Source of the DNA: Ectorhizobium quercum
GTDB lineage: Bacteria > Pseudomonadota > Alphaproteobacteria > Rhizobiales > Rhizobiaceae
Length of the DNA: 64,000 nucleotides
Reading direction: 5' to 3'
Assembly: GCF_026552795.1 (NCBI RefSeq)
Contig: NZ_JANFPI010000001.1
Location: 558,001-622,000 of the forward strand
Shown here: in pieces, positions 1 through 64,000 of the stretch
How the letters are laid out: each line of letters begins with the position of its first letter
How positions within the stretch are numbered: position 1 is the first letter of the stretch
Translations under genes and position numbers: made by a program
The notes under the pieces: model-generated
Seen by the model: the letters and a program-made list of their open reading frames with translations, nothing else
Told to the model about the DNA's origin: nothing
The model's database searches: none

Positions 1-516
1 CTTGCCGCCGCCAGCGCCGATGTCGCCGCCGCGCGGGCCGCCCTGCTGCCAAGCATATCGCTGTCGGCCGGCGGCAGCGTCAGCAGCGCCGCCCTCGTGA
101 GTTTCGCCGGCGGCGCCGGCACCGCCTCGCTGGCGGCTTCGCTGGCTCAGACCATTTTCGACGGCGGCAGAAGGAGATTACAGGTCGAGTCCTCGCGCTC
201 CCAGCGGGAGGTGCTGGTGGAGACTTACGCCAGCGCCATACGCAGCGCGCTCAAGGAAGTGGACGATGCGCTGGGCAATGCCAGCACGGCCCAGCGACAG
301 GAGCGCACGCAGCGCGAGGTGGTGGTGCAGGCGCAACGCACGCTGGATCTGGCGGAAGTGCGCTATCGGGAAGGGGCCGACACGTTGCTGACCGTGCTGG
401 ACGCGCAGCGCACGCTCTTCAGCGCGCAGGACGCGCTTGCCCAGCAGCGTCTGACGCGGCTGAATGCGGCGGTCGATCTTTACCGGGTTCTCGGGGGCGG
501 CTGGCAGTCGCCATAG
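1..516 (+). CDS. TolC/NodT-family outer-membrane efflux protein, C-terminal part
   Basis: The frame is open from the first base, so the N-terminus lies outside the window; 171 residues are visible. The sequence has the heptad-rich helical pattern of the second TolC coiled-coil repeat. Telling pieces are the [11 protein letters not shown] turn, the long helix around [15 protein letters not shown], and the segment ending in [26 protein letters not shown], which is typical of NodT/OprM-type lipoproteins. Such proteins form the outer-membrane channel of tripartite RND, MFS or ABC exporters. The inner-membrane partners are presumably upstream. Export of the siderophore made by the nearby operon is possible but is only inferred from proximity. 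Confidence 0.85.
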
Positions 517-709
517 AGCGATTCCCGTAGACGGGCGGAACGCGCTTCCGTGTCCGCAGTGGCGCAAGAACGAAAACACGGAGCGCCATGCATCCGTTGG
601 GACGCAGGGCGCTCCGGGCAGGAGACGGGCCGGTGGTGCCGCGAAAGGCAGCCCCGCCGGCCATGAAGGGGGCTGGCAAGGCCGCGGGGGCAGCCTCGGT
701 GCAGGTCGT

Positions 710-1063
710 TTATCGGCTTGCGGCGGTGACGCCGAGGATCACGCCGGTTGCGATGCTCACCAGCAGATAGTCGTTATCGATCTTCACCCACTGTTGACCC
801 CTGGCAGGCGCGCGAAGCCCGTGGCGCTGGTAATCCTTGACGGCAGGCTTGCGCTTCCAGTCCGAAACGCGCTGGCCCCTGGCCCACTTCTGCTTCTTGG
901 CGACGGTCTGCTTCTTGACGACGGGGGGCTTCTGGGCCTGGGTCTTTTGCTGGAACTGGACCACAGGCTTTTTCGGGGGATTGTGCTGCTGTGCCTGGGC
1001 TGCGGGAATAGCCGCGAAGGAAAGTGCCAAAGCGGCGATGACGGCACGGGGAAGGAATTTCAT
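710..1063 (-). CDS. RcnB-family periplasmic protein
   Basis: This is a 117-residue protein with a clear Sec signal peptide (MKFLPRAVIAALALSFAAIPAAQA). A basic, Lys/Gln/Pro-rich stretch follows. The C-terminal block reads DYQRHGLRAPARGQQWVKIDNDYLLVSIATGVI, the hallmark of the RcnB domain. E. coli RcnB is a periplasmic modulator of nickel/cobalt efflux, but most rhizobial homologues have no tested role, so the metal link is family knowledge only. It is transcribed away from the TolC-like gene and stands alone. Confidence 0.8.
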   Translation of the reverse strand: MKFLPRAVIAALALSFAAIPAAQAQQHNPPKKPVVQFQQKTQAQKPPVVKKQTVAKKQKWARGQRVSDWKRKPAVKDYQRHGLRAPARGQQWVKIDNDYLLVSIATGVILGVTAASR

Positions 1064-1253
1064 GGTCGTTATCCTCTTGTAGTCGATGCGAAGACCCTAG
1101 GACCGAGGATGTGAACCGAAGATGAATTTGCAGATTAATTATCTGTAATGAAGTCAACCATTTAAGGTGAATATCGGTTGTCCGGATGCCGCCGGGAAGG
1201 CGGTGCGGAAGCTGTGCGAGGCCGTCCGGAGAGCCCCGCACGGCCCCCTCGGC

Positions 1254-2195
1254 TTAGCCCTTGTCGAAACGGATCGGGACGGTGATCGTCTTGCTCGCTC
1301 CGGGCGGCGGAGCGGGGACCGGCGATGCCCGGCGCACGAGCGACAGCACCTCGTTGTCCAGTTCCGAGAAGCCGGAGGAGCGGACCAGCGACGCGGACAG
1401 GACATTGCCGGAATCGTCGATGCGGAAGCGGATATGCACGACGCCGCGTTCGCCGCGGGAGCGGGCGCCGCCGGGATATTTCTTGCGCCTTTCGATATGC
1501 GCCATCAGCCGGGATTTCCATCTCGCGGGCGAGGCCGAGGAAGAGAACAATCCGCCGGACGACGATTCCCGCGCGGCGTTGCGGTTCGACTGTTTCGCGC
1601 GTGCCTTTGATTCGACTGCCGCCTGCGATGCCGGTTGCGGACGCTTGCGGCGTTCCTCGACCTGCTTCTTCGGCTCTTCCTTCTTGACGATCTCCCGCGG
1701 CCTTTCGACCTTGGGCTTTTCCTCCGGCGGCCTGGGCCGGGCGACCGGAATCGGCACCTCGACATTTTCCAGCTCGGCGACCTGCTCCTCGACGGGCTCT
1801 ATTTCCTCCTCGACGATTTCTTCGACCGGTTCCGGCTCGGTTTCCTGCGGCTCGGCCTCGGCCACCTCCTCGACGGGTTCCGGCTCGGTTTCCACGATTT
1901 CTTCCGGCGGTTCCTCGACCGGGGTCTCCTGCTCCTCGACAGGCTGGCTTTCGGCCACCGTCTCCTGATCGGGCGAGACCTGGTCGTCCTCGGTGTTGAT
2001 CGCTTCCGGCTCCGCCGCCATCTCGATCATGATCGCGGCAGGCGCGTCGGCCTCGACCGGCTCGGCGGGGCGCTCGTATATCAGCCATGCGGCGGCGCCG
2101 ACATGAAGTGTAAGCGTGATCATGGCCGCGCTGGTCCACAACACGGTTTCGGCTGCGCGGACGCCCCGGCTCGTACCGTTGTGAAGCGTGTTCAT
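1254..2195 (-). CDS. tonB: TonB-family energy transducer
   Basis: The protein has 313 residues: one N-terminal membrane anchor (about residues 20-42, TVLWTSAAMITLTLHVGAAA), a long Glu/Pro/Val-rich periplasm-spanning region (about 45-175) and a C-terminal TonB domain (about 228-313, from WKSRLMAHIERRKKYPGGA). It would couple the proton-motive force, through ExbB/ExbD, to outer-membrane siderophore receptors. The start is well set by an AGGAGGT sequence just upstream of the ATG. No exbB or exbD lies nearby in the window. Its place beside a catecholate siderophore locus suggests iron uptake, but I saw no RirA-like box in its upstream region. Confidence 0.88.
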   Translation of the reverse strand: MNTLHNGTSRGVRAAETVLWTSAAMITLTLHVGAAAWLIYERPAEPVEADAPAAIMIEMAAEPEAINTEDDQVSPDQETVAESQPVEEQETPVEEPPEEIVETEPEPVEEVAEAEPQETEPEPVEEIVEEEIEPVEEQVAELENVEVPIPVARPRPPEEKPKVERPREIVKKEEPKKQVEERRKRPQPASQAAVESKARAKQSNRNAARESSSGGLFSSSASPARWKSRLMAHIERRKKYPGGARSRGERGVVHIRFRIDDSGNVLSASLVRSSGFSELDNEVLSLVRRASPVPAPPPGASKTITVPIRFDKG

Positions 2196-2737
2196 GGGGC
2201 CTTACCTCCTGCGGGGACGAGGGAAACGCCGCCCTGGGAGAAGGCGCGCCTTCCGTCACGTCCGTCATGATCGCTGCTGGATACCGGCATCGTCCGGCCG
2301 CGGACGAAAGCGATCTTCGAATATCCTGCTGTGCGAAGAAACAGTCCGGCCCGCCGGCGCTTTTCTGCGGGGACGTTGAATGCCAGCCCCGGCGCTGCGT
2401 GCCCGCTTCCGCGGTGGAGCGGACGGCGGTGCATCATCTGGCTGAAGCCGGCCGTCCGCACGGCCTGGCCGGCAATGTTACAACTGCGCATACCCATTGT
2501 GGTGATCCAACCCCCAAGCAGACACCCAAGGCTGCGTCGCGGCCGCCGTCTTCCAGAATATTGCCTGAAACTGAAAGGCCAGCCCCACAAACGCCCCGAT
2601 ATGCCGAGTACAATACTTGCATTGGCCGCTCAAGTTTTAAATTGCAGATGACGCGGGTCGAACACGGCTTTTTTATCGGTCTGTCGTTCCGCGGGTCCTG
2701 ACGTTCGAGCCGGCGCGCCGGATCGTCGCAGCCTTTC
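2196..2737. other. intergenic region with no supported gene
   Basis: This stretch separates tonB from the IalB-like gene. Frames on both strands read as low-complexity, Arg/Pro-rich shadow translations without family signatures. It must contain the tonB promoter. A thorough look for TGA-N9-TCA or Irr-type palindromes found no convincing operator. A small hemP/hmuP-type gene was looked for and not seen. Confidence 0.5.
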
Positions 2738-3355
2738 CTATTTCACGAGGTCGATCGAGCGGTCGAGCGCGGAAGCGAAGCCTTTGAGCGAGACGGTGAA
2801 CGTCAGCGGCTCCTCGCTGTCGGCAGGGATGGCGGTCAGCTGGATGGCATTGCCGGCCTTGAACTGCGCCAGCTCGCTCTGGTCGATGTCGATGCTGACC
2901 AGACATCCCTGTTCGGGGCAGACCGAGAAGGGCAATGTGACCACCAGCTTTTCACCGTCCAGATTGAGCCGGACCCCCTGCCGCAGATCCAGCCCGAAAG
3001 GCATGGTCAGCAGCATGTTGGCGGCGCCTTGCGGCTTTGCCGACACTTCCGCGGAAAGGATGGGGCGGCGGCTCTCCTTCGTTCCGAGCGTCTGCGAGGC
3101 GACGCAGCTTCGCCCGCTGGCCAGCGCCTCGCAGAGAACGGTCCAGTCGTCATGCGTTTCCGTGATGGCCGTCGCGCCGCCCGGAAAACGGAGGATCTCG
3201 CCGCCTGCGTCCTGCGCTGAGGGGAGTCTGCCGGTGCGCGTGGCCCCGGGAGCGGGTTCGGCGTCGTCCGGTGCGTCCTGCGCCAGCGTCGTCGTCTGTG
3301 CGGATGCCGTCACGAGCAGGACGGTGGCCGCAGCCAGGAGATGTTTCCTCAACAA
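2738..3355 (-). CDS. IalB-family (invasion-associated locus B) exported protein
   Basis: The protein has 205 residues with a signal peptide (LLAAATVLLVTASAQTTTLA). The mature domain carries the IalB pattern: HDDWTVLCE near the start, four Cys in two pairs (VLCE/SCVA and VCPEQGCLVSID) and a C-terminal VSLKGFASALD segment. IalB of Bartonella is associated with erythrocyte invasion, but free-living Rhizobiales carry many paralogues of unknown function. The start is a TTG: an in-frame TGA lies five codons upstream and an AAAGG sits at suitable spacing. It is divergent from the YncE-like gene and shares a 263-bp regulatory region with it. Confidence 0.8.
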   Translation of the reverse strand: MLRKHLLAAATVLLVTASAQTTTLAQDAPDDAEPAPGATRTGRLPSAQDAGGEILRFPGGATAITETHDDWTVLCEALASGRSCVASQTLGTKESRRPILSAEVSAKPQGAANMLLTMPFGLDLRQGVRLNLDGEKLVVTLPFSVCPEQGCLVSIDIDQSELAQFKAGNAIQLTAIPADSEEPLTFTVSLKGFASALDRSIDLVK

Positions 3356-3491
3356 ATTGAAAGCCTTTCATGTCTGTCCGGTATGCGCGCGCCCGACCTT
3401 GGAATTGCCGGGCGACAAGTCTGCGTGGATGATTGAACGCACCGCCGCGCCCAAGGCAAGCCTTTCCATGCAATGTTGAGAAAATTTAATT

Positions 3492-3506
3492 TGACAAAGG
3501 AAGTCA
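3492..3506. promoter_or_regulatory. RirA-type iron-responsive (IRO) box in the yncE-like promoter
   Basis: The sequence TTGACAAAGGAAGTCAA (3491-3507) contains TGA-N9-TCA with fully symmetric outer arms TTGAC/GTCAA. TGA-N9-TCA is the published IRO consensus bound by RirA, the Rrf2-type iron repressor of Rhizobiaceae. It covers a TTGACA -35-like hexamer and is followed by TATATT, so binding would block the promoter. It lies about 110 bp before the YncE-like start. The same motif recurs at 9619-9633. Confidence 0.65.
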
Positions 3507-3618
3507 AGTTTATATTGGTGCAAATCGCAAGGGGGAGGACGTGATAACCTCACTCGATATTGTTCATCACGCCACCAGGAAATTGGTGCTGGGGTCAGAC
3601 TGAAATGGAGAGCAAGTA

Positions 3619-5061
3619 ATGAAGACCGTTGCCTATCGTTTAATGTTGTTAACGACAATCCTGGCGTCGGGGTATTCCTATGCCAACGCGCAATCGGTCT
3701 TTTCGACTGCGCCGGAACCGGAGTTTCAGGGTAGCGTTTCGGCTTCCTCCGCAGAGCGCGGCCAGCCCATCTATGCCGGCAGCGAGATCACGCTTTCCGG
3801 CGATCGTTTCGCGCCCGGCCAGGAGGTGACGATCTGGCGCGGCGCGACGCAGCTCACCACGGAACCGCTGAAGGCGGACGGCGAGGGCAAGTTCAGGTGG
3901 AGCGCGACGATCCCCGATGATGCGGCGGTGGGGCAGCATTATCTGGTGGTCAACGCGGAGAACCCCGCGGCGTCCTCCGTGTTCAAGGTGAAGGTCTCGC
4001 CGAAGGTCGACCTGTTCGGCGACGACAAGTTCGTCCTGACCGGCAGCAAGCTCGTGCGTGGCCTCTATCAGGCAGCCTATAGCGACAAGAACGATGCCCT
4101 GTTCGTCACCGCCGCGGTCGGCCGCCCGCCGGTCAAGGAATCGGCTCTCGTGAAGATCGATCCGGCGACGCTGGAAATCTCCGCCCAGATTTCGCCGGAA
4201 GCGGCGCCCGCGCCGGAGCGCGGCGCAGGCCCTGCCGGCGGACCCGGCGCCGGCCAGGAAGGCCCGCGGGAAGGCGGCGTTTTCGCCGTCTACGGCATCG
4301 GTCTGGACGACAGCAAGGACACCGTCTGGGTCACGAACACGCGTCAGAACACGATTGCCGTCTACAAGCAGTCTGACCTGTCGCTGGTCAAGCAGTTCGA
4401 GCCGAGCGCGATAAGCCATCCGCGTGATGTGGTGGTCGATGAAGCCCGCGGCCATGCTTACGTTTCGGCAGCCCGCACCAACGTCGTGGCCGTCGTCGAT
4501 ACCAATACGCTGGAAATCGTCAAGAATATCGAGATCCGCTCGGGCAAGCGGGGCCGCGAACAGTTCGGCGCGGCCAGCCTGGCAATCGACGAGGCGGCCG
4601 GCAAGCTCGTGACGGTCAGCCTGACCACCAACGAACTGGCGATCATCGACCTCGAAACCCAGAATGTCGAGAAGGTCATCCCGGTCAAGGGTGCCCTGTC
4701 GGCCATCGGCGTGGCTTACGATCATGACAGCAAGCGCGCCTTCGTCGCGTCGCAGGGCAGCGACAACCTCGCGATCGTCGATACCGACAGCGGCGAGACG
4801 CTGCATACCGTGCCGGTCGGCGCCGGCGCTCTGAGCGTTACCTTCGATCCGGTCAACCACCTTGCTTTCGTCAGCAACCGTGGCGCAGGCACCGTGACCG
4901 TCGTGTCTCCGGACGGCGAGATCGTCGCCAACCTGGACGGCGGCAGCAACCCGAACCACGTCATTGCCGACGGCAAGGGCAATGTCTACGCGATCAACAA
5001 GTCGCGCGGCGAGGACGATCCGACGGGCGACCGCATCTCCAAGATCGAGCCGAAGTCGTAA
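3619..5061 (+). CDS. YncE-family beta-propeller protein, exported
   Basis: The protein has 480 residues: a signal peptide (1-24, cleavage after YANA), an Ig-like domain (about 35-130, ITLSGDRFAPGQEVTIWRG) and then a seven-bladed YncE/YVTN-type propeller. Repeats are visible as DTVWVTNTRQNTIAVYK, GHAYVSAARTNVVAVVDT, KRAFVASQGSDNLAIVDT and HLAFVSNRGAGTVTVVS. An Ala/Gly/Pro-rich loop (about 195-220) interrupts the first blades. E. coli yncE is Fur-controlled; here a RirA-like box sits in the promoter, so iron-limited expression is likely. The molecular role is not known. The start is supported by GGAGAG. Confidence 0.82.
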   Translation: MKTVAYRLMLLTTILASGYSYANAQSVFSTAPEPEFQGSVSASSAERGQPIYAGSEITLSGDRFAPGQEVTIWRGATQLTTEPLKADGEGKFRWSATIPDDAAVGQHYLVVNAENPAASSVFKVKVSPKVDLFGDDKFVLTGSKLVRGLYQAAYSDKNDALFVTAAVGRPPVKESALVKIDPATLEISAQISPEAAPAPERGAGPAGGPGAGQEGPREGGVFAVYGIGLDDSKDTVWVTNTRQNTIAVYKQSDLSLVKQFEPSAISHPRDVVVDEARGHAYVSAARTNVVAVVDTNTLEIVKNIEIRSGKRGREQFGAASLAIDEAAGKLVTVSLTTNELAIIDLETQNVEKVIPVKGALSAIGVAYDHDSKRAFVASQGSDNLAIVDTDSGETLHTVPVGAGALSVTFDPVNHLAFVSNRGAGTVTVVSPDGEIVANLDGGSNPNHVIADGKGNVYAINKSRGEDDPTGDRISKIEPKS

Positions 5062-5089
5062 ATCCGGGCCAGAAGAACCGGAATACCGG

Positions 5090-5125
5090 CGGCGCCAGCT
5101 TCATTGCTGGCGCCGTTTTCGTTTG
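5090..5125 (+). terminator. rho-independent terminator of the yncE-like gene
   Basis: A perfect 10-bp stem (CGGCGCCAGC / GCTGGCGCCG) with loop TTCATT is followed by GTTTTCGTTT. It lies about 30 bp after the stop codon of the YncE-like gene and just before the 3' end of the convergent esterase gene. Confidence 0.8.
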
Positions 5126-5171
5126 CGGAATCTGGAAGCGGACTGGGTGGGGCGGAGGAAACGCGTCCTCG

Positions 5172-6011
5172 CTACCCGTTCCTGGCGAAGGCCGGCAGGA
5201 GGGGAAGGGTTGCCGGAAGCGTGGCGGCGTGTCCCAGTCCTTCGAGGACCCGGGAGGTGACGGAGATGTTGTTCCGCTGCGAAAGCCGCCGGATCATCTC
5301 CAGCGTGTGCGGGGCGGGGCCTTGCCAATGCGGGCCGGCCGGACTGGAGCGGCGTTCGCTGTCGCCGAGCGTGATGAGAACGTCATGAGGCTCGCCCGGA
5401 TCGCCGGTCTTCGCCTCGAGTTCCAGCATGATTTCATCGCCCCACCAGATCGACGGGCTGGCGGCCGCGATGTGGCGGAATGCGCCGGGGCGCTTCAGCA
5501 GCGTGTAGAGCGCGAACATGCCGGCCAGCGAATGGCCGAAGAGCATGCGGCGGGCGGGATCGACCGGCAGACCTGCTTCGACGCTTTCGCGGATCGGCCC
5601 GGTAAGCCGTTGCAGGAAGGCGCCGGCACCGCCGATCAGGCGGTCGGGCCGGTTCGGATCGGGATAGGGGTCCCCGGCATGGCGCGCTGGTGTGTAATCG
5701 CGCGAGCGGGCCGGCGGGTCGAAGCGAAGGTCCGTATCGTGCCCGATCCCGGCGAGGATCAGGCCGCTTGCGGCGGCGAGCTGCCCGGCATCCATGAGGT
5801 CGAAGGCGGCGTTGCCGTCGAGCAGGTAGAGGATCGGAAAGCCGCCGGCGGGCGGCGAGGATCGGGGAACGGCCAGAAACAGCCGGTGGGCGACGCCGTC
5901 GGCGGCGATTGTCCGGCGGGAAAGGCTGTGTGTCGGATGTTCGTTCCGGAACAGCGCCAGTTCGGCAACCGGCGGCGGAGGGCGTATGAGGGTGGACGGC
6001 GAATTCGTCAT
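5172..6011 (-). CDS. alpha/beta hydrolase of the siderophore esterase (IroE/Fes-like) type
   Basis: The 279-residue protein belongs to the PF00756 esterase group. It has the early FPILYLLDGNAAFDLM strand, the nucleophile elbow FGHSLAGMFALY (Ser in GHSLAG), ASPSIWWGDE, and a late GLGHAATLPATLPLL segment that could carry the catalytic His. Trilactone hydrolases of this kind (IroE, BesA, Fes) open enterobactin-type siderophores to release iron. It is divergent from the ferric-siderophore permease and near the ent operon, which fits iron release from the imported ferric catecholate. No signal peptide is visible, so cytoplasmic action is likely. Confidence 0.8.
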   Translation of the reverse strand: MTNSPSTLIRPPPPVAELALFRNEHPTHSLSRRTIAADGVAHRLFLAVPRSSPPAGGFPILYLLDGNAAFDLMDAGQLAAASGLILAGIGHDTDLRFDPPARSRDYTPARHAGDPYPDPNRPDRLIGGAGAFLQRLTGPIRESVEAGLPVDPARRMLFGHSLAGMFALYTLLKRPGAFRHIAAASPSIWWGDEIMLELEAKTGDPGEPHDVLITLGDSERRSSPAGPHWQGPAPHTLEMIRRLSQRNNISVTSRVLEGLGHAATLPATLPLLPAFARNG

Positions 6012-6043
6012 GATCGCGCATTATCGTCAATCATGTGTCATCG

Positions 6044-6058
6044 AGTCAATAATTGACT
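6044..6058. promoter_or_regulatory. palindrome between divergent esterase and permease genes
   Basis: AGTCAATAATTGACT is a perfect 7-1-7 inverted repeat in the 109-bp divergent region. It contains a TTGACT -35-like hexamer on each strand, so one bound regulator could cover both promoters. The half-sites resemble those of the RirA-like boxes but in the opposite orientation (TCA...TGA), so the protein that binds it is uncertain. Confidence 0.5.
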
Positions 6059-6120
6059 ATGCCGGTCGCCTGTCGCATATGCTGCGGCCGGGCGCGGTCG
6101 ATCCGCAACGCTGAAAAATC

Positions 6121-7197
6121 ATGCACTGGGCGGAATCAGTCTTGCCAGCCATCCGAGAGACTCCATCAGACGTCGAAGGCTACACGCGCATCGTCTATCG
6201 CCGGGTGGCGCTGGTGGTGCTGCTCGGCGTGGCGATGGCGGCGGCTTTCGTCGCCGACCTGGTGACGGGCCCCTCCAGCCTGTCGGCCGCCGAAGCGCTG
6301 CGCGGGCTTTTCGCACCGGACGGACTTTCCCCGTCCGCGCGGGTCATCATATGGGATGTGCGGCTTCCGCAGGCGCTGATGGCGGTGCTGGTGGGGGCAA
6401 CCCTGTCGCTGGCCGGTGCCGAAATGCAGACCATTCTCAACAATTCCCTCGCCAGCCCCTTCACGCTCGGGGTGTCGTCGGCCGCTTCGCTCGGCGCGGC
6501 GCTGGCCATCGTGCTCGGCGTCGGGGTTCCCGGCTTTGACAATGCGTGGCTCGTCTCGACCAATGCATTTCTCTTCGCCTTCGGCTCCGTCCTGCTGCTC
6601 CAGTCGCTCGCGGGCCTGCGCGGCACGGGCCCCGAAACGCTGGTGCTTTTCGGCATCGCTATGGTCTTCACCTTCAATGCGCTGGTGGCGCTGATCCAGT
6701 TCATCGCGAGCCAGGAGGCGCTGCAACAGCTCGTCTTCTGGAGCATGGGATCGCTGACGCGCGCCAACTGGGAGCGGCTGGGCGTGCTCGTCGTCGTGCT
6801 CGCCGTCGTTTCGCCGCTTGCCGTCATGGATTCGTGGAAGCTGACGGCGCTGAGGCTCGGCGAGGACCGCGCGCGTTCGTTCGGCATCGGCGTCGGGCGA
6901 CTGCGGTTCATGTCGCTGCTGCGGGTCAGCATCCTCGCCGCGACGGCGGTCGCCTTCGTCGGAACGATCGGCTTCATCGGCCTGGTCGGCCCGCATATCG
7001 CCCGGCTGCTTCTGGGGGAAGATCATCGTTTCCTTCTGCCGGGAAGCATGCTGACCGGCGCGCTGGTGATGTCCCTGTCGTCCGTGGCCAGCAAGGTTCT
7101 CGTGCCCGGCGCGGTGCTGCCGGTCGGCATCGTCACCGCCCTGATCGGCGTGCCGTTCTTCGTGGCGCTGATTTTTCTGAAGCGGGAACGGGTATGA
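6121..7197 (+). CDS. FecCD-type ferric-siderophore ABC transporter permease
   Basis: The 358-residue polytopic protein carries the FecCD/BtuC signatures: IWDVRLPQALMAVLVGATLSLAGAEMQTILNNSLASPFTLGVSSAASLGAALA near the N-terminus and TIGFIGLVGPHIARLLLGEDHRFLLPGSMLTGALVM, the ATPase-contacting region. About nine to ten membrane helices are expected. Only one permease gene is present, so it would act as a homodimer with the ATPase that overlaps it by 4 bp (ATGA). It imports ferric siderophore across the inner membrane. No strong ribosome-binding site precedes the chosen ATG. Confidence 0.92.
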   Translation: MHWAESVLPAIRETPSDVEGYTRIVYRRVALVVLLGVAMAAAFVADLVTGPSSLSAAEALRGLFAPDGLSPSARVIIWDVRLPQALMAVLVGATLSLAGAEMQTILNNSLASPFTLGVSSAASLGAALAIVLGVGVPGFDNAWLVSTNAFLFAFGSVLLLQSLAGLRGTGPETLVLFGIAMVFTFNALVALIQFIASQEALQQLVFWSMGSLTRANWERLGVLVVVLAVVSPLAVMDSWKLTALRLGEDRARSFGIGVGRLRFMSLLRVSILAATAVAFVGTIGFIGLVGPHIARLLLGEDHRFLLPGSMLTGALVMSLSSVASKVLVPGAVLPVGIVTALIGVPFFVALIFLKRERV

Positions 7198-7982
7198 GCG
7201 CGCCGGTCCATCGCCTGAGCGTTGCGGATTATTCGGTCGGCTATCCCGGCCGGCACGTCGTTTCCGGCCTGTCGCTGCCGCTCGTGCGCGGCGGTGCCCT
7301 GACGGCGCTGGTGGGGCCGAACGCGGCGGGCAAGACCACGCTCCTGCGCGGCCTGGCGGGCCTCATCCGCTCGCAGGGCTCCATAGAGGTCGACGGGCGC
7401 GAATTGCATGGCCTGTCGGCATCCGCCTATGCCCGGCACGTGACCTACATGCCGCAGGCCCTGCCGCAGCGCGTTGCGCTGAGCGTCTACGAGGCCGTCC
7501 TTTCGGCCCTGCATGCGACCCCGCCCGAGGGCACGAGCAAGGCCGACCTGCGCCGGCGGGCCTTCGAGACGCTGGAGCGCCTCGGGATCGGCGATCTGGC
7601 GCTTGCGCCGCTCGACCGTCTTTCCGGCGGCCAGCGCCAGCTTGCGAGCCTGGCGCAGGCGATCGCGCGCCAGCCGTCGGTCCTGTTGCTGGACGAGCCG
7701 ACCAGCGCGCTCGATCTCCGATACCAGCTCAAGGTCATGAGCGTCGTGCGCGACCTGGCGCGCGAGCGCGGCATGGTGACGATCTTCGTCCTCCACGATA
7801 TCGCGCTTGCCGCCCGCTGGTGCGAACGCGTCATCGTGCTGTCGAACGGCAGGGTGGCTGCGGACGGGACGCCGGCCGAGGCCATTACGCCGGCGATGTT
7901 CGCCGAGGTCTACGGCGTCGAGGCGCGTGTCGAGCGCTGCTCGCACGGCCATGTCCAGATCATGGTCGACGGCCTGCTCTGA
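7194..7982 (+). CDS. ferric-siderophore ABC transporter ATP-binding protein (FecE/FepC-like)
   Basis: The 262-residue ATPase has Walker A GPNAAGKTT, Q-loop around MPQALPQ, ABC signature LSGGQRQ, Walker B VLLLDEPTSALD and switch His in VLHDIALAARWCERVIVL. The family is the iron-chelate importer ATPase. Translation is coupled to the permease through the ATGA overlap. It ends 10 bp before the 3' end of the convergent b561-binding-protein fusion, so the transport components form one convergent locus. Confidence 0.92.
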   Translation: MSAPVHRLSVADYSVGYPGRHVVSGLSLPLVRGGALTALVGPNAAGKTTLLRGLAGLIRSQGSIEVDGRELHGLSASAYARHVTYMPQALPQRVALSVYEAVLSALHATPPEGTSKADLRRRAFETLERLGIGDLALAPLDRLSGGQRQLASLAQAIARQPSVLLLDEPTSALDLRYQLKVMSVVRDLARERGMVTIFVLHDIALAARWCERVIVLSNGRVAADGTPAEAITPAMFAEVYGVEARVERCSHGHVQIMVDGLL

Positions 7983-7992
7983 CCGGGCGCTG

Positions 7993-9552
7993 TCAGAGGT
8001 CCATCCAGTTGATGCCTTCGAGCGGAACGGCGAGGAACCGCGCGTTGATCTCGTGCAAGGTGCCGTCGAGGTCGATGCCGTCGAAGAGGTCGGGACGGAT
8101 CCATTTCGCCAGCGCTTCCATCGTCAGGACGTCGAGCGGGCTGTTGAGGAGTTGGTGGGCGATGCCATGCACATGGCCCTCGCGCACGGCCTTCAGGCTG
8201 GATATGCCATTTCGTCCGGCGACGCGCTCCAGCGTGTCGTGGACGCGCTGCCTGTCGTAGCCCGGGCCGATCAGCAGGCCGTTGGTGCCTTCCATGTGAG
8301 GGCCGCCGGTGGCGATATAGACGTCGGGATCGGCCTCGATCACGAATTCCAGGCTGAGGACGCCGGTCACGCCCTTGATGGCCGCGCTTCCGATGTTCTC
8401 GCCGCCGGCGAACTCGATGTAGTTGCCGATATTGCCCGTGCCGGGCGAGGCGCAGCACTCGTCGGTGCGCGCGGCATGCGGCTCCAGGAAGACACGGGGC
8501 CGCTCTCCGGTCGATGCGGCAAGTGCAGACGTGATCGCATGGGCGCGTTCGCTGCGAAAGGCGATGAAGTCCTCGGCCTGTTCCGTGCGGCCGGTCACTT
8601 GTCCGAGAAAACGCAGGCTCGGTTCGAGGTTTTGCAGGGGCTGGTTGAAGAAGTCGATGATGGCGACGGGAACGCCGCCTGCCTCGATCTGCCTGATCTG
8701 TTCTTCGGAGGGCTGCGAGGTGAGCGAGAAGATCGCAAGGTCCGGTTCGGCCGCGAGCACCTGTTCCACGGAAAGATTGCCGGCGGAACTGGCGATCTGG
8801 TGCAGCGTCTCGATGGCGGGGAATGTCTGGCGGTACTGCTCGTAGACGGCCGGGCCGATGCGGTTGATGTCGCGCGGCCAGGCCGACAGCAGGCTGACGG
8901 GATCGGGGGCGATCAGGGAGAGGGCAATGAGATATCGGCCGTCGTCGATGGCGATGCGCTGTGCCGGTTGCTCAAGCCTGACCTGACGGCCCAGAACGTC
9001 CGTGGCGATCACCTGGGCGTTCGCTTCGGGCGAACAGATCATCGCGCCGGTCAGGACGATGGTGGCGAGGCTCGACGGCAGCATGCGCGACAGCAACCCG
9101 TCGCGGCGAATGAACTGGTGCCAGAGCGCGGCGGCGGCATGCAGGACGATGATCGCGAAAATCACCCCGGTGAGTGTCACATGCAGATCGCGGGGCCAGC
9201 GGCCGAGCGTCTTGCCGAAGGCGGTGATCGTCAGAAGGCCGAGGATCGGCTGGATCAGGATGGCCAGATACAGAAGCCCGTGGGTGGCGCGCGCGGCGAT
9301 GACCGTCGGCCGGTTCATGCCTGCCGGCAGCGGCGGGGCCGGATGCGTCAGCCGCCAGCCGATGCGGAAGACGGCCAGTGCCAGAACGGTGCTGCCCAGC
9401 ACGATATGCGCCCGGAAGAGATACATGCGCGGCGGCGAGCCGCGTTCGAAAATGCCCCAGATCCAGCCAGTCGCAAAAAGGGCGATGATCAGTATGGCCA
9501 TCGTCCAGTGAAGCCAGATCGAGACCCGATCGTAAGTGTGCCTTTCCTGCAT
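7993..9552 (-). CDS. fusion of cytochrome b561 domain with ferric-siderophore periplasmic-binding domain
   Basis: One open frame of 519 residues joins two modules. Residues about 8-150 form a four-helix cytochrome b561 domain with candidate haem ligands H15 (IWLHWTMA), H49 (LFRAHIVLG), H91 (ATHGLLY), H138 and H145. Residues about 157-181 (MLPSSLATIVLTGAMICSPEANA) look like an internal Sec signal peptide. The rest is a PF01497-type iron-siderophore binding domain (QVIATDVLGRQVRLEQPAQRI, DPDVYIATGG). It would place the capture domain in the periplasm, tethered to a membrane haem protein that might reduce ferric iron. The start was moved 16 codons inward from the longest frame because AAAAGGAA precedes this ATG. 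A RirA-like box lies about 65 bp upstream. Confidence 0.85.
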   Translation of the reverse strand: MQERHTYDRVSIWLHWTMAILIIALFATGWIWGIFERGSPPRMYLFRAHIVLGSTVLALAVFRIGWRLTHPAPPLPAGMNRPTVIAARATHGLLYLAILIQPILGLLTITAFGKTLGRWPRDLHVTLTGVIFAIIVLHAAAALWHQFIRRDGLLSRMLPSSLATIVLTGAMICSPEANAQVIATDVLGRQVRLEQPAQRIAIDDGRYLIALSLIAPDPVSLLSAWPRDINRIGPAVYEQYRQTFPAIETLHQIASSAGNLSVEQVLAAEPDLAIFSLTSQPSEEQIRQIEAGGVPVAIIDFFNQPLQNLEPSLRFLGQVTGRTEQAEDFIAFRSERAHAITSALAASTGERPRVFLEPHAARTDECCASPGTGNIGNYIEFAGGENIGSAAIKGVTGVLSLEFVIEADPDVYIATGGPHMEGTNGLLIGPGYDRQRVHDTLERVAGRNGISSLKAVREGHVHGIAHQLLNSPLDVLTMEALAKWIRPDLFDGIDLDGTLHEINARFLAVPLEGINWMDL

Positions 9553-9618
9553 CGCTATTCCTTTTCGTCGACGCCGTGGCCATGCCATTTCGTCGTGCAA
9601 GATTACAGAATTTTAAGT

Positions 9619-9633
9619 TGACAGGATTGATCA
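9619..9633. promoter_or_regulatory. RirA-type iron-responsive (IRO) box between the b561 fusion and entC
   Basis: TTGACAGGATTGATCA contains TGA-N9-TCA and shares TTGACA with the box at 3492. It lies in the 223-bp divergent region, close to the b561 fusion start and about 145 bp before entC. A TAAAAT -10-like hexamer for the minus strand is adjacent. It could repress both directions when iron is replete. Confidence 0.62.
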
Positions 9634-9775
9634 TCTTTTTATTCCTGCCTATATGGTGGCCGCCGGCGTTTATGCCGCGCCTTGAGAGCAATCGTCAATC
9701 TATCCCATGCGAATGCTTTGGGAAAGTAAATAATTCAGGGGGTTTTGCGGCAAATTTAGTCGCATTTACTTTGCT

Positions 9776-10921
9776 ATGGAAAGTTTTTATCTCAAATCAG
9801 ACGATTTGTGCTTGAGGGCAGAAGGTATAAATCGGCGGCTGACAAGAGGTAATGCGTCCTCTTTGGCGGCCCGGGCGAATGCTTTCTTCAGCGAATTTCA
9901 GGACGGGGTGCGGTTGCTGGCCGGTGTGCTTCCGTTCGACCGCGAAGCCGACGATTATCTTTTCCAGCCGGCCGGCTTGGAACGGGTTGCCGGGCCGCAG
10001 GCGGCGCCGGATCGCGCGGCTTTCGCCGGCGACGGCAAGTGGATCGTCTCGCAGGAGCCGCCCGCCGCCGACTACGCCGCGGCGGTCGAAAGGGTTCTCG
10101 AGGAGATCGGGCGCGGCGGCGGCGAACATCCGCTGCAAAAAGTGGTTCTGTCGCGCAGCCTGAATATCCGGGCCTCCGCCCCGGTCGATCCGGGCGCCCT
10201 GCTGCGCCGTCTTTCCTCCGATGCCAGCACCGTGACGTTCTCCGCATCGCTGCCGTCGCGCGAGGGAATGCCGTCGCGCTTGATCGGCGCCACCCCGGAA
10301 CTGCTCGTTTCGCGGCAGGGGGAAACCATCGTCTCCCACCCGCTGGCGGGCTCGGCCCGGCGCCGTGCGGACCCGGCCGCCGACCGGCAATCCGCCGAAG
10401 CGCTCGAACGATCCGACAAGGACCGGCGCGAGCATCGCGCTGCGGCGGAGGCCGTGTTCGATGCGCTGGCGCCCTATTGCAGCGCGCTTTCCGCGCCGGA
10501 TGGCACGGCATTGCGCGCCACGGCCACCATGTGGCATCTGGGAACGCGCATCGTCGGCCGGCTCAGGGACCGGGACACGCCGGTGGCCGAACTTGTCGCG
10601 GCGCTTCATCCGACCCCGGCGGTCTGCGGCCTGCCGCGCGACCGGGCCGCGGCGCTGATCCGGGAGGTCGAGGGATACGATCGCGACTTCTATGCCGGCG
10701 CCGTCGGCTGGATGGACGATCGCGGCGATGGCGAATGGTATGTCGCTTTGCGTTGCGCACAGCTCTCCGGTTCGCATATACGGCTCTATGCGGGTGCCGG
10801 TATCGTGGCCGGATCGGACCCGCTGGCGGAGGTGGACGAGACCTCGGCCAAGTTTCTGGCCATGCTGAATGCGCTGGGCGTCGACGAGCAGGGGCGCCCG
10901 CTGGGGGAGAAGGCAGCGTGA
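9776..10921 (+). CDS. entC: isochorismate synthase
   Basis: The 381-residue chorismate-binding enzyme converts chorismate to isochorismate, the first step of 2,3-dihydroxybenzoate synthesis. Visible family blocks are [14 protein letters not shown], the central [27 protein letters not shown] and the C-terminal [19 protein letters not shown]. It is the first gene of a six-gene operon and overlaps entE by 4 bp (GTGA). The start is uncertain: no ribosome-binding site precedes the ATG, and the in-frame stop is 14 codons further up. Length is close to E. coli EntC (391). It is probably iron-regulated through the box at 9619. Confidence 0.93.
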
Positions 10922-12546
10922 TTCCAGTTCATCAGGATTTTCCGGTCGAGTTCGCCGAGCGCTATCGCGCGGCCGGATACTGGCGGGGCGAAACCTTTCC
11001 GGCCTTCATCCGCGAACGCGCGGCTGCGTTTCCTGACCGGGTGGCCGTCATCGGCGGGGAGCAGCGCTGGACCTATGGCGAGTTGCTCGGCCGGGCGGAA
11101 GCCGCCGCTGCCGGTTTTCTCGCCCTCGGCCTCAAGCCGGGCGACCGTGTCGTCGTGCAGATCCCCAACATTCCCGAATTCCTGTCGGCGGTCTTCGGCC
11201 TGTTCATCGCAAGGCTGATCCCGGTCTATGCCCTGCCGGCGCACCGGCTGACCGAGATCGTGCATTTCGCCCGGAAGTCCGATGCTTGCGCCTATGTGAT
11301 CGCCGCCGGCCATGACGGCTTCGACTATCGGGCGCTGGCGCGTGAGGTCGTCGCCGAGGTGCCGGACATCCGCCATGTGGTCGTGATCGGCGATGCGCAG
11401 GAGTTCACGCCTTTCGCCTCCTTTGCGGCCGACCCGTCGCTGGAGTTTGCGCTGCCGTCTCCCTCCGAGGTGGCGTTCCTGCAAATCTCGGGCGGCAGCA
11501 CGGGCCTGTCGAAGCTCATTCCGCGCACCCACGACGATTATATCTACAGTTTCCGCGCCAGCGCGGACATCTGCGGGCTCGACGAGACCAGCGTCTATCT
11601 CTGCGCGCTGCCTGCGGCGCATAACTTCCCGATGAGTTCGCCCGGCTATTTCGGCGCGCTTTATGCCGGCGGGCGCGTCGTCCTGTCGCCGTCGCCATCG
11701 GCCGAGGCCTCCTTCGCGCTGATCGAGCGGGAAGGGGTGACGATCACCGGTCTGGTGCCACCGCTGGCGCTGCTCTGGCTTCAGGCGGCGGCGCGGACGA
11801 AACACGATCTTTCCAGTCTTCAGGTGTTGCAGGTGGGCGGGGCGAAATTCATGCCGGAATCCGCCAAACGTGTGCGCCCGGTGCTGGGCTGCACCTTGCA
11901 GCAGGTGTTCGGCATGGCCGAGGGGCTGGTGAATTACACCCGCCTCGACGATCCCGAGGACGTCATCGTGGAGACGCAGGGGCGCCCGATCAGCCCGGAC
12001 GACGAGGTGCTGATTCTCGACGATGCCGGCAATCCCGTTCCGGAAGGCGAGCCGGGCAACCTCCTGGTGCGCGGTCCCTACACGATCCGCGCCTATCACA
12101 ACGATCCGGGCGCCAATGCCCGCTCCTTCACCGCGGACGGCTTTTACCGCACCGGCGATGTGGTGAAGCGCACGCCCGAGGGCAATCTGGTCGTGCAGGG
12201 CCGCGCGACCGACCATATCAATCGCGCCGGCGAGAAGATCTCGGCGGAAGAGATCGAGGATCATCTCCTCGCCCATCCCGATGTGTTCGATGCGGCGGTC
12301 GTGTCCGTTCCCGACGAATTTCTCGGCGAGCGAAGCTGCGCGTTCATCATCGCCCAGGGCGAGCCGCCGAAAGCGTCCGCTATTAAGGCGTTCATGCGCA
12401 CCCGCAACCTCGCGGACTTCAAGGTGCCGGACCAGATCGTCTTCGTGAGCGCGTTCCAGACGACCGCCGTCGGCAAGATCAGCCGCAAGGAACTGCGCGC
12501 GGCGCTGCGCGAGAAATTCCTCGAAGGCCAGCGCGGAAAGGCGTGA
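10918..12546 (+). CDS. entE: 2,3-dihydroxybenzoate-AMP ligase
   Basis: This stand-alone adenylation enzyme of 542 residues begins with GTG overlapping the entC stop. It activates 2,3-dihydroxybenzoate and loads it on the aryl carrier protein. Motifs are the P-loop [14 protein letters not shown], the DHB-binding region [65 protein letters not shown] and the C-terminal catalytic lysine in [12 protein letters not shown]. These match EntE/DhbE/VibE closely in order and length. Confidence 0.94.
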
Positions 12547-12550
12547 GACG

Positions 12551-13186
12551 ATGGGACTGCCGAAGATCGCATCCTACGAACTGCCGCGCGCCGACGAGCT
12601 TCCCGCGCCGCGCGGGCCGTGGAAAGTCGAGACGGACCGTGCGGCACTGCTGATCCACGACATGCAGAACTATTTCGTCGGCGCCTACGCGTCCGATACC
12701 GCGCCCATCGCGCCGGCCACGGCGAATATCGCCGCGCTGGCCGCCCATTGCCGTGCCCGGGGCATCCCGGTGTTCTACACGGCCCAGAACGGTGATCAGG
12801 ACCGGCGTGATCGCGGGCTCCAGGCGGACCTGTGGGGTCCGGGCATGGGCTCGGCCCCGGAGCATCAGTCGATCGTGCCGGCCCTGACGCCTCAACCCGG
12901 CGATATCGTGCTGGTCAAGCACCGCTACAGCGCCTTCCAGCGTAGCAATCTGGAAACGCTGATGCGCGCCCGCAAGCGCGATCAGCTTCTGGTGACGGGC
13001 ATCTACGCGCATATCGGCTGCCTGATGACGGCCGCCGAAGCCTTCCAGCGCGACATCGAGACGTTCTTCATCGCGGATGCGCTCGCCGATTTCAGCCGGG
13101 CCGAACACGACATGGCGGTCAAATGGGTCGCGGGACGTTGCGGCGTGCCCATGACCACGGTAGAAGCCGTTGCGGCGCTGGCCTGA
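12551..13186 (+). CDS. entB: isochorismatase without fused carrier domain
   Basis: The 211-residue enzyme hydrolyses isochorismate to 2,3-dihydro-2,3-dihydroxybenzoate and pyruvate. Visible are AALLIHDMQNYFVGAY (catalytic Asp), FYTAQNGDQDRRDRGLQADLWGPG, VLVKHRYSAFQRSNLE and TGIYAHIGCLMTAAEAF. Unlike E. coli EntB (about 285 residues), it stops before the aryl carrier domain, which is encoded by the next gene in another frame. It follows entE by 4 bp. Confidence 0.92.
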   Translation: MGLPKIASYELPRADELPAPRGPWKVETDRAALLIHDMQNYFVGAYASDTAPIAPATANIAALAAHCRARGIPVFYTAQNGDQDRRDRGLQADLWGPGMGSAPEHQSIVPALTPQPGDIVLVKHRYSAFQRSNLETLMRARKRDQLLVTGIYAHIGCLMTAAEAFQRDIETFFIADALADFSRAEHDMAVKWVAGRCGVPMTTVEAVAALA

Positions 13187-13198
13187 CGGAGAGGGATC

Positions 13199-13471
13199 AT
13201 GACCATAACACTCGAACGGATGCGCGCGGACATCGCAGCGCTGGTCCATCTGGAGCCCGAGGAAATCGGCCTGGACGACAATCTCATGGATCTCGGCCTC
13301 GATTCCATGCGGCTTCTCAACCTCATCATGATGTGGGAGCAGGCCGGCGTGGATCTCGATTTCGGCACTTTCGCCGAACGCTTCACGCTTGCGGCCTGGT
13401 GGGAGGCCGTCGAGGCGCGCCAGGGCGGCCAGGGTGACGCCGATGCGGAAGCCGCCGATGGCGTTCGGTAA
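13199..13471 (+). CDS. stand-alone aryl carrier protein
   Basis: The 90-residue acidic protein has a single phosphopantetheine-binding domain. The attachment serine is in LMDLGLDSMRLLNLIMMWEQ. It corresponds to the C-terminal domain of bifunctional EntB and would carry the 2,3-dihydroxybenzoyl group from EntE to the EntF condensation domain. A GGAGAGGG ribosome-binding site precedes the ATG, 12 bp after entB. Its end overlaps the start of entF. No 4'-phosphopantetheinyl transferase (EntD) is in the window, so it must be modified by an enzyme encoded elsewhere. Confidence 0.88.
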   Translation: MTITLERMRADIAALVHLEPEEIGLDDNLMDLGLDSMRLLNLIMMWEQAGVDLDFGTFAERFTLAAWWEAVEARQGGQGDADAEAADGVR

Positions 13472-16400
13472 GGAAATCGAAGCCGGCACGGCGGACGATA
13501 CGGGCGCCGGCCTGACCGAAGCGCAGTCCGGCCTGTGGTACTTCCAGCGCATCGAGCCGGAAAACCCGATCCTGAACACCGGGCAGTACATCGAAATGCG
13601 CGGAAGCCTCGATGTCGCGGCGTTCCGCACGGCCGTCGACCGGATGGTCGCGGAGGCGGATGCGCTGGCGCTGCGTTTCACGGAGACGGGCAACGAGGTT
13701 CGGCAGGTGGTCGACGAGGACCATCGTCCCTGGCTGGAGGTGGCAGACCTTACCGGCGAGGCCGATCCCGAGGCGGCGGCGCTTGCCGACATGCGCCGCG
13801 ACACCGCCACGCCGCTCGACCCGGAAAAGGACAGGCTGGTGCTGTTCCGGCTCTACATCCTCTCCGGCAATCGCGCCTTCTGGTACGAGCGGGCGCATCA
13901 CCTCGTCATCGACGGCTACGGCTGGGTGCTCGTCACCAACCGCGTAGGCGAGATCTATTCGGCGCTGGTGAACGGTGTCGAGCCGGGTCCGGCGCTGCGT
14001 CCGCTCACGCTGGCCGTCGAGGACGACGCGACCTACCGCGCTTCCGAAAAACGCGAAACCGACCGTGCCTGGTGGCTGGAGACGATGTCCGGCATGCCGG
14101 AGGTCGCGAGCCTTGCATCCGGGCGTGCCGTCTCGGCCCAGGATTTCATCCGCCATACGATCCGCCTCGACGCCGGACGCCTCCGGCCGCTGACGGCGCT
14201 GGCCGAACGGGCGAGCGTGACGTGGCCGGATGCGCTCACCGCCCTCGTCGCCGCCTATTGCCAGCGTTTCGCCGGCGCGGCGGAAACCGTCGTCGGCGTG
14301 CCGCATATGGGCCGTCTGGGCAGCCCGACGGCGCGCGTGCCCTGCATGTGGATGAACGTCCTGCCGCTGCGGGTCCGGCCCGATGAGGATATTCCCATCG
14401 GGGAATGGCTCGCCGGCGTGTCGAAGGATCTGGTCAAGGCGCGGCGGCACGGGCGCTATCGCAGCGAGCAGTTGCGCCGCGATCTCGGCCTGATCGGCGG
14501 CCACCGCCGGCTGTTCGGGCCGATGGTCAACGTCCAGCCCTTCGACGTTCCACCGAAGATGGCTGGTCTTGATGTGACGCTGCACATTCTCGGCGCCGGC
14601 GCGGTCGATGACATCACCTTCACCTTCCGGGGCGACCCGAAGGATGCGACGATCTTCGAGGTCGACGCCAATCCCGGCCTTTATTCCCGCGCGGATGCGG
14701 CGGCGCATGCGCAGCGGCTGCTGGCCTTTCTCGACCGTGCCTCGGAGGCTGCGGCCCTCGCCGAAGTGCCGACGGCAAGCCCGGATGAGGCGCGGCGCTT
14801 CCTCTTCGATCTCAATGCGACGGACCATGCGGTGCCCGACACCACGCTCGTCGCGCTGATCGAGGAAACCTTCCGCGCAACGCCCGGTGCGACGGCGCTC
14901 GTCTTCGAGGGCCACACGCTCACCTATGCAGACCTCGACCGGCGTTCCGCAGCACTCGCTGCACAGCTTGCATCGATGGGCGCGGGACGCGAGACCATCG
15001 TCGCAGTCGCCCTGCCGCGCTCGCTGGAACTGGTCGTGGCGCTGGTCGCGATCCTGCGCGCCGGCGCGGCTTACCTGCCGCTTGACCTCGACCATCCCGA
15101 CGAACGCATAGCCCGCATTCTCGCCTCCGCCGGGCCCGTCGCCGTGCTGGCCCTTGACGCAGATGCCGGGCGGTTCGGGGAAAAGGTGCTGGCCGTTTCG
15201 CGCTGGGCGCCGGAGGGACAGGCGGCGCCGAGCCCGGCCCGGCCCGGCGACGCGGCCCGGCCGGACGACATGGCCTATGTCATCTACACGTCCGGCTCGA
15301 CCGGCGAGCCGAAGGGCGTGGTGATCGAGCATCGCGCCATCGTCAACCGTCTCGTCTGGATGCGCGACCATTACGGCGTCGACGCTACGGATCGCATCCT
15401 GCAAAAGACGCCCGCCACCTTCGACGTGTCGGTCTGGGAGTTCTTCCTGCCGCTGATCGCGGGCGCGACCCTCATCGTTGCGCCGCCCGGCGCGCATCGC
15501 GATCCGGCGGCGATTGCGGCATTGATCCGCGACGAAAGGATCACGACGCTGCATTTCGTGCCGTCCATGCTGTCGGCCTTCCTCGCCTCTCCGGCCAGCC
15601 GGGGGCTCGTCGTGAAGCGCGTCTTCTGCTCCGGCGAGGAACTGACGGCCGACCAGTGCGAGCGTTTCCACCGGACGCTGTCCGCCGAGCTGCACAATCT
15701 CTACGGCCCGACCGAAGCCGCCGTCGATGTCAGTTCCTGGCCTGCGACCCGCGACGACCGCTCGCTTCCCGTGCCCATCGGCTTTCCGGTCTGGAACACG
15801 CGGCTCTACGTGCTCGACGAACGCCTGCGGCCCTTGCCGGCGGGTGTCGCGGGCCACCTCTATCTCGGCGGTGTACAGCTTGCGCGCGGCTATCTCGGCC
15901 GGCCCGATCTCACGGCAGAACGCTTCCTGCCCGATCCCTTCCGCCCCGGCGAGCGCATCTACAAGACCGGCGATCTCGCCCGCTTCCGCGAGGACGGCGC
16001 GGTCGTCTTCCTCGGCCGCTCCGACCATCAGGTGAAGATCCGCGGATTGCGCATCGAACTCGGCGAGATCGAGGCGGCGATCATGGCTTCCGGCCTGGTG
16101 CGCGAGGCGGGCGTTGTCGCCCGCGAGGATCGGCCCGGCGACAGGCGCATCGTTGCCTATCTCGTTCCCGGCGACGGCTTCGGGGAGGCGGCGTTGCGCG
16201 CCCATCTCACCCGCACGCTGCCGGATTACATGATGCCCTCGGCCTTCGTCGAATTGCCCGCCCTGCCGGTCACGGCCAACGGCAAGCTCAACCGTGCCGC
16301 CCTGCCGGCGCCCGCCTTCCGGCACGAGGGTGCAAGCCGCCCGGCCACACCGACCGAAGCGGCGGTCGGGGCACTCTTCGCAAAAATTCTCGGCCTGCCC

Positions 16401-17387
16401 GAACCGGCGGGGCCGGAGGCCGATTTCTTCGCGCTCGGCGGCGATTCGCTCTCCGGCGTCCATCTCGTTCTTGCCTTCGCCGAACGCTTCGGTTTCGATC
16501 CCGGCCTCGGCGCGCTGTTCGAGCGGCCCACGGTCGCGGCCCTTGCCGCGCTGGTGGATTCAGGCGTCGTGGGGCCGGACGAGGGGCTCGGGCCGCTGAT
16601 CCGCCTCGCGGAAGGCAAGGCCGGCAATCCGCCGCTCTTCCTTGTCCATCCGGCGGGCGGTATCGCCTGGGGCTATCGAACGCTGGCGCGGGCGCTGGCT
16701 GCCGGCCGGCCGGTCTACGGTCTTCAGTCGCCCGCGCTCGATCCGGCGGCACCCATGCCGGAAAGCCTCGCGGTGCTGGCCTCCGGCTATGTTGAGCGCA
16801 TCCGCGCCGTGCAGCCGCAAGGCCCCTATCACATCGGCGGCTGGTCCCTCGGCGGCATCATCGCGCAGGAAATGGCGGCGCAGCTTCAGGCCGCCGGCGC
16901 GCAGGTCGGCGTCGTCGCCCTGCTCGATTCCTATCCGGCCGATTGCTGGCGCGCCGAGCCCGAGCCGAGCGAGGTGGATGCGCTGCGGGCGCTCATCGTC
17001 ATCGCCGGTCACGATCCGGAAAAACATCCCGATCTCGTGACCCGCGAGGCGATTTTCGATTTCCTGCGGCAAGGCGACAGCCCGCTCGGAAACCTGCCGG
17101 CCAGCGCGCTCGAAGGCGTGGTGCGCGTCGTTCCCGACACCAACCGCCTCGTGCGCGGGCATTTCCATTCGCACTATGGCGGAGTGCTGACACATGTGCT
17201 GGCCGCCCTCGATCACGAGGGCACCGATCTCAGGCCGGAACTGTGGCTCGCCTATGCGGACGGGGTGGACGTGATCCCGGTGCCGTTCCTGCACCCGCAG
17301 CTCACCTCCGCCAGGGCGGTGGAACTGATCGCGCCGCATCTGGCGGAGCGGTTGCGGTCGTTTGACAGAACAGAGGATGAAACATGA
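13443..17387 (+). CDS. entF: EntF-like non-ribosomal peptide synthetase (C-A-PCP-TE)
   Basis: The single-module synthetase has about 1314 residues. In order: condensation domain with HHLVIDG (about 151-157); adenylation domain with YTSGSTGEPKG (about 613-625), FDVSVWEFF, HFVPSML, VFCSGE, NLYGPTEAAVDV (about 751) and VTANGKLNR; carrier domain with GGDSL (Ser near 1001); and thioesterase with GWSLGG (Ser near 1134) and LLDSYP. Visible specificity positions read D-V-W-H-F-S-L-V-D, as in the serine-activating E. coli EntF. The thioesterase suggests trimerisation and cyclisation, as in enterobactin. ATG 13443 was chosen for an AGGGTGA upstream; ATG 13458 is also possible. It overlaps both neighbours. 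No MbtH-like gene is visible. Confidence 0.93.
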   Translation: MRKPPMAFGKEIEAGTADDTGAGLTEAQSGLWYFQRIEPENPILNTGQYIEMRGSLDVAAFRTAVDRMVAEADALALRFTETGNEVRQVVDEDHRPWLEVADLTGEADPEAAALADMRRDTATPLDPEKDRLVLFRLYILSGNRAFWYERAHHLVIDGYGWVLVTNRVGEIYSALVNGVEPGPALRPLTLAVEDDATYRASEKRETDRAWWLETMSGMPEVASLASGRAVSAQDFIRHTIRLDAGRLRPLTALAERASVTWPDALTALVAAYCQRFAGAAETVVGVPHMGRLGSPTARVPCMWMNVLPLRVRPDEDIPIGEWLAGVSKDLVKARRHGRYRSEQLRRDLGLIGGHRRLFGPMVNVQPFDVPPKMAGLDVTLHILGAGAVDDITFTFRGDPKDATIFEVDANPGLYSRADAAAHAQRLLAFLDRASEAAALAEVPTASPDEARRFLFDLNATDHAVPDTTLVALIEETFRATPGATALVFEGHTLTYADLDRRSAALAAQLASMGAGRETIVAVALPRSLELVVALVAILRAGAAYLPLDLDHPDERIARILASAGPVAVLALDADAGRFGEKVLAVSRWAPEGQAAPSPARPGDAARPDDMAYVIYTSGSTGEPKGVVIEHRAIVNRLVWMRDHYGVDATDRILQKTPATFDVSVWEFFLPLIAGATLIVAPPGAHRDPAAIAALIRDERITTLHFVPSMLSAFLASPASRGLVVKRVFCSGEELTADQCERFHRTLSAELHNLYGPTEAAVDVSSWPATRDDRSLPVPIGFPVWNTRLYVLDERLRPLPAGVAGHLYLGGVQLARGYLGRPDLTAERFLPDPFRPGERIYKTGDLARFREDGAVVFLGRSDHQVKIRGLRIELGEIEAAIMASGLVREAGVVAREDRPGDRRIVAYLVPGDGFGEAALRAHLTRTLPDYMMPSAFVELPALPVTANGKLNRAALPAPAFRHEGASRPATPTEAAVGALFAKILGLPEPAGPEADFFALGGDSLSGVHLVLAFAERFGFDPGLGALFERPTVAALAALVDSGVVGPDEGLGPLIRLAEGKAGNPPLFLVHPAGGIAWGYRTLARALAAGRPVYGLQSPALDPAAPMPESLAVLASGYVERIRAVQPQGPYHIGGWSLGGIIAQEMAAQLQAAGAQVGVVALLDSYPADCWRAEPEPSEVDALRALIVIAGHDPEKHPDLVTREAIFDFLRQGDSPLGNLPASALEGVVRVVPDTNRLVRGHFHSHYGGVLTHVLAALDHEGTDLRPELWLAYADGVDVIPVPFLHPQLTSARAVELIAPHLAERLRSFDRTEDET

Positions 17388-18148
17388 TGCGCGACACGGG
17401 TCTTGCAGGCAAAATCGCACTGGTGACGGGAGCCGGCGGAGGCATCGGTGCCGCGGTTGTCCGGCAGTTACTGGAGGAAGGCGCCCGCGTTGTCGCGATC
17501 GACCTTGAAGCGCCCGGTCTCGTTGCTAAGGACAATCTGCGCGCGGAGGCGCTGGACGTGCGCGACAGCGCCGCCGTCGAGGCGCTGGTCGGGCAGGTCG
17601 AGCGGGAATGGGGACCGATCGACCTCGGCGCCAATGTCGCCGGCATTCTGGCGACGGGGCTGATTGCCGAAACCGACGATGCCACATGGCGCAACGTCTT
17701 CGCCGTGAACACCGACGGCGTGTTCCACGTCTCCCGGGCGCTCGCCCGCCGCATGACGCCGCGCCGGCGCGGATCGATCGTCACCGTCAGTTCCAACGCT
17801 GCCGGCATCCCGCGCCACGCGATGGCGGCCTATGCGGCGTCGAAGGCGGCGACGACGATGTTTACCCGCTGCCTCGGGCTGGAACTCGCGCCGCACGGCA
17901 TACGCTGTAACATCGTCGCGCCCGGATCGACGCTGACGCCGATGCAGACCGGCATGTGGGCCGACGACCAGGGTGCGGCGCGTGTCATCGCGGGCTCGCT
18001 GGAAACCTACAAGGCCGGCATTCCGCTTGGAAAGCTCGCCACGCCGGAAGACGTCGCCGACGCCGTGGTGTTCCTGCTCTCGGACCGGGCCGGCCACATC
18101 ACCATGAGCGATCTTTATGTCGATGGCGGCGCCACCCAGCGCGCCTGA
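17384..18148 (+). CDS. entA: 2,3-dihydro-2,3-dihydroxybenzoate dehydrogenase
   Basis: The 254-residue short-chain dehydrogenase has the NAD-binding TGAGGGIG near residue 15, NVAGI, the catalytic Ser in TVSSNAAG and YAASK. The segment VAPGSTLTPMQTGMW is typical of EntA/DhbA rather than generic SDRs. It oxidises the isochorismatase product to 2,3-dihydroxybenzoate. It is the last gene of the ent operon, coupled to entF by ATGA, and converges with the GGDEF-EAL gene after only 13 bp with no visible terminator. Confidence 0.93.
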   Translation: MMRDTGLAGKIALVTGAGGGIGAAVVRQLLEEGARVVAIDLEAPGLVAKDNLRAEALDVRDSAAVEALVGQVEREWGPIDLGANVAGILATGLIAETDDATWRNVFAVNTDGVFHVSRALARRMTPRRRGSIVTVSSNAAGIPRHAMAAYAASKAATTMFTRCLGLELAPHGIRCNIVAPGSTLTPMQTGMWADDQGAARVIAGSLETYKAGIPLGKLATPEDVADAVVFLLSDRAGHITMSDLYVDGGATQRA

Positions 18149-18161
18149 GCCGGATCGGCGT

Positions 18162-20540
18162 TCAATCGCGGTGACGGGCCGACCACTCCATCGGTAGGCG
18201 GCGGGGCAGACGGCCGGCGCCGCCCGAAGCTTCCGCAGCATCCGCCCTGCCGGCGAGCAGGTCCTCCAGCGGGACGGCCGCACCGACGCCGTGTCCCTCG
18301 AACAGATCGCATCCCGCCAGGGCCAGCAGGGTCTGGGTGAGCTTGTCGCGAACCCCCTGCGCCACGACCACGCAGCCGCGCGAGTGGCACAGATCGATGA
18401 TGGCGTTCAATGTGAGCGTGTCGCGGCCGTCATGGATCTTCCCGACCAGATCGCGGTCCAGCTTCACCGTATCGAGCGGATATTCCAGGATCTGCTTCAA
18501 TGACGTGAAGCCGGCGCCGAAATCGTCCAGCGCTATCCGGAAGCCGGCGTCCTTCAGGCCCTGCACGACGGCCTTCACCTTCTCCGGCGCCCCGATGGAG
18601 AAGGTTTCGGTCAGTTCCAGTTCGATCGACGATGCCGGAACGCCGTTTTGCCCGATGGCCTGGAGGGCATGGTCGATGATGGCGCTCGACCGCAGTTCGG
18701 CTGTCGAGATGTTGATGCCAAGCAGGAGGCCGTCGCCGAACACCTGCTGCAATTGCCTGAGATCGCCGGTTGCCTTTTGCAGGACCCACCTGTCGATCTT
18801 GGAAAACAGGGCATTCGTTTCGGCCAGCGGGATGAATTCGCGCGGCGACACCTCGCCCAGTACAGGCGAGGTCCACCGCAAAAGCGCTTCGCACCGGGTG
18901 ATGACGCCGCTTCTCGACACGATGGGCATGTAGACGAGGGAAAATTCCTCGTCCGGATCAAGCCGTTGCAACTCCGCCCTGATCTGCTGGATGCGCCGGT
19001 CGCCGTCGGCGAAGGCGGAGGAATACCGGGTGATGCGGTTCTTGCCTGACGCCTTGGCGTGATACATGGCCTTGTCGGCGGAGGAGACGAGCTGTGTCAG
19101 CGATCGGGCGTCCGCCGGAAAGCTGGCGATGCCGATGCTGGCGCTGACCGGATAGGTCTCGCTTCCCACGGCAAGCCCGTCGCGGAACAGATCGACGATG
19201 CGCGCGGCGATCTCCGCCGCCCTGTCCGCCGTCCCGGTGTCCTGAAGCAGGATCGCGAACTCGTCCCCCGACAGGCGCGCGAGCCCCGGTGCCTCCGCCG
19301 GGCCTTCCTGACGGCTGGCGGCAAGGATTTCGCGGGCCAGCAACGTGAACCGTTGCAGCACCGCGTCGCCGGCGGCATGGCCGAAGGTGTCGTTGACGAA
19401 CTTGAAGTTGTCGAGGTCGATGAACAGCAGGCTCAGGCACTCCCGCGCGGCGCGGGCGTCCTCGATCATGCCCTTGCCGACGAGCGTGAAGCGGGAGCGG
19501 TTGCTGATACCGGTCAGGCTGTCGGTCCACGAGGCGGTCTGTACCTTGTCGAGCGTGTCGAGCGCCTGATCGTGCAACGTCTTGATATTGGTGGTCAGGC
19601 GCTCTATCTCGCCGCGGCCCGTCATGCGGTCGAGATGCAGGCGGCGGCCCGACAGGATGTCCGTGACCTGACTGTCGAGCACCGCAATCGGTTTGGTGAC
19701 GATGCGCCGGATCAGGAACAGGAGCAGACCCACGGAGCCGAAGCTCAGCAGCAGGCATGCGATCGCCAGGGTGGCTTTCAGTGATTGCAGGCGCGCGGCG
19801 AGATAGGCATCCGTGAGCGGCAGACCCAGCTTCAGATTTGCCAGGACGCTGCTCACCGCCATGAATTGCCCGCCATCTCCGGTGATTTCCGGCGCGATGA
19901 CCAGTGCCGTACCGTATTCCTTCTCCAGCTTGTCCTTCATTCTCAGGAAGTCGCGGGGCCGGACGGCGGCCTGGACGATGAAGGCCTCGTCCCTCTGGGT
20001 TGCGAAGGCATTCGAGAAAGTGGTCCGGTCGAGGAGGGCGGTGTGGATGATCAGCGGCCCGCCCTCGTCCTGGACGAATTCGTCCGACGAGGTCGCGACC
20101 CCGCTCAGCCGCCGCGTTGCCGTTTCGATCTGCACGGAAGGGATCGAGGCGAACGGGTCGTCGCTCTTTTCAAAGTAGTAGGCGACGGACAGATCGTTCT
20201 GGAGGATGGCGAAGGAGACGAAGCGGCTCGAGTTGCTGGAGAAGAACTCGATGCCTTCCTGCACCCTGACACCGAGCGCCGTGGTCCTGAAGCTTTCGTC
20301 GGCCTCGCGCATGAAGGCGCGCACGGCATCGCCCGTCTGCATCATGAAGACCAGATTGCGGGCGAAATCCAGATCCTGATCGAACAGCGATTGCAGCCGC
20401 TCCATCTGCCTGGAGAGACGGGCGGTTTCGCCCCTCTCGATGCTGTCGCGTTCCAGCCAGTAGACGGATACGGCAATGAGGATGTTGCTCAGCAGGACCA
20501 CCGGCAGGATGATCGCGGAGGCCCGCCTACCGAGCGTCAT
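18162..20540 (-). CDS. membrane GGDEF-EAL protein (MbaA-like), EAL domain with altered catalytic residues
   Basis: The protein has 792 residues: a membrane helix (about 9-27), a periplasmic sensor domain (about 30-250), a second helix (about 254-280), a HAMP-like linker (280-325), GGDEF (about 335-500, motif SGDEF at 424-428, no RxxD inhibitory site) and EAL (about 530-765). EALLRW (551-556), N610, E645, DDFG (672-675) and K693 are kept, but the usual AEGV reads AQGV (Q728) and the later QGY/F signature reads EGH (E748). Phosphodiesterase activity is therefore doubtful, whereas cyclase activity is possible. It overlaps the PotD-like gene upstream by 14 bp, like mbaA after nspS in Vibrio cholerae. 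Confidence 0.9.
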   Translation of the reverse strand: MTLGRRASAIILPVVLLSNILIAVSVYWLERDSIERGETARLSRQMERLQSLFDQDLDFARNLVFMMQTGDAVRAFMREADESFRTTALGVRVQEGIEFFSSNSSRFVSFAILQNDLSVAYYFEKSDDPFASIPSVQIETATRRLSGVATSSDEFVQDEGGPLIIHTALLDRTTFSNAFATQRDEAFIVQAAVRPRDFLRMKDKLEKEYGTALVIAPEITGDGGQFMAVSSVLANLKLGLPLTDAYLAARLQSLKATLAIACLLLSFGSVGLLLFLIRRIVTKPIAVLDSQVTDILSGRRLHLDRMTGRGEIERLTTNIKTLHDQALDTLDKVQTASWTDSLTGISNRSRFTLVGKGMIEDARAARECLSLLFIDLDNFKFVNDTFGHAAGDAVLQRFTLLAREILAASRQEGPAEAPGLARLSGDEFAILLQDTGTADRAAEIAARIVDLFRDGLAVGSETYPVSASIGIASFPADARSLTQLVSSADKAMYHAKASGKNRITRYSSAFADGDRRIQQIRAELQRLDPDEEFSLVYMPIVSRSGVITRCEALLRWTSPVLGEVSPREFIPLAETNALFSKIDRWVLQKATGDLRQLQQVFGDGLLLGINISTAELRSSAIIDHALQAIGQNGVPASSIELELTETFSIGAPEKVKAVVQGLKDAGFRIALDDFGAGFTSLKQILEYPLDTVKLDRDLVGKIHDGRDTLTLNAIIDLCHSRGCVVVAQGVRDKLTQTLLALAGCDLFEGHGVGAAVPLEDLLAGRADAAEASGGAGRLPRRLPMEWSARHRD

Positions 20541-21570
20541 GAAGGCCCGTGACCGCGCTGACGATGCGCTTGCGCAACTGGATGATCGGTGCCGAATACT
20601 CGTAGTAGAACTGGCTGGCCGCGACGATCTCCTCCGGCGGGAATATCTCGGGATTGTTTTTCATCTCGTCCGGGAGAAGGGGAATGGCCGTTTGGTTGGC
20701 GGTCGGCATCGAAAGATCGATGGCGTTCCGGACGGCGATGTCGGGCCGGTTGATGAAATCGAGGAACTGGACCGCGAGATCGCGGCGCGGCGATTTCGCA
20801 TTGGCCGCCAGACAGTCCACCCAGATCACGCTTCCCTCCTGCGGCAGCACGTATTTCCACGGCTTGCCGGATATCTCGCTCAGCGTGAACTGGTCGCCGC
20901 TATAGGCAAGCGCCATGTGGAGCTGGTCGCCGATGGCCGCGTCCTGCGAGGACGTCATGATGTAGTCGTAGGTGCGGACGGATGGTGCCTGCGCCTTGAG
21001 CATCTCGAAGGCTTCCTTCAGTTCGTCCTCGTTCTCCGAACTGACGGATTTGCCCGCCAGAATGAGCGGCGGAGAAAGAAGATCGTCATAGCCCGTCACC
21101 ATCGCCAGATGGCCGGACAGGTCCGCGGAAGGTTCGAGCAGGTCGTTCCACGACGTCGGCGCCGTCTCGATCTTGTCGGAGCGGTAGACGATCCCGAGCG
21201 TTCCCCAGAAATAGGGTAGACCGTACCCCACGCATCGCTCGCGCCATCGCGCAACCGAGTGCCTCGCAGACGGCACCGTCTCGTCCGACACCTCGACCAG
21301 CATGCCGTTGCGAGAATAGAGGCCGGTGATGTTCTCGTTGAGGATCGCAAGGTCGATATTGCTGTTGGGGTCGGCAAGCAGACGGTCGCGGTCGTCGCCG
21401 TTGTCGTAGTAAATCTGCCGGATCTGGACGCCGGTTTCTTCCGTCCACGTCTCCAGGACTTTTTCGGAAATGTATTGTTCCCAGATCAGAAGATTGAGTG
21501 TTTCTGCCCTCGCAATTGCGGGAAATACAGATGCGGCGAGCAATGTGCCTGCAAAAAATATTTTTTCCAT
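20527..21570 (-). CDS. PotD/NspS-like periplasmic polyamine-binding protein
   Basis: The 347-residue exported protein has a signal peptide MEKIFFAGTLLAASVFPAIARA followed by ETLNLLIWEQYISEKVLETW, the classic start of spermidine/putrescine-binding PotD/PotF proteins. GLPYFWGTLGIVYRSDKI and WVDCLAANAKSPRRDLAVQFLDFINRP also match. No transport permease or ATPase is linked. Instead it precedes and overlaps a GGDEF-EAL gene, so it is probably a ligand sensor like V. cholerae NspS rather than a transport component. The start at 21570 follows AAAGGGGGA; the longer frame adds ten non-signal residues. Confidence 0.86.
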   Translation of the reverse strand: MEKIFFAGTLLAASVFPAIARAETLNLLIWEQYISEKVLETWTEETGVQIRQIYYDNGDDRDRLLADPNSNIDLAILNENITGLYSRNGMLVEVSDETVPSARHSVARWRERCVGYGLPYFWGTLGIVYRSDKIETAPTSWNDLLEPSADLSGHLAMVTGYDDLLSPPLILAGKSVSSENEDELKEAFEMLKAQAPSVRTYDYIMTSSQDAAIGDQLHMALAYSGDQFTLSEISGKPWKYVLPQEGSVIWVDCLAANAKSPRRDLAVQFLDFINRPDIAVRNAIDLSMPTANQTAIPLLPDEMKNNPEIFPPEEIVAASQFYYEYSAPIIQLRKRIVSAVTGLHDAR

Positions 21571-21754
21571 GATTGTCCCCCTTTTGACGAAGGACAGCAT
21601 GGTTCTCTGAAAAAAGAGCTAAGCCTCACGAAAGGATTTGAGGCTTATTTCGGTATTTAGAGGTTGATGGCTGCGGTTTCATTGCGTTGACCGTGATGGT
21701 CGGAAGATATTTTTACCGAAATTTTAGGTTGCTTTGAAAATATTATGACGACCT

Positions 21755-23648
21755 TCAAGGCGAGGATGCCGGCGCGTGCGGCGTCTTGCGCCAGAAGAAC
21801 GGTCTGCGGACCAGTTCGGGCAGGGCGCGCCAGGCAGCGAAGGAAAGCGCCAGCCAGTAGAAGGGCAGAAGAAGCTGGCGCCATCCGACGGCGCGCCGCT
21901 CCCGTGCCGTCATGCGCTTCATGCCCATCTGCCGGATGATCCAGTAGCTGCCTAGCACGTTGAAGATATCGACGGCCAGAATGATGCGTTCCATTCCCGT
22001 CAGCGGATGCCCGCCGATGAGGTCGTGCAGCGTGTGGACGACGAGCACGATGATCAGGGGATGGGCGAGCGACGAGAGCAGCATGCCGCCGATCAGAAGA
22101 TGAAAGACCAGGCTGGCCTTCAGGCCGATCTCGCGGGGCAGGGCGAAAGGCGCGCGCATCATCACGAGCCAGGTCTGCATCCAGCCCTTGTACCAGCGGG
22201 TGCGCTGGTTCAGCCACACCCGTCTTCGCACCGGCGCATCCTCGATGGTGGGGCGGGAAAGCACGCCGCTGCGATATCCGAGCCGGTGCAGGCGCAGGCC
22301 GAGATCCGCATCCTCGGTCACGTTGAACGGGTCCCATCCGCCAACGCGCCTGAGGACATCCGTCCGGAAATGGTTCGACGTGCCGCCAAGAGGCAGCGGC
22401 AGGCCCGCGCGGGCCAGCATCGGCAGAAGCGAGCGGAAAAGCCCCGCATATTCCAGCGCGAAAAGCGCGCTGACAGCGCTCTCCTGCGCGTTGGCGATGT
22501 GCAGCGGAGCTTGCAGGCAGGCAAGCCGTTCCGGTGCCGACCGGAAGCGGCGGTAGGCTTCCCGAAGCTGGCCGGGATGAGGGCGGTCCTCGGCGTCGTA
22601 GATCACTGTGAATTCGCCGCGCGCGCCGGCGAGAGCGTAGTTCAGCGCCTTGGGCTTGGTGACGGGCAGCATGGGCGGCACCTCGACGATCTCGAAGGCT
22701 GGACCCGGGTCCGCGGCCTTCAGCGCGGCAATCGTGGACAGGTCGCCCGCTTCGCAGACCAGCTTGATGTCCAGCAGCGAGGCCGGCCAGTCCAGCTTCG
22801 TCAGGGCGTCGACCAGTTGGCGAGCGACGGCGCTTTCGCGGTGAAGAGCCACCATGACGGTATAGACCGGCAGCCCGGCATCGTCGGGCGTTGGCGGTGC
22901 CGGCGGCGTCGCCGCGCCACGGATCGCGGCGGCGCGGATCAGCAGGGCGGCGCAATAGAACAGTGAAAGAAAGGCATGCAGCCAATCGCCGGTGGCCAGC
23001 GGCGCCAGAACCAGGGCGCTGGCGAACAGGGTGATGGCGATTCCCGCGTAGAAGCCTTGCAGGCCCCATAGCGTGACACGGGCGGAAAGATGGGGAGCGG
23101 AAAAGATGCGTCACCGTTTCGCGCACCCGTCTTCGTTCGCCGGCCGTCCGCACGGCATCGCGGAGCGCGCGGCGGCCGGTCGCGGCCAACGCCCGGCGGG
23201 CATCGGGAAGCCCGTCGAGCAGCGCCGTCAGCTCGAAAAGGCGCCGTGCCTGCGGAACGATGACGATGAGCGGCGGCCGGCCGGGCGGATGAAGCCGCAC
23301 CATTTCCGGTTGGATGAGCTGCGTGTCCAGCCCGGTTCCATCGGCAAGGTCGTCGGGATCGAGACACGGCAGAAAACGAATGTGCAGGTGGCGGGCAAGG
23401 GCGGCATGGTAATCGTTCTCCCGCACCCCGCTTGCCAGCAGCTCATCCTCGATCGTCGCGCCGCTTCGGGCCGCTCGCGCGGCCATGAAGGCGACCAGCG
23501 AGGCACCGTAGCCGATGGCGACGAGAATGGCGGCTTCGGGCGCAAGCGCATCCGGCAACGGAATGGTCGCCGGCTCTGCCGAAGATTCATGCGGCATCGC
23601 GTACGGGGAGACGGAGTGGAATGAATCCCCGGATTTGCCTTGCCGCAT
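21755..23648 (-). pseudogene. glycosyltransferase family 2 membrane protein, split by a +1 frameshift
   Basis: The N-terminal part (23648 down to about 23105) encodes a domain with ARSGATIEDELLASGVRENDYHAALARHLHIRFLP. The C-terminal part (about 23104 to 21755) continues in another frame from FSAPHLSARVTLWGLQGFYAG through two membrane helices into a GT2 catalytic domain (IYDAEDRP, GGTSNHFRTDVLRRVGG, TEDADLGLRL, QRTRWYKGW) and C-terminal helices. Both halves align as one rhizobial glycosyltransferase. The break lies at a TTTT run (AAAA at 23101-23104 on the plus strand), where removing one T restores the frame. It may be a true pseudogene or a sequencing error. The start is uncertain; 23597 is an alternative. 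Confidence 0.78.
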
Positions 23649-23712
23649 GAGTCTGCTAACCTTGCCCTGACGGTCTGCTACCGGGTTCCCCTCATGATTG
23701 TGAATAATAGGT

Positions 23713-24588
23713 ATGAAATTACATTTTGCATCCCTTAAATATAAGGGGATCGGATTTCTTTCCGCAGCGCTTGCGGCCATTGCCGCGACGACCGGCGCAG
23801 CGCCCGCGCAACCGTCTGCAGCGCCCGGCATGCCGCTTCTGTTCGACGCGCGCGAACACCTGCCCCTGCCGGACCTGTCGGCTTATCCGCGCCTCCGGTT
23901 CCTGACGACGACCGATTTTCCGCCCTTCAGCTTTGCCGACCAGAACGCCCGCCTTGCCGGTTTCCATATCGATCTCGTGCGCGAGATCTGCGCGGTGCTG
24001 GCTCTTCAGGCCCGATGCCAGATTCAGGCCGTCCCCTTCGACGAGCTGGAGACGGATCTTTCCGCCGACCAGGCCGAGGCGGCGGTGGCGGCCGTTGCGG
24101 TGACGCCGGAGCGGCGCGAGCGTTTCGGCTTTTCCCGGCCCTATATGCTGCTGCCTGCCCGTTTTGCCGCCGTGAAATCGGCGGTGAAGCCAGGAGGCAC
24201 CGTGCCGGAACCGGGCTGGAAGGTCGGTCTGGTGAAGGCGACCGTGCATGAGGCGATGGCGAAGGCATGGTTCCCTACCATGCAGTCGCAATCCTTCGAC
24301 AGCCAGGGCGACATGCTCGAAGCGCTGAGGCAGGGCACGATCGATGCCGTCTTTTCGGATGCCCTGCGGCTGTCCTTCTGGGTTTCCGGCGGCGCCTCGC
24401 AGGAATGCTGCGTGCTGGCGCCGGGGGCCTTCCTGTCCGAGCGGTTTCTGGGGGAAGGGCTTGCCATCATGGTGAAGCGGCAGGACAGGGTGCTTGCCGC
24501 CGCCTTCGACCATGCGCTGGCGGAACTCGTGGTCACGGGCCGGCTCGATGACATTTATCTGCGCTATTTCCCGCTCGGCCTTTTCTGA
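23713..24588 (+). CDS. family-3 extracellular solute-binding protein
   Basis: The 291-residue protein has an N-terminal hydrophobic signal segment (about 14-36) and an SBP_bac_3 domain: LRFLTTTDFPPFSFADQNARLAGFHIDLVREICAVL, then AVAVTPERRERFGFSRPYMLLPARFAA, and ALRQGTIDAVFSDALRLSFW. Such proteins bind amino acids or related small molecules in the periplasm. No ABC permease or ATPase is adjacent; instead the gene is divergent from the split glycosyltransferase with a 64-bp gap. The ligand cannot be predicted. Confidence 0.83.
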   Translation: MKLHFASLKYKGIGFLSAALAAIAATTGAAPAQPSAAPGMPLLFDAREHLPLPDLSAYPRLRFLTTTDFPPFSFADQNARLAGFHIDLVREICAVLALQARCQIQAVPFDELETDLSADQAEAAVAAVAVTPERRERFGFSRPYMLLPARFAAVKSAVKPGGTVPEPGWKVGLVKATVHEAMAKAWFPTMQSQSFDSQGDMLEALRQGTIDAVFSDALRLSFWVSGGASQECCVLAPGAFLSERFLGEGLAIMVKRQDRVLAAAFDHALAELVVTGRLDDIYLRYFPLGLF

Positions 24589-24623
24589 GCGGCCGGTGCC
24601 GGACGCCTATTGGCTGGTGACGC

Positions 24624-25292
24624 CTACTGGCTGGCCCAGATGATGCGGGCCACCCATTCGACCTCGCTCATGTCGAGGGTGCGGTTCGGGTGTTCGGGAT
24701 TGAGCGAGACCAGCTCGATGGTCCGGGGCGTCTGGCGCAGCAGCACCTTTGCCATGACCTCGCCTTCGCGCGTCTTCACCACGACACGGTCGCCGCGCCG
24801 CACCTGGGCGCTGGGCTCCACGATCAGCACGTCGCCGTCGCGGTAAAGCGGCTGCATGCTTTCGCCCTGAACCTCCAGCGCATAACAACCCGTGCGCCGG
24901 GCGGGATCGGCCGGAAAATCGACGATATCCCAGCCCTGGCCGGCGGGAAAACCGCCGTCGTCGAAAAAGCCTCCCGCGCCGGCCTGCGCGAAGCCCAGAA
25001 GCGGTATGGCGCTGGTCTGGGGCGGAAAGGCGCCGTGCGGCAGGGAGGCGTCGCGACCGTTCGGAGGGGCGATGCGGCTGAAGAATTCGTCCAGGCTCGC
25101 GCCCGTCGCCTCCAGAACCTTGGCGATCGATTCGGTCGAGGGCCAGCGCAGCCGTCCGTCGGGGCCGAGCCGCTTGGACTTGTTGAACGCGGTGGGGTCG
25201 AGGCCCGCCTTGCGGGCGAGGCCGGACGGGGTCAGCTGATGGTTTTCCGCAAGGGCGTCCAGCGCATCCCAAATCGTCTCGTGCGAAAGCAT
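24624..25292 (-). CDS. LexA/CI-like repressor with S24 self-cleavage domain
   Basis: The 222-residue protein has an N-terminal helix-turn-helix (about 5-70, LTPSGLARKAGLDPTAFNKSKR) and a C-terminal S24 peptidase domain. The putative cleavage site is Ala104-Gly105 (FAQAGAGG), with nucleophile Ser145 (QGESMQPLYRDGD) and general base Lys182. This is the architecture of stress-cleaved repressors, but the HTH is XRE-like rather than LexA-like and no phage genes surround it. The start at 25292 gives the native HTH and follows GGGGAG. It converges with the solute-binding gene. Targets are unknown. Confidence 0.85.
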   Translation of the reverse strand: MLSHETIWDALDALAENHQLTPSGLARKAGLDPTAFNKSKRLGPDGRLRWPSTESIAKVLEATGASLDEFFSRIAPPNGRDASLPHGAFPPQTSAIPLLGFAQAGAGGFFDDGGFPAGQGWDIVDFPADPARRTGCYALEVQGESMQPLYRDGDVLIVEPSAQVRRGDRVVVKTREGEVMAKVLLRQTPRTIELVSLNPEHPNRTLDMSEVEWVARIIWASQ

Positions 25293-25500
25293 TGTCGCCC
25301 ACTCCCCACCCCGGCGCCGTTCCGGCGCAGCATAAATTCCTGCGGGCCGAATGCGACGGCGAGCCTCAGGCCGCCTTTTTCGCGCCGATGCGCCACGCAT
25401 CCCGGCGAAAAATCCTCGAAACGGAAAGCGTTGCGGGCAGAACCGGGACCCGGCACGCAGGTCGCTGGAAGATTAGCGGCACTGCGGGGACGAGTAAAGA

Positions 25501-25524
25501 GGGAGAGGAATAAAATCCTCTCCC
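25501..25524 (-). terminator. terminator of the LuxR-type response regulator gene
   Basis: A perfect 9-bp stem (GGGAGAGGA / TCCTCTCCC) with a 6-nt loop lies 7 bp after the regulator's stop codon. On the minus strand it is followed by TCTTTACT, a modest U-tract. Confidence 0.7.
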
Positions 25525-25531
25525 TGTCCGC

Positions 25532-26179
25532 TCAAGCGACCAGCGCCATGTTGATCTTGCTGAGCTGGATGACGGCCTGGGTGCGGCTGTCGACCTTGAG
25601 CTTCAGCAGGATGGCCGAGACATGCGCCTTGATGGTGGCTTCGGAAACGCCGAGTTCGTAGGCGATCTGCTTGTTCAGCAGGCCTTCGCGCAGCATGTTC
25701 AGAACGCGGTTCTGCTGCGGTGTCAGGGTGCGCAGGCGGGTGATCAGCTCCGCCATGTCCGGGTCCTGTTCCTGGGCACCCTTGTAGGATTCGGGCGTGG
25801 CGATATCGCCTTCCAGCACGGTGCGGATGCTGTTGCGGATATCCTCGATGCCCGACGACTTGGAAATGAATCCCGAGGCGCCGAGTTCGATGGCGCGGTG
25901 GATGGTGGTCGGATCGTCGGTCGCCGAAACGATCACGATCGGCAGGCCGTAGAATTCGGCCCGCAGCGACATCAGGCCCGAGAAGCCGCTGACGCCGGGC
26001 ATGGCCAGATCGAGCAGCATGAGGTCGGCGTCGCAGTGATCCGCGGCGGCCTTGCGGGCGTCGTCGAAATCGCCTGCCTCGACGATCGTGACACGGCCCT
26101 CGATGCCGTCGACGGCCTGCCGCAGGGCGCCACGAAACAGGGGGTGATCGTCGGCGATGATGATGGTCAATGCAGCCAT
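25532..26179 (-). CDS. LuxR-family response regulator, CrbR/ErbR-like candidate
   Basis: The 215-residue protein has a receiver domain (IIIADDHPLFRGAL, phospho-acceptor D57 in LMLLDLAMPGVSG, Lys in GFISKSS) and a C-terminal LuxR HTH (LTPQQNRVLNMLREGLLNKQIAYELGVSEATIKAHVSAILLKLKVDSRTQAV). No kinase is adjacent. Regulators of this subgroup (CrbR, AgmR/ErbR) pair with SLC5-fused kinases, and one such kinase lies at 47420-50929, so pairing is a plausible inference. ATG 26179 is preceded by GGGAGGGA. A 21-bp inverted repeat lies about 105 bp upstream. Confidence 0.88.
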   Translation of the reverse strand: MAALTIIIADDHPLFRGALRQAVDGIEGRVTIVEAGDFDDARKAAADHCDADLMLLDLAMPGVSGFSGLMSLRAEFYGLPIVIVSATDDPTTIHRAIELGASGFISKSSGIEDIRNSIRTVLEGDIATPESYKGAQEQDPDMAELITRLRTLTPQQNRVLNMLREGLLNKQIAYELGVSEATIKAHVSAILLKLKVDSRTQAVIQLSKINMALVA

Positions 26180-26281
26180 TCCGGTGTTCCCTCCCAAGAA
26201 CGTGTTTACAATCCCGCCAGTCGTTTCTCTTTAACCGGGTATGGAGTTTTATACAATAGTCCGGGGTTGCGGCCTGTCATA

Positions 26282-26302
26282 TTCACGGTGCTTAACCGTG
26301 AA
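26282..26302. promoter_or_regulatory. perfect inverted repeat upstream of the response regulator
   Basis: Two perfect 8-bp arms TTCACGGT and ACCGTGAA flank a 5-nt spacer. The site lies between the response regulator (start 26179) and the preceding same-strand gene (end 26320). No U-tract follows on either strand, so an operator is more likely than a terminator. The binding protein is unknown. Confidence 0.45.
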
Positions 26303-26319
26303 ACCTTGGGCCAGGCGTG

Positions 26320-26724
26320 TCAGGTCCGGTCGGGTTGCTGTTGCCGGCCGCTGAATTCTTCGACGAGGTTCATGAATGCCCGCATGAACCGTTCCATGAT
26401 GGAGATCGACTTGTCGATTTCCGCGTCGCTCGGCAGGGGTGAGCGGGACGAAGGCTCCCGTCCTTCGAGGGCGGCGACGCGCTTTTCCAGACGATCCAGC
26501 TCGGTTTCGAAAGCCTGCTTCTCGTCGGCGGCCATCCGGCAGGTCAGGGTGCCGTCCGCCAGCGTGCAATAGGACATCGCGCCGGTCTGCCGGTCCATGC
26601 GCACGAAGCCCTCCTCCGATTTTTCCAGCACGAACCGGTCGGCCCGGATATCTTCCGCCGGTTGTGCCGGTGCGGCGGCCGGGACGAGGGCGGCCAGAAA
26701 GGCAAGGGTCGCGGCGCTGCGCAT
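26320..26724 (-). CDS. exported protein of unknown function with coiled-coil segment
   Basis: The 134-residue protein has a signal peptide (MRSAATLAFLAALVPAAAPA) and AGGAGG at good spacing before the ATG. The mature part has RFVLEKSEEGFVRMDRQTGAMSYCTLADGTLTCRMAADEK, with two Cys that could pair, then a short coiled coil (ETELDRLEKRVAALEG) and an amphipathic C-terminus (SISIMERFMRAFMNLVEEF). Proteins of this plan recur in Rhizobiales, but I know of no assigned role. Confidence 0.72.
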   Translation of the reverse strand: MRSAATLAFLAALVPAAAPAQPAEDIRADRFVLEKSEEGFVRMDRQTGAMSYCTLADGTLTCRMAADEKQAFETELDRLEKRVAALEGREPSSRSPLPSDAEIDKSISIMERFMRAFMNLVEEFSGRQQQPDRT

Positions 26725-26838
26725 GGTTCGGTCCTCCTCTTCCGCCCGCTCGGCCGGCATGGCCGTTTCGGTCATGGACATGGCCTGCATTTTGCGGCAA
26801 ACGGGGCGTCATATTCAATCGTTCCGAGGAAGGCCGCC

Positions 26839-27201
26839 ATGTCCGAGCGCCCATATCCTGCCGTCGTCTACAAGATCGTTCCCGCCCCGCTCTGGGATGA
26901 GGCGCGGCAAAAGGGTCTTTTCGAAGGCGCGCCGGTCGATCTGGCCGATGGATTCATCCATTTCTCGACGGCTGCGCAGGTGAAGGAAACCGCGGCCCGG
27001 CATTTCGCCGGCCAGACGGATTTGCTGCTGGTGGCGGTCGATGCGCGGGTGCTCGGGGAGGCACTCGTCTTCGAGCCCTCGCGCGGCGGCGACCTCTTTC
27101 CCCATCTCTATGCCTCCCTGCCGTTCTCGGCGGTCCTTTCCGAAACCGCCCTGCCGCTCGGCGAGGACGGTTTGCATATCTTCGCGGAGACTCTCGCATG
27201 A
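26839..27201 (+). CDS. DUF952 family protein
   Basis: The 120-residue cytoplasmic protein carries the DUF952 signature: VVYKIVPAPLWDEARQKGLFEGAPVDLADGFIHFSTAAQVKETAARHFAG and FPHLYASLPFSAVL. The DGFIHFST motif is the conserved core of the family, which has an ADP-ribosyltransferase-like fold but no established function. It overlaps pyrD by 4 bp (ATGA), so the two are co-translated. An AGGAAGG precedes the ATG. Confidence 0.85.
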   Translation: MSERPYPAVVYKIVPAPLWDEARQKGLFEGAPVDLADGFIHFSTAAQVKETAARHFAGQTDLLLVAVDARVLGEALVFEPSRGGDLFPHLYASLPFSAVLSETALPLGEDGLHIFAETLA

Positions 27202-28283
27202 CCAGTCTTTTCAAGCTTGCGCGCCCGGGCCTGTTTCTCATCGATCCGGAAATCGCCCACGGACTGACGATCAAGGCGCTGAAGGCGGGCATCGTGCCGT
27301 CCTGCCGGCCCGTTTCCGATCCGCGCCTGGCGGTGACGGTGGCGGGGGTGGACTTTCCCAATCCGCTCGGCATGGCCGCCGGCTTCGACAAGAACGCCGA
27401 GGTGCCGGATGCGCTGCTCAGGCTGGGCTTCGGCTTTGCCGAGGTCGGCACGCTGACGCCGAAGCCGCAGGCCGGCAATACCCGGCCGCGCCTGTTTCGC
27501 CTGCCGGCGGACGAGGCGGTCATCAACCGCATGGGTTTCAACAATGAAGGCCATGCTCCGGCGCTCGCGCTGCTGAAGGCGCGCGCCGGCCGGCCGGGCG
27601 TCGTCGGCGTCAATATCGGCGCCAACAAGGACAGCGCCGACCGCATCGCCGATTATGTCGAGGGCATTCGCCGCTTCTACGCCGTGGCGACCTATTTCAC
27701 GGTCAACATTTCCTCGCCCAACACGCCGGGCCTGCGCGATCTCCAGGCGCGCGACAGCCTTGCCGGCCTGCTTGCCGCGGTGCTGGCCGCCCGCGCCGAC
27801 GAGGCCGGCAAGGCCGGCCGGCATGTTCCGGTTTTCCTGAAGATCGCGCCGGACCTGACCCCCGAAGGGCTGGACGACATCGCCGCGGAGGTGCGGGAAC
27901 ACGATCTCGACGGCCTGATCGTATCCAACACCACACTGTCTCGCGAAGGGCTGACGGACCGCACGGCCGCGAAGGAAGCCGGCGGCATGTCCGGCAAGCC
28001 GCTGTTCGAACGTTCGACCGCCGTGCTGGCCGCGACCCGAAAGCGCGTCGGCCCCGACCTGCCGATCATCGGCGCGGGCGGCGTGTCGACGGCGGCCGAT
28101 GTCGTCGCCAAGGTCAGGGCAGGCGCCGATCTCGTGCAGCTCTATTCGATGATGGTCTACGAAGGGCCGGGCATCGCAGCCGCCATCCTGAAGGACCTGC
28201 CGGCCCTGCTCGACCGTGAAGGCGTGTCCTCGATCCGCGACCTGCGCGACCGTGACGTGGAAAGCCGGGCGGCCCGGTTCTGA
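27198..28283 (+). CDS. pyrD: dihydroorotate dehydrogenase (quinone), class 2
   Basis: The 361-residue FMN enzyme oxidises dihydroorotate to orotate with quinone as acceptor (pyrimidine synthesis), attached to the inner membrane by its N-terminal helices ([23 protein letters not shown]). Family blocks are [74 protein letters not shown] and [27 protein letters not shown]. The extended N-terminus and the Ser in NISSPNTPG identify class 2. Confidence 0.96.
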   Translation: [361 protein letters not shown]

Positions 28284-28300
28284 TCCGGCGCTCCCGCCTC

Positions 28301-28351
28301 AGAGCATTTCCGGGCGCAAAACTGCTTCACACTTTTGCTGGAAATGCCTCT
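28301..28351. repeat. rhizobial palindromic intergenic repeat
   Basis: AGAGCATTTCC at one end and GGAAATGCCTCT at the other enclose an inner inverted pair (GCAAAACT and ACTTTTGC). I recognise this nested palindrome as a small repeat scattered in Rhizobium/Agrobacterium genomes, usually just after genes. Here it lies between the convergent pyrD and CAP-protein genes and touches the latter's stop codon. It may act as a bidirectional terminator or an RNA-stability element. Confidence 0.68.
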
Positions 28352-28844
28352 AGCGCGAAAGCACCATCGCCCAGTAGGGGCGATTGCCGCTGGCGGGATC
28401 GCGCGCCACCGCCACGCCGAGCGCGGTGTAGGATGGGCCGAGCATGTTTTCGAGATGGCGGGGCGAGGCGATCCACGCCTTGACGGCCGCATCCGTCGCC
28501 TGTTGCCCGGCGGCGATGTTTTCGGCCGCCGGCAGCGGCACGTTCGCAGCCCGCATGCGTGCGCCGAAACTGTCGCCGAGCCCCATCAGATGCTTCATCT
28601 GGCCGTTGGCCGCCATGCGCCGGGCCTGGTCGAGTGCTGCCGCCCGCGTCGGCTGGGCCGCTGCAAGCGCCGGCAATCCCTTGCTGGCGCGCAGTTCGTT
28701 CACCGCGCCGAGCGCCTCGGCGGTCCGGTCTTCCGCGGTTCCGGTGAAGGAGCGCTGCGGCTGCATGCCGGTGCAGGCGACAAGGGCACAGAGCGAGCCG
28801 ATGGCCATGACGGAAAGGGCGCGGCGGGAAAGGCTGTGCGGCAC
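28350..28844 (-). CDS. CAP/SCP-domain lipoprotein
   Basis: The 164-residue protein has a lipoprotein signal (SVMAIGSLCALVACTG, lipobox LVAC). The CAP domain carries LGAVNELRASKGLPAL, LDQARRMAANGQMKHL, GARMRAANVPLPAAENIAAG and AWIASPRHLENMLGPSYTALGVAVARD. Bacterial CAP proteins of the YkwD type are secreted and of unclear function. It directly precedes, and nearly touches, the end of the DUF6460 gene, so the two are likely co-transcribed. Confidence 0.84.
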   Translation of the reverse strand: MPHSLSRRALSVMAIGSLCALVACTGMQPQRSFTGTAEDRTAEALGAVNELRASKGLPALAAAQPTRAAALDQARRMAANGQMKHLMGLGDSFGARMRAANVPLPAAENIAAGQQATDAAVKAWIASPRHLENMLGPSYTALGVAVARDPASGNRPYWAMVLSR

Positions 28845-28847
28845 GGG

Positions 28848-29114
28848 TCAGCGCCTGTAGCTCAGGATGCGCAGGATGACGAAGACGGGGATCACCACCG
28901 TCGCGCCGATCACCAGATAGCTCCACACCTCGCCGAGCGCCTCGAAGCCGCGATACCACAGGCCGAGGAAGAATCGGTGCAGGCCGTTGAGAATATCCAT
29001 CGGAAACACGCCGAAGAAGGCCATGACGAAGCCGACGACGAGGGAAACCAGCACCAGTTTCACGATGGTGCGTAAAGGCGTATCGCCCAGAAAACGGTTC
29101 AACTGATCGGACAT
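28848..29114 (-). CDS. small two-helix membrane protein (DUF6460-like)
   Basis: The 88-residue protein begins MSDQLNRFLGDTPLRTIVKLVLVSLVVGFVM and has two hydrophobic segments separated by FPMDILNGLHRFFLGLWYRGFEALGEVW, with a basic tail (ILSYRR). This pattern matches the small DUF6460 proteins common in Rhizobiales. Function is unknown. It ends 3 bp before the CAP lipoprotein start. Confidence 0.78.
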   Translation of the reverse strand: MSDQLNRFLGDTPLRTIVKLVLVSLVVGFVMAFFGVFPMDILNGLHRFFLGLWYRGFEALGEVWSYLVIGATVVIPVFVILRILSYRR

Positions 29115-29282
29115 GCGCTGCTTTCTCCTTGGTTTCGGAGAGATAGGCCCTCGCGACCTGTGCGGCAAGGGGGGAGAGGCATCCGGCGTGCCGGTTTCAG
29201 CCGCCTTGAAAATCCCTCTTGCTTTCGGCCGCGCGATTGAGCATGGAAGCGCACCCTTTCCCTTGTGTTTCAGGATATCGCA

Positions 29283-30221
29283 ATGGTGCCGGCCAGCCTT
29301 TCTTCGGGCGATCTTCTCGCAGACCGCCGCGCCGCCTACGCGAAACTGCTGTCCGGTGACGGTCTCTTCGCCGAGGCGGCGGAACTGATGGAACAGGCGC
29401 TGGAACTGGCGCCCGGATGGCGCGCCGGCTGGTTCCAGCTCGGCGAATACAGGGAAAAGGCCGGAAACCGCGACGGTGCGGTCGAGGCCTATGCCCGCGT
29501 GGCGCAGGGCGGGGGCGAGGACATCTTCGGCGCGAACCTGAAACTGGCCGTGCTCGGCGCGGCGGACATGCCGGCCCGTCCGGAAAGCGCCTATGCCGAA
29601 AGCCTGTTCGACGACTATGCCGATCGTTTCGAGGAGGCGCTCACCGGAAAGCTCGGCTACGATCTTCCGGCGCTCCTGGCGGAGCGCATCGCGGCCCACG
29701 GTGGCGGCAGGCAGCACTTTTCCCTCGTCGCGGATATCGGGTGCGGCACCGGGCTGGCCGGGCCGGAAGTGCGTCCCCTTGCGGAGCGTCTCGAAGGCTT
29801 CGACATTTCCGCCAACATGCTCGCCAGGGCCCGCGAGAAAGGCGTGTACGACCATCTCGGCCGCGCCGACCTGTCGCTGTCGGTGGAGGAAAGCGGCCTG
29901 TTCGCCGCCGGCCTGCCGCGCCGCCGCGCCGATCTCGTGCTCGCCGCAGACGTCATGATATATCTCGGCGATCTCGATGCGGTCTTTGCGCTCGCGGCCG
30001 AACTGGTGAAGCCGAACGGTTTCTTCGCCTTTTCCGTCGAGACGGCGGAAGAAGGCTATGTCTTGCAGCCGTCGCTGCGCTACGCCCATTCCGAGGCGCA
30101 TGTCGGCGGGCTTTTCGCTCGCCACGGCTTCGAACGTCGGCTCTTCGAGCGCGTGACCCTTCGCATGGACAGGGGGAAACCGGTCTTCGGCTTTGTGTTT
30201 ATTGCGGAAAGGACGGGTTGA
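29283..30221 (+). CDS. TPR-containing class I SAM methyltransferase
   Basis: The 312-residue protein starts with a short TPR-like pair (AEAAELMEQALELAPGWRAGWFQLGEYREKAGNRDGAVEAYARVAQ) and is followed by a Rossmann methyltransferase domain (VADIGCGTGLAGPEVRPLAERLEGFDISANMLARAREKGVYD, LVLAADVMIYLGDLDAVFALAAELVKPNGFFAFSVET). The substrate is unknown. The ATG at 29283 follows AGGAT; a GTG at 29265 would add six residues. Confidence 0.85.
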   Translation: MVPASLSSGDLLADRRAAYAKLLSGDGLFAEAAELMEQALELAPGWRAGWFQLGEYREKAGNRDGAVEAYARVAQGGGEDIFGANLKLAVLGAADMPARPESAYAESLFDDYADRFEEALTGKLGYDLPALLAERIAAHGGGRQHFSLVADIGCGTGLAGPEVRPLAERLEGFDISANMLARAREKGVYDHLGRADLSLSVEESGLFAAGLPRRRADLVLAADVMIYLGDLDAVFALAAELVKPNGFFAFSVETAEEGYVLQPSLRYAHSEAHVGGLFARHGFERRLFERVTLRMDRGKPVFGFVFIAERTG

Positions 30222-30261
30222 ACGGATCGTTTCTTGCTATTTTGCGCAAGCGAACCCGATA

Positions 30262-30278
30262 GGTCAGCATTGCTGACC
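30262..30278. promoter_or_regulatory. perfect palindrome upstream of the first YitT gene
   Basis: GGTCAGCATTGCTGACC is a perfect 8-1-8 inverted repeat about 80 bp before the first YitT gene, with a TTGCGCAA palindrome 12 bp to its left. No T-run follows, so an operator is more likely than a terminator. I do not recognise the regulator. Confidence 0.45.
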
Positions 30279-30356
30279 GAACCGTCTTGAAAACCGGGCC
30301 GGCTCACGGCACAATCCGCCCGTACTTGCCTTGGAAACGAAGCTGGAGAGCCGCAT

Positions 30357-30995
30357 ATGCCGCAGTTGAGCAAGGTACCGGGATTCTGGAACACCAGCCC
30401 GACCCATCATACCGCGACGGAAGATTTCCAGGGCCTGCTGACGGGAGCGATGGTTTCGTCGCTCGGCTTCTTCCTGCTTGCCAAGGCGGGGCTTCTGACC
30501 GGCGGCACCGCCGGTGTCGCCTTCCTCCTGCACTATGTCACCAACACCAGTTTCGGCGTGTGGTTCTTCATCGTGAACCTGCCGTTCTACTATCTCTCGA
30601 TCCGCAAGGTCGGATGGGATTTCACCATCAAGACCTTCGTCGCCATCGGGCTGACGTCGCTGATCACGGAAATCCAGCCGCACTTCCTCGGTCTCGACCG
30701 GCTGAACCCGGTCTGGGCCGCCGTTCTTGGCGGCCTTCTTCTCGGCTACGGCCTGCTGGCGCTCTATCGCCACCGGGCGAGCCTCGGCGGCGTCGGCATT
30801 CTCGGCATCTATCTTCAGGATCGTTTCGGCATCCGCGCCGGCCTGGTGCAGATGATCTTCGATGTCGGCGTGCTGGTTGCGGCCTTCTTCGTGGTCGATC
30901 CCTATATCGTCGCCTGCTCGGTGCTTTCGGCGGTGGTCATCAATCTCTTCGTTGCCATCAACCATCGCAAGGACCGTTACATCGTCCTGAAATGA
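30357..30995 (+). CDS. YitT-family membrane protein (first of a tandem pair)
   Basis: The 212-residue protein has five to six hydrophobic segments and the YitT_membrane features FQGLLTGAMVSSLGFFLLAKAGLLTGGTAGVAFLLHYVT, FFIVNLPFYYLSIRKVGWDFTIKTF and YRHRASLGGVGILGIYLQDRFGIRAGLVQMIFDV. It lacks the C-terminal DUF2179 domain found in longer YitT proteins. Transport substrate and role are unknown. Its neighbour is a close paralogue. Confidence 0.87.
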   Translation: MPQLSKVPGFWNTSPTHHTATEDFQGLLTGAMVSSLGFFLLAKAGLLTGGTAGVAFLLHYVTNTSFGVWFFIVNLPFYYLSIRKVGWDFTIKTFVAIGLTSLITEIQPHFLGLDRLNPVWAAVLGGLLLGYGLLALYRHRASLGGVGILGIYLQDRFGIRAGLVQMIFDVGVLVAAFFVVDPYIVACSVLSAVVINLFVAINHRKDRYIVLK

Positions 30996-31070
30996 AGCGG
31001 GCTTGATTGACGTATCGGAGCCGCTAAAACGGCAAGGGACCTGCCTGAAGGCAGGATTCGGAGGTACGTC

Positions 31071-31706
31071 TTGTCCGAGAAGAAAATCCTGAAGATGATG
31101 CTGGAGTCGACGCCGGTCCGCCATTCGCTGGCGGAGGACGCGCAGGCGCTGGTCGTGGGCGCCATGCTTTCGGCGCTCGGGGTGGCACTGCTGAAGAGCG
31201 CGGGGCTGCTGAGCGGCGGAACGGCGGGCGTGGCCTTCCTGGCCTATTACGCCTTCGAGTTTCCCTTCGGCGCGGCCTTCTTTGCCATCAACCTGCCCTT
31301 CTACTATCTCGCCTGGAAGAAGGTCGGGCTTTCCTTCACCGTCAAGACCTTCATCGCGGTGACGATCACGTCGCTGATGGCGGAAGCACTGCCGCGCTAC
31401 ATCGGCTTCGGCTTCCTCGATCCGGTGGTTGCCGCGCTGTTCGGCGGCGTGCTGCTCGGGAACGGCATGCTGGTCTTCTTCCGCCACCGGGCGAGCCTCG
31501 GTGGTTTCGGCGTTCTGGCGCTCTGGCTTCAGGATCGCTACGGCATCCGGGCCGGGCTGGTCCAGCTCGGTCTCGACCTGATCATCCTCGCGACCTCCTT
31601 CCTCGTCGCCAGTCCCCGCATCGTCTTCGCCTCCGTTCTCGGCGCCGTGGCGATCAACCTCGTGCTGGCGGTCAACCATCGCCGCGACCGCTATATCGCC
31701 GTCTGA
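31071..31706 (+). CDS. YitT-family membrane protein (second of a tandem pair)
   Basis: The 211-residue paralogue of the preceding protein shows the same blocks (LLSGGTAGVAFLAYYAF, FFAINLPFYYLAWKKVGLSFTVKTF, FRHRASLGGFGVLALWLQDRYGIRAGLVQLGLDL). The start is a TTG placed right after GGAGGTACGTC, with a small hairpin (CCTGCC/GGCAGG) directly before that ribosome-binding site. The stop overlaps the ATG of the helicase gene by one base (TGATG), so translation is coupled to DNA-repair genes. Confidence 0.86.
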   Translation: MSEKKILKMMLESTPVRHSLAEDAQALVVGAMLSALGVALLKSAGLLSGGTAGVAFLAYYAFEFPFGAAFFAINLPFYYLAWKKVGLSFTVKTFIAVTITSLMAEALPRYIGFGFLDPVVAALFGGVLLGNGMLVFFRHRASLGGFGVLALWLQDRYGIRAGLVQLGLDLIILATSFLVASPRIVFASVLGAVAINLVLAVNHRRDRYIAV

Positions 31707-34195
31707 TGCCGGAACAGGGCGCGCTCCTTCCGACGATTTTCGAACGCTGGTTTGCGGAAAAGGGCTGGTCGCCCCGGCCGCATCAGCTTGCGTTGCTCGA
31801 ACGCGCGCGCGCCGGGCAAAGCACGCTCCTGATCGCGCCGACCGGGGCGGGCAAGACGCTGGCCGGTTTCCTGCCTTCGCTGACGGCCCTGACGGAGCGG
31901 GGCAGGCTGCCGCCGGGCAGTCCGTTCACCGGCATCCACACGCTCTACGTCTCGCCGCTCAAGGCGCTCGCCGTCGATATCGAGCGCAATCTGATGAAGC
32001 CCGTATCGGAGATGGGCCTGCCGATCACCATCGAGAACCGCACCGGCGACACGCCGGTTTCCAAGCGCCAGCGCCAGAAGCTCAACCCGCCGGATATCCT
32101 GCTGACGACGCCGGAACAGGTGGCGCTGCTGCTGGCCAACGGTCAGGCCGGGCGGTTCTTCCGCGATCTCGAATATGTGGTGCTGGACGAGTTGCACGCC
32201 CTCGTTACCTCCAAGCGTGGCCACCTGCTTTCGCTCGGGCTGGCGCGCCTGCGCCAGATCGCGCCCGGCCTGAAGACGATCGGCCTGTCGGCGACCGTTT
32301 CCGAGCCGATGGAGTTGCAGCGCTGGCTGGTCGGCCAGCCGCGGGACGGCGAGGCCCATGCCGGCCTTGTGACGGTGAAGGGCGGCGCGAAGCCCGATAT
32401 CTCCATCCTGTCGACGGAAGAACGCATCCCCTGGTCCGGCCATTCGGCGCGTTACGCGGTGCCGGATATCTACGAAACGCTGAAGCGCGCGAAGATGGCG
32501 CTCATCTTCGTCAACACCCGCAGCCAGGCGGAAATGCTGTTTCAGGAACTCTGGAGCATCAACGACGACAACCTGCCGATTGCGCTGCATCACGGCTCGC
32601 TGGACGTGGCCCAGCGCCGCAGGGTCGAGGCGGCGATGGCCGACAATCGTCTGAGGGCGGTCGTCGCCACATCGACGCTCGATCTCGGCATCGACTGGGG
32701 CGACGTCGATCTCGTCCTGCATGTCGGCGCGCCGAAGGGGGCGAGCCGTCTGGCCCAGCGCATCGGCCGCGCCAATCACCGCATGGACGAGCCGAGCCGC
32801 GCCATTCTCGTGCCCGCCAACCGTTTCGAGGTCATGGAGTGCCGCGCCGCGCTCGACGCCAATTATCTCGGCGCGCAGGATACGCCGCCGATCGGCGAGG
32901 GTGCGCTCGACGTTCTCGCCCAGCATGTGCTCGGCATGGCCTGCGCCGAACCCTTTGTGGCGGATGCACTCTACGCGGAAGTCACGACCGCCGGGCCCTA
33001 TCGCGGCTTGCCGCGCGAAACCTTCGACCGGATCGTCGATTTCGTCGCGACCGGCGGCTATGCGCTGAAGACATACGAGCGCTATGCGAAGATCCGGCCG
33101 AATGCGGACGGGCTGTGGCGGATTTCCAACCCGGCGGTCGCCCAGACCTACCGGCTCAATCTCGGCACCATCGTCGAGGCGCCGATGCTGAACGTGCGGC
33201 TGGTGAAACATGGCGGCAAGGCCCGCTTCGGCGGCCTGTCGCTCGGCAAGGTCGAGGAATATTTCCTCGAACAGCTCGTGCAGGGCGATACGTTCCTGTT
33301 TTCCGGCAAGGTGCTGCGCTTCGAGGGCATCCGCGAGAACGAGTGCCTCGTCAGCCAGGCCTTCTCTTTCGATCCGAAGATCCCGGCCTATGCGGGCGGC
33401 AAGTTTCCGCTCTCGACCTTTCTGGCCGATCAGGTGCGCGCCATGCTCGCCGATCCCTCAAGCTGGAGTAAGCTGCCGCAGCAGGTGCGCGAATGGCTGG
33501 AAATCCAGCGGCTGCGCTCCATCCTGCCGAAGCGCGGGGAATTGCTGATCGAGACGTTTCCGCGCGGCAGCCGTTTCTACATGGTCGCCTATCCCTTCGA
33601 GGGCCGGCTGGCGCACCAGACGCTCGGCCTGCTCCTCACCCGGCGGCTGGAGCGCATGGGCGCCCGTCCGACCGGCTTTGCTGCTACCGATTACTCGCTT
33701 GCCGTCTGGGGGCTCGAAGACATGGAGGGCGTCGATTTCGGCGACCTGTTCGACGAGGACATGCTGGGCGACGATCTCGAGGCGTGGCTGGCCGAATCCT
33801 TCATGCTGAAGCGCACCTTCCGCAATTGTGCCGTTATTGCCGGCTTGATCGAGCGGCGGCATCCGGGCAGGGAGAAGACCGGGCGGCAGGTGACGGTCTC
33901 GACCGACCTCATCTACGACGTTCTGCGCAGCCACGAGCCGGATCACATCCTGCTCGAGGCGGCAAGGCGCGATGCGGCGACGGGGCTTCTGGATATTGCC
34001 CGTCTTGGCGCTATGCTGAAGCGAATCAGGGGCCATATCACCCACAAGGCGCTGACGCGTGTCTCGCCTTTGGCCGTGCCCGTGCTGCTCGAAATCGGCC
34101 GCGAGCCGGTGACGGGCAGCGCCGAGGATGCGGTTCTGGAAGAGGCGGCGGGCGATCTGGTGGAAGAAGCATTGAGGATAGAGGACGAGGCATGA
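31706..34195 (+). CDS. ligase-associated DNA damage response DEXH-box helicase (Lhr-like)
   Basis: The 829-residue superfamily-2 helicase has motif I APTGAGKTLAGF, motif II DELHALV, motif III LSATVSEP, and later VNTRSQAEMLFQELW and GRANHRMDEPSRA (motif VI). A winged-helix/Lhr C-terminal part follows (FGGLSLGKVEEYFLEQLVQGDTFLFSGKVLRFEGI). The family is usually encoded beside PdeM, a nuclease and an ATP-dependent DNA ligase. Here PdeM follows with a 4-bp overlap, but no ligase or exonuclease gene is next to it. Confidence 0.92.
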   Translation: MPEQGALLPTIFERWFAEKGWSPRPHQLALLERARAGQSTLLIAPTGAGKTLAGFLPSLTALTERGRLPPGSPFTGIHTLYVSPLKALAVDIERNLMKPVSEMGLPITIENRTGDTPVSKRQRQKLNPPDILLTTPEQVALLLANGQAGRFFRDLEYVVLDELHALVTSKRGHLLSLGLARLRQIAPGLKTIGLSATVSEPMELQRWLVGQPRDGEAHAGLVTVKGGAKPDISILSTEERIPWSGHSARYAVPDIYETLKRAKMALIFVNTRSQAEMLFQELWSINDDNLPIALHHGSLDVAQRRRVEAAMADNRLRAVVATSTLDLGIDWGDVDLVLHVGAPKGASRLAQRIGRANHRMDEPSRAILVPANRFEVMECRAALDANYLGAQDTPPIGEGALDVLAQHVLGMACAEPFVADALYAEVTTAGPYRGLPRETFDRIVDFVATGGYALKTYERYAKIRPNADGLWRISNPAVAQTYRLNLGTIVEAPMLNVRLVKHGGKARFGGLSLGKVEEYFLEQLVQGDTFLFSGKVLRFEGIRENECLVSQAFSFDPKIPAYAGGKFPLSTFLADQVRAMLADPSSWSKLPQQVREWLEIQRLRSILPKRGELLIETFPRGSRFYMVAYPFEGRLAHQTLGLLLTRRLERMGARPTGFAATDYSLAVWGLEDMEGVDFGDLFDEDMLGDDLEAWLAESFMLKRTFRNCAVIAGLIERRHPGREKTGRQVTVSTDLIYDVLRSHEPDHILLEAARRDAATGLLDIARLGAMLKRIRGHITHKALTRVSPLAVPVLLEIGREPVTGSAEDAVLEEAAGDLVEEALRIEDEA

Positions 34196-34917
34196 ACCGC
34201 ATGGTTCTGGCGGAAACGTTGAAGAGGGCGGCGCCCGAGAGCGGAGCGGCGATCACGGTCGCCGGCACGCGGGCGGTTTGCGAGCCTACCGGCGCGCTCT
34301 GGTTGCCGGAATTCCGCCTGCTCGTCGTTTCCGACCTGCATCTGGAAAAGGGGGCGGCTTTCGCCCGCCGCCGCCAGTTCCTGCCGCCCTACGATACGGC
34401 CGCGACCCTTGCCCTTCTGGAACAGGCCGTCGCCCGGCGCGATCCCGACATCGTCGTCAGCCTCGGCGACAGCTTTCACGACCGCATCGGCTCGTCGCAG
34501 CTTGCCTTCCCGTTTCGCGAACGGCTTTCATCGCTCGCGCGCGGACGGCAGTGGATATGGATCAACGGCAACCATGACCCGGACGGCGTCGAGGGGCTTG
34601 CGGGCGAGGTTGCCGATGAAATCGCGTTCGGGGCGCTCGTCTTCCGGCACGAACCGAAACCGGGCCGGGCGCGGGGCGAGGTGGCGGGTCATCTCCATCC
34701 CGCCGCCGCCGTCACCCGGTGGGAAAAGACGGTGCGCCGGCCCTGTTTCGCCTGCGACGGGGAGCGGCTGGTCATGCCATCCTTCGGCGTCATGACCGGC
34801 GGCCTCGACCTGCGCCACAGGGCCTTCGGCGGCCTCTTCGACCCTGCACGGCTGACGGCCCACCTGCTCAATGCGGGCCGGGTCTATTCGGTGCGGTACG
34901 GGCGACTGTCGGGATGA
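34192..34917 (+). CDS. pdeM: ligase-associated metallophosphoesterase/endonuclease PdeM
   Basis: The 241-residue calcineurin-like phosphoesterase has all metal-binding motifs visible: SDLHLEKG (D48, H50), LGDSFHD (D93), NGNHDP (N127, H128) and GHLHP (H167, H169). It overlaps the helicase by 4 bp (ATGA), the standard arrangement of ligase-associated repair modules. Its stop abuts the stop of the convergent universal stress gene with no spacer. Confidence 0.9.
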   Translation: MNRMVLAETLKRAAPESGAAITVAGTRAVCEPTGALWLPEFRLLVVSDLHLEKGAAFARRRQFLPPYDTAATLALLEQAVARRDPDIVVSLGDSFHDRIGSSQLAFPFRERLSSLARGRQWIWINGNHDPDGVEGLAGEVADEIAFGALVFRHEPKPGRARGEVAGHLHPAAAVTRWEKTVRRPCFACDGERLVMPSFGVMTGGLDLRHRAFGGLFDPARLTAHLLNAGRVYSVRYGRLSG

Positions 34918-35355
34918 TCACCGGTAGACGATGACCGGCACCGTGGATTCGTTCAGGACACGCATCGTCACGCTGCCAAGAACCAGCGCGGTCAGCCCGC
35001 TGCGCCCGCGCGAGCCCATCGCGATCAGGTCGCAGCCGGCCTCGTCGGCAGCCTGGACGATGCTGCCGGCCGCATCGGTTCCGTCGGCGACAATGCTTTC
35101 CACGGCAACGCCCAGTTCCTCCGCCCGGCTTTCGGCCTCGCCGAGAACCGCCTTGGCTTCGTTATGGGCGATTTCGAGGAAATCCGTTCCCATGCCGGCA
35201 AGCTGCACGTTCTCGACGGACACCAGCGGCTGCGGTTCGACGATGGACAGGAGGGTTACGCGGGCGCCGAGGGCTTTCGCCAGTTGCAGGCCCTGCTCAA
35301 CGGCCTTGGCCGACAGGTCGGACCCGTCGGTCGGGATCAGGACATGGTGATACAT
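34918..35355 (-). CDS. universal stress protein UspA family
   Basis: The 145-residue single-domain protein starts MYHHVLIPTDGSDLSAKAVEQGLQLAKALGARVTLLSIVEP and carries the ATP-binding GSRGRSGLTALVLGSVT loop. It is expected to be a cytoplasmic stress protein that binds ATP as a dimer. It is the last gene of a minus-strand set after the TSUP exporter and TIGR02186 protein (10-bp gap), so these genes are probably one operon. Confidence 0.92.
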   Translation of the reverse strand: MYHHVLIPTDGSDLSAKAVEQGLQLAKALGARVTLLSIVEPQPLVSVENVQLAGMGTDFLEIAHNEAKAVLGEAESRAEELGVAVESIVADGTDAAGSIVQAADEAGCDLIAMGSRGRSGLTALVLGSVTMRVLNESTVPVIVYR

Positions 35356-35365
35356 GGCTTTCTCC

Positions 35366-36184
35366 TCAATCCTTGCGGAAGATCAGGCTGGCACCCCAGC
35401 CGGTTGCGATGGCGAGGAACACGCAGAAGATGCCGTAGAGATACGGGGTCTCGTGGGCGGCTTCGGTGATCGCCTGCTCAAGGCCGGTCTTCACGACGCG
35501 CAGGGGTAACGTCCGGCCCGTGACATAGGTTCCGCTCTTGAACAGGTAGGCCTTTACCGTATGCACGCCGTCGGGAATGTTGGCGGGCAGCCGCAACGTG
35601 GCGCGAAACAGGTTGGAACTGACGAAGCGGACCCCGTTCGTGTCGCGCTGGTAGAGGCCGTGCGTTTCCTTGAGGCGGCGAAAGGCGTCGCGGAACTCGC
35701 CGAGGCGCGCCGCCGCGCCGCCGAACGCCGTCGGATTGAGCGCCATGTAGTGGAAGCCCGCCCCCACATCAGCAAGCACCTGCGGTCTGGCGATGTCCTC
35801 CAGCGCCCGCGTGCTGGCGAGCGAATAAGATTCCGGAACCGGCGCGAAGGCCATCGACTGGGTGTTGATCCACACCCCCATGACGCGTTCCTTGCGGCGG
35901 ATCGTGGCCGGGGCGAGGGGACCTTCCAGCGTCACGATGATGTCGTACTGGCCGATGGCGAGCAGCAGCGCGTCGGGATTGCCGAGCGCGCCGAAGACGG
36001 TGAGATCGGCGCCGCGGAAATCCGAGGTGATGGCGATTTCGCTGGTCGAGGTGCCGATCTCGATCGTCTCGCGCGGGCTGTCCGGCATCTGGAACGGTAC
36101 GAGCGATTGTGCCGCCGCCGGAAGCGCCGCGGCAACGGTGAGGCCGAGGGCGAGAAGGACGTTTGCGAGGCGGCGTGCGGCCAT
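35366..36184 (-). CDS. TIGR02186-family membrane-anchored protein
   Basis: The 272-residue protein has a signal peptide (ANVLLALGLTVAAALPAAA), a beta-rich periplasmic part (RETIEIGTSTSEIAITSDFRGADLTVFGALGN, then VMGVWINTQSMAFAPVPESYSLASTRAL) and a C-terminal membrane helix (YLYGIFCVFLAIATGWGASLIF). This is the TIGR02186 pattern, a family nearly always found next to a TSUP permease, as here (3-bp gap). A role in sulfite/sulfonate export is an inference from that association. Confidence 0.85.
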   Translation of the reverse strand: MAARRLANVLLALGLTVAAALPAAAQSLVPFQMPDSPRETIEIGTSTSEIAITSDFRGADLTVFGALGNPDALLLAIGQYDIIVTLEGPLAPATIRRKERVMGVWINTQSMAFAPVPESYSLASTRALEDIARPQVLADVGAGFHYMALNPTAFGGAAARLGEFRDAFRRLKETHGLYQRDTNGVRFVSSNLFRATLRLPANIPDGVHTVKAYLFKSGTYVTGRTLPLRVVKTGLEQAITEAAHETPYLYGIFCVFLAIATGWGASLIFRKD

Positions 36185-36187
36185 CCG

Positions 36188-37108
36188 TCAATATCCTCCG
36201 ATTGCGATGGAATAGACATCCGCCGGGGTGACGACGAGTTCGATGGCCAGGCGAACGCCGACGGCAAGCACCAGCAGTGCCAGCAGCGCACGCAATTGTT
36301 CGCCGCGCAGCTTCTGCCCGACGCGCAGGCCGTATTGCGCGCCCACCACGCCGGCGCTCATCAGGATGAAGGCGAGCACGACATCGACCGAGTAGTTCGT
36401 CGCCGCCTGCACGATGGTGGCGTAGGCGGTGGTGAAGATGATCTGGAACTGCGAGGTGCCGACCACGACGTTGGTGGGAATGCGCAGCAGGTAGATCATG
36501 GCCGGAACCATGATGAAGCCGCCGCCGACACCCATGATCGAGGTGAGGATGCCGATGATGAAGCCGAGCGCGATCAGCGGCAGGACGCTGAGATAGATGC
36601 GCGATTTCTTGAAGCGCATCTTGAAGGGCAGGCCGTGTACCCAGTTGTGCTGGCCGGGACGCTTCAGCGACACGGGCTGGTTGCGGGCGGCCTTGCGCAG
36701 GGCGGAGATGCTTTCCATCAGCATCAGGCTTCCGATGATGCCGAGCAGGATCACGTAGAGCAGCGAGATGATCAGATCCAGCTGGCCGAGCCGTCTCAGC
36801 CAGGAAAATATCCATATCCCGACGGTCGCGCCCGTCAGGCCGCCCACGAGCAGGACGGACCCCAGCTTGGCATCCAGCGTGCCGCGCCGGAAATGCGTGA
36901 TGGCGCCGGACATCGAGGAGGCGATGACCTGGTTGGTGCCGGTGGCGACGGCCACGACCGGCGGCACGTTGTAGAAGATCAGCAGCGGCGTGATGAGGAA
37001 GCCGCCGCCGACGCCGAACATGCCCGACAGGAAGCCGACGGCAGCCCCCATCCCGAGAATGATGAACACATTCACCGAGAGTTCTGCAATCGGCAGGTAA
37101 ACGGTCAC
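36188..37108 (-). CDS. TSUP/TauE-SafE family sulfite exporter-like permease
   Basis: The 306-residue polytopic protein contains GMGAAVGFLSGMFGVGGGFLITPLLIFYN and a second half-repeat TSIMGVGGGFIMVPAMIYLLRIPTNVVVGTSQFQ, the two GxGGGF-containing repeats of TauE/SafE permeases. About eight helices are expected. It probably exports small organosulfur or sulfite anions. The GTG at 37108 follows GAGGATACC and gives the conserved start VTVYLPIAELSVN; the longer open frame upstream reads as non-coding. Confidence 0.9.
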   Translation of the reverse strand: MTVYLPIAELSVNVFIILGMGAAVGFLSGMFGVGGGFLITPLLIFYNVPPVVAVATGTNQVIASSMSGAITHFRRGTLDAKLGSVLLVGGLTGATVGIWIFSWLRRLGQLDLIISLLYVILLGIIGSLMLMESISALRKAARNQPVSLKRPGQHNWVHGLPFKMRFKKSRIYLSVLPLIALGFIIGILTSIMGVGGGFIMVPAMIYLLRIPTNVVVGTSQFQIIFTTAYATIVQAATNYSVDVVLAFILMSAGVVGAQYGLRVGQKLRGEQLRALLALLVLAVGVRLAIELVVTPADVYSIAIGGY

Positions 37109-37288
37109 GGTATCCTCGATACGCCGGTGGACCGGGAATCCGCCGCAGGTCGCAAACGGGAGAGCCGGTTGAAACAAAGGGGCGCAGGAGCTTCCCGCGC
37201 CGGGTGATATCTTTGACCGCGCCGACCGGTGTGTCAATCGCCGCGGGGCGGAGGCTCCGGCGGCGAACCCGCCCGTCCGGCCGGGGCC

Positions 37289-40200
37289 TTACTTGTTGCG
37301 TGCCAGAAGCTCGTGGACCAGTCCGTCGGTGATCTTGCCGGTCGGTTCCTGTCCTATGGAGGTCTGGAAAGCCCTGATCGCGGCAACCGTCTTCGGTCCC
37401 ATTTCGCCGTCCGGCTTGCCGGCGTCGTAGCCGTTGTTGTTCAGGATGGCCTGAATGTTGTGGATCGCCTTCTTCATGTCCACGGAGGCGGTCTTCAGCC
37501 CCTTGCCTGCCCACTCGTCCGGCACGATCGCGTCGTTGGACTTGCTGTCCAGCGGAAGCTGCTTCCACAGCGAGGCGCGGGCGCGGGCGTTTTCGAGCTG
37601 TTCCGGCTTCAGGGCGTTGGCGACCTCGTCGCGCTTCTGCGCGGCGTCGGTGTCGCCCGCTTCGGCCGCGATGGCGAACCACTTGTAGCTTTCCTCGAGG
37701 TCGCGGGCGATGCCCGAGCCGCGGGCATAGAGAATGGCGAGGTTGAACTGACTGTCCGAGACGCCGAGGTCGGCGGCCTGGCGGAACCAGTTCACGGCTT
37801 CCTCGAGATCCGGCGCGCCGTTGGTGCCCGAGGCATACATGACGGCCAGGTTGTGCATGGCGCTGGCATTGCCCTGGGCGGCGGCCTTCCGGTAGTAGTC
37901 CATCGCCCTGGCGGCGTCCGGGGCGACGCCGGTGCCCTTCTCGTAGAGGTTGGCCAGGCGATATTGCGCCGGGGCGAAACCGAGGTCGGCGGAAAGCTTG
38001 TACCAGACGGCGGCTTCCGGCAGGTTCGCTGCAACGCCGTCGCGTCCCTCCGTGTAGCGTGCGCCGATCTCGAACAGGGCGAGCGCGTCGCCCTGACGGG
38101 CGGCGTCGGCGAGGCTTGCGGGCTGTATCTCCTCCGGAACGGAGATGGCGGCCTTGTCGGCTTCGGGAACGGCCAGCGACGAGGAAGGGGAACGGCTTTC
38201 CTCGTCCGTGGAACCGGCCGGGGCGAGCGGAATGGTCTCGATCGGGCTGGCCGGCGCGCCGGACCCGCCTTGACCGGACGCTGCCGCCGGGGCTTGCCCT
38301 GCGGGAGCCGGGGTCGTTTCGCCGGCATCGCCGGGCAGGCTTTGCTCGATGGCCGGACGGTTCGTGTTGTCGACCACCGGCGGCACGCTGTTGCCCTTCA
38401 GGAGCGTGTTGACGAGCGGCAGGCTCATGACGACGAGCAGAACCGCGCCGACGGTGAGCAGCAGCGGGCGGCGATAGCGCGCCAGCCTGCCTTCGCCCGA
38501 CACCGGGGCGGCTTTCGCCTTCCTGCCGGCTTTGGTCTTCTTGCCGGAACCCTTCGCATCCGCATCGTTGCCCAGTTCGCGGGCGGCGGCTTGCGCGGCG
38601 CGGCGCGCGGCGGAAATATAATCCGTGCGGCCGCCGTCCTCCGGCTGGCCGTCCCGGGTCTGGCTGGCGCGAACCCGTTCGAGAATCTTCTTCACGTCCG
38701 GCACGCCGGTGCCCGGTTCGAGAAGGTCGTCGGGACCGCCGGCAAGCACGGCGTCGTCCGGCGCGATCGGCGGCGTCGGTTCCAGCACCTGGCGGCCCGG
38801 CCCGGTCACGGCGGTGCTTTCCCGGGATTTCTTCGCGAAGCGCCGCGTCAGGCTGCCGAGCAGCCCCTTCTTTTCCTGTGCGGCAGCCGGCATTTCCGGC
38901 GGACGGATCAATGAGGCGGAATCCCATTCCGGCAGCGCGTCGCGGATGATGGGGCCATCGGTGCCCTGCTCGTCAGCCGCCGGTGCGGGCGTCGCTTGCG
39001 CGCGTGCCGGCGGCGGGGCGAAAAAATCGTCGCCCTCGTCGTTGAGGACGGGAACGGCGCTGGCCGTGGCGGGCGCGGCCTCCTCGCGGCGGACGTTTCC
39101 GGTGAAGGCGTAGGCGGGCTCGTCGGCCTCGACGGAGACCGCAGCCTGCGTCGCGGTTTCACGCGGCGGAACGGCCGCCGTCTCTTCGCGGGGCGCTTCG
39201 GACCTGTCGGAATTCTCGATATATTCGAGGCGTCCGGCGATTTGCAGCAGCGTGTCGTGCAGCGCTTCGAACGTGCGGTGCGTCCGCTCGTCGGAACTGC
39301 GCGTCAACTCCTCGAGATGGCGCAGGTCTTCCGCAAGCCCCGTCAGGGCATTGATGTCGGCGGGCGGAACGGAGCCGGCGGTGGCGCCGCCATTGCGCAT
39401 GAAGCCGTCCAGCACGGCTTCCGCCGCCTGCCGGGCGGCCTCGATGACATATTCGTCGCTGGTGGCGATATAGTCCTCGATCACCGCCATGCGGTTTTCG
39501 ATTTCAGGCGACAGCGAAGCGGCGGCGGGAGCCTCCTGCGGCTGGCTGATCAGGCGCGACAGGTTGGCGATCTGCGCTTCGAGACCGGCGAGCGCCCCCT
39601 CGTCCGCCGGCGCTGCGGCGGTTTCGTCGAGGCGCGCGGCAATGCCGCCGATCTGGCTTTCGAGACGGCGAAGCGCGCTGTCGTCGAAAGCGGCGGCGGG
39701 CTGCGGCTGCGTTTCGATCTCGTCGATGCGGCGCGCGAGATAATCGAGACGCTCGGCCAGAACGTCGTTGACCAGACCGTGGTCGAGCGCGTCGATCTTG
39801 CGCGAAATATCGGAGAGCGTGCGGGTCAGGTCCGGCGCCTGCTGGGCCGGCTTCTGGCTGTTCTCCAGCAGGGCCGAAAGGGCGTCGAGCCGCTCGTCAA
39901 GCCGCGTGGTCGCGCGGTCGCCGGAAAGGTCCTCGATCCGTGCGGCCAGCGTCTCGAGACGCGAATTGAGCGCGATGGCGGGGTCCGGCCGGCTTGCGGC
40001 CACGCCGATATCCTCGATCTGCTCGGCCAGCGCGCCGATGCGGTTTTCGAGCCGCTGAAGGAAGATCGGGTCCATTGCCGGCGCGGCATTGCGTGGCGTC
40101 GCGGCGATGGCGCGGGAAATCTCGTCCAGCCTGCGGTCGAGGCCGGCGAACTGCTCGGCGACGATCTCGTTGCGCGGTTCGATGCGCCTGCCGAGGTCGT

Positions 40201-41053
40201 CGAGCGAGGTGGCGATGGACATCATGCGGTTTTCGAGCGTGCGGATCGCCGGGCTGTCGCTCATCGAGCCGAGCTGCGACTTGATGTCGTCGAGACGGTA
40301 GGCGAGTGCGACCAGTTCGTCCTGGAGCGCGTCGGTGCTGAAGCCCTGAAGGCGCTCCTCGACGCCGTTCCAGCGGCTTTCCATGCGGCGCACGGACTCC
40401 TCGCGGGCGAGGCCGTCCATCATGGCGCGCAGGTCCTCGAATTCGGCACGCAGGCTTGCGGCGTCGTCCGGCTGGGCCTGGCGGCTGATATGGCCGATTC
40501 CCTCGGCAAGCCGGGCGAGGTCGCCGCGCATGTCCTCGGCATAGCGGCGGTCGCCGGCCATCGCCTTGATCGTGCGGATTTCGGAGAGAAGGCCGCCGAT
40601 CTCGCGCGAAACGCCTTCGGAAATATCCTGCTTCAGCTCCTGGCGCAGATCGACGAGTGCCCGGGCAATGTCCTTCATGCCGTTGTCGCGCCTCGGGGCC
40701 TCGCTGCGGGCATAGTCGCGCGGGCCCGGCGCGGGGCGCTCCTCGTAATGGCTAGACAGGCGCGGCTCATAGGGATCGGCAGGGCGGGACGGCGTGTGGC
40801 CGGCTTCGAGCGCGCGCTGGCGCTGGCGAATTTCGTCGAGCGGATTCGGTGCGCCGATGGCCGGACGCCCGGTGCGGCGCTCGTCGCGTTCACGCATGCG
40901 CTCGGGTTCCGCGCCGCGGCGAGGATCGCGGTGGCCGGGACCGTTCATCAGGTCTTCAATTCGCGCCTCAAGGCCCTCGATCGTGCGGCTCAGGGCGTCC
41001 AGTGACGACCTGTTTTCGCCGTGGCGGGGATGAGAAGATCGCGATCCGTTCAT
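37289..41053 (-). CDS. podJ: PodJ-like polar localisation protein
   Basis: The protein has 1254 residues. It begins MNGSRSSHPRHGENRSSLDALSRTIEGLEARIEDLM. A very long coiled-coil region follows (to about 650, many RLEN-I-LAEQIEDI repeats), then an acidic Pro-rich linker, one membrane helix (RPLLLTVGAVLLVVMSLPLVNTLL), Sel1/TPR-like repeats (ARYTEGRDGVAANLPEAAVWY and three more) and a C-terminal peptidoglycan-binding domain (ILNNNGYDAGKPDGEMGPKTVAAIRAFQ). This is the PodJ order known from Caulobacter and Agrobacterium, where it marks the new pole. The start was chosen by that conserved N-terminus. Confidence 0.88.
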   Translation of the reverse strand: MNGSRSSHPRHGENRSSLDALSRTIEGLEARIEDLMNGPGHRDPRRGAEPERMRERDERRTGRPAIGAPNPLDEIRQRQRALEAGHTPSRPADPYEPRLSSHYEERPAPGPRDYARSEAPRRDNGMKDIARALVDLRQELKQDISEGVSREIGGLLSEIRTIKAMAGDRRYAEDMRGDLARLAEGIGHISRQAQPDDAASLRAEFEDLRAMMDGLAREESVRRMESRWNGVEERLQGFSTDALQDELVALAYRLDDIKSQLGSMSDSPAIRTLENRMMSIATSLDDLGRRIEPRNEIVAEQFAGLDRRLDEISRAIAATPRNAAPAMDPIFLQRLENRIGALAEQIEDIGVAASRPDPAIALNSRLETLAARIEDLSGDRATTRLDERLDALSALLENSQKPAQQAPDLTRTLSDISRKIDALDHGLVNDVLAERLDYLARRIDEIETQPQPAAAFDDSALRRLESQIGGIAARLDETAAAPADEGALAGLEAQIANLSRLISQPQEAPAAASLSPEIENRMAVIEDYIATSDEYVIEAARQAAEAVLDGFMRNGGATAGSVPPADINALTGLAEDLRHLEELTRSSDERTHRTFEALHDTLLQIAGRLEYIENSDRSEAPREETAAVPPRETATQAAVSVEADEPAYAFTGNVRREEAAPATASAVPVLNDEGDDFFAPPPARAQATPAPAADEQGTDGPIIRDALPEWDSASLIRPPEMPAAAQEKKGLLGSLTRRFAKKSRESTAVTGPGRQVLEPTPPIAPDDAVLAGGPDDLLEPGTGVPDVKKILERVRASQTRDGQPEDGGRTDYISAARRAAQAAARELGNDADAKGSGKKTKAGRKAKAAPVSGEGRLARYRRPLLLTVGAVLLVVMSLPLVNTLLKGNSVPPVVDNTNRPAIEQSLPGDAGETTPAPAGQAPAAASGQGGSGAPASPIETIPLAPAGSTDEESRSPSSSLAVPEADKAAISVPEEIQPASLADAARQGDALALFEIGARYTEGRDGVAANLPEAAVWYKLSADLGFAPAQYRLANLYEKGTGVAPDAARAMDYYRKAAAQGNASAMHNLAVMYASGTNGAPDLEEAVNWFRQAADLGVSDSQFNLAILYARGSGIARDLEESYKWFAIAAEAGDTDAAQKRDEVANALKPEQLENARARASLWKQLPLDSKSNDAIVPDEWAGKGLKTASVDMKKAIHNIQAILNNNGYDAGKPDGEMGPKTVAAIRAFQTSIGQEPTGKITDGLVHELLARNK

Positions 41054-41260
41054 GTTTCTGCTCGCTTCGACGTTGCCCGGCCAGGACCGGAGGGGCATGC
41101 TGTGCAAACCGGCTCTGGCGGGCCGAAAGGCGTAAACCCGGTGCAGGGACTCTGGCAGGAATGACTGTCTCGAGCCTGACCGGGACGGCATCCGTCCCGG
41201 TCCGCCGCGCAGACCGATTCATGAGAGATGCCGCCGACGCTCACATTTCACGAAACGTGG

Positions 41261-41275
41261 TAAACAAGACGTTAA
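41261..41275 (-). promoter_or_regulatory. candidate CtrA binding site in the podJ promoter region
   Basis: On the minus strand the sequence reads TTAACGTCTTGTTTA, which is TTAA-N7-TTTA, one mismatch from the CtrA consensus TTAA-N7-TTAA. It lies about 210 bp before the podJ start. Short motifs like this occur by chance, though less often in GC-rich DNA. Confidence 0.35.
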
Positions 41276-41391
41276 TATCGGCAAAGTTTTCTTTAACCGG
41301 ATGCGCGTGGGCGGGAAGTCCTTGCCCTTTCGGTCCTTGGCCGCCGGGTCGTTCCGCCGCTTTCCGCTCCGTTTGAAGCCGTCATGCAAGA

Positions 41392-41424
41392 TTGACTTGA
41401 CGTTTACGCAAACGTCAATATTTT
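41392..41424 (+). promoter_or_regulatory. palindromic operator/promoter of the beta-oxidation operon
   Basis: Arms TTGACGTTT and AAACGTCAA (41397-41418) surround a 4-bp centre ACGC. A TTGACT hexamer at 41392-41397 and AATATT at 41417-41422 are 19 bp apart with the palindrome between them, the long-spacer geometry used by MerR-family activators. MerR-type LiuR regulators of acyl-CoA catabolism have operators of similar look (from memory). It lies about 100 bp upstream of the acyl-CoA dehydrogenase gene. Confidence 0.6.
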
Positions 41425-41520
41425 GGTTGGCGAGGAGTGGCTGAACGCCGGGGAGGGCGGATGCGACCGTGCATCGCCCGGACCGGCAGGACGGCCTTAT
41501 GACGAGGAGGATTTTCTGCG

Positions 41521-43314
41521 ATGCCGGTCTACAAGGCGCCCGTGAACGACACGCTGTTCGTGCTGAACGACGTTCTGAACCTTCAGAACTATGGAAACCT
41601 GCCGGGTTTTGCCGATCTCGGACCCGATATGCTGGAAGCGATCGTCAGCGAGGCGGCAAAGGTGGCGGAGGAAGAATTCTTTCCGCTCAACCTGTCCGGC
41701 GATCAGGAGGGCTGCACGCGCAGCGACGACGGGTCCGTGACCGTGCCTGCGGGCTTCAAGGAAGCCTATGACGCCTATTGCCAGGGCGGCTGGCTCGGCC
41801 TTGCCGTGCCGGAGGAATTCGGCGGACAGGGCCTGCCCTATACGCTGCATGCTGCCGTCGGCGAATACATGTCGTCCGCCAACATCTCGCTGACCATGTA
41901 TCCCGGCCTGACGCAGGGCGCCATCGCCGCGATCCTCGTCCACGGCTCCGACGCGCAGAAGGCGAAATACCTGCCGAAGATGGTCGAGGGCGTCTGGTCC
42001 GGCACCATGAACCTCACCGAGCCGCATTGCGGCACCGATCTCGGCCTCTTGCGCACCCGGGCGGTTCCGGCGGGCGATGGCTCCTACAGGATTTCCGGCC
42101 AGAAGATCTTCATCTCCGCCGGAGAGCATTCGATGACGGAGAACATCGTCCATCTCGTTCTCGCCCGCATCGACGGGGCGCCGGCCGGCACGAAGGGCAT
42201 CTCGCTGTTCATCGTGCCGAAGTTCCTCGTCAACGAGGACGGGTCGTCCGGCGCCCGCAACGGCGTCGCCTGCGGGGCCATCGAGCACAAGATGGGCATT
42301 CACGGCAATTCCACCTGTGTCATGAACTACGACGACGCCACCGGCTATCTGCTCGGCGCGGAGAACAAGGGCCTCGCGGCCATGTTCGTGATGATGAACG
42401 AGGCTCGCCTCGGCGTCGGGCTTCAGGGCCTTTCGCTCGGCGAGACCGCCTATCAGAACGCCGCCGCCTATGCCCGCGACCGCTTGCAGGGGCGGGCGCT
42501 CTCCGGTCCCAAGGCTCCGGAAAAGGCGGCCGACCCGATCATCGTCCACCCCGACATACGCCGCACGCTGATGACGATCCGCGCCTTCACCGAGGCGGGC
42601 CGCGCCTTCACGCTGTGGACCGCGCTGAAATCCGACATCGCCCACCGTTCGGAAGATGCCGCTGAGCGCCAGACGGCGGACGACCTGTTGAGCCTCGCCA
42701 CGCCGATCCTAAAGGGCGTCTTGACCGACAAGGGCTTCGACCATGCGGTGGCCGCCCAGCAGGTGTTCGGCGGCCACGGCTACATCGAGGAACACGGCAT
42801 GAGCCAGTATGTCCGCGATGCCCGCATCACCATGATCTACGAGGGCGCCAACGGCATTCAGGCGCTCGATCTCGTCGGCCGCAAGCTGGCGGCGAACGGC
42901 GGCCGCGCTGTCATGGCGCTGTTCAAGGAAATCGGCGATTTCTGCGAGGAGAACCGCAGCGACGAGACGCTGACCTTCTACACCAAGGGGCTGAAGAAGG
43001 GTCTGAACGACCTTCAGACCTCGACCATGTGGTTCATGCAGAACGCGATGGCCAAACCGGACAATGCCGGCGCCGGTTCCACCGATTACATGCACCTCTT
43101 CGGCCTCGTGGTGCTGGGCTACATGTGGGCGAAGATGGCCAAGGCCGCCGAGGATGCGCTCGCGGCCGGCGATCCGCGCAAGGAATTCCTCGAAGCCAAG
43201 CTCGTCACCGCGCGCTTCTACATGGAGCGCATCATGCCGGAAACGGCGCTGCGCAAGGCGCGCATCGAAGCCGGCGCCGACAGCCTGATGGCGCTGCCCG
43301 CCGACGCATTCTGA
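41521..43314 (+). CDS. acyl-CoA dehydrogenase, about 600-residue FadE/DmdC-type
   Basis: The 597-residue FAD enzyme begins [20 protein letters not shown], the start typical of the long acyl-CoA dehydrogenases that include DmdC. Visible are [108 protein letters not shown] (catalytic Glu region) and an extra C-terminal helical domain. It introduces the trans-2 double bond in acyl-CoA. It leads a three-gene operon with thiolase and hydratase/dehydrogenase. AGGAGG precedes the ATG. Chain-length preference is unknown. Confidence 0.93.
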
Positions 43315-43329
43315 TCCCCGGAGGATATC

Positions 43330-44538
43330 ATGACGGACGTTTACATCTACGACCATGTGCGCACCCCGCGCGGGCGCGGCAAGAAGGACGGTTCGCTGCA
43401 TGAAGTGCCCTCCGTGCGCCTCGCCGCGAAGGTGCTGGAGGCTCTGCGCGACCGCAACGGTATCGACACGAAGAAGGTCGACGATATCATTATGGGCTGC
43501 GTCGATCCGGTGATGGATGCCGGCGCGGTGATCCCGAAGGCCGCCGCCTTCGAGGCGGGCTACGATTTTTCCGCGCCGGGAATGCAGATTTCCCGTTTCT
43601 GCGCTTCCGGGCTCGATGCGGTGAACCTTGCCGCGGCCAAGGTGGCGCAAGGGGCCGACGATCTGGTGATCGCCGGCGGTGTCGAAAGCATGTCGCGCGT
43701 CGGCCTCGGCATGTCCGGCGGCGCGTGGTTCATGGACCCGTCGGTGAATTTCCCGGCCTATTTCATGCCGCAGGGCGTGTCCGCCGATCTGATCGCCACG
43801 AAATACGGCTTTTCCCGCGACGATGTCGACGCCTATGCGGTGGAAAGCCAGAAGCGCGCCGCCCATGCCTGGGAGCAGGGTTACTTCAAGAACTCCGTCA
43901 TTCCCGTGAAGGACGGCAACGGCCTGATCATCCTCGACCGCGACGAGCACATGCGCCCCGGCACCGACATGCAGGCGCTGGCCTCGCTCCAGCCGTCGTT
44001 CCAGATGCCGGGCGAAATGGGCGGTTTCGAAGCCGTCGCCATTCAGGCCCATCCGGAAATCGAGCGCATCAACTACGTCCATCACGCCGGCAACTCGTCC
44101 GGCATCGTCGATGGCGCGGCGGGTGTGCTGGTCGGCTCGAAGGAAGGCGGCGAAATCCTCGGCAGGAAGCCGCGCGGAAAGATCCGCGCCTTCGCCAATA
44201 TCGGCTCCGACCCGGCGCTGATGCTGACCGGCCCGGTGGATGTGACGGAAAAGCTTTTGAAGCGCTCCGGCCTGACGCTCGCGGATATCGACCTGTTCGA
44301 ACTCAACGAGGCCTTCGCCTCGGTCGTGCTGCGCTACTGCCAAGCCTTCGACATTGCGCACGATAGGATCAACGTCAACGGCGGCGCGATTGCGCTGGGC
44401 CATCCGCTCGGTGCGACCGGCGCGATGATCCTCGGCACCGTGCTGGACGAACTGGAACGCCGCGATCTCAACACCGCGCTCGTCTCGCTCTGCATCGGAG
44501 CGGGCATGGGCACGGCGACGATCATCGAGCGTGTCTGA
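43330..44538 (+). CDS. fadA: acetyl-CoA C-acyltransferase (thiolase)
   Basis: The 402-residue thiolase has the nucleophilic Cys91 in [12 protein letters not shown], then [11 protein letters not shown], the His motif [15 protein letters not shown] and the second Cys in [11 protein letters not shown]. It cleaves 3-ketoacyl-CoA to acetyl-CoA and a shortened acyl-CoA. It follows the acyl-CoA dehydrogenase gene by 15 bp and precedes the hydratase/dehydrogenase gene by 11 bp, so it is most likely the FadA-type partner of this operon rather than a biosynthetic PhaA. Confidence 0.93.
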
Positions 44539-44549
44539 GGGAGGACGAT

Positions 44550-46763
44550 ATGAGCTACCAGAATTTCACCGTCGAAACCGACGCCGACGGCATCGCCCTC
44601 GTCACCTGGGACATGCCGGAAAAGTCGATGAACGTCTTCACGGCCGAGGTGCTTGAAGAGCTTGCCGCGATCCTCGACGCCACGGTGGCGGACGATGCGG
44701 TCAAGGGTGTGGTCTTTACCTCGGGCAAGTCCACTTTCTCCGGCGGGGCGGACCTGTCGATGATCCGGTCGATGTTCTCCTTTTATAACGCGGAGAAGGC
44801 GAAGGACCCGGACGTCGCCGCCGCGAAGCTGTTCGAGCTGGTCGGCCGGATGAGCGGGCTTTACCGTCGCATCGAAACCAACGGCAAGCCGTGGGTCGCC
44901 GCCATCAACGGCACCTGCATGGGCGGCGCGCTCGAATTGTCGCTCGCCTGCCACGGCCGCGTCGCCGCCGATGGGAAGAACGTCAAGCTCGCATTGCCGG
45001 AAGTCAAGGTCGGCATCTTCCCCGGCGCGGGCGGCACGCAGCGCGTGGCGCGGCTCACCGATGCGCAATCGGCGCTCCAGATGATGACGACCGGCCAGTC
45101 GCTCACCCCGCAGCGGGCCAGGGCGATGAACCTCCTGCATCAGGTCGTGCCCGCCGACCAGTTGATCGAGGCGGCGAAGCAGATGATCAGGGACGGGTTG
45201 AAGCCCGTCGCCCCGTGGGACGAGCGCGGCTTCAAGGTTCCGGGCGGCGGCATCTGGACGCCGGCGGCGGCCCAGCTCTGGCCGGCGGCGCCCGCCATCC
45301 TGCGGCGCGAGACGGCGGGCAATTACCCGGCGGCGCTTGCCATCCTGAAATGCGTTTATGAAGGGCTTCAGGTGCCGTTCGACACCGCGCTTCGCATCGA
45401 GCAGCGCTATTTCACCGAAATCCTTCGCACGAAGGAAGCCTTCGCGATGATCCGCTCGCTGTTCATCTCCATGCAGGAGTTGGGCAAGGGCGCGCGCCGC
45501 CCGGCGGGCCAGCCGAAGACGGAGTTCAAAAAGGTCGGCGTGGTCGGCGCGGGCTTCATGGGCGCCGCCGTCGCCTATGTCACCGCCGCCGCCGGCATTC
45601 CGGTGGCGCTGGTCGACCGCGATCAGGAAGCTGCCGAAAAGGGCAAGGCCCATGCCGGGGAAACGGTGAAGGCCGCCGTCGGCAAGGGCCGTCTCACGAC
45701 CGACGAGGGCAACGCGTTGCTCGATCTCATCACCCCGACCGCCGATTACGGCGCCTTGTCGGATGCCACCCTCGTCATCGAGGCGGTATTCGAGGACCGT
45801 GACGTCAAGAAGGCGGTGATCGAGAAGGTCGAGGCGGTTCTGCCGGACGGCGCGGTCTTCGCCTCCAACACCTCGACCCTGCCGATCACCGGCCTTGCGA
45901 AGAACGCAAAGCGCCCGGTGGATTTCATCGGCATCCATTTCTTCTCGCCGGTCGAGAAGATGATGCTGACGGAAGTGATCCTCGGCAAGGAGACGGGCGA
46001 CAGGGCACTGGCCGTCGCGCTGGATTACGTCGCGAAGATCAGGAAGACGCCGATCGTCGTCAACGACACGCGCGGCTTCTACGTCAACCGCTGCGTGCTG
46101 CGCTACATGGCCGAAAGCTACAACATGCTGGTCGAGGGCGTGCCGCCGGTGATGATCGAGAACGCCGCCAAGTTCGCCGGCATGCCGGTCGGCCCGCTGG
46201 CGCTTAATGACGAGGTGGCCATCGACCTGTCGCTGAAGATCCTCAAGGCCACCGTCGCCGATCTCGGTGAAAAGGCCGTCGATCCGCGCCATCTGGACCT
46301 GGTGACGCGCCTCGTCGAGACGGAAGACCGCCTCGGCCGCAAGAACGGCAAGGGTTTCTACGATTACCCTCCGAAACCGGCGAAAAAGTCGCTGTGGCCG
46401 GAGCTGAAGACCTTCTATCCGCAGAAGAAGCCGGAGGATGTGGATATCGAGGTGCTGAAGGAACGCTTCCTCGCCACCATCGCGCTCGAAGCCGCCCGCA
46501 CCATCGAGGAGGGCATCGTCACCGATCCGCGCGAGGCCGATGTCGGCTCGATCCTCGGCTTCGGTTTCGCCCCCTATACGGGCGGCGCGCTGTCCTACAT
46601 CGACGGCATGGGCGTGAAGGCTTTCGTGGCGCTGTGCGAGAAACTGTCGGAGGATTACGGCCCGCACTTCCGGCCGACGCCGCTTTTGAAGGAAATGGCG
46701 GAAAAAGACGAAACCTTCTATGGTCGATTCGACCCCTACGGGCCGAAGCATCTGGCGGCCTGA
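44550..46763 (+). CDS. fadB: bifunctional enoyl-CoA hydratase / 3-hydroxyacyl-CoA dehydrogenase
   Basis: The 737-residue FadB/FadJ-type protein has an N-terminal crotonase domain ([55 protein letters not shown]) and a 3-hydroxyacyl-CoA dehydrogenase part ([66 protein letters not shown]) with a C-terminal second helical domain. It performs the hydration and NAD-dependent oxidation steps between the two enzymes encoded upstream. The three genes make one complete beta-oxidation cycle. Confidence 0.94.
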
Positions 46764-46874
46764 ACCCGCGACGGCACCCGCGTGGATTGTCGTCCGCGCG
46801 GGCGCGCTTTGCGGATTGGGGAACCATTTCACCGGATGGCCGTTCTCCCTACAGGAGAATAAAAGGATAAAGCC

Positions 46875-47327
46875 ATGAAGATGAAAACAAGATTTTTTGC
46901 TGTCGTTTCGATCGGCCTGTCGATGGTGGCCACGTCGCTGACGCCAGCGGCTGCTTTCAACGTCCCCATTCCGGGTGCGAGGCCGGCGGTCGATGTCGAG
47001 CAGGTCCAGTATCGTCGTCCGCCGCCGCAGCGCGACGTGCGGCGCGACCGTGACCGGAACCGTCCGGGCTGGTATAACGGCCAGCGCGGTTCCCGTCAGT
47101 CTAGGCCCGGCTATCGCCGCCACAGCGACGGTTTCTGGTATCCGCTGGCCGCATTCGCGGCAGGTGCGATCATCGGTGGCGCCGTAAACGCTCCGCGTCC
47201 GGCGCAGGCGATGTCTCAGCGTCATGTCCAGTGGTGCTCGTCCCGTTACCGCACCTATCGCGCATACGACAACACCTATGCGCCCCGCGTCGGCGTTCGT
47301 GCCCAGTGCAGCTCGCCGTACAACTGA
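46875..47327 (+). CDS. BA14K-family exported protein
   Basis: The 150-residue protein has a signal peptide ([21 protein letters not shown]), an Arg/Pro/Gln-rich middle, a short hydrophobic segment ([18 protein letters not shown]) and the C-terminal BA14K signature [35 protein letters not shown]14K of Brucella is an immunoreactive, lectin-like surface protein; rhizobial copies are multiple and of unclear function. An AAAGGATAAAGCC precedes the start, and a strong terminator follows the gene. Confidence 0.86.
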
Positions 47328-47360
47328 CGGTCTGAACGAGCCCGTTGCTGGTCTTTCAAG

Positions 47361-47388
47361 GGCTCCGCCGGTCGGCGGGGCCTTTTTT
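47361..47388 (+). terminator. rho-independent terminator after the BA14K gene
   Basis: A 10-bp GC-rich stem (GGCTCCGCCG / CGGCGGGGCC with one G-T pair; the loop takes the innermost bases) is followed by TTTTTT. It lies about 35 bp after the BA14K stop and shields the convergent kinase gene. Confidence 0.82.
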
Positions 47389-47419
47389 CGTGCGGGAGTG
47401 CCGTTTCCCTCGGTGAAGC

Positions 47420-50400
47420 CTATTCCGCCGCGATTTTTTTCTGTCCCGCCACCTGGGTGAGGTAGGCGCGAAGCGCCGCCGGTCGAACCGGCTTGTGCTG
47501 AAGCCCGATATGGTGCTTCTCCGCCTCGCCACGCACTTCCTGCGTGCGGTCGGCGGTGATGAGAAGGGCGGGAATATCACGCTCGTAAAGGGCGCGCAGG
47601 CGCAGGATCGCGCCGATGCCGCTGCCGTCGTCCAGATGGTAGTCGGCGATGATGATATCGGGCGCTTCCGGGTTTTCGGCGAAGATAGTATCGAGCACCT
47701 CGATGGACCCCGCCGTCTGGATGACGCAGCCCCAGCCGGCAATCAGCATGCTCATGCCGTCGAGAATAGCCTGCTCGTTGTCGATGCACAGCACCCGGAA
47801 GCCGCGCAGCGGCTGGAGCGCCGGCTCGGGAGCGGGGGCGGCGACCACCGTCTTCGGCTTCTGCACGGACAGGTCGAGCGGCGCGAAGACGCGGAATGTC
47901 GTGCCTTTCGCCTGCCGCGAAAGCAGTTCGACCCTGTGGTTCAGCACCCGGGCGATGCGGTCGACGATGGACAGGCCGAGGCCGAGGCCGGAGGCCGTGC
48001 GCGCGCCTTGGTCGAGCCGGGCGAATTCCTTGAACACGGTGCGGAACTTGGACGAAGGAATGCCAATGCCGGAATCCGTCACCTGGATGACGACCTCGTT
48101 GCCCCATTTGCGCACGCCGACGATCACCTTGCCGGAAACCGTGTACTTGATGGCGTTGGAAACGAGGTTCTGCACCAGACGGCGCAGCAGGTTGGGGTCC
48201 GAGCGCGTTCTCAGTTTCGTCGGCAGCACCACGAATTCGAGGTTCTTCTCGCGCGCCATCGGCGCGAAGTCGGTTTCGATGCGCTGGAGCAGTTCGTTGA
48301 GGTCGACCGAGGCGAAGCGCGCCTTCATCGCGCCCGTGTCGAGGCGGGAAATGTCGAGAACCGCCCCGAGAATGATCTCCACGGATTCGAGCGCGGAATC
48401 GATATTCCTGACAAGGGCGCTGTTTTCGGAATCGCCCATCCGCTCGACCAGCGAGGAGGAATAGAGACGCGCGGCGTTGAGCGGCTGGAGAATGTCGTGG
48501 CCGGCGGCGGCGAAGAAGCGCGTCTTGCCGATATTGGCCTCGTCGGCGGCGGCGCGGGCCTCGGCGAGTTCCCGGTTCACGCGGGTCAGTTCCGCGGTGC
48601 GCTCGCTGACGCGTTGTTCCAGCGTCTCGTTGGCCTGTTTCAGCGCCCGGTCGGCCTCCACCCGCTGGGTGATGTCGGTGAAGGTCGCCACGATGCCCTT
48701 GTCCGGCATGGCGTTGGAGCGCACCTCGATGATCCGCCCGCCGCCGGACAGCACCAGCGGGAAGGGGGCGTCCAGCGTGCGGAAGGTGGCGGCGAGTCTC
48801 TGCGGCTCGTCGGCGGCGATGTCGCCGCGCTCGGTCAGGATGGCGATGATCTCCGTCAGCGGAAAACCGACCTGCCCGACATGCTCCGGCAGATCGAGCA
48901 GCGAGCGGAACCGACGGTTCCAGATCGTCAGCCGGTTGGAGCTGTCGAACACCGCGATGCCCTGGTCCATCTGCGACAAGGCCGTTTGCAGCATGTCCTG
49001 ATTGTATTGCAGCGCCTCGCTCGCCTGGTCGAGCAGCCATGCGGTGTCGGCGGAGGTGTCCTCGGCCTTTTGCAGGATGAGCGACAGGACGAGCCGCGCC
49101 GAGGAGGAGCCGATGGCGCTGCCGAGAAGCTGCTCTGAATAATGGATCAGCGCCATGTCGGCTGGCTGGTCGTCCTCCAGCCGGCGGCCGATGTTCTTCT
49201 CGTAGCTCTCGAAGGAGCGCAGCATGCGCTCGTCGCCGAGATAGCGGGCGATGGCGACTTTGAGGTCGCCGACATTGACGCGGGTCTTCCAGCCGCGCGT
49301 GGCGAATTGCGAGCGCGAATGGCGCTTGACGAATATCCCCGACTGGATGCGCTCGACGGGCTTCGGGTTGCGCGACAGCGAGCCGAGCACGAAGGCCGTG
49401 CAATTGACCAGCAGGCTGAGGATGGAGACCGTGACCAGCGGGTCGGCATGGTCTGCCGTGAAGGCCGTGACCCCGGGAAACAGGAAGCCGAGAATCGTCG
49501 CGGCCACATGGCTGTTGTCGGTGCCGCCGAGGCTCGGGACGAACAGAAGATAGGCCCAGACGAGGAAGCCGGAGGTGAGGCCGGCGATCGCTCCGCGTGC
49601 ATTGGCCCGCCGCCAGACGAGGCCGCCGAACAGCGCCGGCGCCATCTGCGCCACGGCCGCGAAGGACAGGAGGCCGATGGAGGCCAGCCCCGCGCTGACG
49701 TTCACCGACCGGTAGTAGAGATAGCCGAGCAGCATGATCGCGAGGATCGCCGTGCGGCGGATATTGAGGAGCGTGCGGACGAAATCGTCGCGCTGGCTCT
49801 GCTTGCCGATCAGCCTCTGGCGCAGCAGGATCGGCATCACGATGTCGTTCGACACGGTGATGGCCAGCGCCACCGAGGCGACGATGACCATTGCGGTCGC
49901 GGCGGAAAAGCCGCCGATGAAGGTGATCAGCGTGACCAGCTTCATGTCGTGCGAGAACGGCAGCGCCAGAACGTAGAGATCGGGATTGCCCGTGCCGCCG
50001 AAGGTAATGACCCCGCCGATGGCGACGGGCAGCACGAACAGGTTGATCGCGACGAGATAGAGCGGCAGCAGCCGTCCGGCGCGACGCAATTCCTCCGGTG
50101 TGCGGTTTTCCACCACGGTGACGTGGAACTGGCGCGGCAGGAGGATGATCGCGAAGGCCGACAGCATGATGAGCACCAGCCAGCGGCTCACCGGTGTCTG
50201 GTAGGACAGCGCCTGCATGGCCCGCTCGTTGGCCAGCGCCTGTTCCCAGAGGTCGAGGGGGCCGTCGAAGATCAGGAAGATGACGGCCAGCGAGACCGTG
50301 CCGAAGGCCACCAGCTTGACGACCGATTCCATCGACACGGCCAGGATGAGGCCGTCCTGATGCTCCGTGGCGTCGGTGTGGCGCGTGCCGAAGATGATGG

Positions 50401-50929
50401 CGAAGACGGTCAGGACGGCCGTGACCACAAGCGCGAGATCGACGAAATAGAGATTGCCGTCGCCGATGCCGTAGGAGGCGGGATCGACCATCGCGGAAAC
50501 CGAGCCGGCCACCGCCTTGAGCTGGAGCGCGATGTAGGGGATGGCACCGACCAGCGAGATCAACGCGACGATGGTCGCCACCGCCGGGTTCTTGCCGTAG
50601 CGGGCGGCGATGAAATCGGCGACGGAGGTGAGCTTCTCGGCCTTGGCGAGCGCGGTGATCCGTTGCAGGAGCGGCATGCCCAGCGTGAAGACGAGGATGG
50701 GGCCGATGTAGATCGCCGCGAATTCCAGGCCGCGCTCGCTGGCCAGCCCGACGCCGCCGAAATAGGTCCAGGAGGTGCAGTAGATCGCGATCGAAAGCGC
50801 ATAGACCGTCGGACGCCCCTTTTCGGGCACGCCCGTCGCGCGCGTCCTGCGGTCGCCATAGCTGGCCACTGCGAAAAGCAGCAGCAGATAGGCAAGCGCC
50901 GTCGCCAAAATGATCCAGCCTGCGAGCAT
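47420..50929 (-). CDS. SLC5-fused hybrid sensor histidine kinase (CrbS/NahK-like)
   Basis: The protein has 1169 residues: a 12-13 helix sodium/solute-symporter domain (to about 500; [54 protein letters not shown]), a STAC-like linker, a PAS domain (about 640-760), a coiled coil, HisKA ([23 protein letters not shown], phospho-His), HATPase ([34 protein letters not shown]) and a C-terminal receiver ([26 protein letters not shown]). This is the layout of CrbS-type kinases that control acetate/acetyl-CoA utilisation. No LuxR partner is adjacent; the nearest candidate is at 25532-26179. Confidence 0.92.
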
Positions 50930-51202
50930 GTCTCCTCCGGGATCGCCGCCGATCGGTTGAAATCATCTTTATGAACAGGTGAAAGCGCAACGCAAGACAA
51001 TTGTCCCGCATCGGACCGATGCTTTCGGCGAATGGTGGCGACAATAGGTGATCGTCATGGTTGTTGCCATCTGGCGCCAGCAGTGAAAAAACGAGTGTGA
51101 GCCGCAGCCGATTCTGATAATACTCAATTCGACGCAGCGGCGGGGGCACATGCCGCAGCGTTCCGGGCCCGGGGTCCGGAAAGACAAACGGAGAAGGATT
51201 AG

Positions 51203-51622
51203 ATGCTGAACGAATTCAAGGCATTCATTGCCCGCGGCAACGTCATGGACCTTGCCGTCGGTGTGATCATCGGCGGCGCATTCGGCAAGATCGTGTCGTC
51301 GCTGGTGGACGATATCATCATGCCGGTCGTCGGGGCGATTTTCGGCGGGTTCGATTTTTCGAACTACTTCTTCCCGCTCAGCTCCAACGTGACCGCATCG
51401 ACACTGGCTGCCGCCCGCGAGCAGGGTGCCGTTTTCGCCTATGGCAACTTCATCACCGTCATCATCAACTTCATGATCCTCGCCTGGATCATCTTCCTGA
51501 TGGTCAAGGGCGTGAACCGTCTGCGCACGTCGATCGAGAAGGAACAGGAAGCCGCCCCGGCTCCTCCGCCGGCCGATGTCCAGCTTCTCACGGAAATCCG
51601 CGATCTTCTGAAGAAGGGCTGA
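51203..51622 (+). CDS. mscL: large-conductance mechanosensitive channel
   Basis: The 139-residue two-helix channel protein reads [46 protein letters not shown] in the first helix and [30 protein letters not shown] in the second, with the C-terminal cytoplasmic helix ([12 protein letters not shown]). It opens under membrane tension to release solutes on hypo-osmotic shock. GAGAAGGATTAG precedes the ATG. Confidence 0.96.
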
Positions 51623-51746
51623 GGCATTTCCGTTCGGCGCGGCGATCGATCCATCACCGGAATAGATTGTTGCCGCACGGAATGTCATGGGATTCTTCCG
51701 TCGACTTGCGCTAAGAGACTGAACCGAGGACGCCCTGCGGCGTCGT

Positions 51747-51783
51747 GGGCCGGGAGCCTTCGTTTCCGGCCCTCTCGTTTTTT
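51747..51783 (+). terminator. terminator-like hairpin in the aminotransferase leader
   Basis: A GGGCCGG / CCGGCCC stem with a 12-nt loop is followed by TCTCGTTTTTT. It ends only 27 bp before the aminotransferase start codon and about 125 bp after the mscL stop. It either ends the mscL transcript or is an attenuator in the aminotransferase leader. Confidence 0.6.
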
Positions 51784-51810
51784 AGGAACATACCGACCCA
51801 GGAGATACCC

Positions 51811-52980
51811 GTGACGGTTCTGGAAAGCCTGAGCCCCCGCGCACTCGCCGCGCCGGAGAGCGGCATCGTCGAAGTCATCACCTATGCCCGCGGCCGCGAG
51901 GGCCTGATCCCGCTGTGGGCCGGTGAGGGCGACCTGCCGACCCCGTCCTTCATTTCCGATGCCGTTTCCGAGGCGCTGAAGGCGGGCGAAACCTTCTATA
52001 CCTGGCAGCGCGGCATTCCCGAGCTGCGCCAGGCGCTGTCCGACTACTATGCGCGGCATTTCGGCAAGACCCTTTCCGTCGACCATTTCTACGTCACCGG
52101 TTCCGGCATGCACGCCATCGCGCTCGCCGTTCAGGCATTGACGGAGCCGGGCGACGAACTGATCTATCTTTCGCCGATCTGGCCGAACATCATTTCCGCG
52201 ACGGAGCTGGCCGGCGCGCACGCCAAGGGCGTCACCCTGTCCTTCGAAGGTGGACGCTGGACGCTCGACCTCGACCGGCTGGAGGCGGCAATCACGCCGA
52301 AGACGCGGGCATTGTTCGTCAACACGCCGTCCAACCCGACCGGCTGGACGGCGAGCCATGACGATCTGGCCGCCATTCTGGCGCTGGCCCGCAAGCACGG
52401 CCTCTGGATCATCGCCGACGAGATCTACAGCCTCTATTACTTCGCCGGGCCGGGCCGGGCGCCGTCCTTCCTCGACATCATGGAGGAAGGCGACCGTGTC
52501 ATCTTCGCCAACTCCTTCTCCAAGAACTGGTCGATGACGGGCTGGCGCGTCGGCTGGCTCGTCGCCCCGCCGGAGCTTGGGCAGGTGATCGAGAACCTCG
52601 TGCAATATTCGAATTCCGGCGTGGCGCAGTTCATGCAGCGCGGTGCGGTCGTCGCCCTGAACGAGGGCGACGATTTCGTGCGCGAGAATATCGCCCGGGC
52701 GGCCGAAAGCCGCGACATTCTCTGCGACGCCTTGCTGGCGACGAACCGTGTGGAAACGCTCAAACCCGACGGCGCGCTCTATGCGTTCCTGAAGATCGAC
52801 GGTGTGACCGACAGCCGCCAGGCGGCCTTCGATATCGTCGACAAGGCTCTTGTCGCGCTGGCGCCCGGCTCCGCGTTCGGTGCCGGCGGCGAGGAGATGC
52901 TGCGTGCCTGCTTCCTGCGCAATCCCGACCATATCCGCGAGGCGGCGGGGCGACTGGCGGATTATATCCGCAAGCTGTGA
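51811..52980 (+). CDS. PLP-dependent aminotransferase, class I/II
   Basis: The 389-residue fold-type I aminotransferase shows GIVEVITYARGREGLIPLWAGEGDLPTPSFISDAV, YVTGSGMHAIALAVQALTEPGDELIYLSPIWPN, VNTPSNPTGW, IIADEIYSLYYF and the PLP lysine in NSFSKNWSMTGWRVGW. The amino-acid specificity cannot be told from these motifs; the family is usually annotated as aspartate/aromatic-type. The start is GTG 51811 preceded by AGGAGATACCC; the frame upstream of it crosses the leader hairpin. Confidence 0.88.
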   Translation: MTVLESLSPRALAAPESGIVEVITYARGREGLIPLWAGEGDLPTPSFISDAVSEALKAGETFYTWQRGIPELRQALSDYYARHFGKTLSVDHFYVTGSGMHAIALAVQALTEPGDELIYLSPIWPNIISATELAGAHAKGVTLSFEGGRWTLDLDRLEAAITPKTRALFVNTPSNPTGWTASHDDLAAILALARKHGLWIIADEIYSLYYFAGPGRAPSFLDIMEEGDRVIFANSFSKNWSMTGWRVGWLVAPPELGQVIENLVQYSNSGVAQFMQRGAVVALNEGDDFVRENIARAAESRDILCDALLATNRVETLKPDGALYAFLKIDGVTDSRQAAFDIVDKALVALAPGSAFGAGGEEMLRACFLRNPDHIREAAGRLADYIRKL

Positions 52981-52987
52981 CGTTCTG

Positions 52988-53016
52988 CGGCGGCGAGACA
53001 CACCGTTTCGCCGCCG
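52988..53016 (+). terminator. hairpin after the aminotransferase gene
   Basis: A 12-bp stem (CGGCGGCGAGAC / GTTTCGCCGCCG, one G-T pair) with a 5-nt loop starts 8 bp after the stop codon. Only a weak T-rich run follows, so it may stabilise the mRNA end or need Rho. Confidence 0.55.
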
Positions 53017-53165
53017 TTCGATACAATTCTTCGAAGCATAAAACCCATATTTAACTATAAATCCGAATAGGCACTGTGATTTTTGACGGGTGACTTCGGG
53101 AATAACGATTTCTGAAACGCCGCCATGCGAGATTTCTTCCCATAACAAAAGCAGGAAGAAAGATC

Positions 53166-54203
53166 ATGGCTGTATTGGTCACGGGCGGTGCAGGCTATAT
53201 CGGAAGCCATATGGTGTGGACCCTGCTGGATGCGGGAGAAGAGGTGGTCGTCCTCGACCGTCTTTCCACCGGCTTTCGATGGGCGGTCGCACCGCAGGCG
53301 CGTTTCTACCTCGGCGATGTCGGCGACAGGGCGCTGCTGCGGCGGATATTCGCCGAAAACGCCATCGATGCCATCCTGCATTTCGCCGGCTCGGTCGTCG
53401 TGCCGGAATCGGTGGCCCATCCCCTGCGCTATTACGAGAACAATACCGCCAACACCCGCACGCTGATCGGGGAAGCGGTCGCCGCCGGCATCGGCCATTT
53501 CATTTTCTCGTCGACGGCGGCGGTCTATGGCCGCCAGCCGGTGCCCGGCCCGGTGCCGGAAAGCGGTATCGTCAGCCCGGAAACGCCCTACGGCTTTTCC
53601 AAGCTGATGTCGGAAATCATGCTGCGCGATACCGCCGTCGCCTATGATTTCAACTATGTGGCCCTGCGTTACTTCAACGTGGCCGGGGCCGATGTGCAGG
53701 GCCGCACTGGCCAGTCCACCAAGGGCGCAACGCATCTGATCAAGGTGGCGTGCGAGGCCGCCCTCGGCATTCGCGATCACATCGATGTCTACGGCACGGA
53801 CTATCCGACGCCGGACGGCTCCGGCGTGCGCGATTTCATCCATGTCAGCGATCTGGTCGACGCCCATCTCGCCGCGCTGGCCTATCTGCGCCGGGGCGGC
53901 GCGCCGCTGGTGGCCAATTGCGGTTACGGCCGGGGTTTTTCCGTGCTGGAAGTGCTGCGGGCGGTGATGGCGATGGAGAAATGTTCCTTCAAGGTCAATC
54001 TGTGCCCCCGCCGGCAGGGCGATCTGGGCAGCGTCATCGCCGATGCGCGGCTGATCGGCCAGGAACTCGGCTGGGCGCCGAAGCATGACGATCTCGACCT
54101 GATCCTCCGCACCGCGCTCGACTGGGAACGCAGGCTTTCGCAGCGGGCGGCCACCGATCTGGAAACGATCTACCGGAAGCTGGCTTCCGGCCGTTTTCGA
54201 TGA
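53166..54203 (+). CDS. galE: UDP-glucose 4-epimerase
   Basis: The 345-residue extended short-chain dehydrogenase has NAD-binding TGGAGYIGS near the N-terminus, HFAGSVVVPESVAHPLRYYENNTANTRTLI, the catalytic FSSTAAVYG and YGFSK, then RYFNVAGAD and RDFIHVSDLVDAHLAAL. It interconverts UDP-glucose and UDP-galactose, supplying galactose for exopolysaccharide and LPS (the rhizobial homologue is called exoB). AGGAAGAAAGATC precedes the start. No other sugar genes are adjacent. Confidence 0.92.
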   Translation: MAVLVTGGAGYIGSHMVWTLLDAGEEVVVLDRLSTGFRWAVAPQARFYLGDVGDRALLRRIFAENAIDAILHFAGSVVVPESVAHPLRYYENNTANTRTLIGEAVAAGIGHFIFSSTAAVYGRQPVPGPVPESGIVSPETPYGFSKLMSEIMLRDTAVAYDFNYVALRYFNVAGADVQGRTGQSTKGATHLIKVACEAALGIRDHIDVYGTDYPTPDGSGVRDFIHVSDLVDAHLAALAYLRRGGAPLVANCGYGRGFSVLEVLRAVMAMEKCSFKVNLCPRRQGDLGSVIADARLIGQELGWAPKHDDLDLILRTALDWERRLSQRAATDLETIYRKLASGRFR

Positions 54204-54540
54204 ACTCCGACGCTCCGGGGGGACAAGGGCCGGGGCGTCGGAGTGAAATCCGGGTCAGGAATTCAGCCAATCGCCTGCTGCGCCGGCTGGCAAGGCACGG
54301 GGTAGGGATTGCCGGCGGCGCAACGGGCTCGCAATAGGCGGTGCGTGAGGCGACGTTCTTTTGCGGCCCGGCCGCGATTGCGCGAAAATTTATCGCCGAA
54401 GGGATTGCGGTCGGGAATTCCGTCCCTGTAAGAATCGGGAAGCGAAGCCGAAAGTGATGTCTTCGCCCCCTCAATTCCGTTCCGGTGCCGCCGCCAGGTT
54501 CCGCTCCTTGCACGACGGTCCTCCGATCAGGGAGTATGTC
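54204..54540. other. intergenic region before the peptide-type ABC operon
   Basis: After the hairpin following galE (54205-54243), this 337-bp stretch contains no supported gene on either strand. It must contain the promoter of the ABC operon. I saw no clear palindromic operator or riboswitch-like structure in it. Confidence 0.5.
54205..54243 (+). terminator. hairpin directly after galE
   Basis: A 12-bp stem (CTCCGACGCTCC / GGGGCGTCGGAG, one T-G pair) encloses a G-rich 15-nt loop, beginning two bases after the galE stop codon. No U-tract follows, so intrinsic termination is not certain. Confidence 0.5.
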
Positions 54541-56145
54541 ATGCCTTTCCTGTCTCTTTACCGCCGCGATCTTCTCAGGAGCACCGCGCTCGGTCTTCTG
54601 GCGACGGCCGCGCCGTTTTCCGCTTTCGCGCAGGCAACGGGCGGCCGCCTGATCGTCGCAGCCGATTCGGAGCCGAAGAACCTCAATCCGGCCATCGTCG
54701 CCTCGAACGGCGTTTTCTATGTCGCGAGCAAGGTGATCGAGCCCCTGGCCGAAGCCTCCTATACGGGCACGGACGGTCTGGAACCGCGTCTCGCCACCTC
54801 CTGGGAAGGCGCGGAGGACGGGCGCTCGATCACCTTCCGGCTGCGCGAGGGCGTGACCTGGCATGACGGCACGCCGTTCACCTCGGCGGACGTCGCCTTC
54901 TCGGCGCTGGAAGTCTGGAAGACGCTCCAGAATATCGGCCGTTCCGTCTTCGCCAATCTGGAAGCCGTGGATACGCCCGATGCGGCGACGGCCGTCTTCC
55001 GCTTTTCGAAGCCGACGCCGATCCAGCTCATCCGCAACGCGCTGCCGGTGGTGACCAGCGTCATCCCGAAGCACCTCTACGAAGGTACGGATATCGCCGC
55101 CAACCCGGCCAACGTGAAACTCGTCGGCACGGGGCCGTTCAGGCTGGCCGAATACAGGCCCGGCGAATATTATCGCCTGACCCGCAACGAAGCCTACTGG
55201 GACAGCAATGCGCCGAAGCTGGACGAGATCGTCTATCGCGTCTTGCCGGATCGTGCCGCCGCCGGCGCGGCGCTCGAGGCGGAGGAAATCCACCTCGCCG
55301 CCTTCTCCGCCGTGCCGCTCGCCGATCTCGCCCGCATCGCCGAGGTGCCCGGCATAAAGGTGATCTCGAAAGGCTATGAGGCCCTGACCTATCAGCTTGT
55401 CATCGAGATCAACCATCGCCGCAAGGAACTGGCCGACCTCAGGGTGCGGCAGGCCATCGCCCATGCCATCGACCGGACATTCGTGGTCGATACGATTTTC
55501 CTCGGCTATGCCGAGGCCTCCACCGGGCCGGTGCCGAAGAACGCTCCCGAGTTCTATACCGCCGATGTGCCGACCTACGATTTCGACGTCGCCCGCGCGA
55601 ACGCCCTACTGGACGAGGCGGGATATCCGCGCGGTGCGAACGGCCGGCGCTTTTCGCTGAAACTTCTGCCGGCGCCCTATTTCAACGAGACCCGCCAGTT
55701 CGGCGCCTATCTGCGTCAGGCGCTAGCCGACATCGGCATCGACGCGGAGCTGGTGAACAACGATTCCGCCGCCCACCAGAAGGCCGTCTACACCGACCAC
55801 GCCTTCGATCTCGCCGTCGCGCCGCCGGTCTTCCGCGGCGATCCGGCCATTTCCACCACCATCCTCGTGCAGTCGGGCATTCCGGCGGGGGTCGGCTTCT
55901 CCAACCAGGGCGGCTATGCCGATGCGGAGCTGGACGACATCATTGCCCGGGCCGCGGAGACCATCGACACCGCCGCCCGGACGGAACTCTACAGGACGTT
56001 CCAGAAAAAGGTGGCGGCCGACCTGCCGCTCATCAACGTCGCCGAGTGGGGCTTCATCACGGTTGCGCGCGACACGGTGGAAAACGTGTCGAACAATCCG
56101 CGATGGGCCGTTTCCAACTGGGCCGACACGGCCTTGAAGGGCTAG
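54541..56145 (+). CDS. peptide/nickel-type ABC transporter substrate-binding protein (family 5)
   Basis: The 534-residue protein has an N-terminal twin-arginine-like signal (YRRDLLRSTALGLLATAAPFSAFA). The SBP_bac_5 domain has LNPAIVASNGVFYVASKVIEPLAEASY, LATSWEGAEDGRSITFRLREGVTWHDGTPFTSADVAFS, VGTGPFRLAEYRPGEYYRLTRN and VRQAIAHAIDR. It captures an oligopeptide or similar ligand in the periplasm. It is the first gene of a tight six-gene operon. ATG 54541 follows GGGAG and gives the signal peptide. Confidence 0.92.
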   Translation: MPFLSLYRRDLLRSTALGLLATAAPFSAFAQATGGRLIVAADSEPKNLNPAIVASNGVFYVASKVIEPLAEASYTGTDGLEPRLATSWEGAEDGRSITFRLREGVTWHDGTPFTSADVAFSALEVWKTLQNIGRSVFANLEAVDTPDAATAVFRFSKPTPIQLIRNALPVVTSVIPKHLYEGTDIAANPANVKLVGTGPFRLAEYRPGEYYRLTRNEAYWDSNAPKLDEIVYRVLPDRAAAGAALEAEEIHLAAFSAVPLADLARIAEVPGIKVISKGYEALTYQLVIEINHRRKELADLRVRQAIAHAIDRTFVVDTIFLGYAEASTGPVPKNAPEFYTADVPTYDFDVARANALLDEAGYPRGANGRRFSLKLLPAPYFNETRQFGAYLRQALADIGIDAELVNNDSAAHQKAVYTDHAFDLAVAPPVFRGDPAISTTILVQSGIPAGVGFSNQGGYADAELDDIIARAAETIDTAARTELYRTFQKKVAADLPLINVAEWGFITVARDTVENVSNNPRWAVSNWADTALKG

Positions 56146-56152
56146 GCCGGCC

Positions 56153-57142
56153 GTGAAGCGGGTTGCGGCATTGCTGAGGCGGCGGGCGGTCGGCGCCGTG
56201 CCCGTCCTGCTGATCGTCGTCGCCGCGACCTTCCTCCTGCTGGAACACGCTCCGGGCGATGCCGTGGATGCCTATCTCATCTCGCTGGGCGGCGGCGATG
56301 CGGCACTGGCCGCGTCCCTGCGGGCCCGCTACGGGCTCGACCAGTCCGGCCTTTCCCGCTTCTGGCTCTATCTGTCAGCGCTCGCCCGTTTCGATCTCGG
56401 CTGGTCCGTCGCGTTCGACAGGCCGGTTCTCGATCTCATCGGCGAACGGCTGCCGAACACGCTGGTCCTGATGGGCAGCGCCACGGCATTGTCCTTCGGC
56501 CTCGGCTCCCTTCTCGGCGTGGCGGCCGGCGCGAAGCCGGGCGGCGTCCGCGACCGGGCGCTGTCGGTCGGGGCGCTGGCGCTCTACGCCGTGCCGGGCT
56601 TCTGGCTCGGCCTGGTGCTGGTCATCGTCTTTTCCGTGCAGTTGCGCTGGCTGCCGCTTGCCGGCATTGAAACCATCGCCTCCGGCAAGCAGGGGCTCGA
56701 CCGGGCCGCGGACATCGCCCGGCACCTGGTCCTGCCGGTCGCCGCACTCGGCCTCATCTATCTGGCGCTGTTCCTGAGGGTGATGCGCACGGCGATGGCG
56801 GAGGTCTGGCCGCTCGATTTCGTGCTGTTCGCTCGCTCGAAGGGGCTGAGCCGCAGCCGCATCGTCTGGCGGCATGTGGTGCGCAATGCGCTCCTGCCGC
56901 TCGTGACCGTGCTCGGGCTGCAATCCGCCGCCATGCTGGGCGGAAGCGTCGTCATCGAAAGCGTGTTCGCCATCCCGGGATTCGGCAGGCTGGCGCAGGA
57001 GGCGGTGAGCGGCCGCGACGCGCCGCTGCTCGTCGGCATCATTCTGACGAGTGCCGTGCTGGTCGTCTGCGTCAATCTGGCCGTCGACATCGTCTACGCC
57101 GTTCTCGATCCGCGCATCGGTTCGGGCGAGGAGGGCGCATGA
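56153..57142 (+). CDS. peptide-type ABC transporter permease (DppB-like)
   Basis: The 329-residue permease has about six helices and the DppB pattern: LLIVVAATFLLLEHAPGDAVDAYL at the N-terminus, SRFWLYLSALARFDLGWSVAFDRPVLDLIGERLPNTL, and the EAA-like loop FVLFARSKGLSRSRIVWRHVVRNALLPLVTVLG that contacts the ATPase. The start is GTG 56153, 7 bp after the binding-protein gene. It forms a heterodimer with the next permease. Confidence 0.92.
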   Translation: MKRVAALLRRRAVGAVPVLLIVVAATFLLLEHAPGDAVDAYLISLGGGDAALAASLRARYGLDQSGLSRFWLYLSALARFDLGWSVAFDRPVLDLIGERLPNTLVLMGSATALSFGLGSLLGVAAGAKPGGVRDRALSVGALALYAVPGFWLGLVLVIVFSVQLRWLPLAGIETIASGKQGLDRAADIARHLVLPVAALGLIYLALFLRVMRTAMAEVWPLDFVLFARSKGLSRSRIVWRHVVRNALLPLVTVLGLQSAAMLGGSVVIESVFAIPGFGRLAQEAVSGRDAPLLVGIILTSAVLVVCVNLAVDIVYAVLDPRIGSGEEGA

Positions 57143-57972
57143 GCTTTCTCGCCCGCTACGCCCGGTCCGGGCCGGGACTGGCCGGGGCCGCCCTCCTCGC
57201 GGTGTTGGCGCTGTCTGCACTCATGGCCCCGCTGCTCTTTCCGGGCGATCCACTGCGGATCGCGGGGCCTGCAATGAGCGCCCCCTTTGCCGATCCGGCT
57301 TTTCCCTTCGGCACGGACCGTCTCGGCAGGGACGTGCTGGCCGGGCTCTTTCACGGCGCGCGCGCCTCGCTTGCCGTCGGTCTGGCGGCGGCCCTTGCGG
57401 CGCTCGCCATCGGTCTCACCGTCGGCACGCTGGCGGGCTTTGCCGGCGGCGTCGTCGACGAGGCGCTGATGCGGGTGGCCGACGCGTTCCAGATCGTGCC
57501 CGGCTTCCTGCTGGCGCTGGCCTTCGTCTCGACGCTCGGCGCATCCATGCCGACCGTCGTGCTGGCGATCGCGCTGGCCGCCTGGGCGGAGCCGGCCCGG
57601 CTCGTCCGCGCCGAGGTGTTGCGGATTCGCGAATCCGATTATGTCGCTTCTGCCCGCGTTCTCGGCATGCACCCGCTGGAAATCGCCTTCAGGGAAATCC
57701 TGCCCAATGCCCTGCCGCCGGTCATGGCGTTTGCCGCGATCATCGTCGCCGGGGCGATCCTGACGGAAGCGGCGCTCTCCTTCCTGGGCCTGAGCGATCC
57801 CAACATCGTGACCTGGGGCACGATGATCGCCGAAGGGCGCAATGTGCTGCGCGCCGCACCCTTCCTGTCAGTCTTTCCCGGGCTGGCGCTGATGATCGCC
57901 GTCCTTGGCGTCTATCTGGCGAGCGAGGGGATCAACGACGCGCTTCGCCCGCGCGACGGAGGCGGACGATGA
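57139..57972 (+). CDS. peptide-type ABC transporter permease (DppC-like)
   Basis: The 277-residue permease shows FGTDRLGRDVLAGLFHGARASLAVGLAAALAALAIGLTVGTLAGFAGG, which is diagnostic of DppC, and the loop DYVASARVLGMHPLEIAFREILPNALPPVMAFA. About six helices are expected. It overlaps the previous permease by 4 bp (ATGA) and the first ATPase by 4 bp, so the transporter subunits are translated in a coupled way. Confidence 0.93.
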   Translation: MSFLARYARSGPGLAGAALLAVLALSALMAPLLFPGDPLRIAGPAMSAPFADPAFPFGTDRLGRDVLAGLFHGARASLAVGLAAALAALAIGLTVGTLAGFAGGVVDEALMRVADAFQIVPGFLLALAFVSTLGASMPTVVLAIALAAWAEPARLVRAEVLRIRESDYVASARVLGMHPLEIAFREILPNALPPVMAFAAIIVAGAILTEAALSFLGLSDPNIVTWGTMIAEGRNVLRAAPFLSVFPGLALMIAVLGVYLASEGINDALRPRDGGGR

Positions 57973-58754
57973 CGACCCTCTGCACGACAACCGGCCTCGG
58001 CGTCCGCTACCGTCATGCCGGCGCTGCGGCGCTGTCCGGCGTCTGCCTTGCCATCGACGCGGGCGAACGTCTGGCGATCATCGGCGGAAGCGGCTCGGGC
58101 AAGTCCACCTTCGCCCGGGCGCTGGCGGGGCTGTTGCCGGCCGGCGCGGCGGTGGACGGCACCGTGGCGTGGCCAGCCCTGGGGCATCCGCCCCGGCCGG
58201 GGCGCGATCTCGGCTTCGTGTTTCAGGACCCGGGGGCGAGCCTGAACCCGGTGCTGACGGTCGGCGAACAGGTGGCGGAGGGCGCGCAACGCCATCTTGG
58301 CCTCGACTGGAAGAGGGCTTTCGAACGGGCTGAATCCCTTCTGGCGCGCGTGCGCCTGCCGGAACCTGCGCGCCTTCTCAGGGCCTTTCCCCACCAGCTT
58401 TCGGGTGGCCAGCGCCAGCGCGTGGCGATTGCGGCGGCAATCGCGGCGAAGCCGTCCGTTCTCATCGCCGACGAAGTGACCAGCGCGCTCGATCAGGCCG
58501 TGCAGGCCGAAATCGTCGCGCTGCTCGACGAACTGGTGCGCGAGGAGGCGATGACGCTCATCTTCATCACCCACGACATGGCGCTCGCCTCCGGTCTGGC
58601 CGACCGGATTGCGGTATTCGACCGGGGCGAACTCGTGGAACTGGGACCGGCCCGGCGGATCGTGACCGCGCCCGAAAGCGCTGCGGCCCGCCTGCTCCTT
58701 GCGGCTCACATCGATCTCGGTACGCCGTCGCTGGTGACGGGAGGCGGCGCATGA
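57969..58754 (+). CDS. peptide-type ABC transporter ATP-binding protein (DppD-like)
   Basis: The 261-residue ATPase has Walker A GGSGSGKST, Q-loop FVFQDPGASLNPVLTVGEQV, signature LSGGQRQRVAIAAAIA, Walker B VLIADEVTSALD and switch His in FITHDMALASGLADRIAVF. It lacks the C-terminal oligopeptide extension with the iron-sulfur-like Cys cluster of some DppD proteins. It overlaps both neighbours by 4 bp. Confidence 0.92.
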   Translation: MTTLCTTTGLGVRYRHAGAAALSGVCLAIDAGERLAIIGGSGSGKSTFARALAGLLPAGAAVDGTVAWPALGHPPRPGRDLGFVFQDPGASLNPVLTVGEQVAEGAQRHLGLDWKRAFERAESLLARVRLPEPARLLRAFPHQLSGGQRQRVAIAAAIAAKPSVLIADEVTSALDQAVQAEIVALLDELVREEAMTLIFITHDMALASGLADRIAVFDRGELVELGPARRIVTAPESAAARLLLAAHIDLGTPSLVTGGGA

Positions 58755-59533
58755 GCGGCGTTCTTCTGGAGGCCGGGGGACTGGTCAAGACATGGCAGGC
58801 GCGGGGCCGTCAGGTCGCGGCTCTGAAGGACGTGAGCCTCGCGGTGGCGCCGGGCGAGACGCTGGGACTGGTCGGCCGTTCCGGTTGCGGCAAATCGACG
58901 CTTGCACGGGTGCTGACGCGGCTCACGCCGCCGCAAGCCGGCTCCATCCGCTTTCGCGGAAAGGACTGGCTGTCGCTGGCCGGGGCCGGGCTGCGGGCCG
59001 AACGCCGCCACATGCAGATGGTGTTTCAGGACCCGCTGGCGGCGTTCAATCCGCGCAGCACGGTTGCCGGCGCGCTGGCCGATCCCCTGCGACTTCACCG
59101 GCTCGTGCCGAGGGAGCGCCGCGCCGCCCGCATCGGCGAACTGCTGGAGCGCGTCGGCCTGCCCGCCGGCTATGCCGCCCGCTCGATCCTCAATCTCTCC
59201 GGCGGCCAGCGGCAGCGCGTCGCCATCGCCCGGGCGCTGGCCTGCGAACCGTCGCTGGTCGTGCTGGACGAGGCGGTGTCGGCGCTCGACGTGGCCGTTC
59301 GGAGCATGATTCTCGATCTTCTGGTCGATCTACAGCGCGAGCGCGGGCTGGCCTATATCTTCGTGTCGCACGATCTCGCTGCCGTCAAAGCCGTGTCGCA
59401 CCGCATCGCCGTCATGGAAGCGGGGGAAATCGTCGAGACCGGTCCGGCGGAAACCGTCGTGCGGAACCCGCAATCGCAGGCCGCGAAGGATCTCGTTGCG
59501 GCGGTGCCGCGTCTTGTCAGGGAAGGGCCATGA
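58751..59533 (+). CDS. peptide-type ABC transporter ATP-binding protein (DppF-like)
   Basis: The 260-residue second ATPase has Walker A GRSGCGKST, MQMVFQDPLAAFNPRSTV, signature LSGGQRQRVAIARALA, Walker B LVVLDEAVSALD and VSHDLAAVKAVSHRIAVM. The paired ATPases indicate a heterodimeric importer. It overlaps the previous gene by 4 bp and the class V aminotransferase gene by 4 bp. Confidence 0.92.
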   Translation: MSGVLLEAGGLVKTWQARGRQVAALKDVSLAVAPGETLGLVGRSGCGKSTLARVLTRLTPPQAGSIRFRGKDWLSLAGAGLRAERRHMQMVFQDPLAAFNPRSTVAGALADPLRLHRLVPRERRAARIGELLERVGLPAGYAARSILNLSGGQRQRVAIARALACEPSLVVLDEAVSALDVAVRSMILDLLVDLQRERGLAYIFVSHDLAAVKAVSHRIAVMEAGEIVETGPAETVVRNPQSQAAKDLVAAVPRLVREGP

Positions 59534-60576
59534 CCATGTTCGACGCCAGTCTGCTTCTCGATCCGCCGGCTTGGCCGGCCGCGGGCTATGCCGGCCTTGC
59601 GGACCGGATCGGCCGCCTGCTCGGAACCCGGGGCGACGTGATCTTCGTGCAGGCCGAAGCCGTCGTGGCGCTAGAGGCCGTCGCTTCGAGCCTGGCGGCG
59701 CCCTCGCTGAAAGTGCTCAATATCGTCACGAGCCCCTATGGCGGGCTGTTCGGCGGCTGGCTTCGCCGGGGCGGTGCGCAGGTGACGGATCTTGTGGCGG
59801 AGCCCGCGCGCCCGGTTACGGTCGAGGCGGTGAAGGCGGCGCTCGATGCGGGGGGCAGGGTGGACGCGATCGCGCTCGTCCATGCCGAATCGGCAAGCGG
59901 CATTTTGAACCCGCTGGAAGGGATCGCGGCGCTTGCAAAGGCGCGGGGCAGCCTTCTGGTCGTCGATGCGGTCGCTTCGGTGGGTGGTCATCCGCTCGAC
60001 GTCGATGCGCTGGGGATCGACATTGCCGTGATCGGCCCGCAAAAGGCGCTGGCCGGGCCGGCGGGCGTTTCCGCCGTTTCCGTCAGCGCCAAAGCCTGGG
60101 CGCTGATCGACCGTCCCGGCGCGCCGGTCGATTCGGTTCTGTCCCTTCTCGACCAGAAGCGCGGCTGGCTGGATACGGGGCGTGGCGCTCTGCCGGGCAC
60201 GCCGCCGGCGCTGGAATTCCATGCGCTGGATGCGGCGCTGGCCCGGATAGAACAGGAAGGGCTGGAGAATGTGCTCCACCGCCATGCGGCGGCCGCTGCC
60301 GAAGCGCGTGCCGGGCTGGCGGCGCTCGGCCTCGAACCGTTCGAAACCGGCGAACGCGCCTCCAACCTCGTCACGGCCGTTGCGCTGCCGGATGCGGTCG
60401 ATCTAGGCCGTTTAACGGCGCTGGACATTGCCGTGAAGGCGGAACTGACCGCCGGCGTCGGCCCCGGCGCGGAACGGCTGGTGCGCATCAACCACACGGG
60501 CCGCCGGGCCGATCCGGCCATCGTGCGGGCAACGCTTGCCGCGCTTGCGCAGGCGCTGCATCGCGTCGGGCGATAG
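59530..60576 (+). CDS. class V PLP-dependent aminotransferase
   Basis: The 348-residue enzyme has the class V layout: VTSPYGGLFGGWLRRGGAQV, IALVHAESASGILNPLEGIAALAKARGSLLVVDAVASVGGHPLDVDALGID and the PLP lysine in IGPQKALAGPAGVSAVS. It belongs near the alanine-glyoxylate/serine-pyruvate or 2-aminoethylphosphonate group, but substrate residues cannot be assigned. It is the last gene of the transporter operon (4-bp overlap), so it probably acts on what the importer brings in. Confidence 0.88.
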   Translation: MTMFDASLLLDPPAWPAAGYAGLADRIGRLLGTRGDVIFVQAEAVVALEAVASSLAAPSLKVLNIVTSPYGGLFGGWLRRGGAQVTDLVAEPARPVTVEAVKAALDAGGRVDAIALVHAESASGILNPLEGIAALAKARGSLLVVDAVASVGGHPLDVDALGIDIAVIGPQKALAGPAGVSAVSVSAKAWALIDRPGAPVDSVLSLLDQKRGWLDTGRGALPGTPPALEFHALDAALARIEQEGLENVLHRHAAAAAEARAGLAALGLEPFETGERASNLVTAVALPDAVDLGRLTALDIAVKAELTAGVGPGAERLVRINHTGRRADPAIVRATLAALAQALHRVGR

Positions 60577-60577
60577 A

Positions 60578-62149
60578 TCAGAACCGGTTGGGATCGAAAC
60601 CCTGGACCGGAACGGTCCGTGGTTCCGCTGCGGACGAGGCGGCAGGCGGAGCGACGCGTGCGGCCTTGCCCGGCTTGGCCGGTGCTTGACTCGCCTGCGC
60701 CACCGAGACGGGGCGGGCGGGAGCCGAAGGCTGCGCTGCGGCCGTCAGCGGAGCGGCAGGGCGCGGCGGTGCTTCGGGACGAACAGGGCGAACCGGGGCC
60801 GAAACCCGTGGCGCTTCAGCCTCCCTCGTGAGAATGGAGGTGGACGGACGGAAGGCGACGGACATCGAAGGCTGTGTGGCGGTGGCGACCTGCGGTGCGG
60901 ATGCAAGCGCGGCGGACATGGAGTCCGGCGATGGGCGCAGGGCCGGCACGGTGGGAGCGGGCGTCTCGGCGCGTTCGCCGTCGGGCGCGGACGCCTCCGG
61001 CTGGGCCGCCGATGCCGGACGGCGCAGCGGCAGCGGAACGAAGGCAAGTTCGGATGCGGGCGTTTCCTGCGCCGGTTCGCGTGCGAGCAGCGACGGCACC
61101 GGGATCTGGTAACTGCCGAGATCGGCATGGGCGGGCTGCTGCGGCGCATCCTGCTGGATCGCCTGGAGCGCCGGATTTGCGCCGGGCGGCGGCGTGAGCG
61201 CCGACATCAGCGTGCCCGAAGATGCCTGAGCCTGCGGCGGCGCAAGCGCCGGGCGGTTGACCGGCACCGGCGCATTCAGCGCCGCGAGCGCCGGCTGCTG
61301 CGTCTGTGCATCGGCGGTCAGGACGGGTTTTGCGGCGGGTGCGGGTTCAGAAGCGGGCACGGCGGGCGCTGCCGGTGCGGCGATGGCATCGGCATCCTCG
61401 TCCTCGTCGCCGCCACCGAACAGGAAGGCCAGCAGATTGCGGCGTTTCGGCTGTGTGCTGCTGCTGCTTTCGGCGATCTCGATCGGCGTTTCGGCGCGGG
61501 TCTTGTATTCGGCAAGAGCCTGCTGATAGCCCGGCAGGGGCTTGCCGTCGGCGGGAATATGCAGGGTTTTGCCGTTCGGGAACAGGCGCACCAGATCCTC
61601 GCGGGGCATGCGCGGCCATGCGCGCACACCGGCAACGTCGAGATGCACGAAGGGCGACTTGGACGACGGATAGAAGCCGACGCCGCCCTGCTGATACCTG
61701 ACGGCGGTTTCGCGCAGCAGCTTCAGGGAAACGCCGGGAATGTAGAAGTCCATCGCCTTGCCGCGCATGTGCTGGCTGGTTTCCGCCACGCCCTTGGTGC
61801 GGGAACGCAGCATCGCATTGGTGGCCGGCGCCCGGTAGGCGGATACGACGTGGACATAATCCTTCGCGCCGACCTTGTTATAGACTTCCCACAGGAGGTC
61901 GAACAGGCGCGGGTCCATGCGGGTCGGCTCGTTGCGCCGCCAGTCGCGAAGGAACCGGTTCATCTCCTGCAAGCCCTTGGCGTCGTACTTGCCGTTACGC
62001 TTGAAGGTGATGGTGGCCTTCTCGCCGGTATGGATGAAATAGAGCTTGAGGGTGCGCGTTTCGCCCGCAGCTTCGGCAAGCGTCGCCGGATAGGCGCCCG
62101 CGGTGAGCGCGATGAGCAGCGCCGCCATCCGGCACCGCGCGGATTTCAT
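60578..62149 (-). CDS. YcbK/MepK-like DUF882 protein with long Pro/Ala-rich tail
   Basis: The 523-residue protein has a signal peptide (MKSARCRMAALLIALTAGAYPATLAEA), then a DUF882 domain (about 30-200): LKLYFIHTGEKATITFKRNGKYDAKGLQEMNRFLRDWR, VVSAYRAPATNAML, SQHMRGKAMDFYIPG and FVHLDVAGV. The His/Asp pattern matches the zinc peptidase M15-type fold of E. coli MepK, a murein endopeptidase. The remaining 300 residues are disordered and rich in Pro, Ala and Ser. The start is uncertain; ATG 62164 is also possible. It converges with the transporter operon. Confidence 0.82.
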   Translation of the reverse strand: MKSARCRMAALLIALTAGAYPATLAEAAGETRTLKLYFIHTGEKATITFKRNGKYDAKGLQEMNRFLRDWRRNEPTRMDPRLFDLLWEVYNKVGAKDYVHVVSAYRAPATNAMLRSRTKGVAETSQHMRGKAMDFYIPGVSLKLLRETAVRYQQGGVGFYPSSKSPFVHLDVAGVRAWPRMPREDLVRLFPNGKTLHIPADGKPLPGYQQALAEYKTRAETPIEIAESSSSTQPKRRNLLAFLFGGGDEDEDADAIAAPAAPAVPASEPAPAAKPVLTADAQTQQPALAALNAPVPVNRPALAPPQAQASSGTLMSALTPPPGANPALQAIQQDAPQQPAHADLGSYQIPVPSLLAREPAQETPASELAFVPLPLRRPASAAQPEASAPDGERAETPAPTVPALRPSPDSMSAALASAPQVATATQPSMSVAFRPSTSILTREAEAPRVSAPVRPVRPEAPPRPAAPLTAAAQPSAPARPVSVAQASQAPAKPGKAARVAPPAASSAAEPRTVPVQGFDPNRF

Positions 62150-62367
62150 CGAAAACATCCTCATCGCGCCGGGCCTGCCTTCGCTGGCGTTGAATGTTTT
62201 CCGGCTGGATACGTCATGGGCAGCGACACCATCAGCAGGCACAACGACCCCCGCCGCCGTGCTCTCTCCTCAAACCCCGAAACCGCGATCGATGCCGGTT
62301 TCGCAACAAGCCGGACCGTCGTCGACGCGGACCGGGCAGCCCCTTATAAAGCAAGGTGCTCAAGAAG

Positions 62368-62392
62368 GGAACAGCTTCCGTTGAACTGTTCC
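62368..62392 (-). terminator. possible terminator of the tRNA-Thr transcript
   Basis: A 7-bp stem (GGAACAG / CTGTTCC) with an 11-nt loop lies 22 bp beyond the CCA end of the tRNA. On the minus strand CTTCTTG follows, a weak U-tract. Confidence 0.35.
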
Positions 62393-62414
62393 GGACCAAT
62401 CCATGAGTGAAGAA

Positions 62415-62489
<75 letters not shown>

Positions 62490-62644
62490 ATGAAGAGCGG
62501 GTGCGAAATCGCGTTGCCTTCAGGCGAGGGGGCTTCTGCCACAGCTTTTTGTGGAGCGCAAGCCGCAATCGGAACTTATTTCATTCGCCCCCCAAAAAGG
62601 CGGGACGGGTTTTTTGCGGAGGCGCTTTGCGCTATGGAAAAGCC

Positions 62645-62845
62645 ATGACCGAGAAGAACGACATGTCCGGGAAGAACAAGGCCTCCGGGGCGGGCCGCAG
62701 CAATGCCGAATTGCACCGAGAACGGGCGGCGGCCAAGCTGCGCGAAAATCTTCAGCGCCGCAAGCAGCAGGCGCGCGCGCGCCGCGCCGGCGAGGCCGAC
62801 GAGACGGTGGGACTGCCTGCCGCAAAAAAGGACGAATCGTCCTGA
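62645..62845 (+). CDS. small basic protein of unknown function upstream of murA
   Basis: The 66-residue protein is highly charged and probably helical: HRERAAAKLRENLQRRKQQARARRAGEADET, with no signal peptide or membrane segment. I recall similar small Lys/Arg-rich proteins located just upstream of murA in Rhizobiaceae, but no function is known. An ATG at 62663 (MSGKNKAS) would shorten it by six residues. Confidence 0.62.
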   Translation: MTEKNDMSGKNKASGAGRSNAELHRERAAAKLRENLQRRKQQARARRAGEADETVGLPAAKKDESS

Positions 62846-63024
62846 ACCACTAAGCGCCTGCGTATCGATTGAAGCGGCGGCCGTTTTCGTCTAAAGAGCC
62901 GCGAACTCCCGACAAGGCCATGAGGCTTCGTACCGGCGCAGGCGCGTGTCGCGCCCGGCCGCCGGCTTTGCGAAACAGGCCGGCCTTGCGAAACAGGAAA
63001 GGCGGGCTCTGCCCGTAGGAGAAT

Positions 63025-64000
63025 ATGGATCGTATCAGAATCGTCGGCGGCAACCGCTTGAACGGCACCATCCCGATTTCGGGCGCGAAGAATGCAGCCC
63101 TGCCGCTGATGATCGCCTCGCTGCTGACCAGCGATACGCTGACGCTCGAAAACGTGCCGCATCTCGCGGATGTCGAGCAGCTCATGCGCATCCTCGGCAA
63201 CCACGGTGTCGACATCTCCGTGAACGGCCGCCGCGAGCGCCAGAGCGAGGTCTATTCCCGCACCATTCATTTCACCTGCCGCACCATCGTCGATACGACG
63301 GCGCCCTACGATCTGGTGTCGAAGATGCGCGCCAGCTTCTGGGTGATCGGCCCGCTGCTCGCCCGCGAGGGCAAGGCCCGCGTCTCGCTGCCGGGCGGCT
63401 GCGCCATCGGCACGCGTCCGGTCGATCTCTTCATCGAAAGCCTTCAGGCGCTCGGCGCGGATATGGAAATCGACGGCGGCTACATCAATGCCACGGCCCC
63501 GAAGGGCGGCCTTGTCGGCGCCTCCTATACGTTCCCGAAAGTGTCCGTCGGCGCGACCCATGTGCTGATGATGGCCGCGACGCTGGCGCGCGGCACGACG
63601 GTCATCGGCAATGCCGCCCGCGAGCCGGAAGTGGTCGACCTCGCCACCTGCCTCAACAGCATGGGCGCCCGCATCACCGGCGCCGGCACGTCCACGATCA
63701 CCATCGAGGGGGTCTCCTCGCTGTCGGGCGCGCGCCATCGGGTCCTGCCGGACCGCATCGAAACCGGAACCTACGCGATGGCGGTGGCGATGACCGGCGG
63801 CGACGTGATCCTCGAGGACACCGACATTCACCTGCTCGACAACGCCGTCGAGGCGCTGCGCCGGGCCGGTGCGACGATCGAGCCGGTCGAGCGCGGCTTT
63901 CGCGTCGCCCGCAATGGCAACGGCATCAAGCCGGTGGATGTCGTGACCGAACCCTATCCCGGCTTCCCGACCGACCTCCAGGCGCAGTTCATGGGGCTGA
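63025..64000 (+). CDS. murA: UDP-N-acetylglucosamine 1-carboxyvinyltransferase, N-terminal part
   Basis: The frame runs off the window end; 325 residues are visible of about 430. The enzyme transfers enolpyruvate from PEP to UDP-GlcNAc, the first committed step of peptidoglycan synthesis. Visible are GGNRLNGTIPISGAKNAALPLMIASLL (K22, N23), the catalytic loop PGGCAIGTRPVDLF (Cys126, target of fosfomycin), SVGATHVLMMAATLARG and PDRIETGTYAMAVAMTGG. TAGGAG precedes the ATG. The Cys in the loop indicates normal fosfomycin sensitivity at the target level. Confidence 0.95.
   Translation, partial: MDRIRIVGGNRLNGTIPISGAKNAALPLMIASLLTSDTLTLENVPHLADVEQLMRILGNHGVDISVNGRRERQSEVYSRTIHFTCRTIVDTTAPYDLVSKMRASFWVIGPLLAREGKARVSLPGGCAIGTRPVDLFIESLQALGADMEIDGGYINATAPKGGLVGASYTFPKVSVGATHVLMMAATLARGTTVIGNAAREPEVVDLATCLNSMGARITGAGTSTITIEGVSSLSGARHRVLPDRIETGTYAMAVAMTGGDVILEDTDIHLLDNAVEALRRAGATIEPVERGFRVARNGNGIKPVDVVTEPYPGFPTDLQAQFMGL

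Follow-up and report, generated by a model that had tools for sequence, protein, structure and literature searches.

A fusion of cytochrome b561 to a siderophore-binding protein, probably a cleaved polyprotein, in a catecholate siderophore cluster of Ectorhizobium quercum

The FbcH protein of Bradyrhizobium is a cytochrome b/c1 polyprotein that is cut by signal peptidase. Among the cytochromes b561, lcoA and bcnA are fused in most alphaproteobacteria, with the b561 first and the lipocalin second, and are linked but separate genes outside the alphaproteobacteria; in the fusions a linker replaces the signal peptide and the products are thought to stay tethered (PMC9113575, excerpted text). The same excerpts attribute superoxide oxidase activity to E. 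coli CybB (PMC9113575). In a different family, FsrB, FoxB (COG3182) and HiuB (PepSY) are proposed to reduce ferric siderophores at the periplasmic side of the inner membrane. Among the open-literature titles listed as matches none described a fusion of b561 to a siderophore-binding protein, which does not prove that there is none.

The gene analysed here lies in a stretch of 64,000 nucleotides of Ectorhizobium quercum DNA (contig NZ_JANFPI010000001.1, positions 558,001 to 622,000), hereafter the window. Its parts are as follows:

7993..9552, minus strand: fused reading frame, 519 amino acids, ATG at 9552 and TGA at 7995-7993
9076..9534, minus strand: cytochrome b561 domain (PF01292), residues 7-159, from Pfam, the structure model and alignment
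9016..9084, minus strand: junction, residues 157-179, b561 tail passing into the hydrophobic core LATIVLTGAMIC and the A-N-A predicted cut site, from sequence comparison
9082..9084, minus strand: internal ATG (Met157), a possible but weak alternative start, from sequence and ribosome pairing
7996..9015, minus strand: binding domain past the predicted cut, residues 180-519 (PF01497; solved relatives 6b2x, 9ht5 and 9hrj)

The frame is open over all of its 519 codons, with the closest in-frame stops at 9615 and 7995, and its product matches PF01292 (cytochrome b561) at residues 7-159 (E 6.8e-28; 98.1 bits against a cut-off of 30.1) and PF01497 (Peripla_BP_2) at residues 256-463 (E 3.3e-14; 53.3 bits, over the curated cut-off). 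An earlier note on this DNA had described a single uninterrupted frame with a b561 domain and, after a hydrophobic segment, a PF01497 siderophore-binding domain, and both observations hold. No other domain was matched in the fused protein by Pfam at E 0.001; at that threshold neither the PepSY domain of FoxB/HiuB-type siderophore reductases nor the YceI domain (PF04264) of the LcoA-BcnA chimera was found. The window protein nevertheless resembles LcoA-BcnA in having an N-terminal b561 and a C-terminal periplasmic ligand-binding domain in one polypeptide in the same class of bacteria, and in that the halves are separate neighbouring genes in other bacteria; the C-terminal domain is YceI in the one and PF01497 in the other. 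We found b561-YceI frames at five of six candidate loci (L108-L111 and L113), with both domains confirmed by Pfam in all five and a fifth hydrophobic segment in each linker (in L112 there was no b561-YceI match in frames of at least 250 codons). Since such chimeras are both published (PMC9113575, as excerpted) and confirmed here, the design is not without precedent, as the earlier note had supposed, and the window protein has a known layout in which the partner domain is new, as seen in one genome; LcoA-BcnA, on the other hand, is described as common in its class in those excerpts (PMC9113575).

In the b561 half, helices are predicted at residues 9-34, 40-69, 81-109 and 119-148, and the ten-residue blocks across residues 11-150 have pLDDT values of 79-96. 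Six histidines (15, 49, 91, 124, 138 and 145) are at least 90% conserved in an alignment with 13 b561 rows (A2); these are the five named earlier plus H124, which is as conserved as they are. The nearest solved relative by sequence is CybB (5oc0), which has no extra domain; the match consists of two stretches within the four-helix core. The profile match, the four helices in the confident part of the model and the conserved histidines make this a prokaryotic cytochrome b561 with a predicted haem site. Among the b561 loops, the one that joins helices 2 and 3 is richest in basic residues (four K/R, none acidic), in agreement with a cytoplasmic N-terminus, but the two loops expected outside hold two and three K/R, so the charge count lends this orientation modest support; residues 145-160, just before the linker, contain three K/R and one D/E. 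With the N-terminus inside, the four helices would leave the tail HQFIRRDGLLSR inside as well, and the binding domain would reach the outer side of the membrane by way of a fifth segment, the predicted layout being the one proposed earlier.

Structure prediction, which had been suggested as a check, gave the four b561 helices with confidence but not the linker or most of the binding domain. The model has a mean pLDDT of 63, was built from 14 alignment rows of which three span the second half, and is good for the b561 only; 23 of the 34 ten-residue blocks of the binding domain are below 60. The match to YiuA (6b2x) covers nearly the whole binding domain (E 2.8e-69), and 9ht5 and 9hrj are further solved proteins of this type. 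The top-scoring NCBIfam model, NF010649 (PRK14048, ferrichrome/ferrioxamine B binding), reaches 263.8 bits against an equivalog cut-off of 374, so that the protein falls outside PRK14048 as NCBIfam defines it. The profile and solved-member matches identify a predicted siderophore-binding protein (PF01497, YiuA-like, cluster A-2). In YiuA the site is described as a basic triad of Arg64, Arg165 and Arg223, with His331 and Tyr334 as further residues (PMC5683015, excerpted text). Read by hand off the alignment, two of these five putative site residues are kept in the window protein (Arg64 as R206, His331 as H466) and three are changed (Arg165 to F302, Arg223 to H359 and Tyr334 to L469), so the ligand may differ from that of YiuA. 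All five window residues are common to Aminobacter sp. J41 (G255), and Pseudaminobacter arsenicus CB3 (G261) shares four (V at 469). To judge from the gene neighbourhood, the ligand is probably the cluster's own catecholate.

That neighbourhood is a 2,3-dihydroxybenzoate (catecholate) siderophore cluster:

5172..6011, minus strand: PF00756 esterase (Pfam), closing the block and kept in the cluster of five relatives
6121..7197, plus strand: FecCD-type permease
7194..7982, plus strand: ABC transporter ATPase, convergent with the fusion
9776..10921, plus strand: isochorismate synthase (entC/dhbC), divergent neighbour of the fusion, over the subfamily cut-off
10912..12546, plus strand: 2,3-dihydroxybenzoate adenylating enzyme (entE-like), start approximate, just under its cut-off (712.2 against 723.55 bits)
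12551..13186, plus strand: isochorismatase-domain protein (entB-like)
13199..13471, plus strand: carrier protein (PP-binding)
13434..17387, plus strand: peptide synthetase with condensation, adenylation, carrier and thioesterase domains (entF-like), start approximate
17384..18148, plus strand: 2,3-dihydro-2,3-dihydroxybenzoate dehydrogenase (entA/dhbA), over the equivalog cut-off

The 2,3-dihydroxybenzoate synthesis genes adjoin the fusion, which is the linkage to ent genes that had been proposed as a check. A role for the PF00756 esterase as a siderophore hydrolase is only inferred.

We searched 61 relatives, the genus (3 genomes), a family sample (394), four other genera (8, 4, 4 and 1 genomes), and order (397) and class (385) samples, a running total of 1258 genomes with repeats included; a scan of genome contigs gave 25 loci. 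For the family, order and class samples three candidates per genome were taken at cut-offs of 1e-20, 1e-40 and 1e-60 and only the matches listed were considered, so that in these three samples a b561 half that is distant, or a fusion that is remote, may have escaped. The plasmid collection gave 532 matching records, and in no record did a single place cover 80% of the query. Among the matches listed, a b561 lies directly upstream of the binding protein in seven genomes: the window's, J41, CB3, G242, G349, G010 and G1036. The first alone is fused; the other six have a stop at the end of the b561 and, for the binding protein, a separate start and a hydrophobic leader. The halves are 67-76% identical to the window's in J41, CB3, G242, G349 and G010. 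G1036 is a relative only at the level of the class (64% and 50% identity for the two halves), and its cluster is rearranged, yet the pair is together. The cluster genes are common to all six, with the same block order in five. What sets these split pairs apart from the window is that a stop and a new start divide them into two genes. In the split G1036 binding protein (L123, about 10430-10560) the leader shows, by eye, an RRR ahead of its hydrophobic part and might be a twin-arginine signal.

With one of seven neighbouring pairs fused, there is no support for the fusion as a conserved module, and the finding that the earlier note had named as telling against its reading, homologues always in separate genes, is nearly reached, the window being the exception. 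The pair itself is patchy. It occurs in 2 of 8, 1 of 4, 1 of 4 and 1 of 1 genomes in the relatives' genera; the two other genomes of the window's genus gave no close match (G002 has a 28% binding protein); and among the 61 relatives (E 0.001, all candidates) the halves are adjacent in the window and G010 only. Twenty of 90 locus records with a binding-protein match, from 7 genomes, have a b561 on the same strand 58-154 nt upstream, one (L056, from G025) has it on the opposite strand at a distance of about 7 kb, and the remaining 69 lack it. Without redundancy these are 66 loci, 7 with adjacent pairs and 59 without b561 directly upstream, most of the latter covered for about 1.5 kb upstream (L017 for 0.36 kb). 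In the ent clusters of Ciceribacter thiooxidans (L085), G387 (L052) and G417 (L053) the binding-protein gene lies ahead of entC, and no match to b561 turned up near it. A b561 of Ancylobacter mangrovi (L062, 7989-8477) is 64% identical to the window's, but the next gene is unrelated, has a secretion-like leader and does not belong to a siderophore pathway; in the 16.7 kb of L062 no gene of the siderophore cluster was found save a weak short-chain dehydrogenase match.

Candidates for further fusions were rejected. G242, in which both halves had matched the same 597-aa open frame, has a TGA between them; L062, matched across the junction, has the b561 alone and then the unrelated gene; and Ciceribacter, matched from residue 117, has the binding protein alone. 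Long open frames around other binding proteins (ten loci, 383-856 aa) held no b561 in their last 160 upstream residues, examined by eye.

Relative to J41, CB3, G242, G349 and G010, the window lacks the b561 stop, the spacer, the start codon and the basic n-region, and retains a 12-residue hydrophobic core and A-N-A, so that the b561 tail runs directly into the old signal-peptide core. Counted from the methionine of the conserved RMxP, at the end of the b561, up to where the mature binding protein is predicted to begin, the distance is 69 nt in the window and 114, 115, 122, 131 and 162 nt in the five; in the alignment the gap against J41, whose two genes share a frame, is 15 residues. These comparisons show an apparent loss of stop, spacer, start and n-region, and a joining of tail to core, in the window lineage. 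The signal is closed by A-N-A in the window and by A-R-A, A-F-A, A-R-A, A-A-A and A-R-A in the five relatives, but A-x-A is not diagnostic, as the b561-YceI linker of G024 has A-E-A past its hydrophobic stretch. The last residue of A-N-A is 179, which places the predicted cut after Ala179 and not, as first proposed, after Ala181; the signal-peptide-like segment ending in ANA was otherwise correctly described, and the hydrophobic core and A-N-A ahead of the second domain support the suggestion that signal peptidase might make two proteins of it. An internal signal core with A-x-A before a second domain is what a signal-peptidase-cleaved polyprotein should have, and the fusion is predicted to be one.

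The 19-residue Kyte-Doolittle mean of the linker is 1.43, the least hydrophobic of 11 segments compared, against 1.94-2.30 for five free signal peptides and 2.02-2.71 for the five b561-YceI linkers; these means are crude, and core and A-x-A were judged by eye and hydropathy. The structure model is weak here (blocks of 51 and 28, and a short helix at 160-171 of low confidence). The low value suits a cleavable peptide better than a lasting helix, and together with A-N-A it would favour cleavage. It could also indicate poor export, and a signal core that is the weakest of 11 might belong to a failing fusion, its binding protein misrouted and its locus decaying. We regard this as the least probable of the explanations weighed here, since both halves look constrained (pN/pS of 0.29-0.42 against the five relatives, compared with 0.16-0.57 among those relatives) and the genes around them are uninterrupted and match their families. 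As the halves match real families, seem constrained and keep their gene order in six other genomes, the arrangement exceeds chance, though the opening of the junction was a single event in a single genome and might be accidental. An assembly or sequencing artefact would also explain a fusion in one genome, and the contamination listed for that genome is 8.85%; however, compared with each of the five relatives the junction is shorter by 45 nt or more; it is in frame and retains core and cut site, which is not the work of a one-base slip, and it lies on a contig of 1,053,881 bases, so we find an artefact very improbable.

The b561 tree has poor resolution. The binding-protein tree, which is midpoint-rooted and does not settle the window's exact sister, groups the window with five of the split relatives in a clade of six (98/98) and leaves the split G1036 outside. 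Since the six other pairs are all split, fusion is most simply taken as the derived state, from an event seen once. The best explanation, and in our judgement a reasonably probable one, is a lineage-specific fusion whose product is cut into the same two proteins; that is, the gene probably encodes a young polyprotein, exported by an old signal peptide and cleaved into the two proteins of its relatives. The ancestor would have had two neighbouring co-directional genes in a catecholate cluster, for a four-helix b561 and a binding protein, the latter with its own start and signal peptide as in the six relatives. In the present product the b561 would insert with both ends cytoplasmic, its basic tail would act as n-region, and Sec would thread the residual core as a fifth segment, taking the binding domain to the periplasm. 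Signal peptidase I would then cut after Ala179, and the soluble binding protein so released would deliver ferric catecholate to the FecCD-ATPase importer encoded next to it. The b561 would stay behind in the membrane and serve as an accessory electron carrier; a single gene would thereby continue to yield its relatives' two proteins. This recalls FbcH, in which a membrane cytochrome, an internal signal peptide and a periplasmic domain likewise end as two proteins, although FbcH belongs to a respiratory complex and its C-terminal domain is unrelated. The interpretation in the earlier note is as a whole partly supported.

Alternatively, the binding protein might also, or solely, be made from an internal ATG at Met157 (or Met171). 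Met157 stands just ahead of the hydrophobic core, and nested starts occur in operons, but predicted anti-Shine-Dalgarno pairing at the two internal starts is weak (-3.2 and -1.7 kcal/mol), where the chosen starts of the five relatives reach -4.3 to -8.2 and the b561 start of the window -5.8; the average for the 16 ATGs inside the gene is -2.76. The contrast is not clear-cut, as the free start of G1036 has -2.6 and an alternative J41 start -1.7. A peptide begun at Met157 would also have no basic residue ahead of the core; predicted ribosome pairing makes an internal start the less likely route, and we think it quite improbable.

In the reading of the earlier note the fusion would remain uncut, its fifth segment anchoring the binding domain to the b561 so that electrons pass to the captured ferric siderophore. 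The b561-binding protein neighbourhood is kept in seven genomes, even in the rearranged cluster of G1036; the b561-YceI chimeras are described as tethered (PMC9113575, excerpts); and FsrB reduces ferric siderophores periplasmically in Bradyrhizobium. The weak linker with its A-N-A and the single fusion among seven pairs argue against it, as do the ordinary importer and esterase within the cluster, the 59 of 66 distinct loci that do without a b561 directly upstream (those of Ciceribacter, G387 and G417 included), the Ancylobacter b561 outside such a cluster and the lack of a PepSY match at E 0.001. We therefore hold an uncut product to be unlikely, and the full version, in which the whole protein would be a tethered siderophore-binding domain above a haem electron carrier with reductive iron release on the spot, to be decidedly unlikely; if true, it would make the b561-binding protein pair of catecholate clusters a capture-and-reduce unit. 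The b561-less loci, the Ancylobacter b561, the import route, the esterase and the missing PepSY also tell against the b561 as a specific ferric-siderophore reductase, and by analogy with CybB superoxide scavenging around catechols is as open a role for it. Pairing in seven genomes, once in a rearranged cluster, still suggests that the two proteins work jointly, and the fusion is a natural hint of such cooperation in catecholate clusters, in a single gene where internal signal-peptide cleavage and tethering can be distinguished.

In the spacer between the fusion and entC (window 9600-9660) a block (TAAGTTGAC, about 15 bases, TTTnTAT) is invariant in 6 aligned genomes and by eye resembles a sigma-70-like promoter directed towards entC. 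A TonB-type protein gene (PF03544) lies at window 1254-2195, a few kilobases from the cluster, and two solute-binding proteins of other families are encoded downstream of it, at 20527-21600 and 23713-24588.
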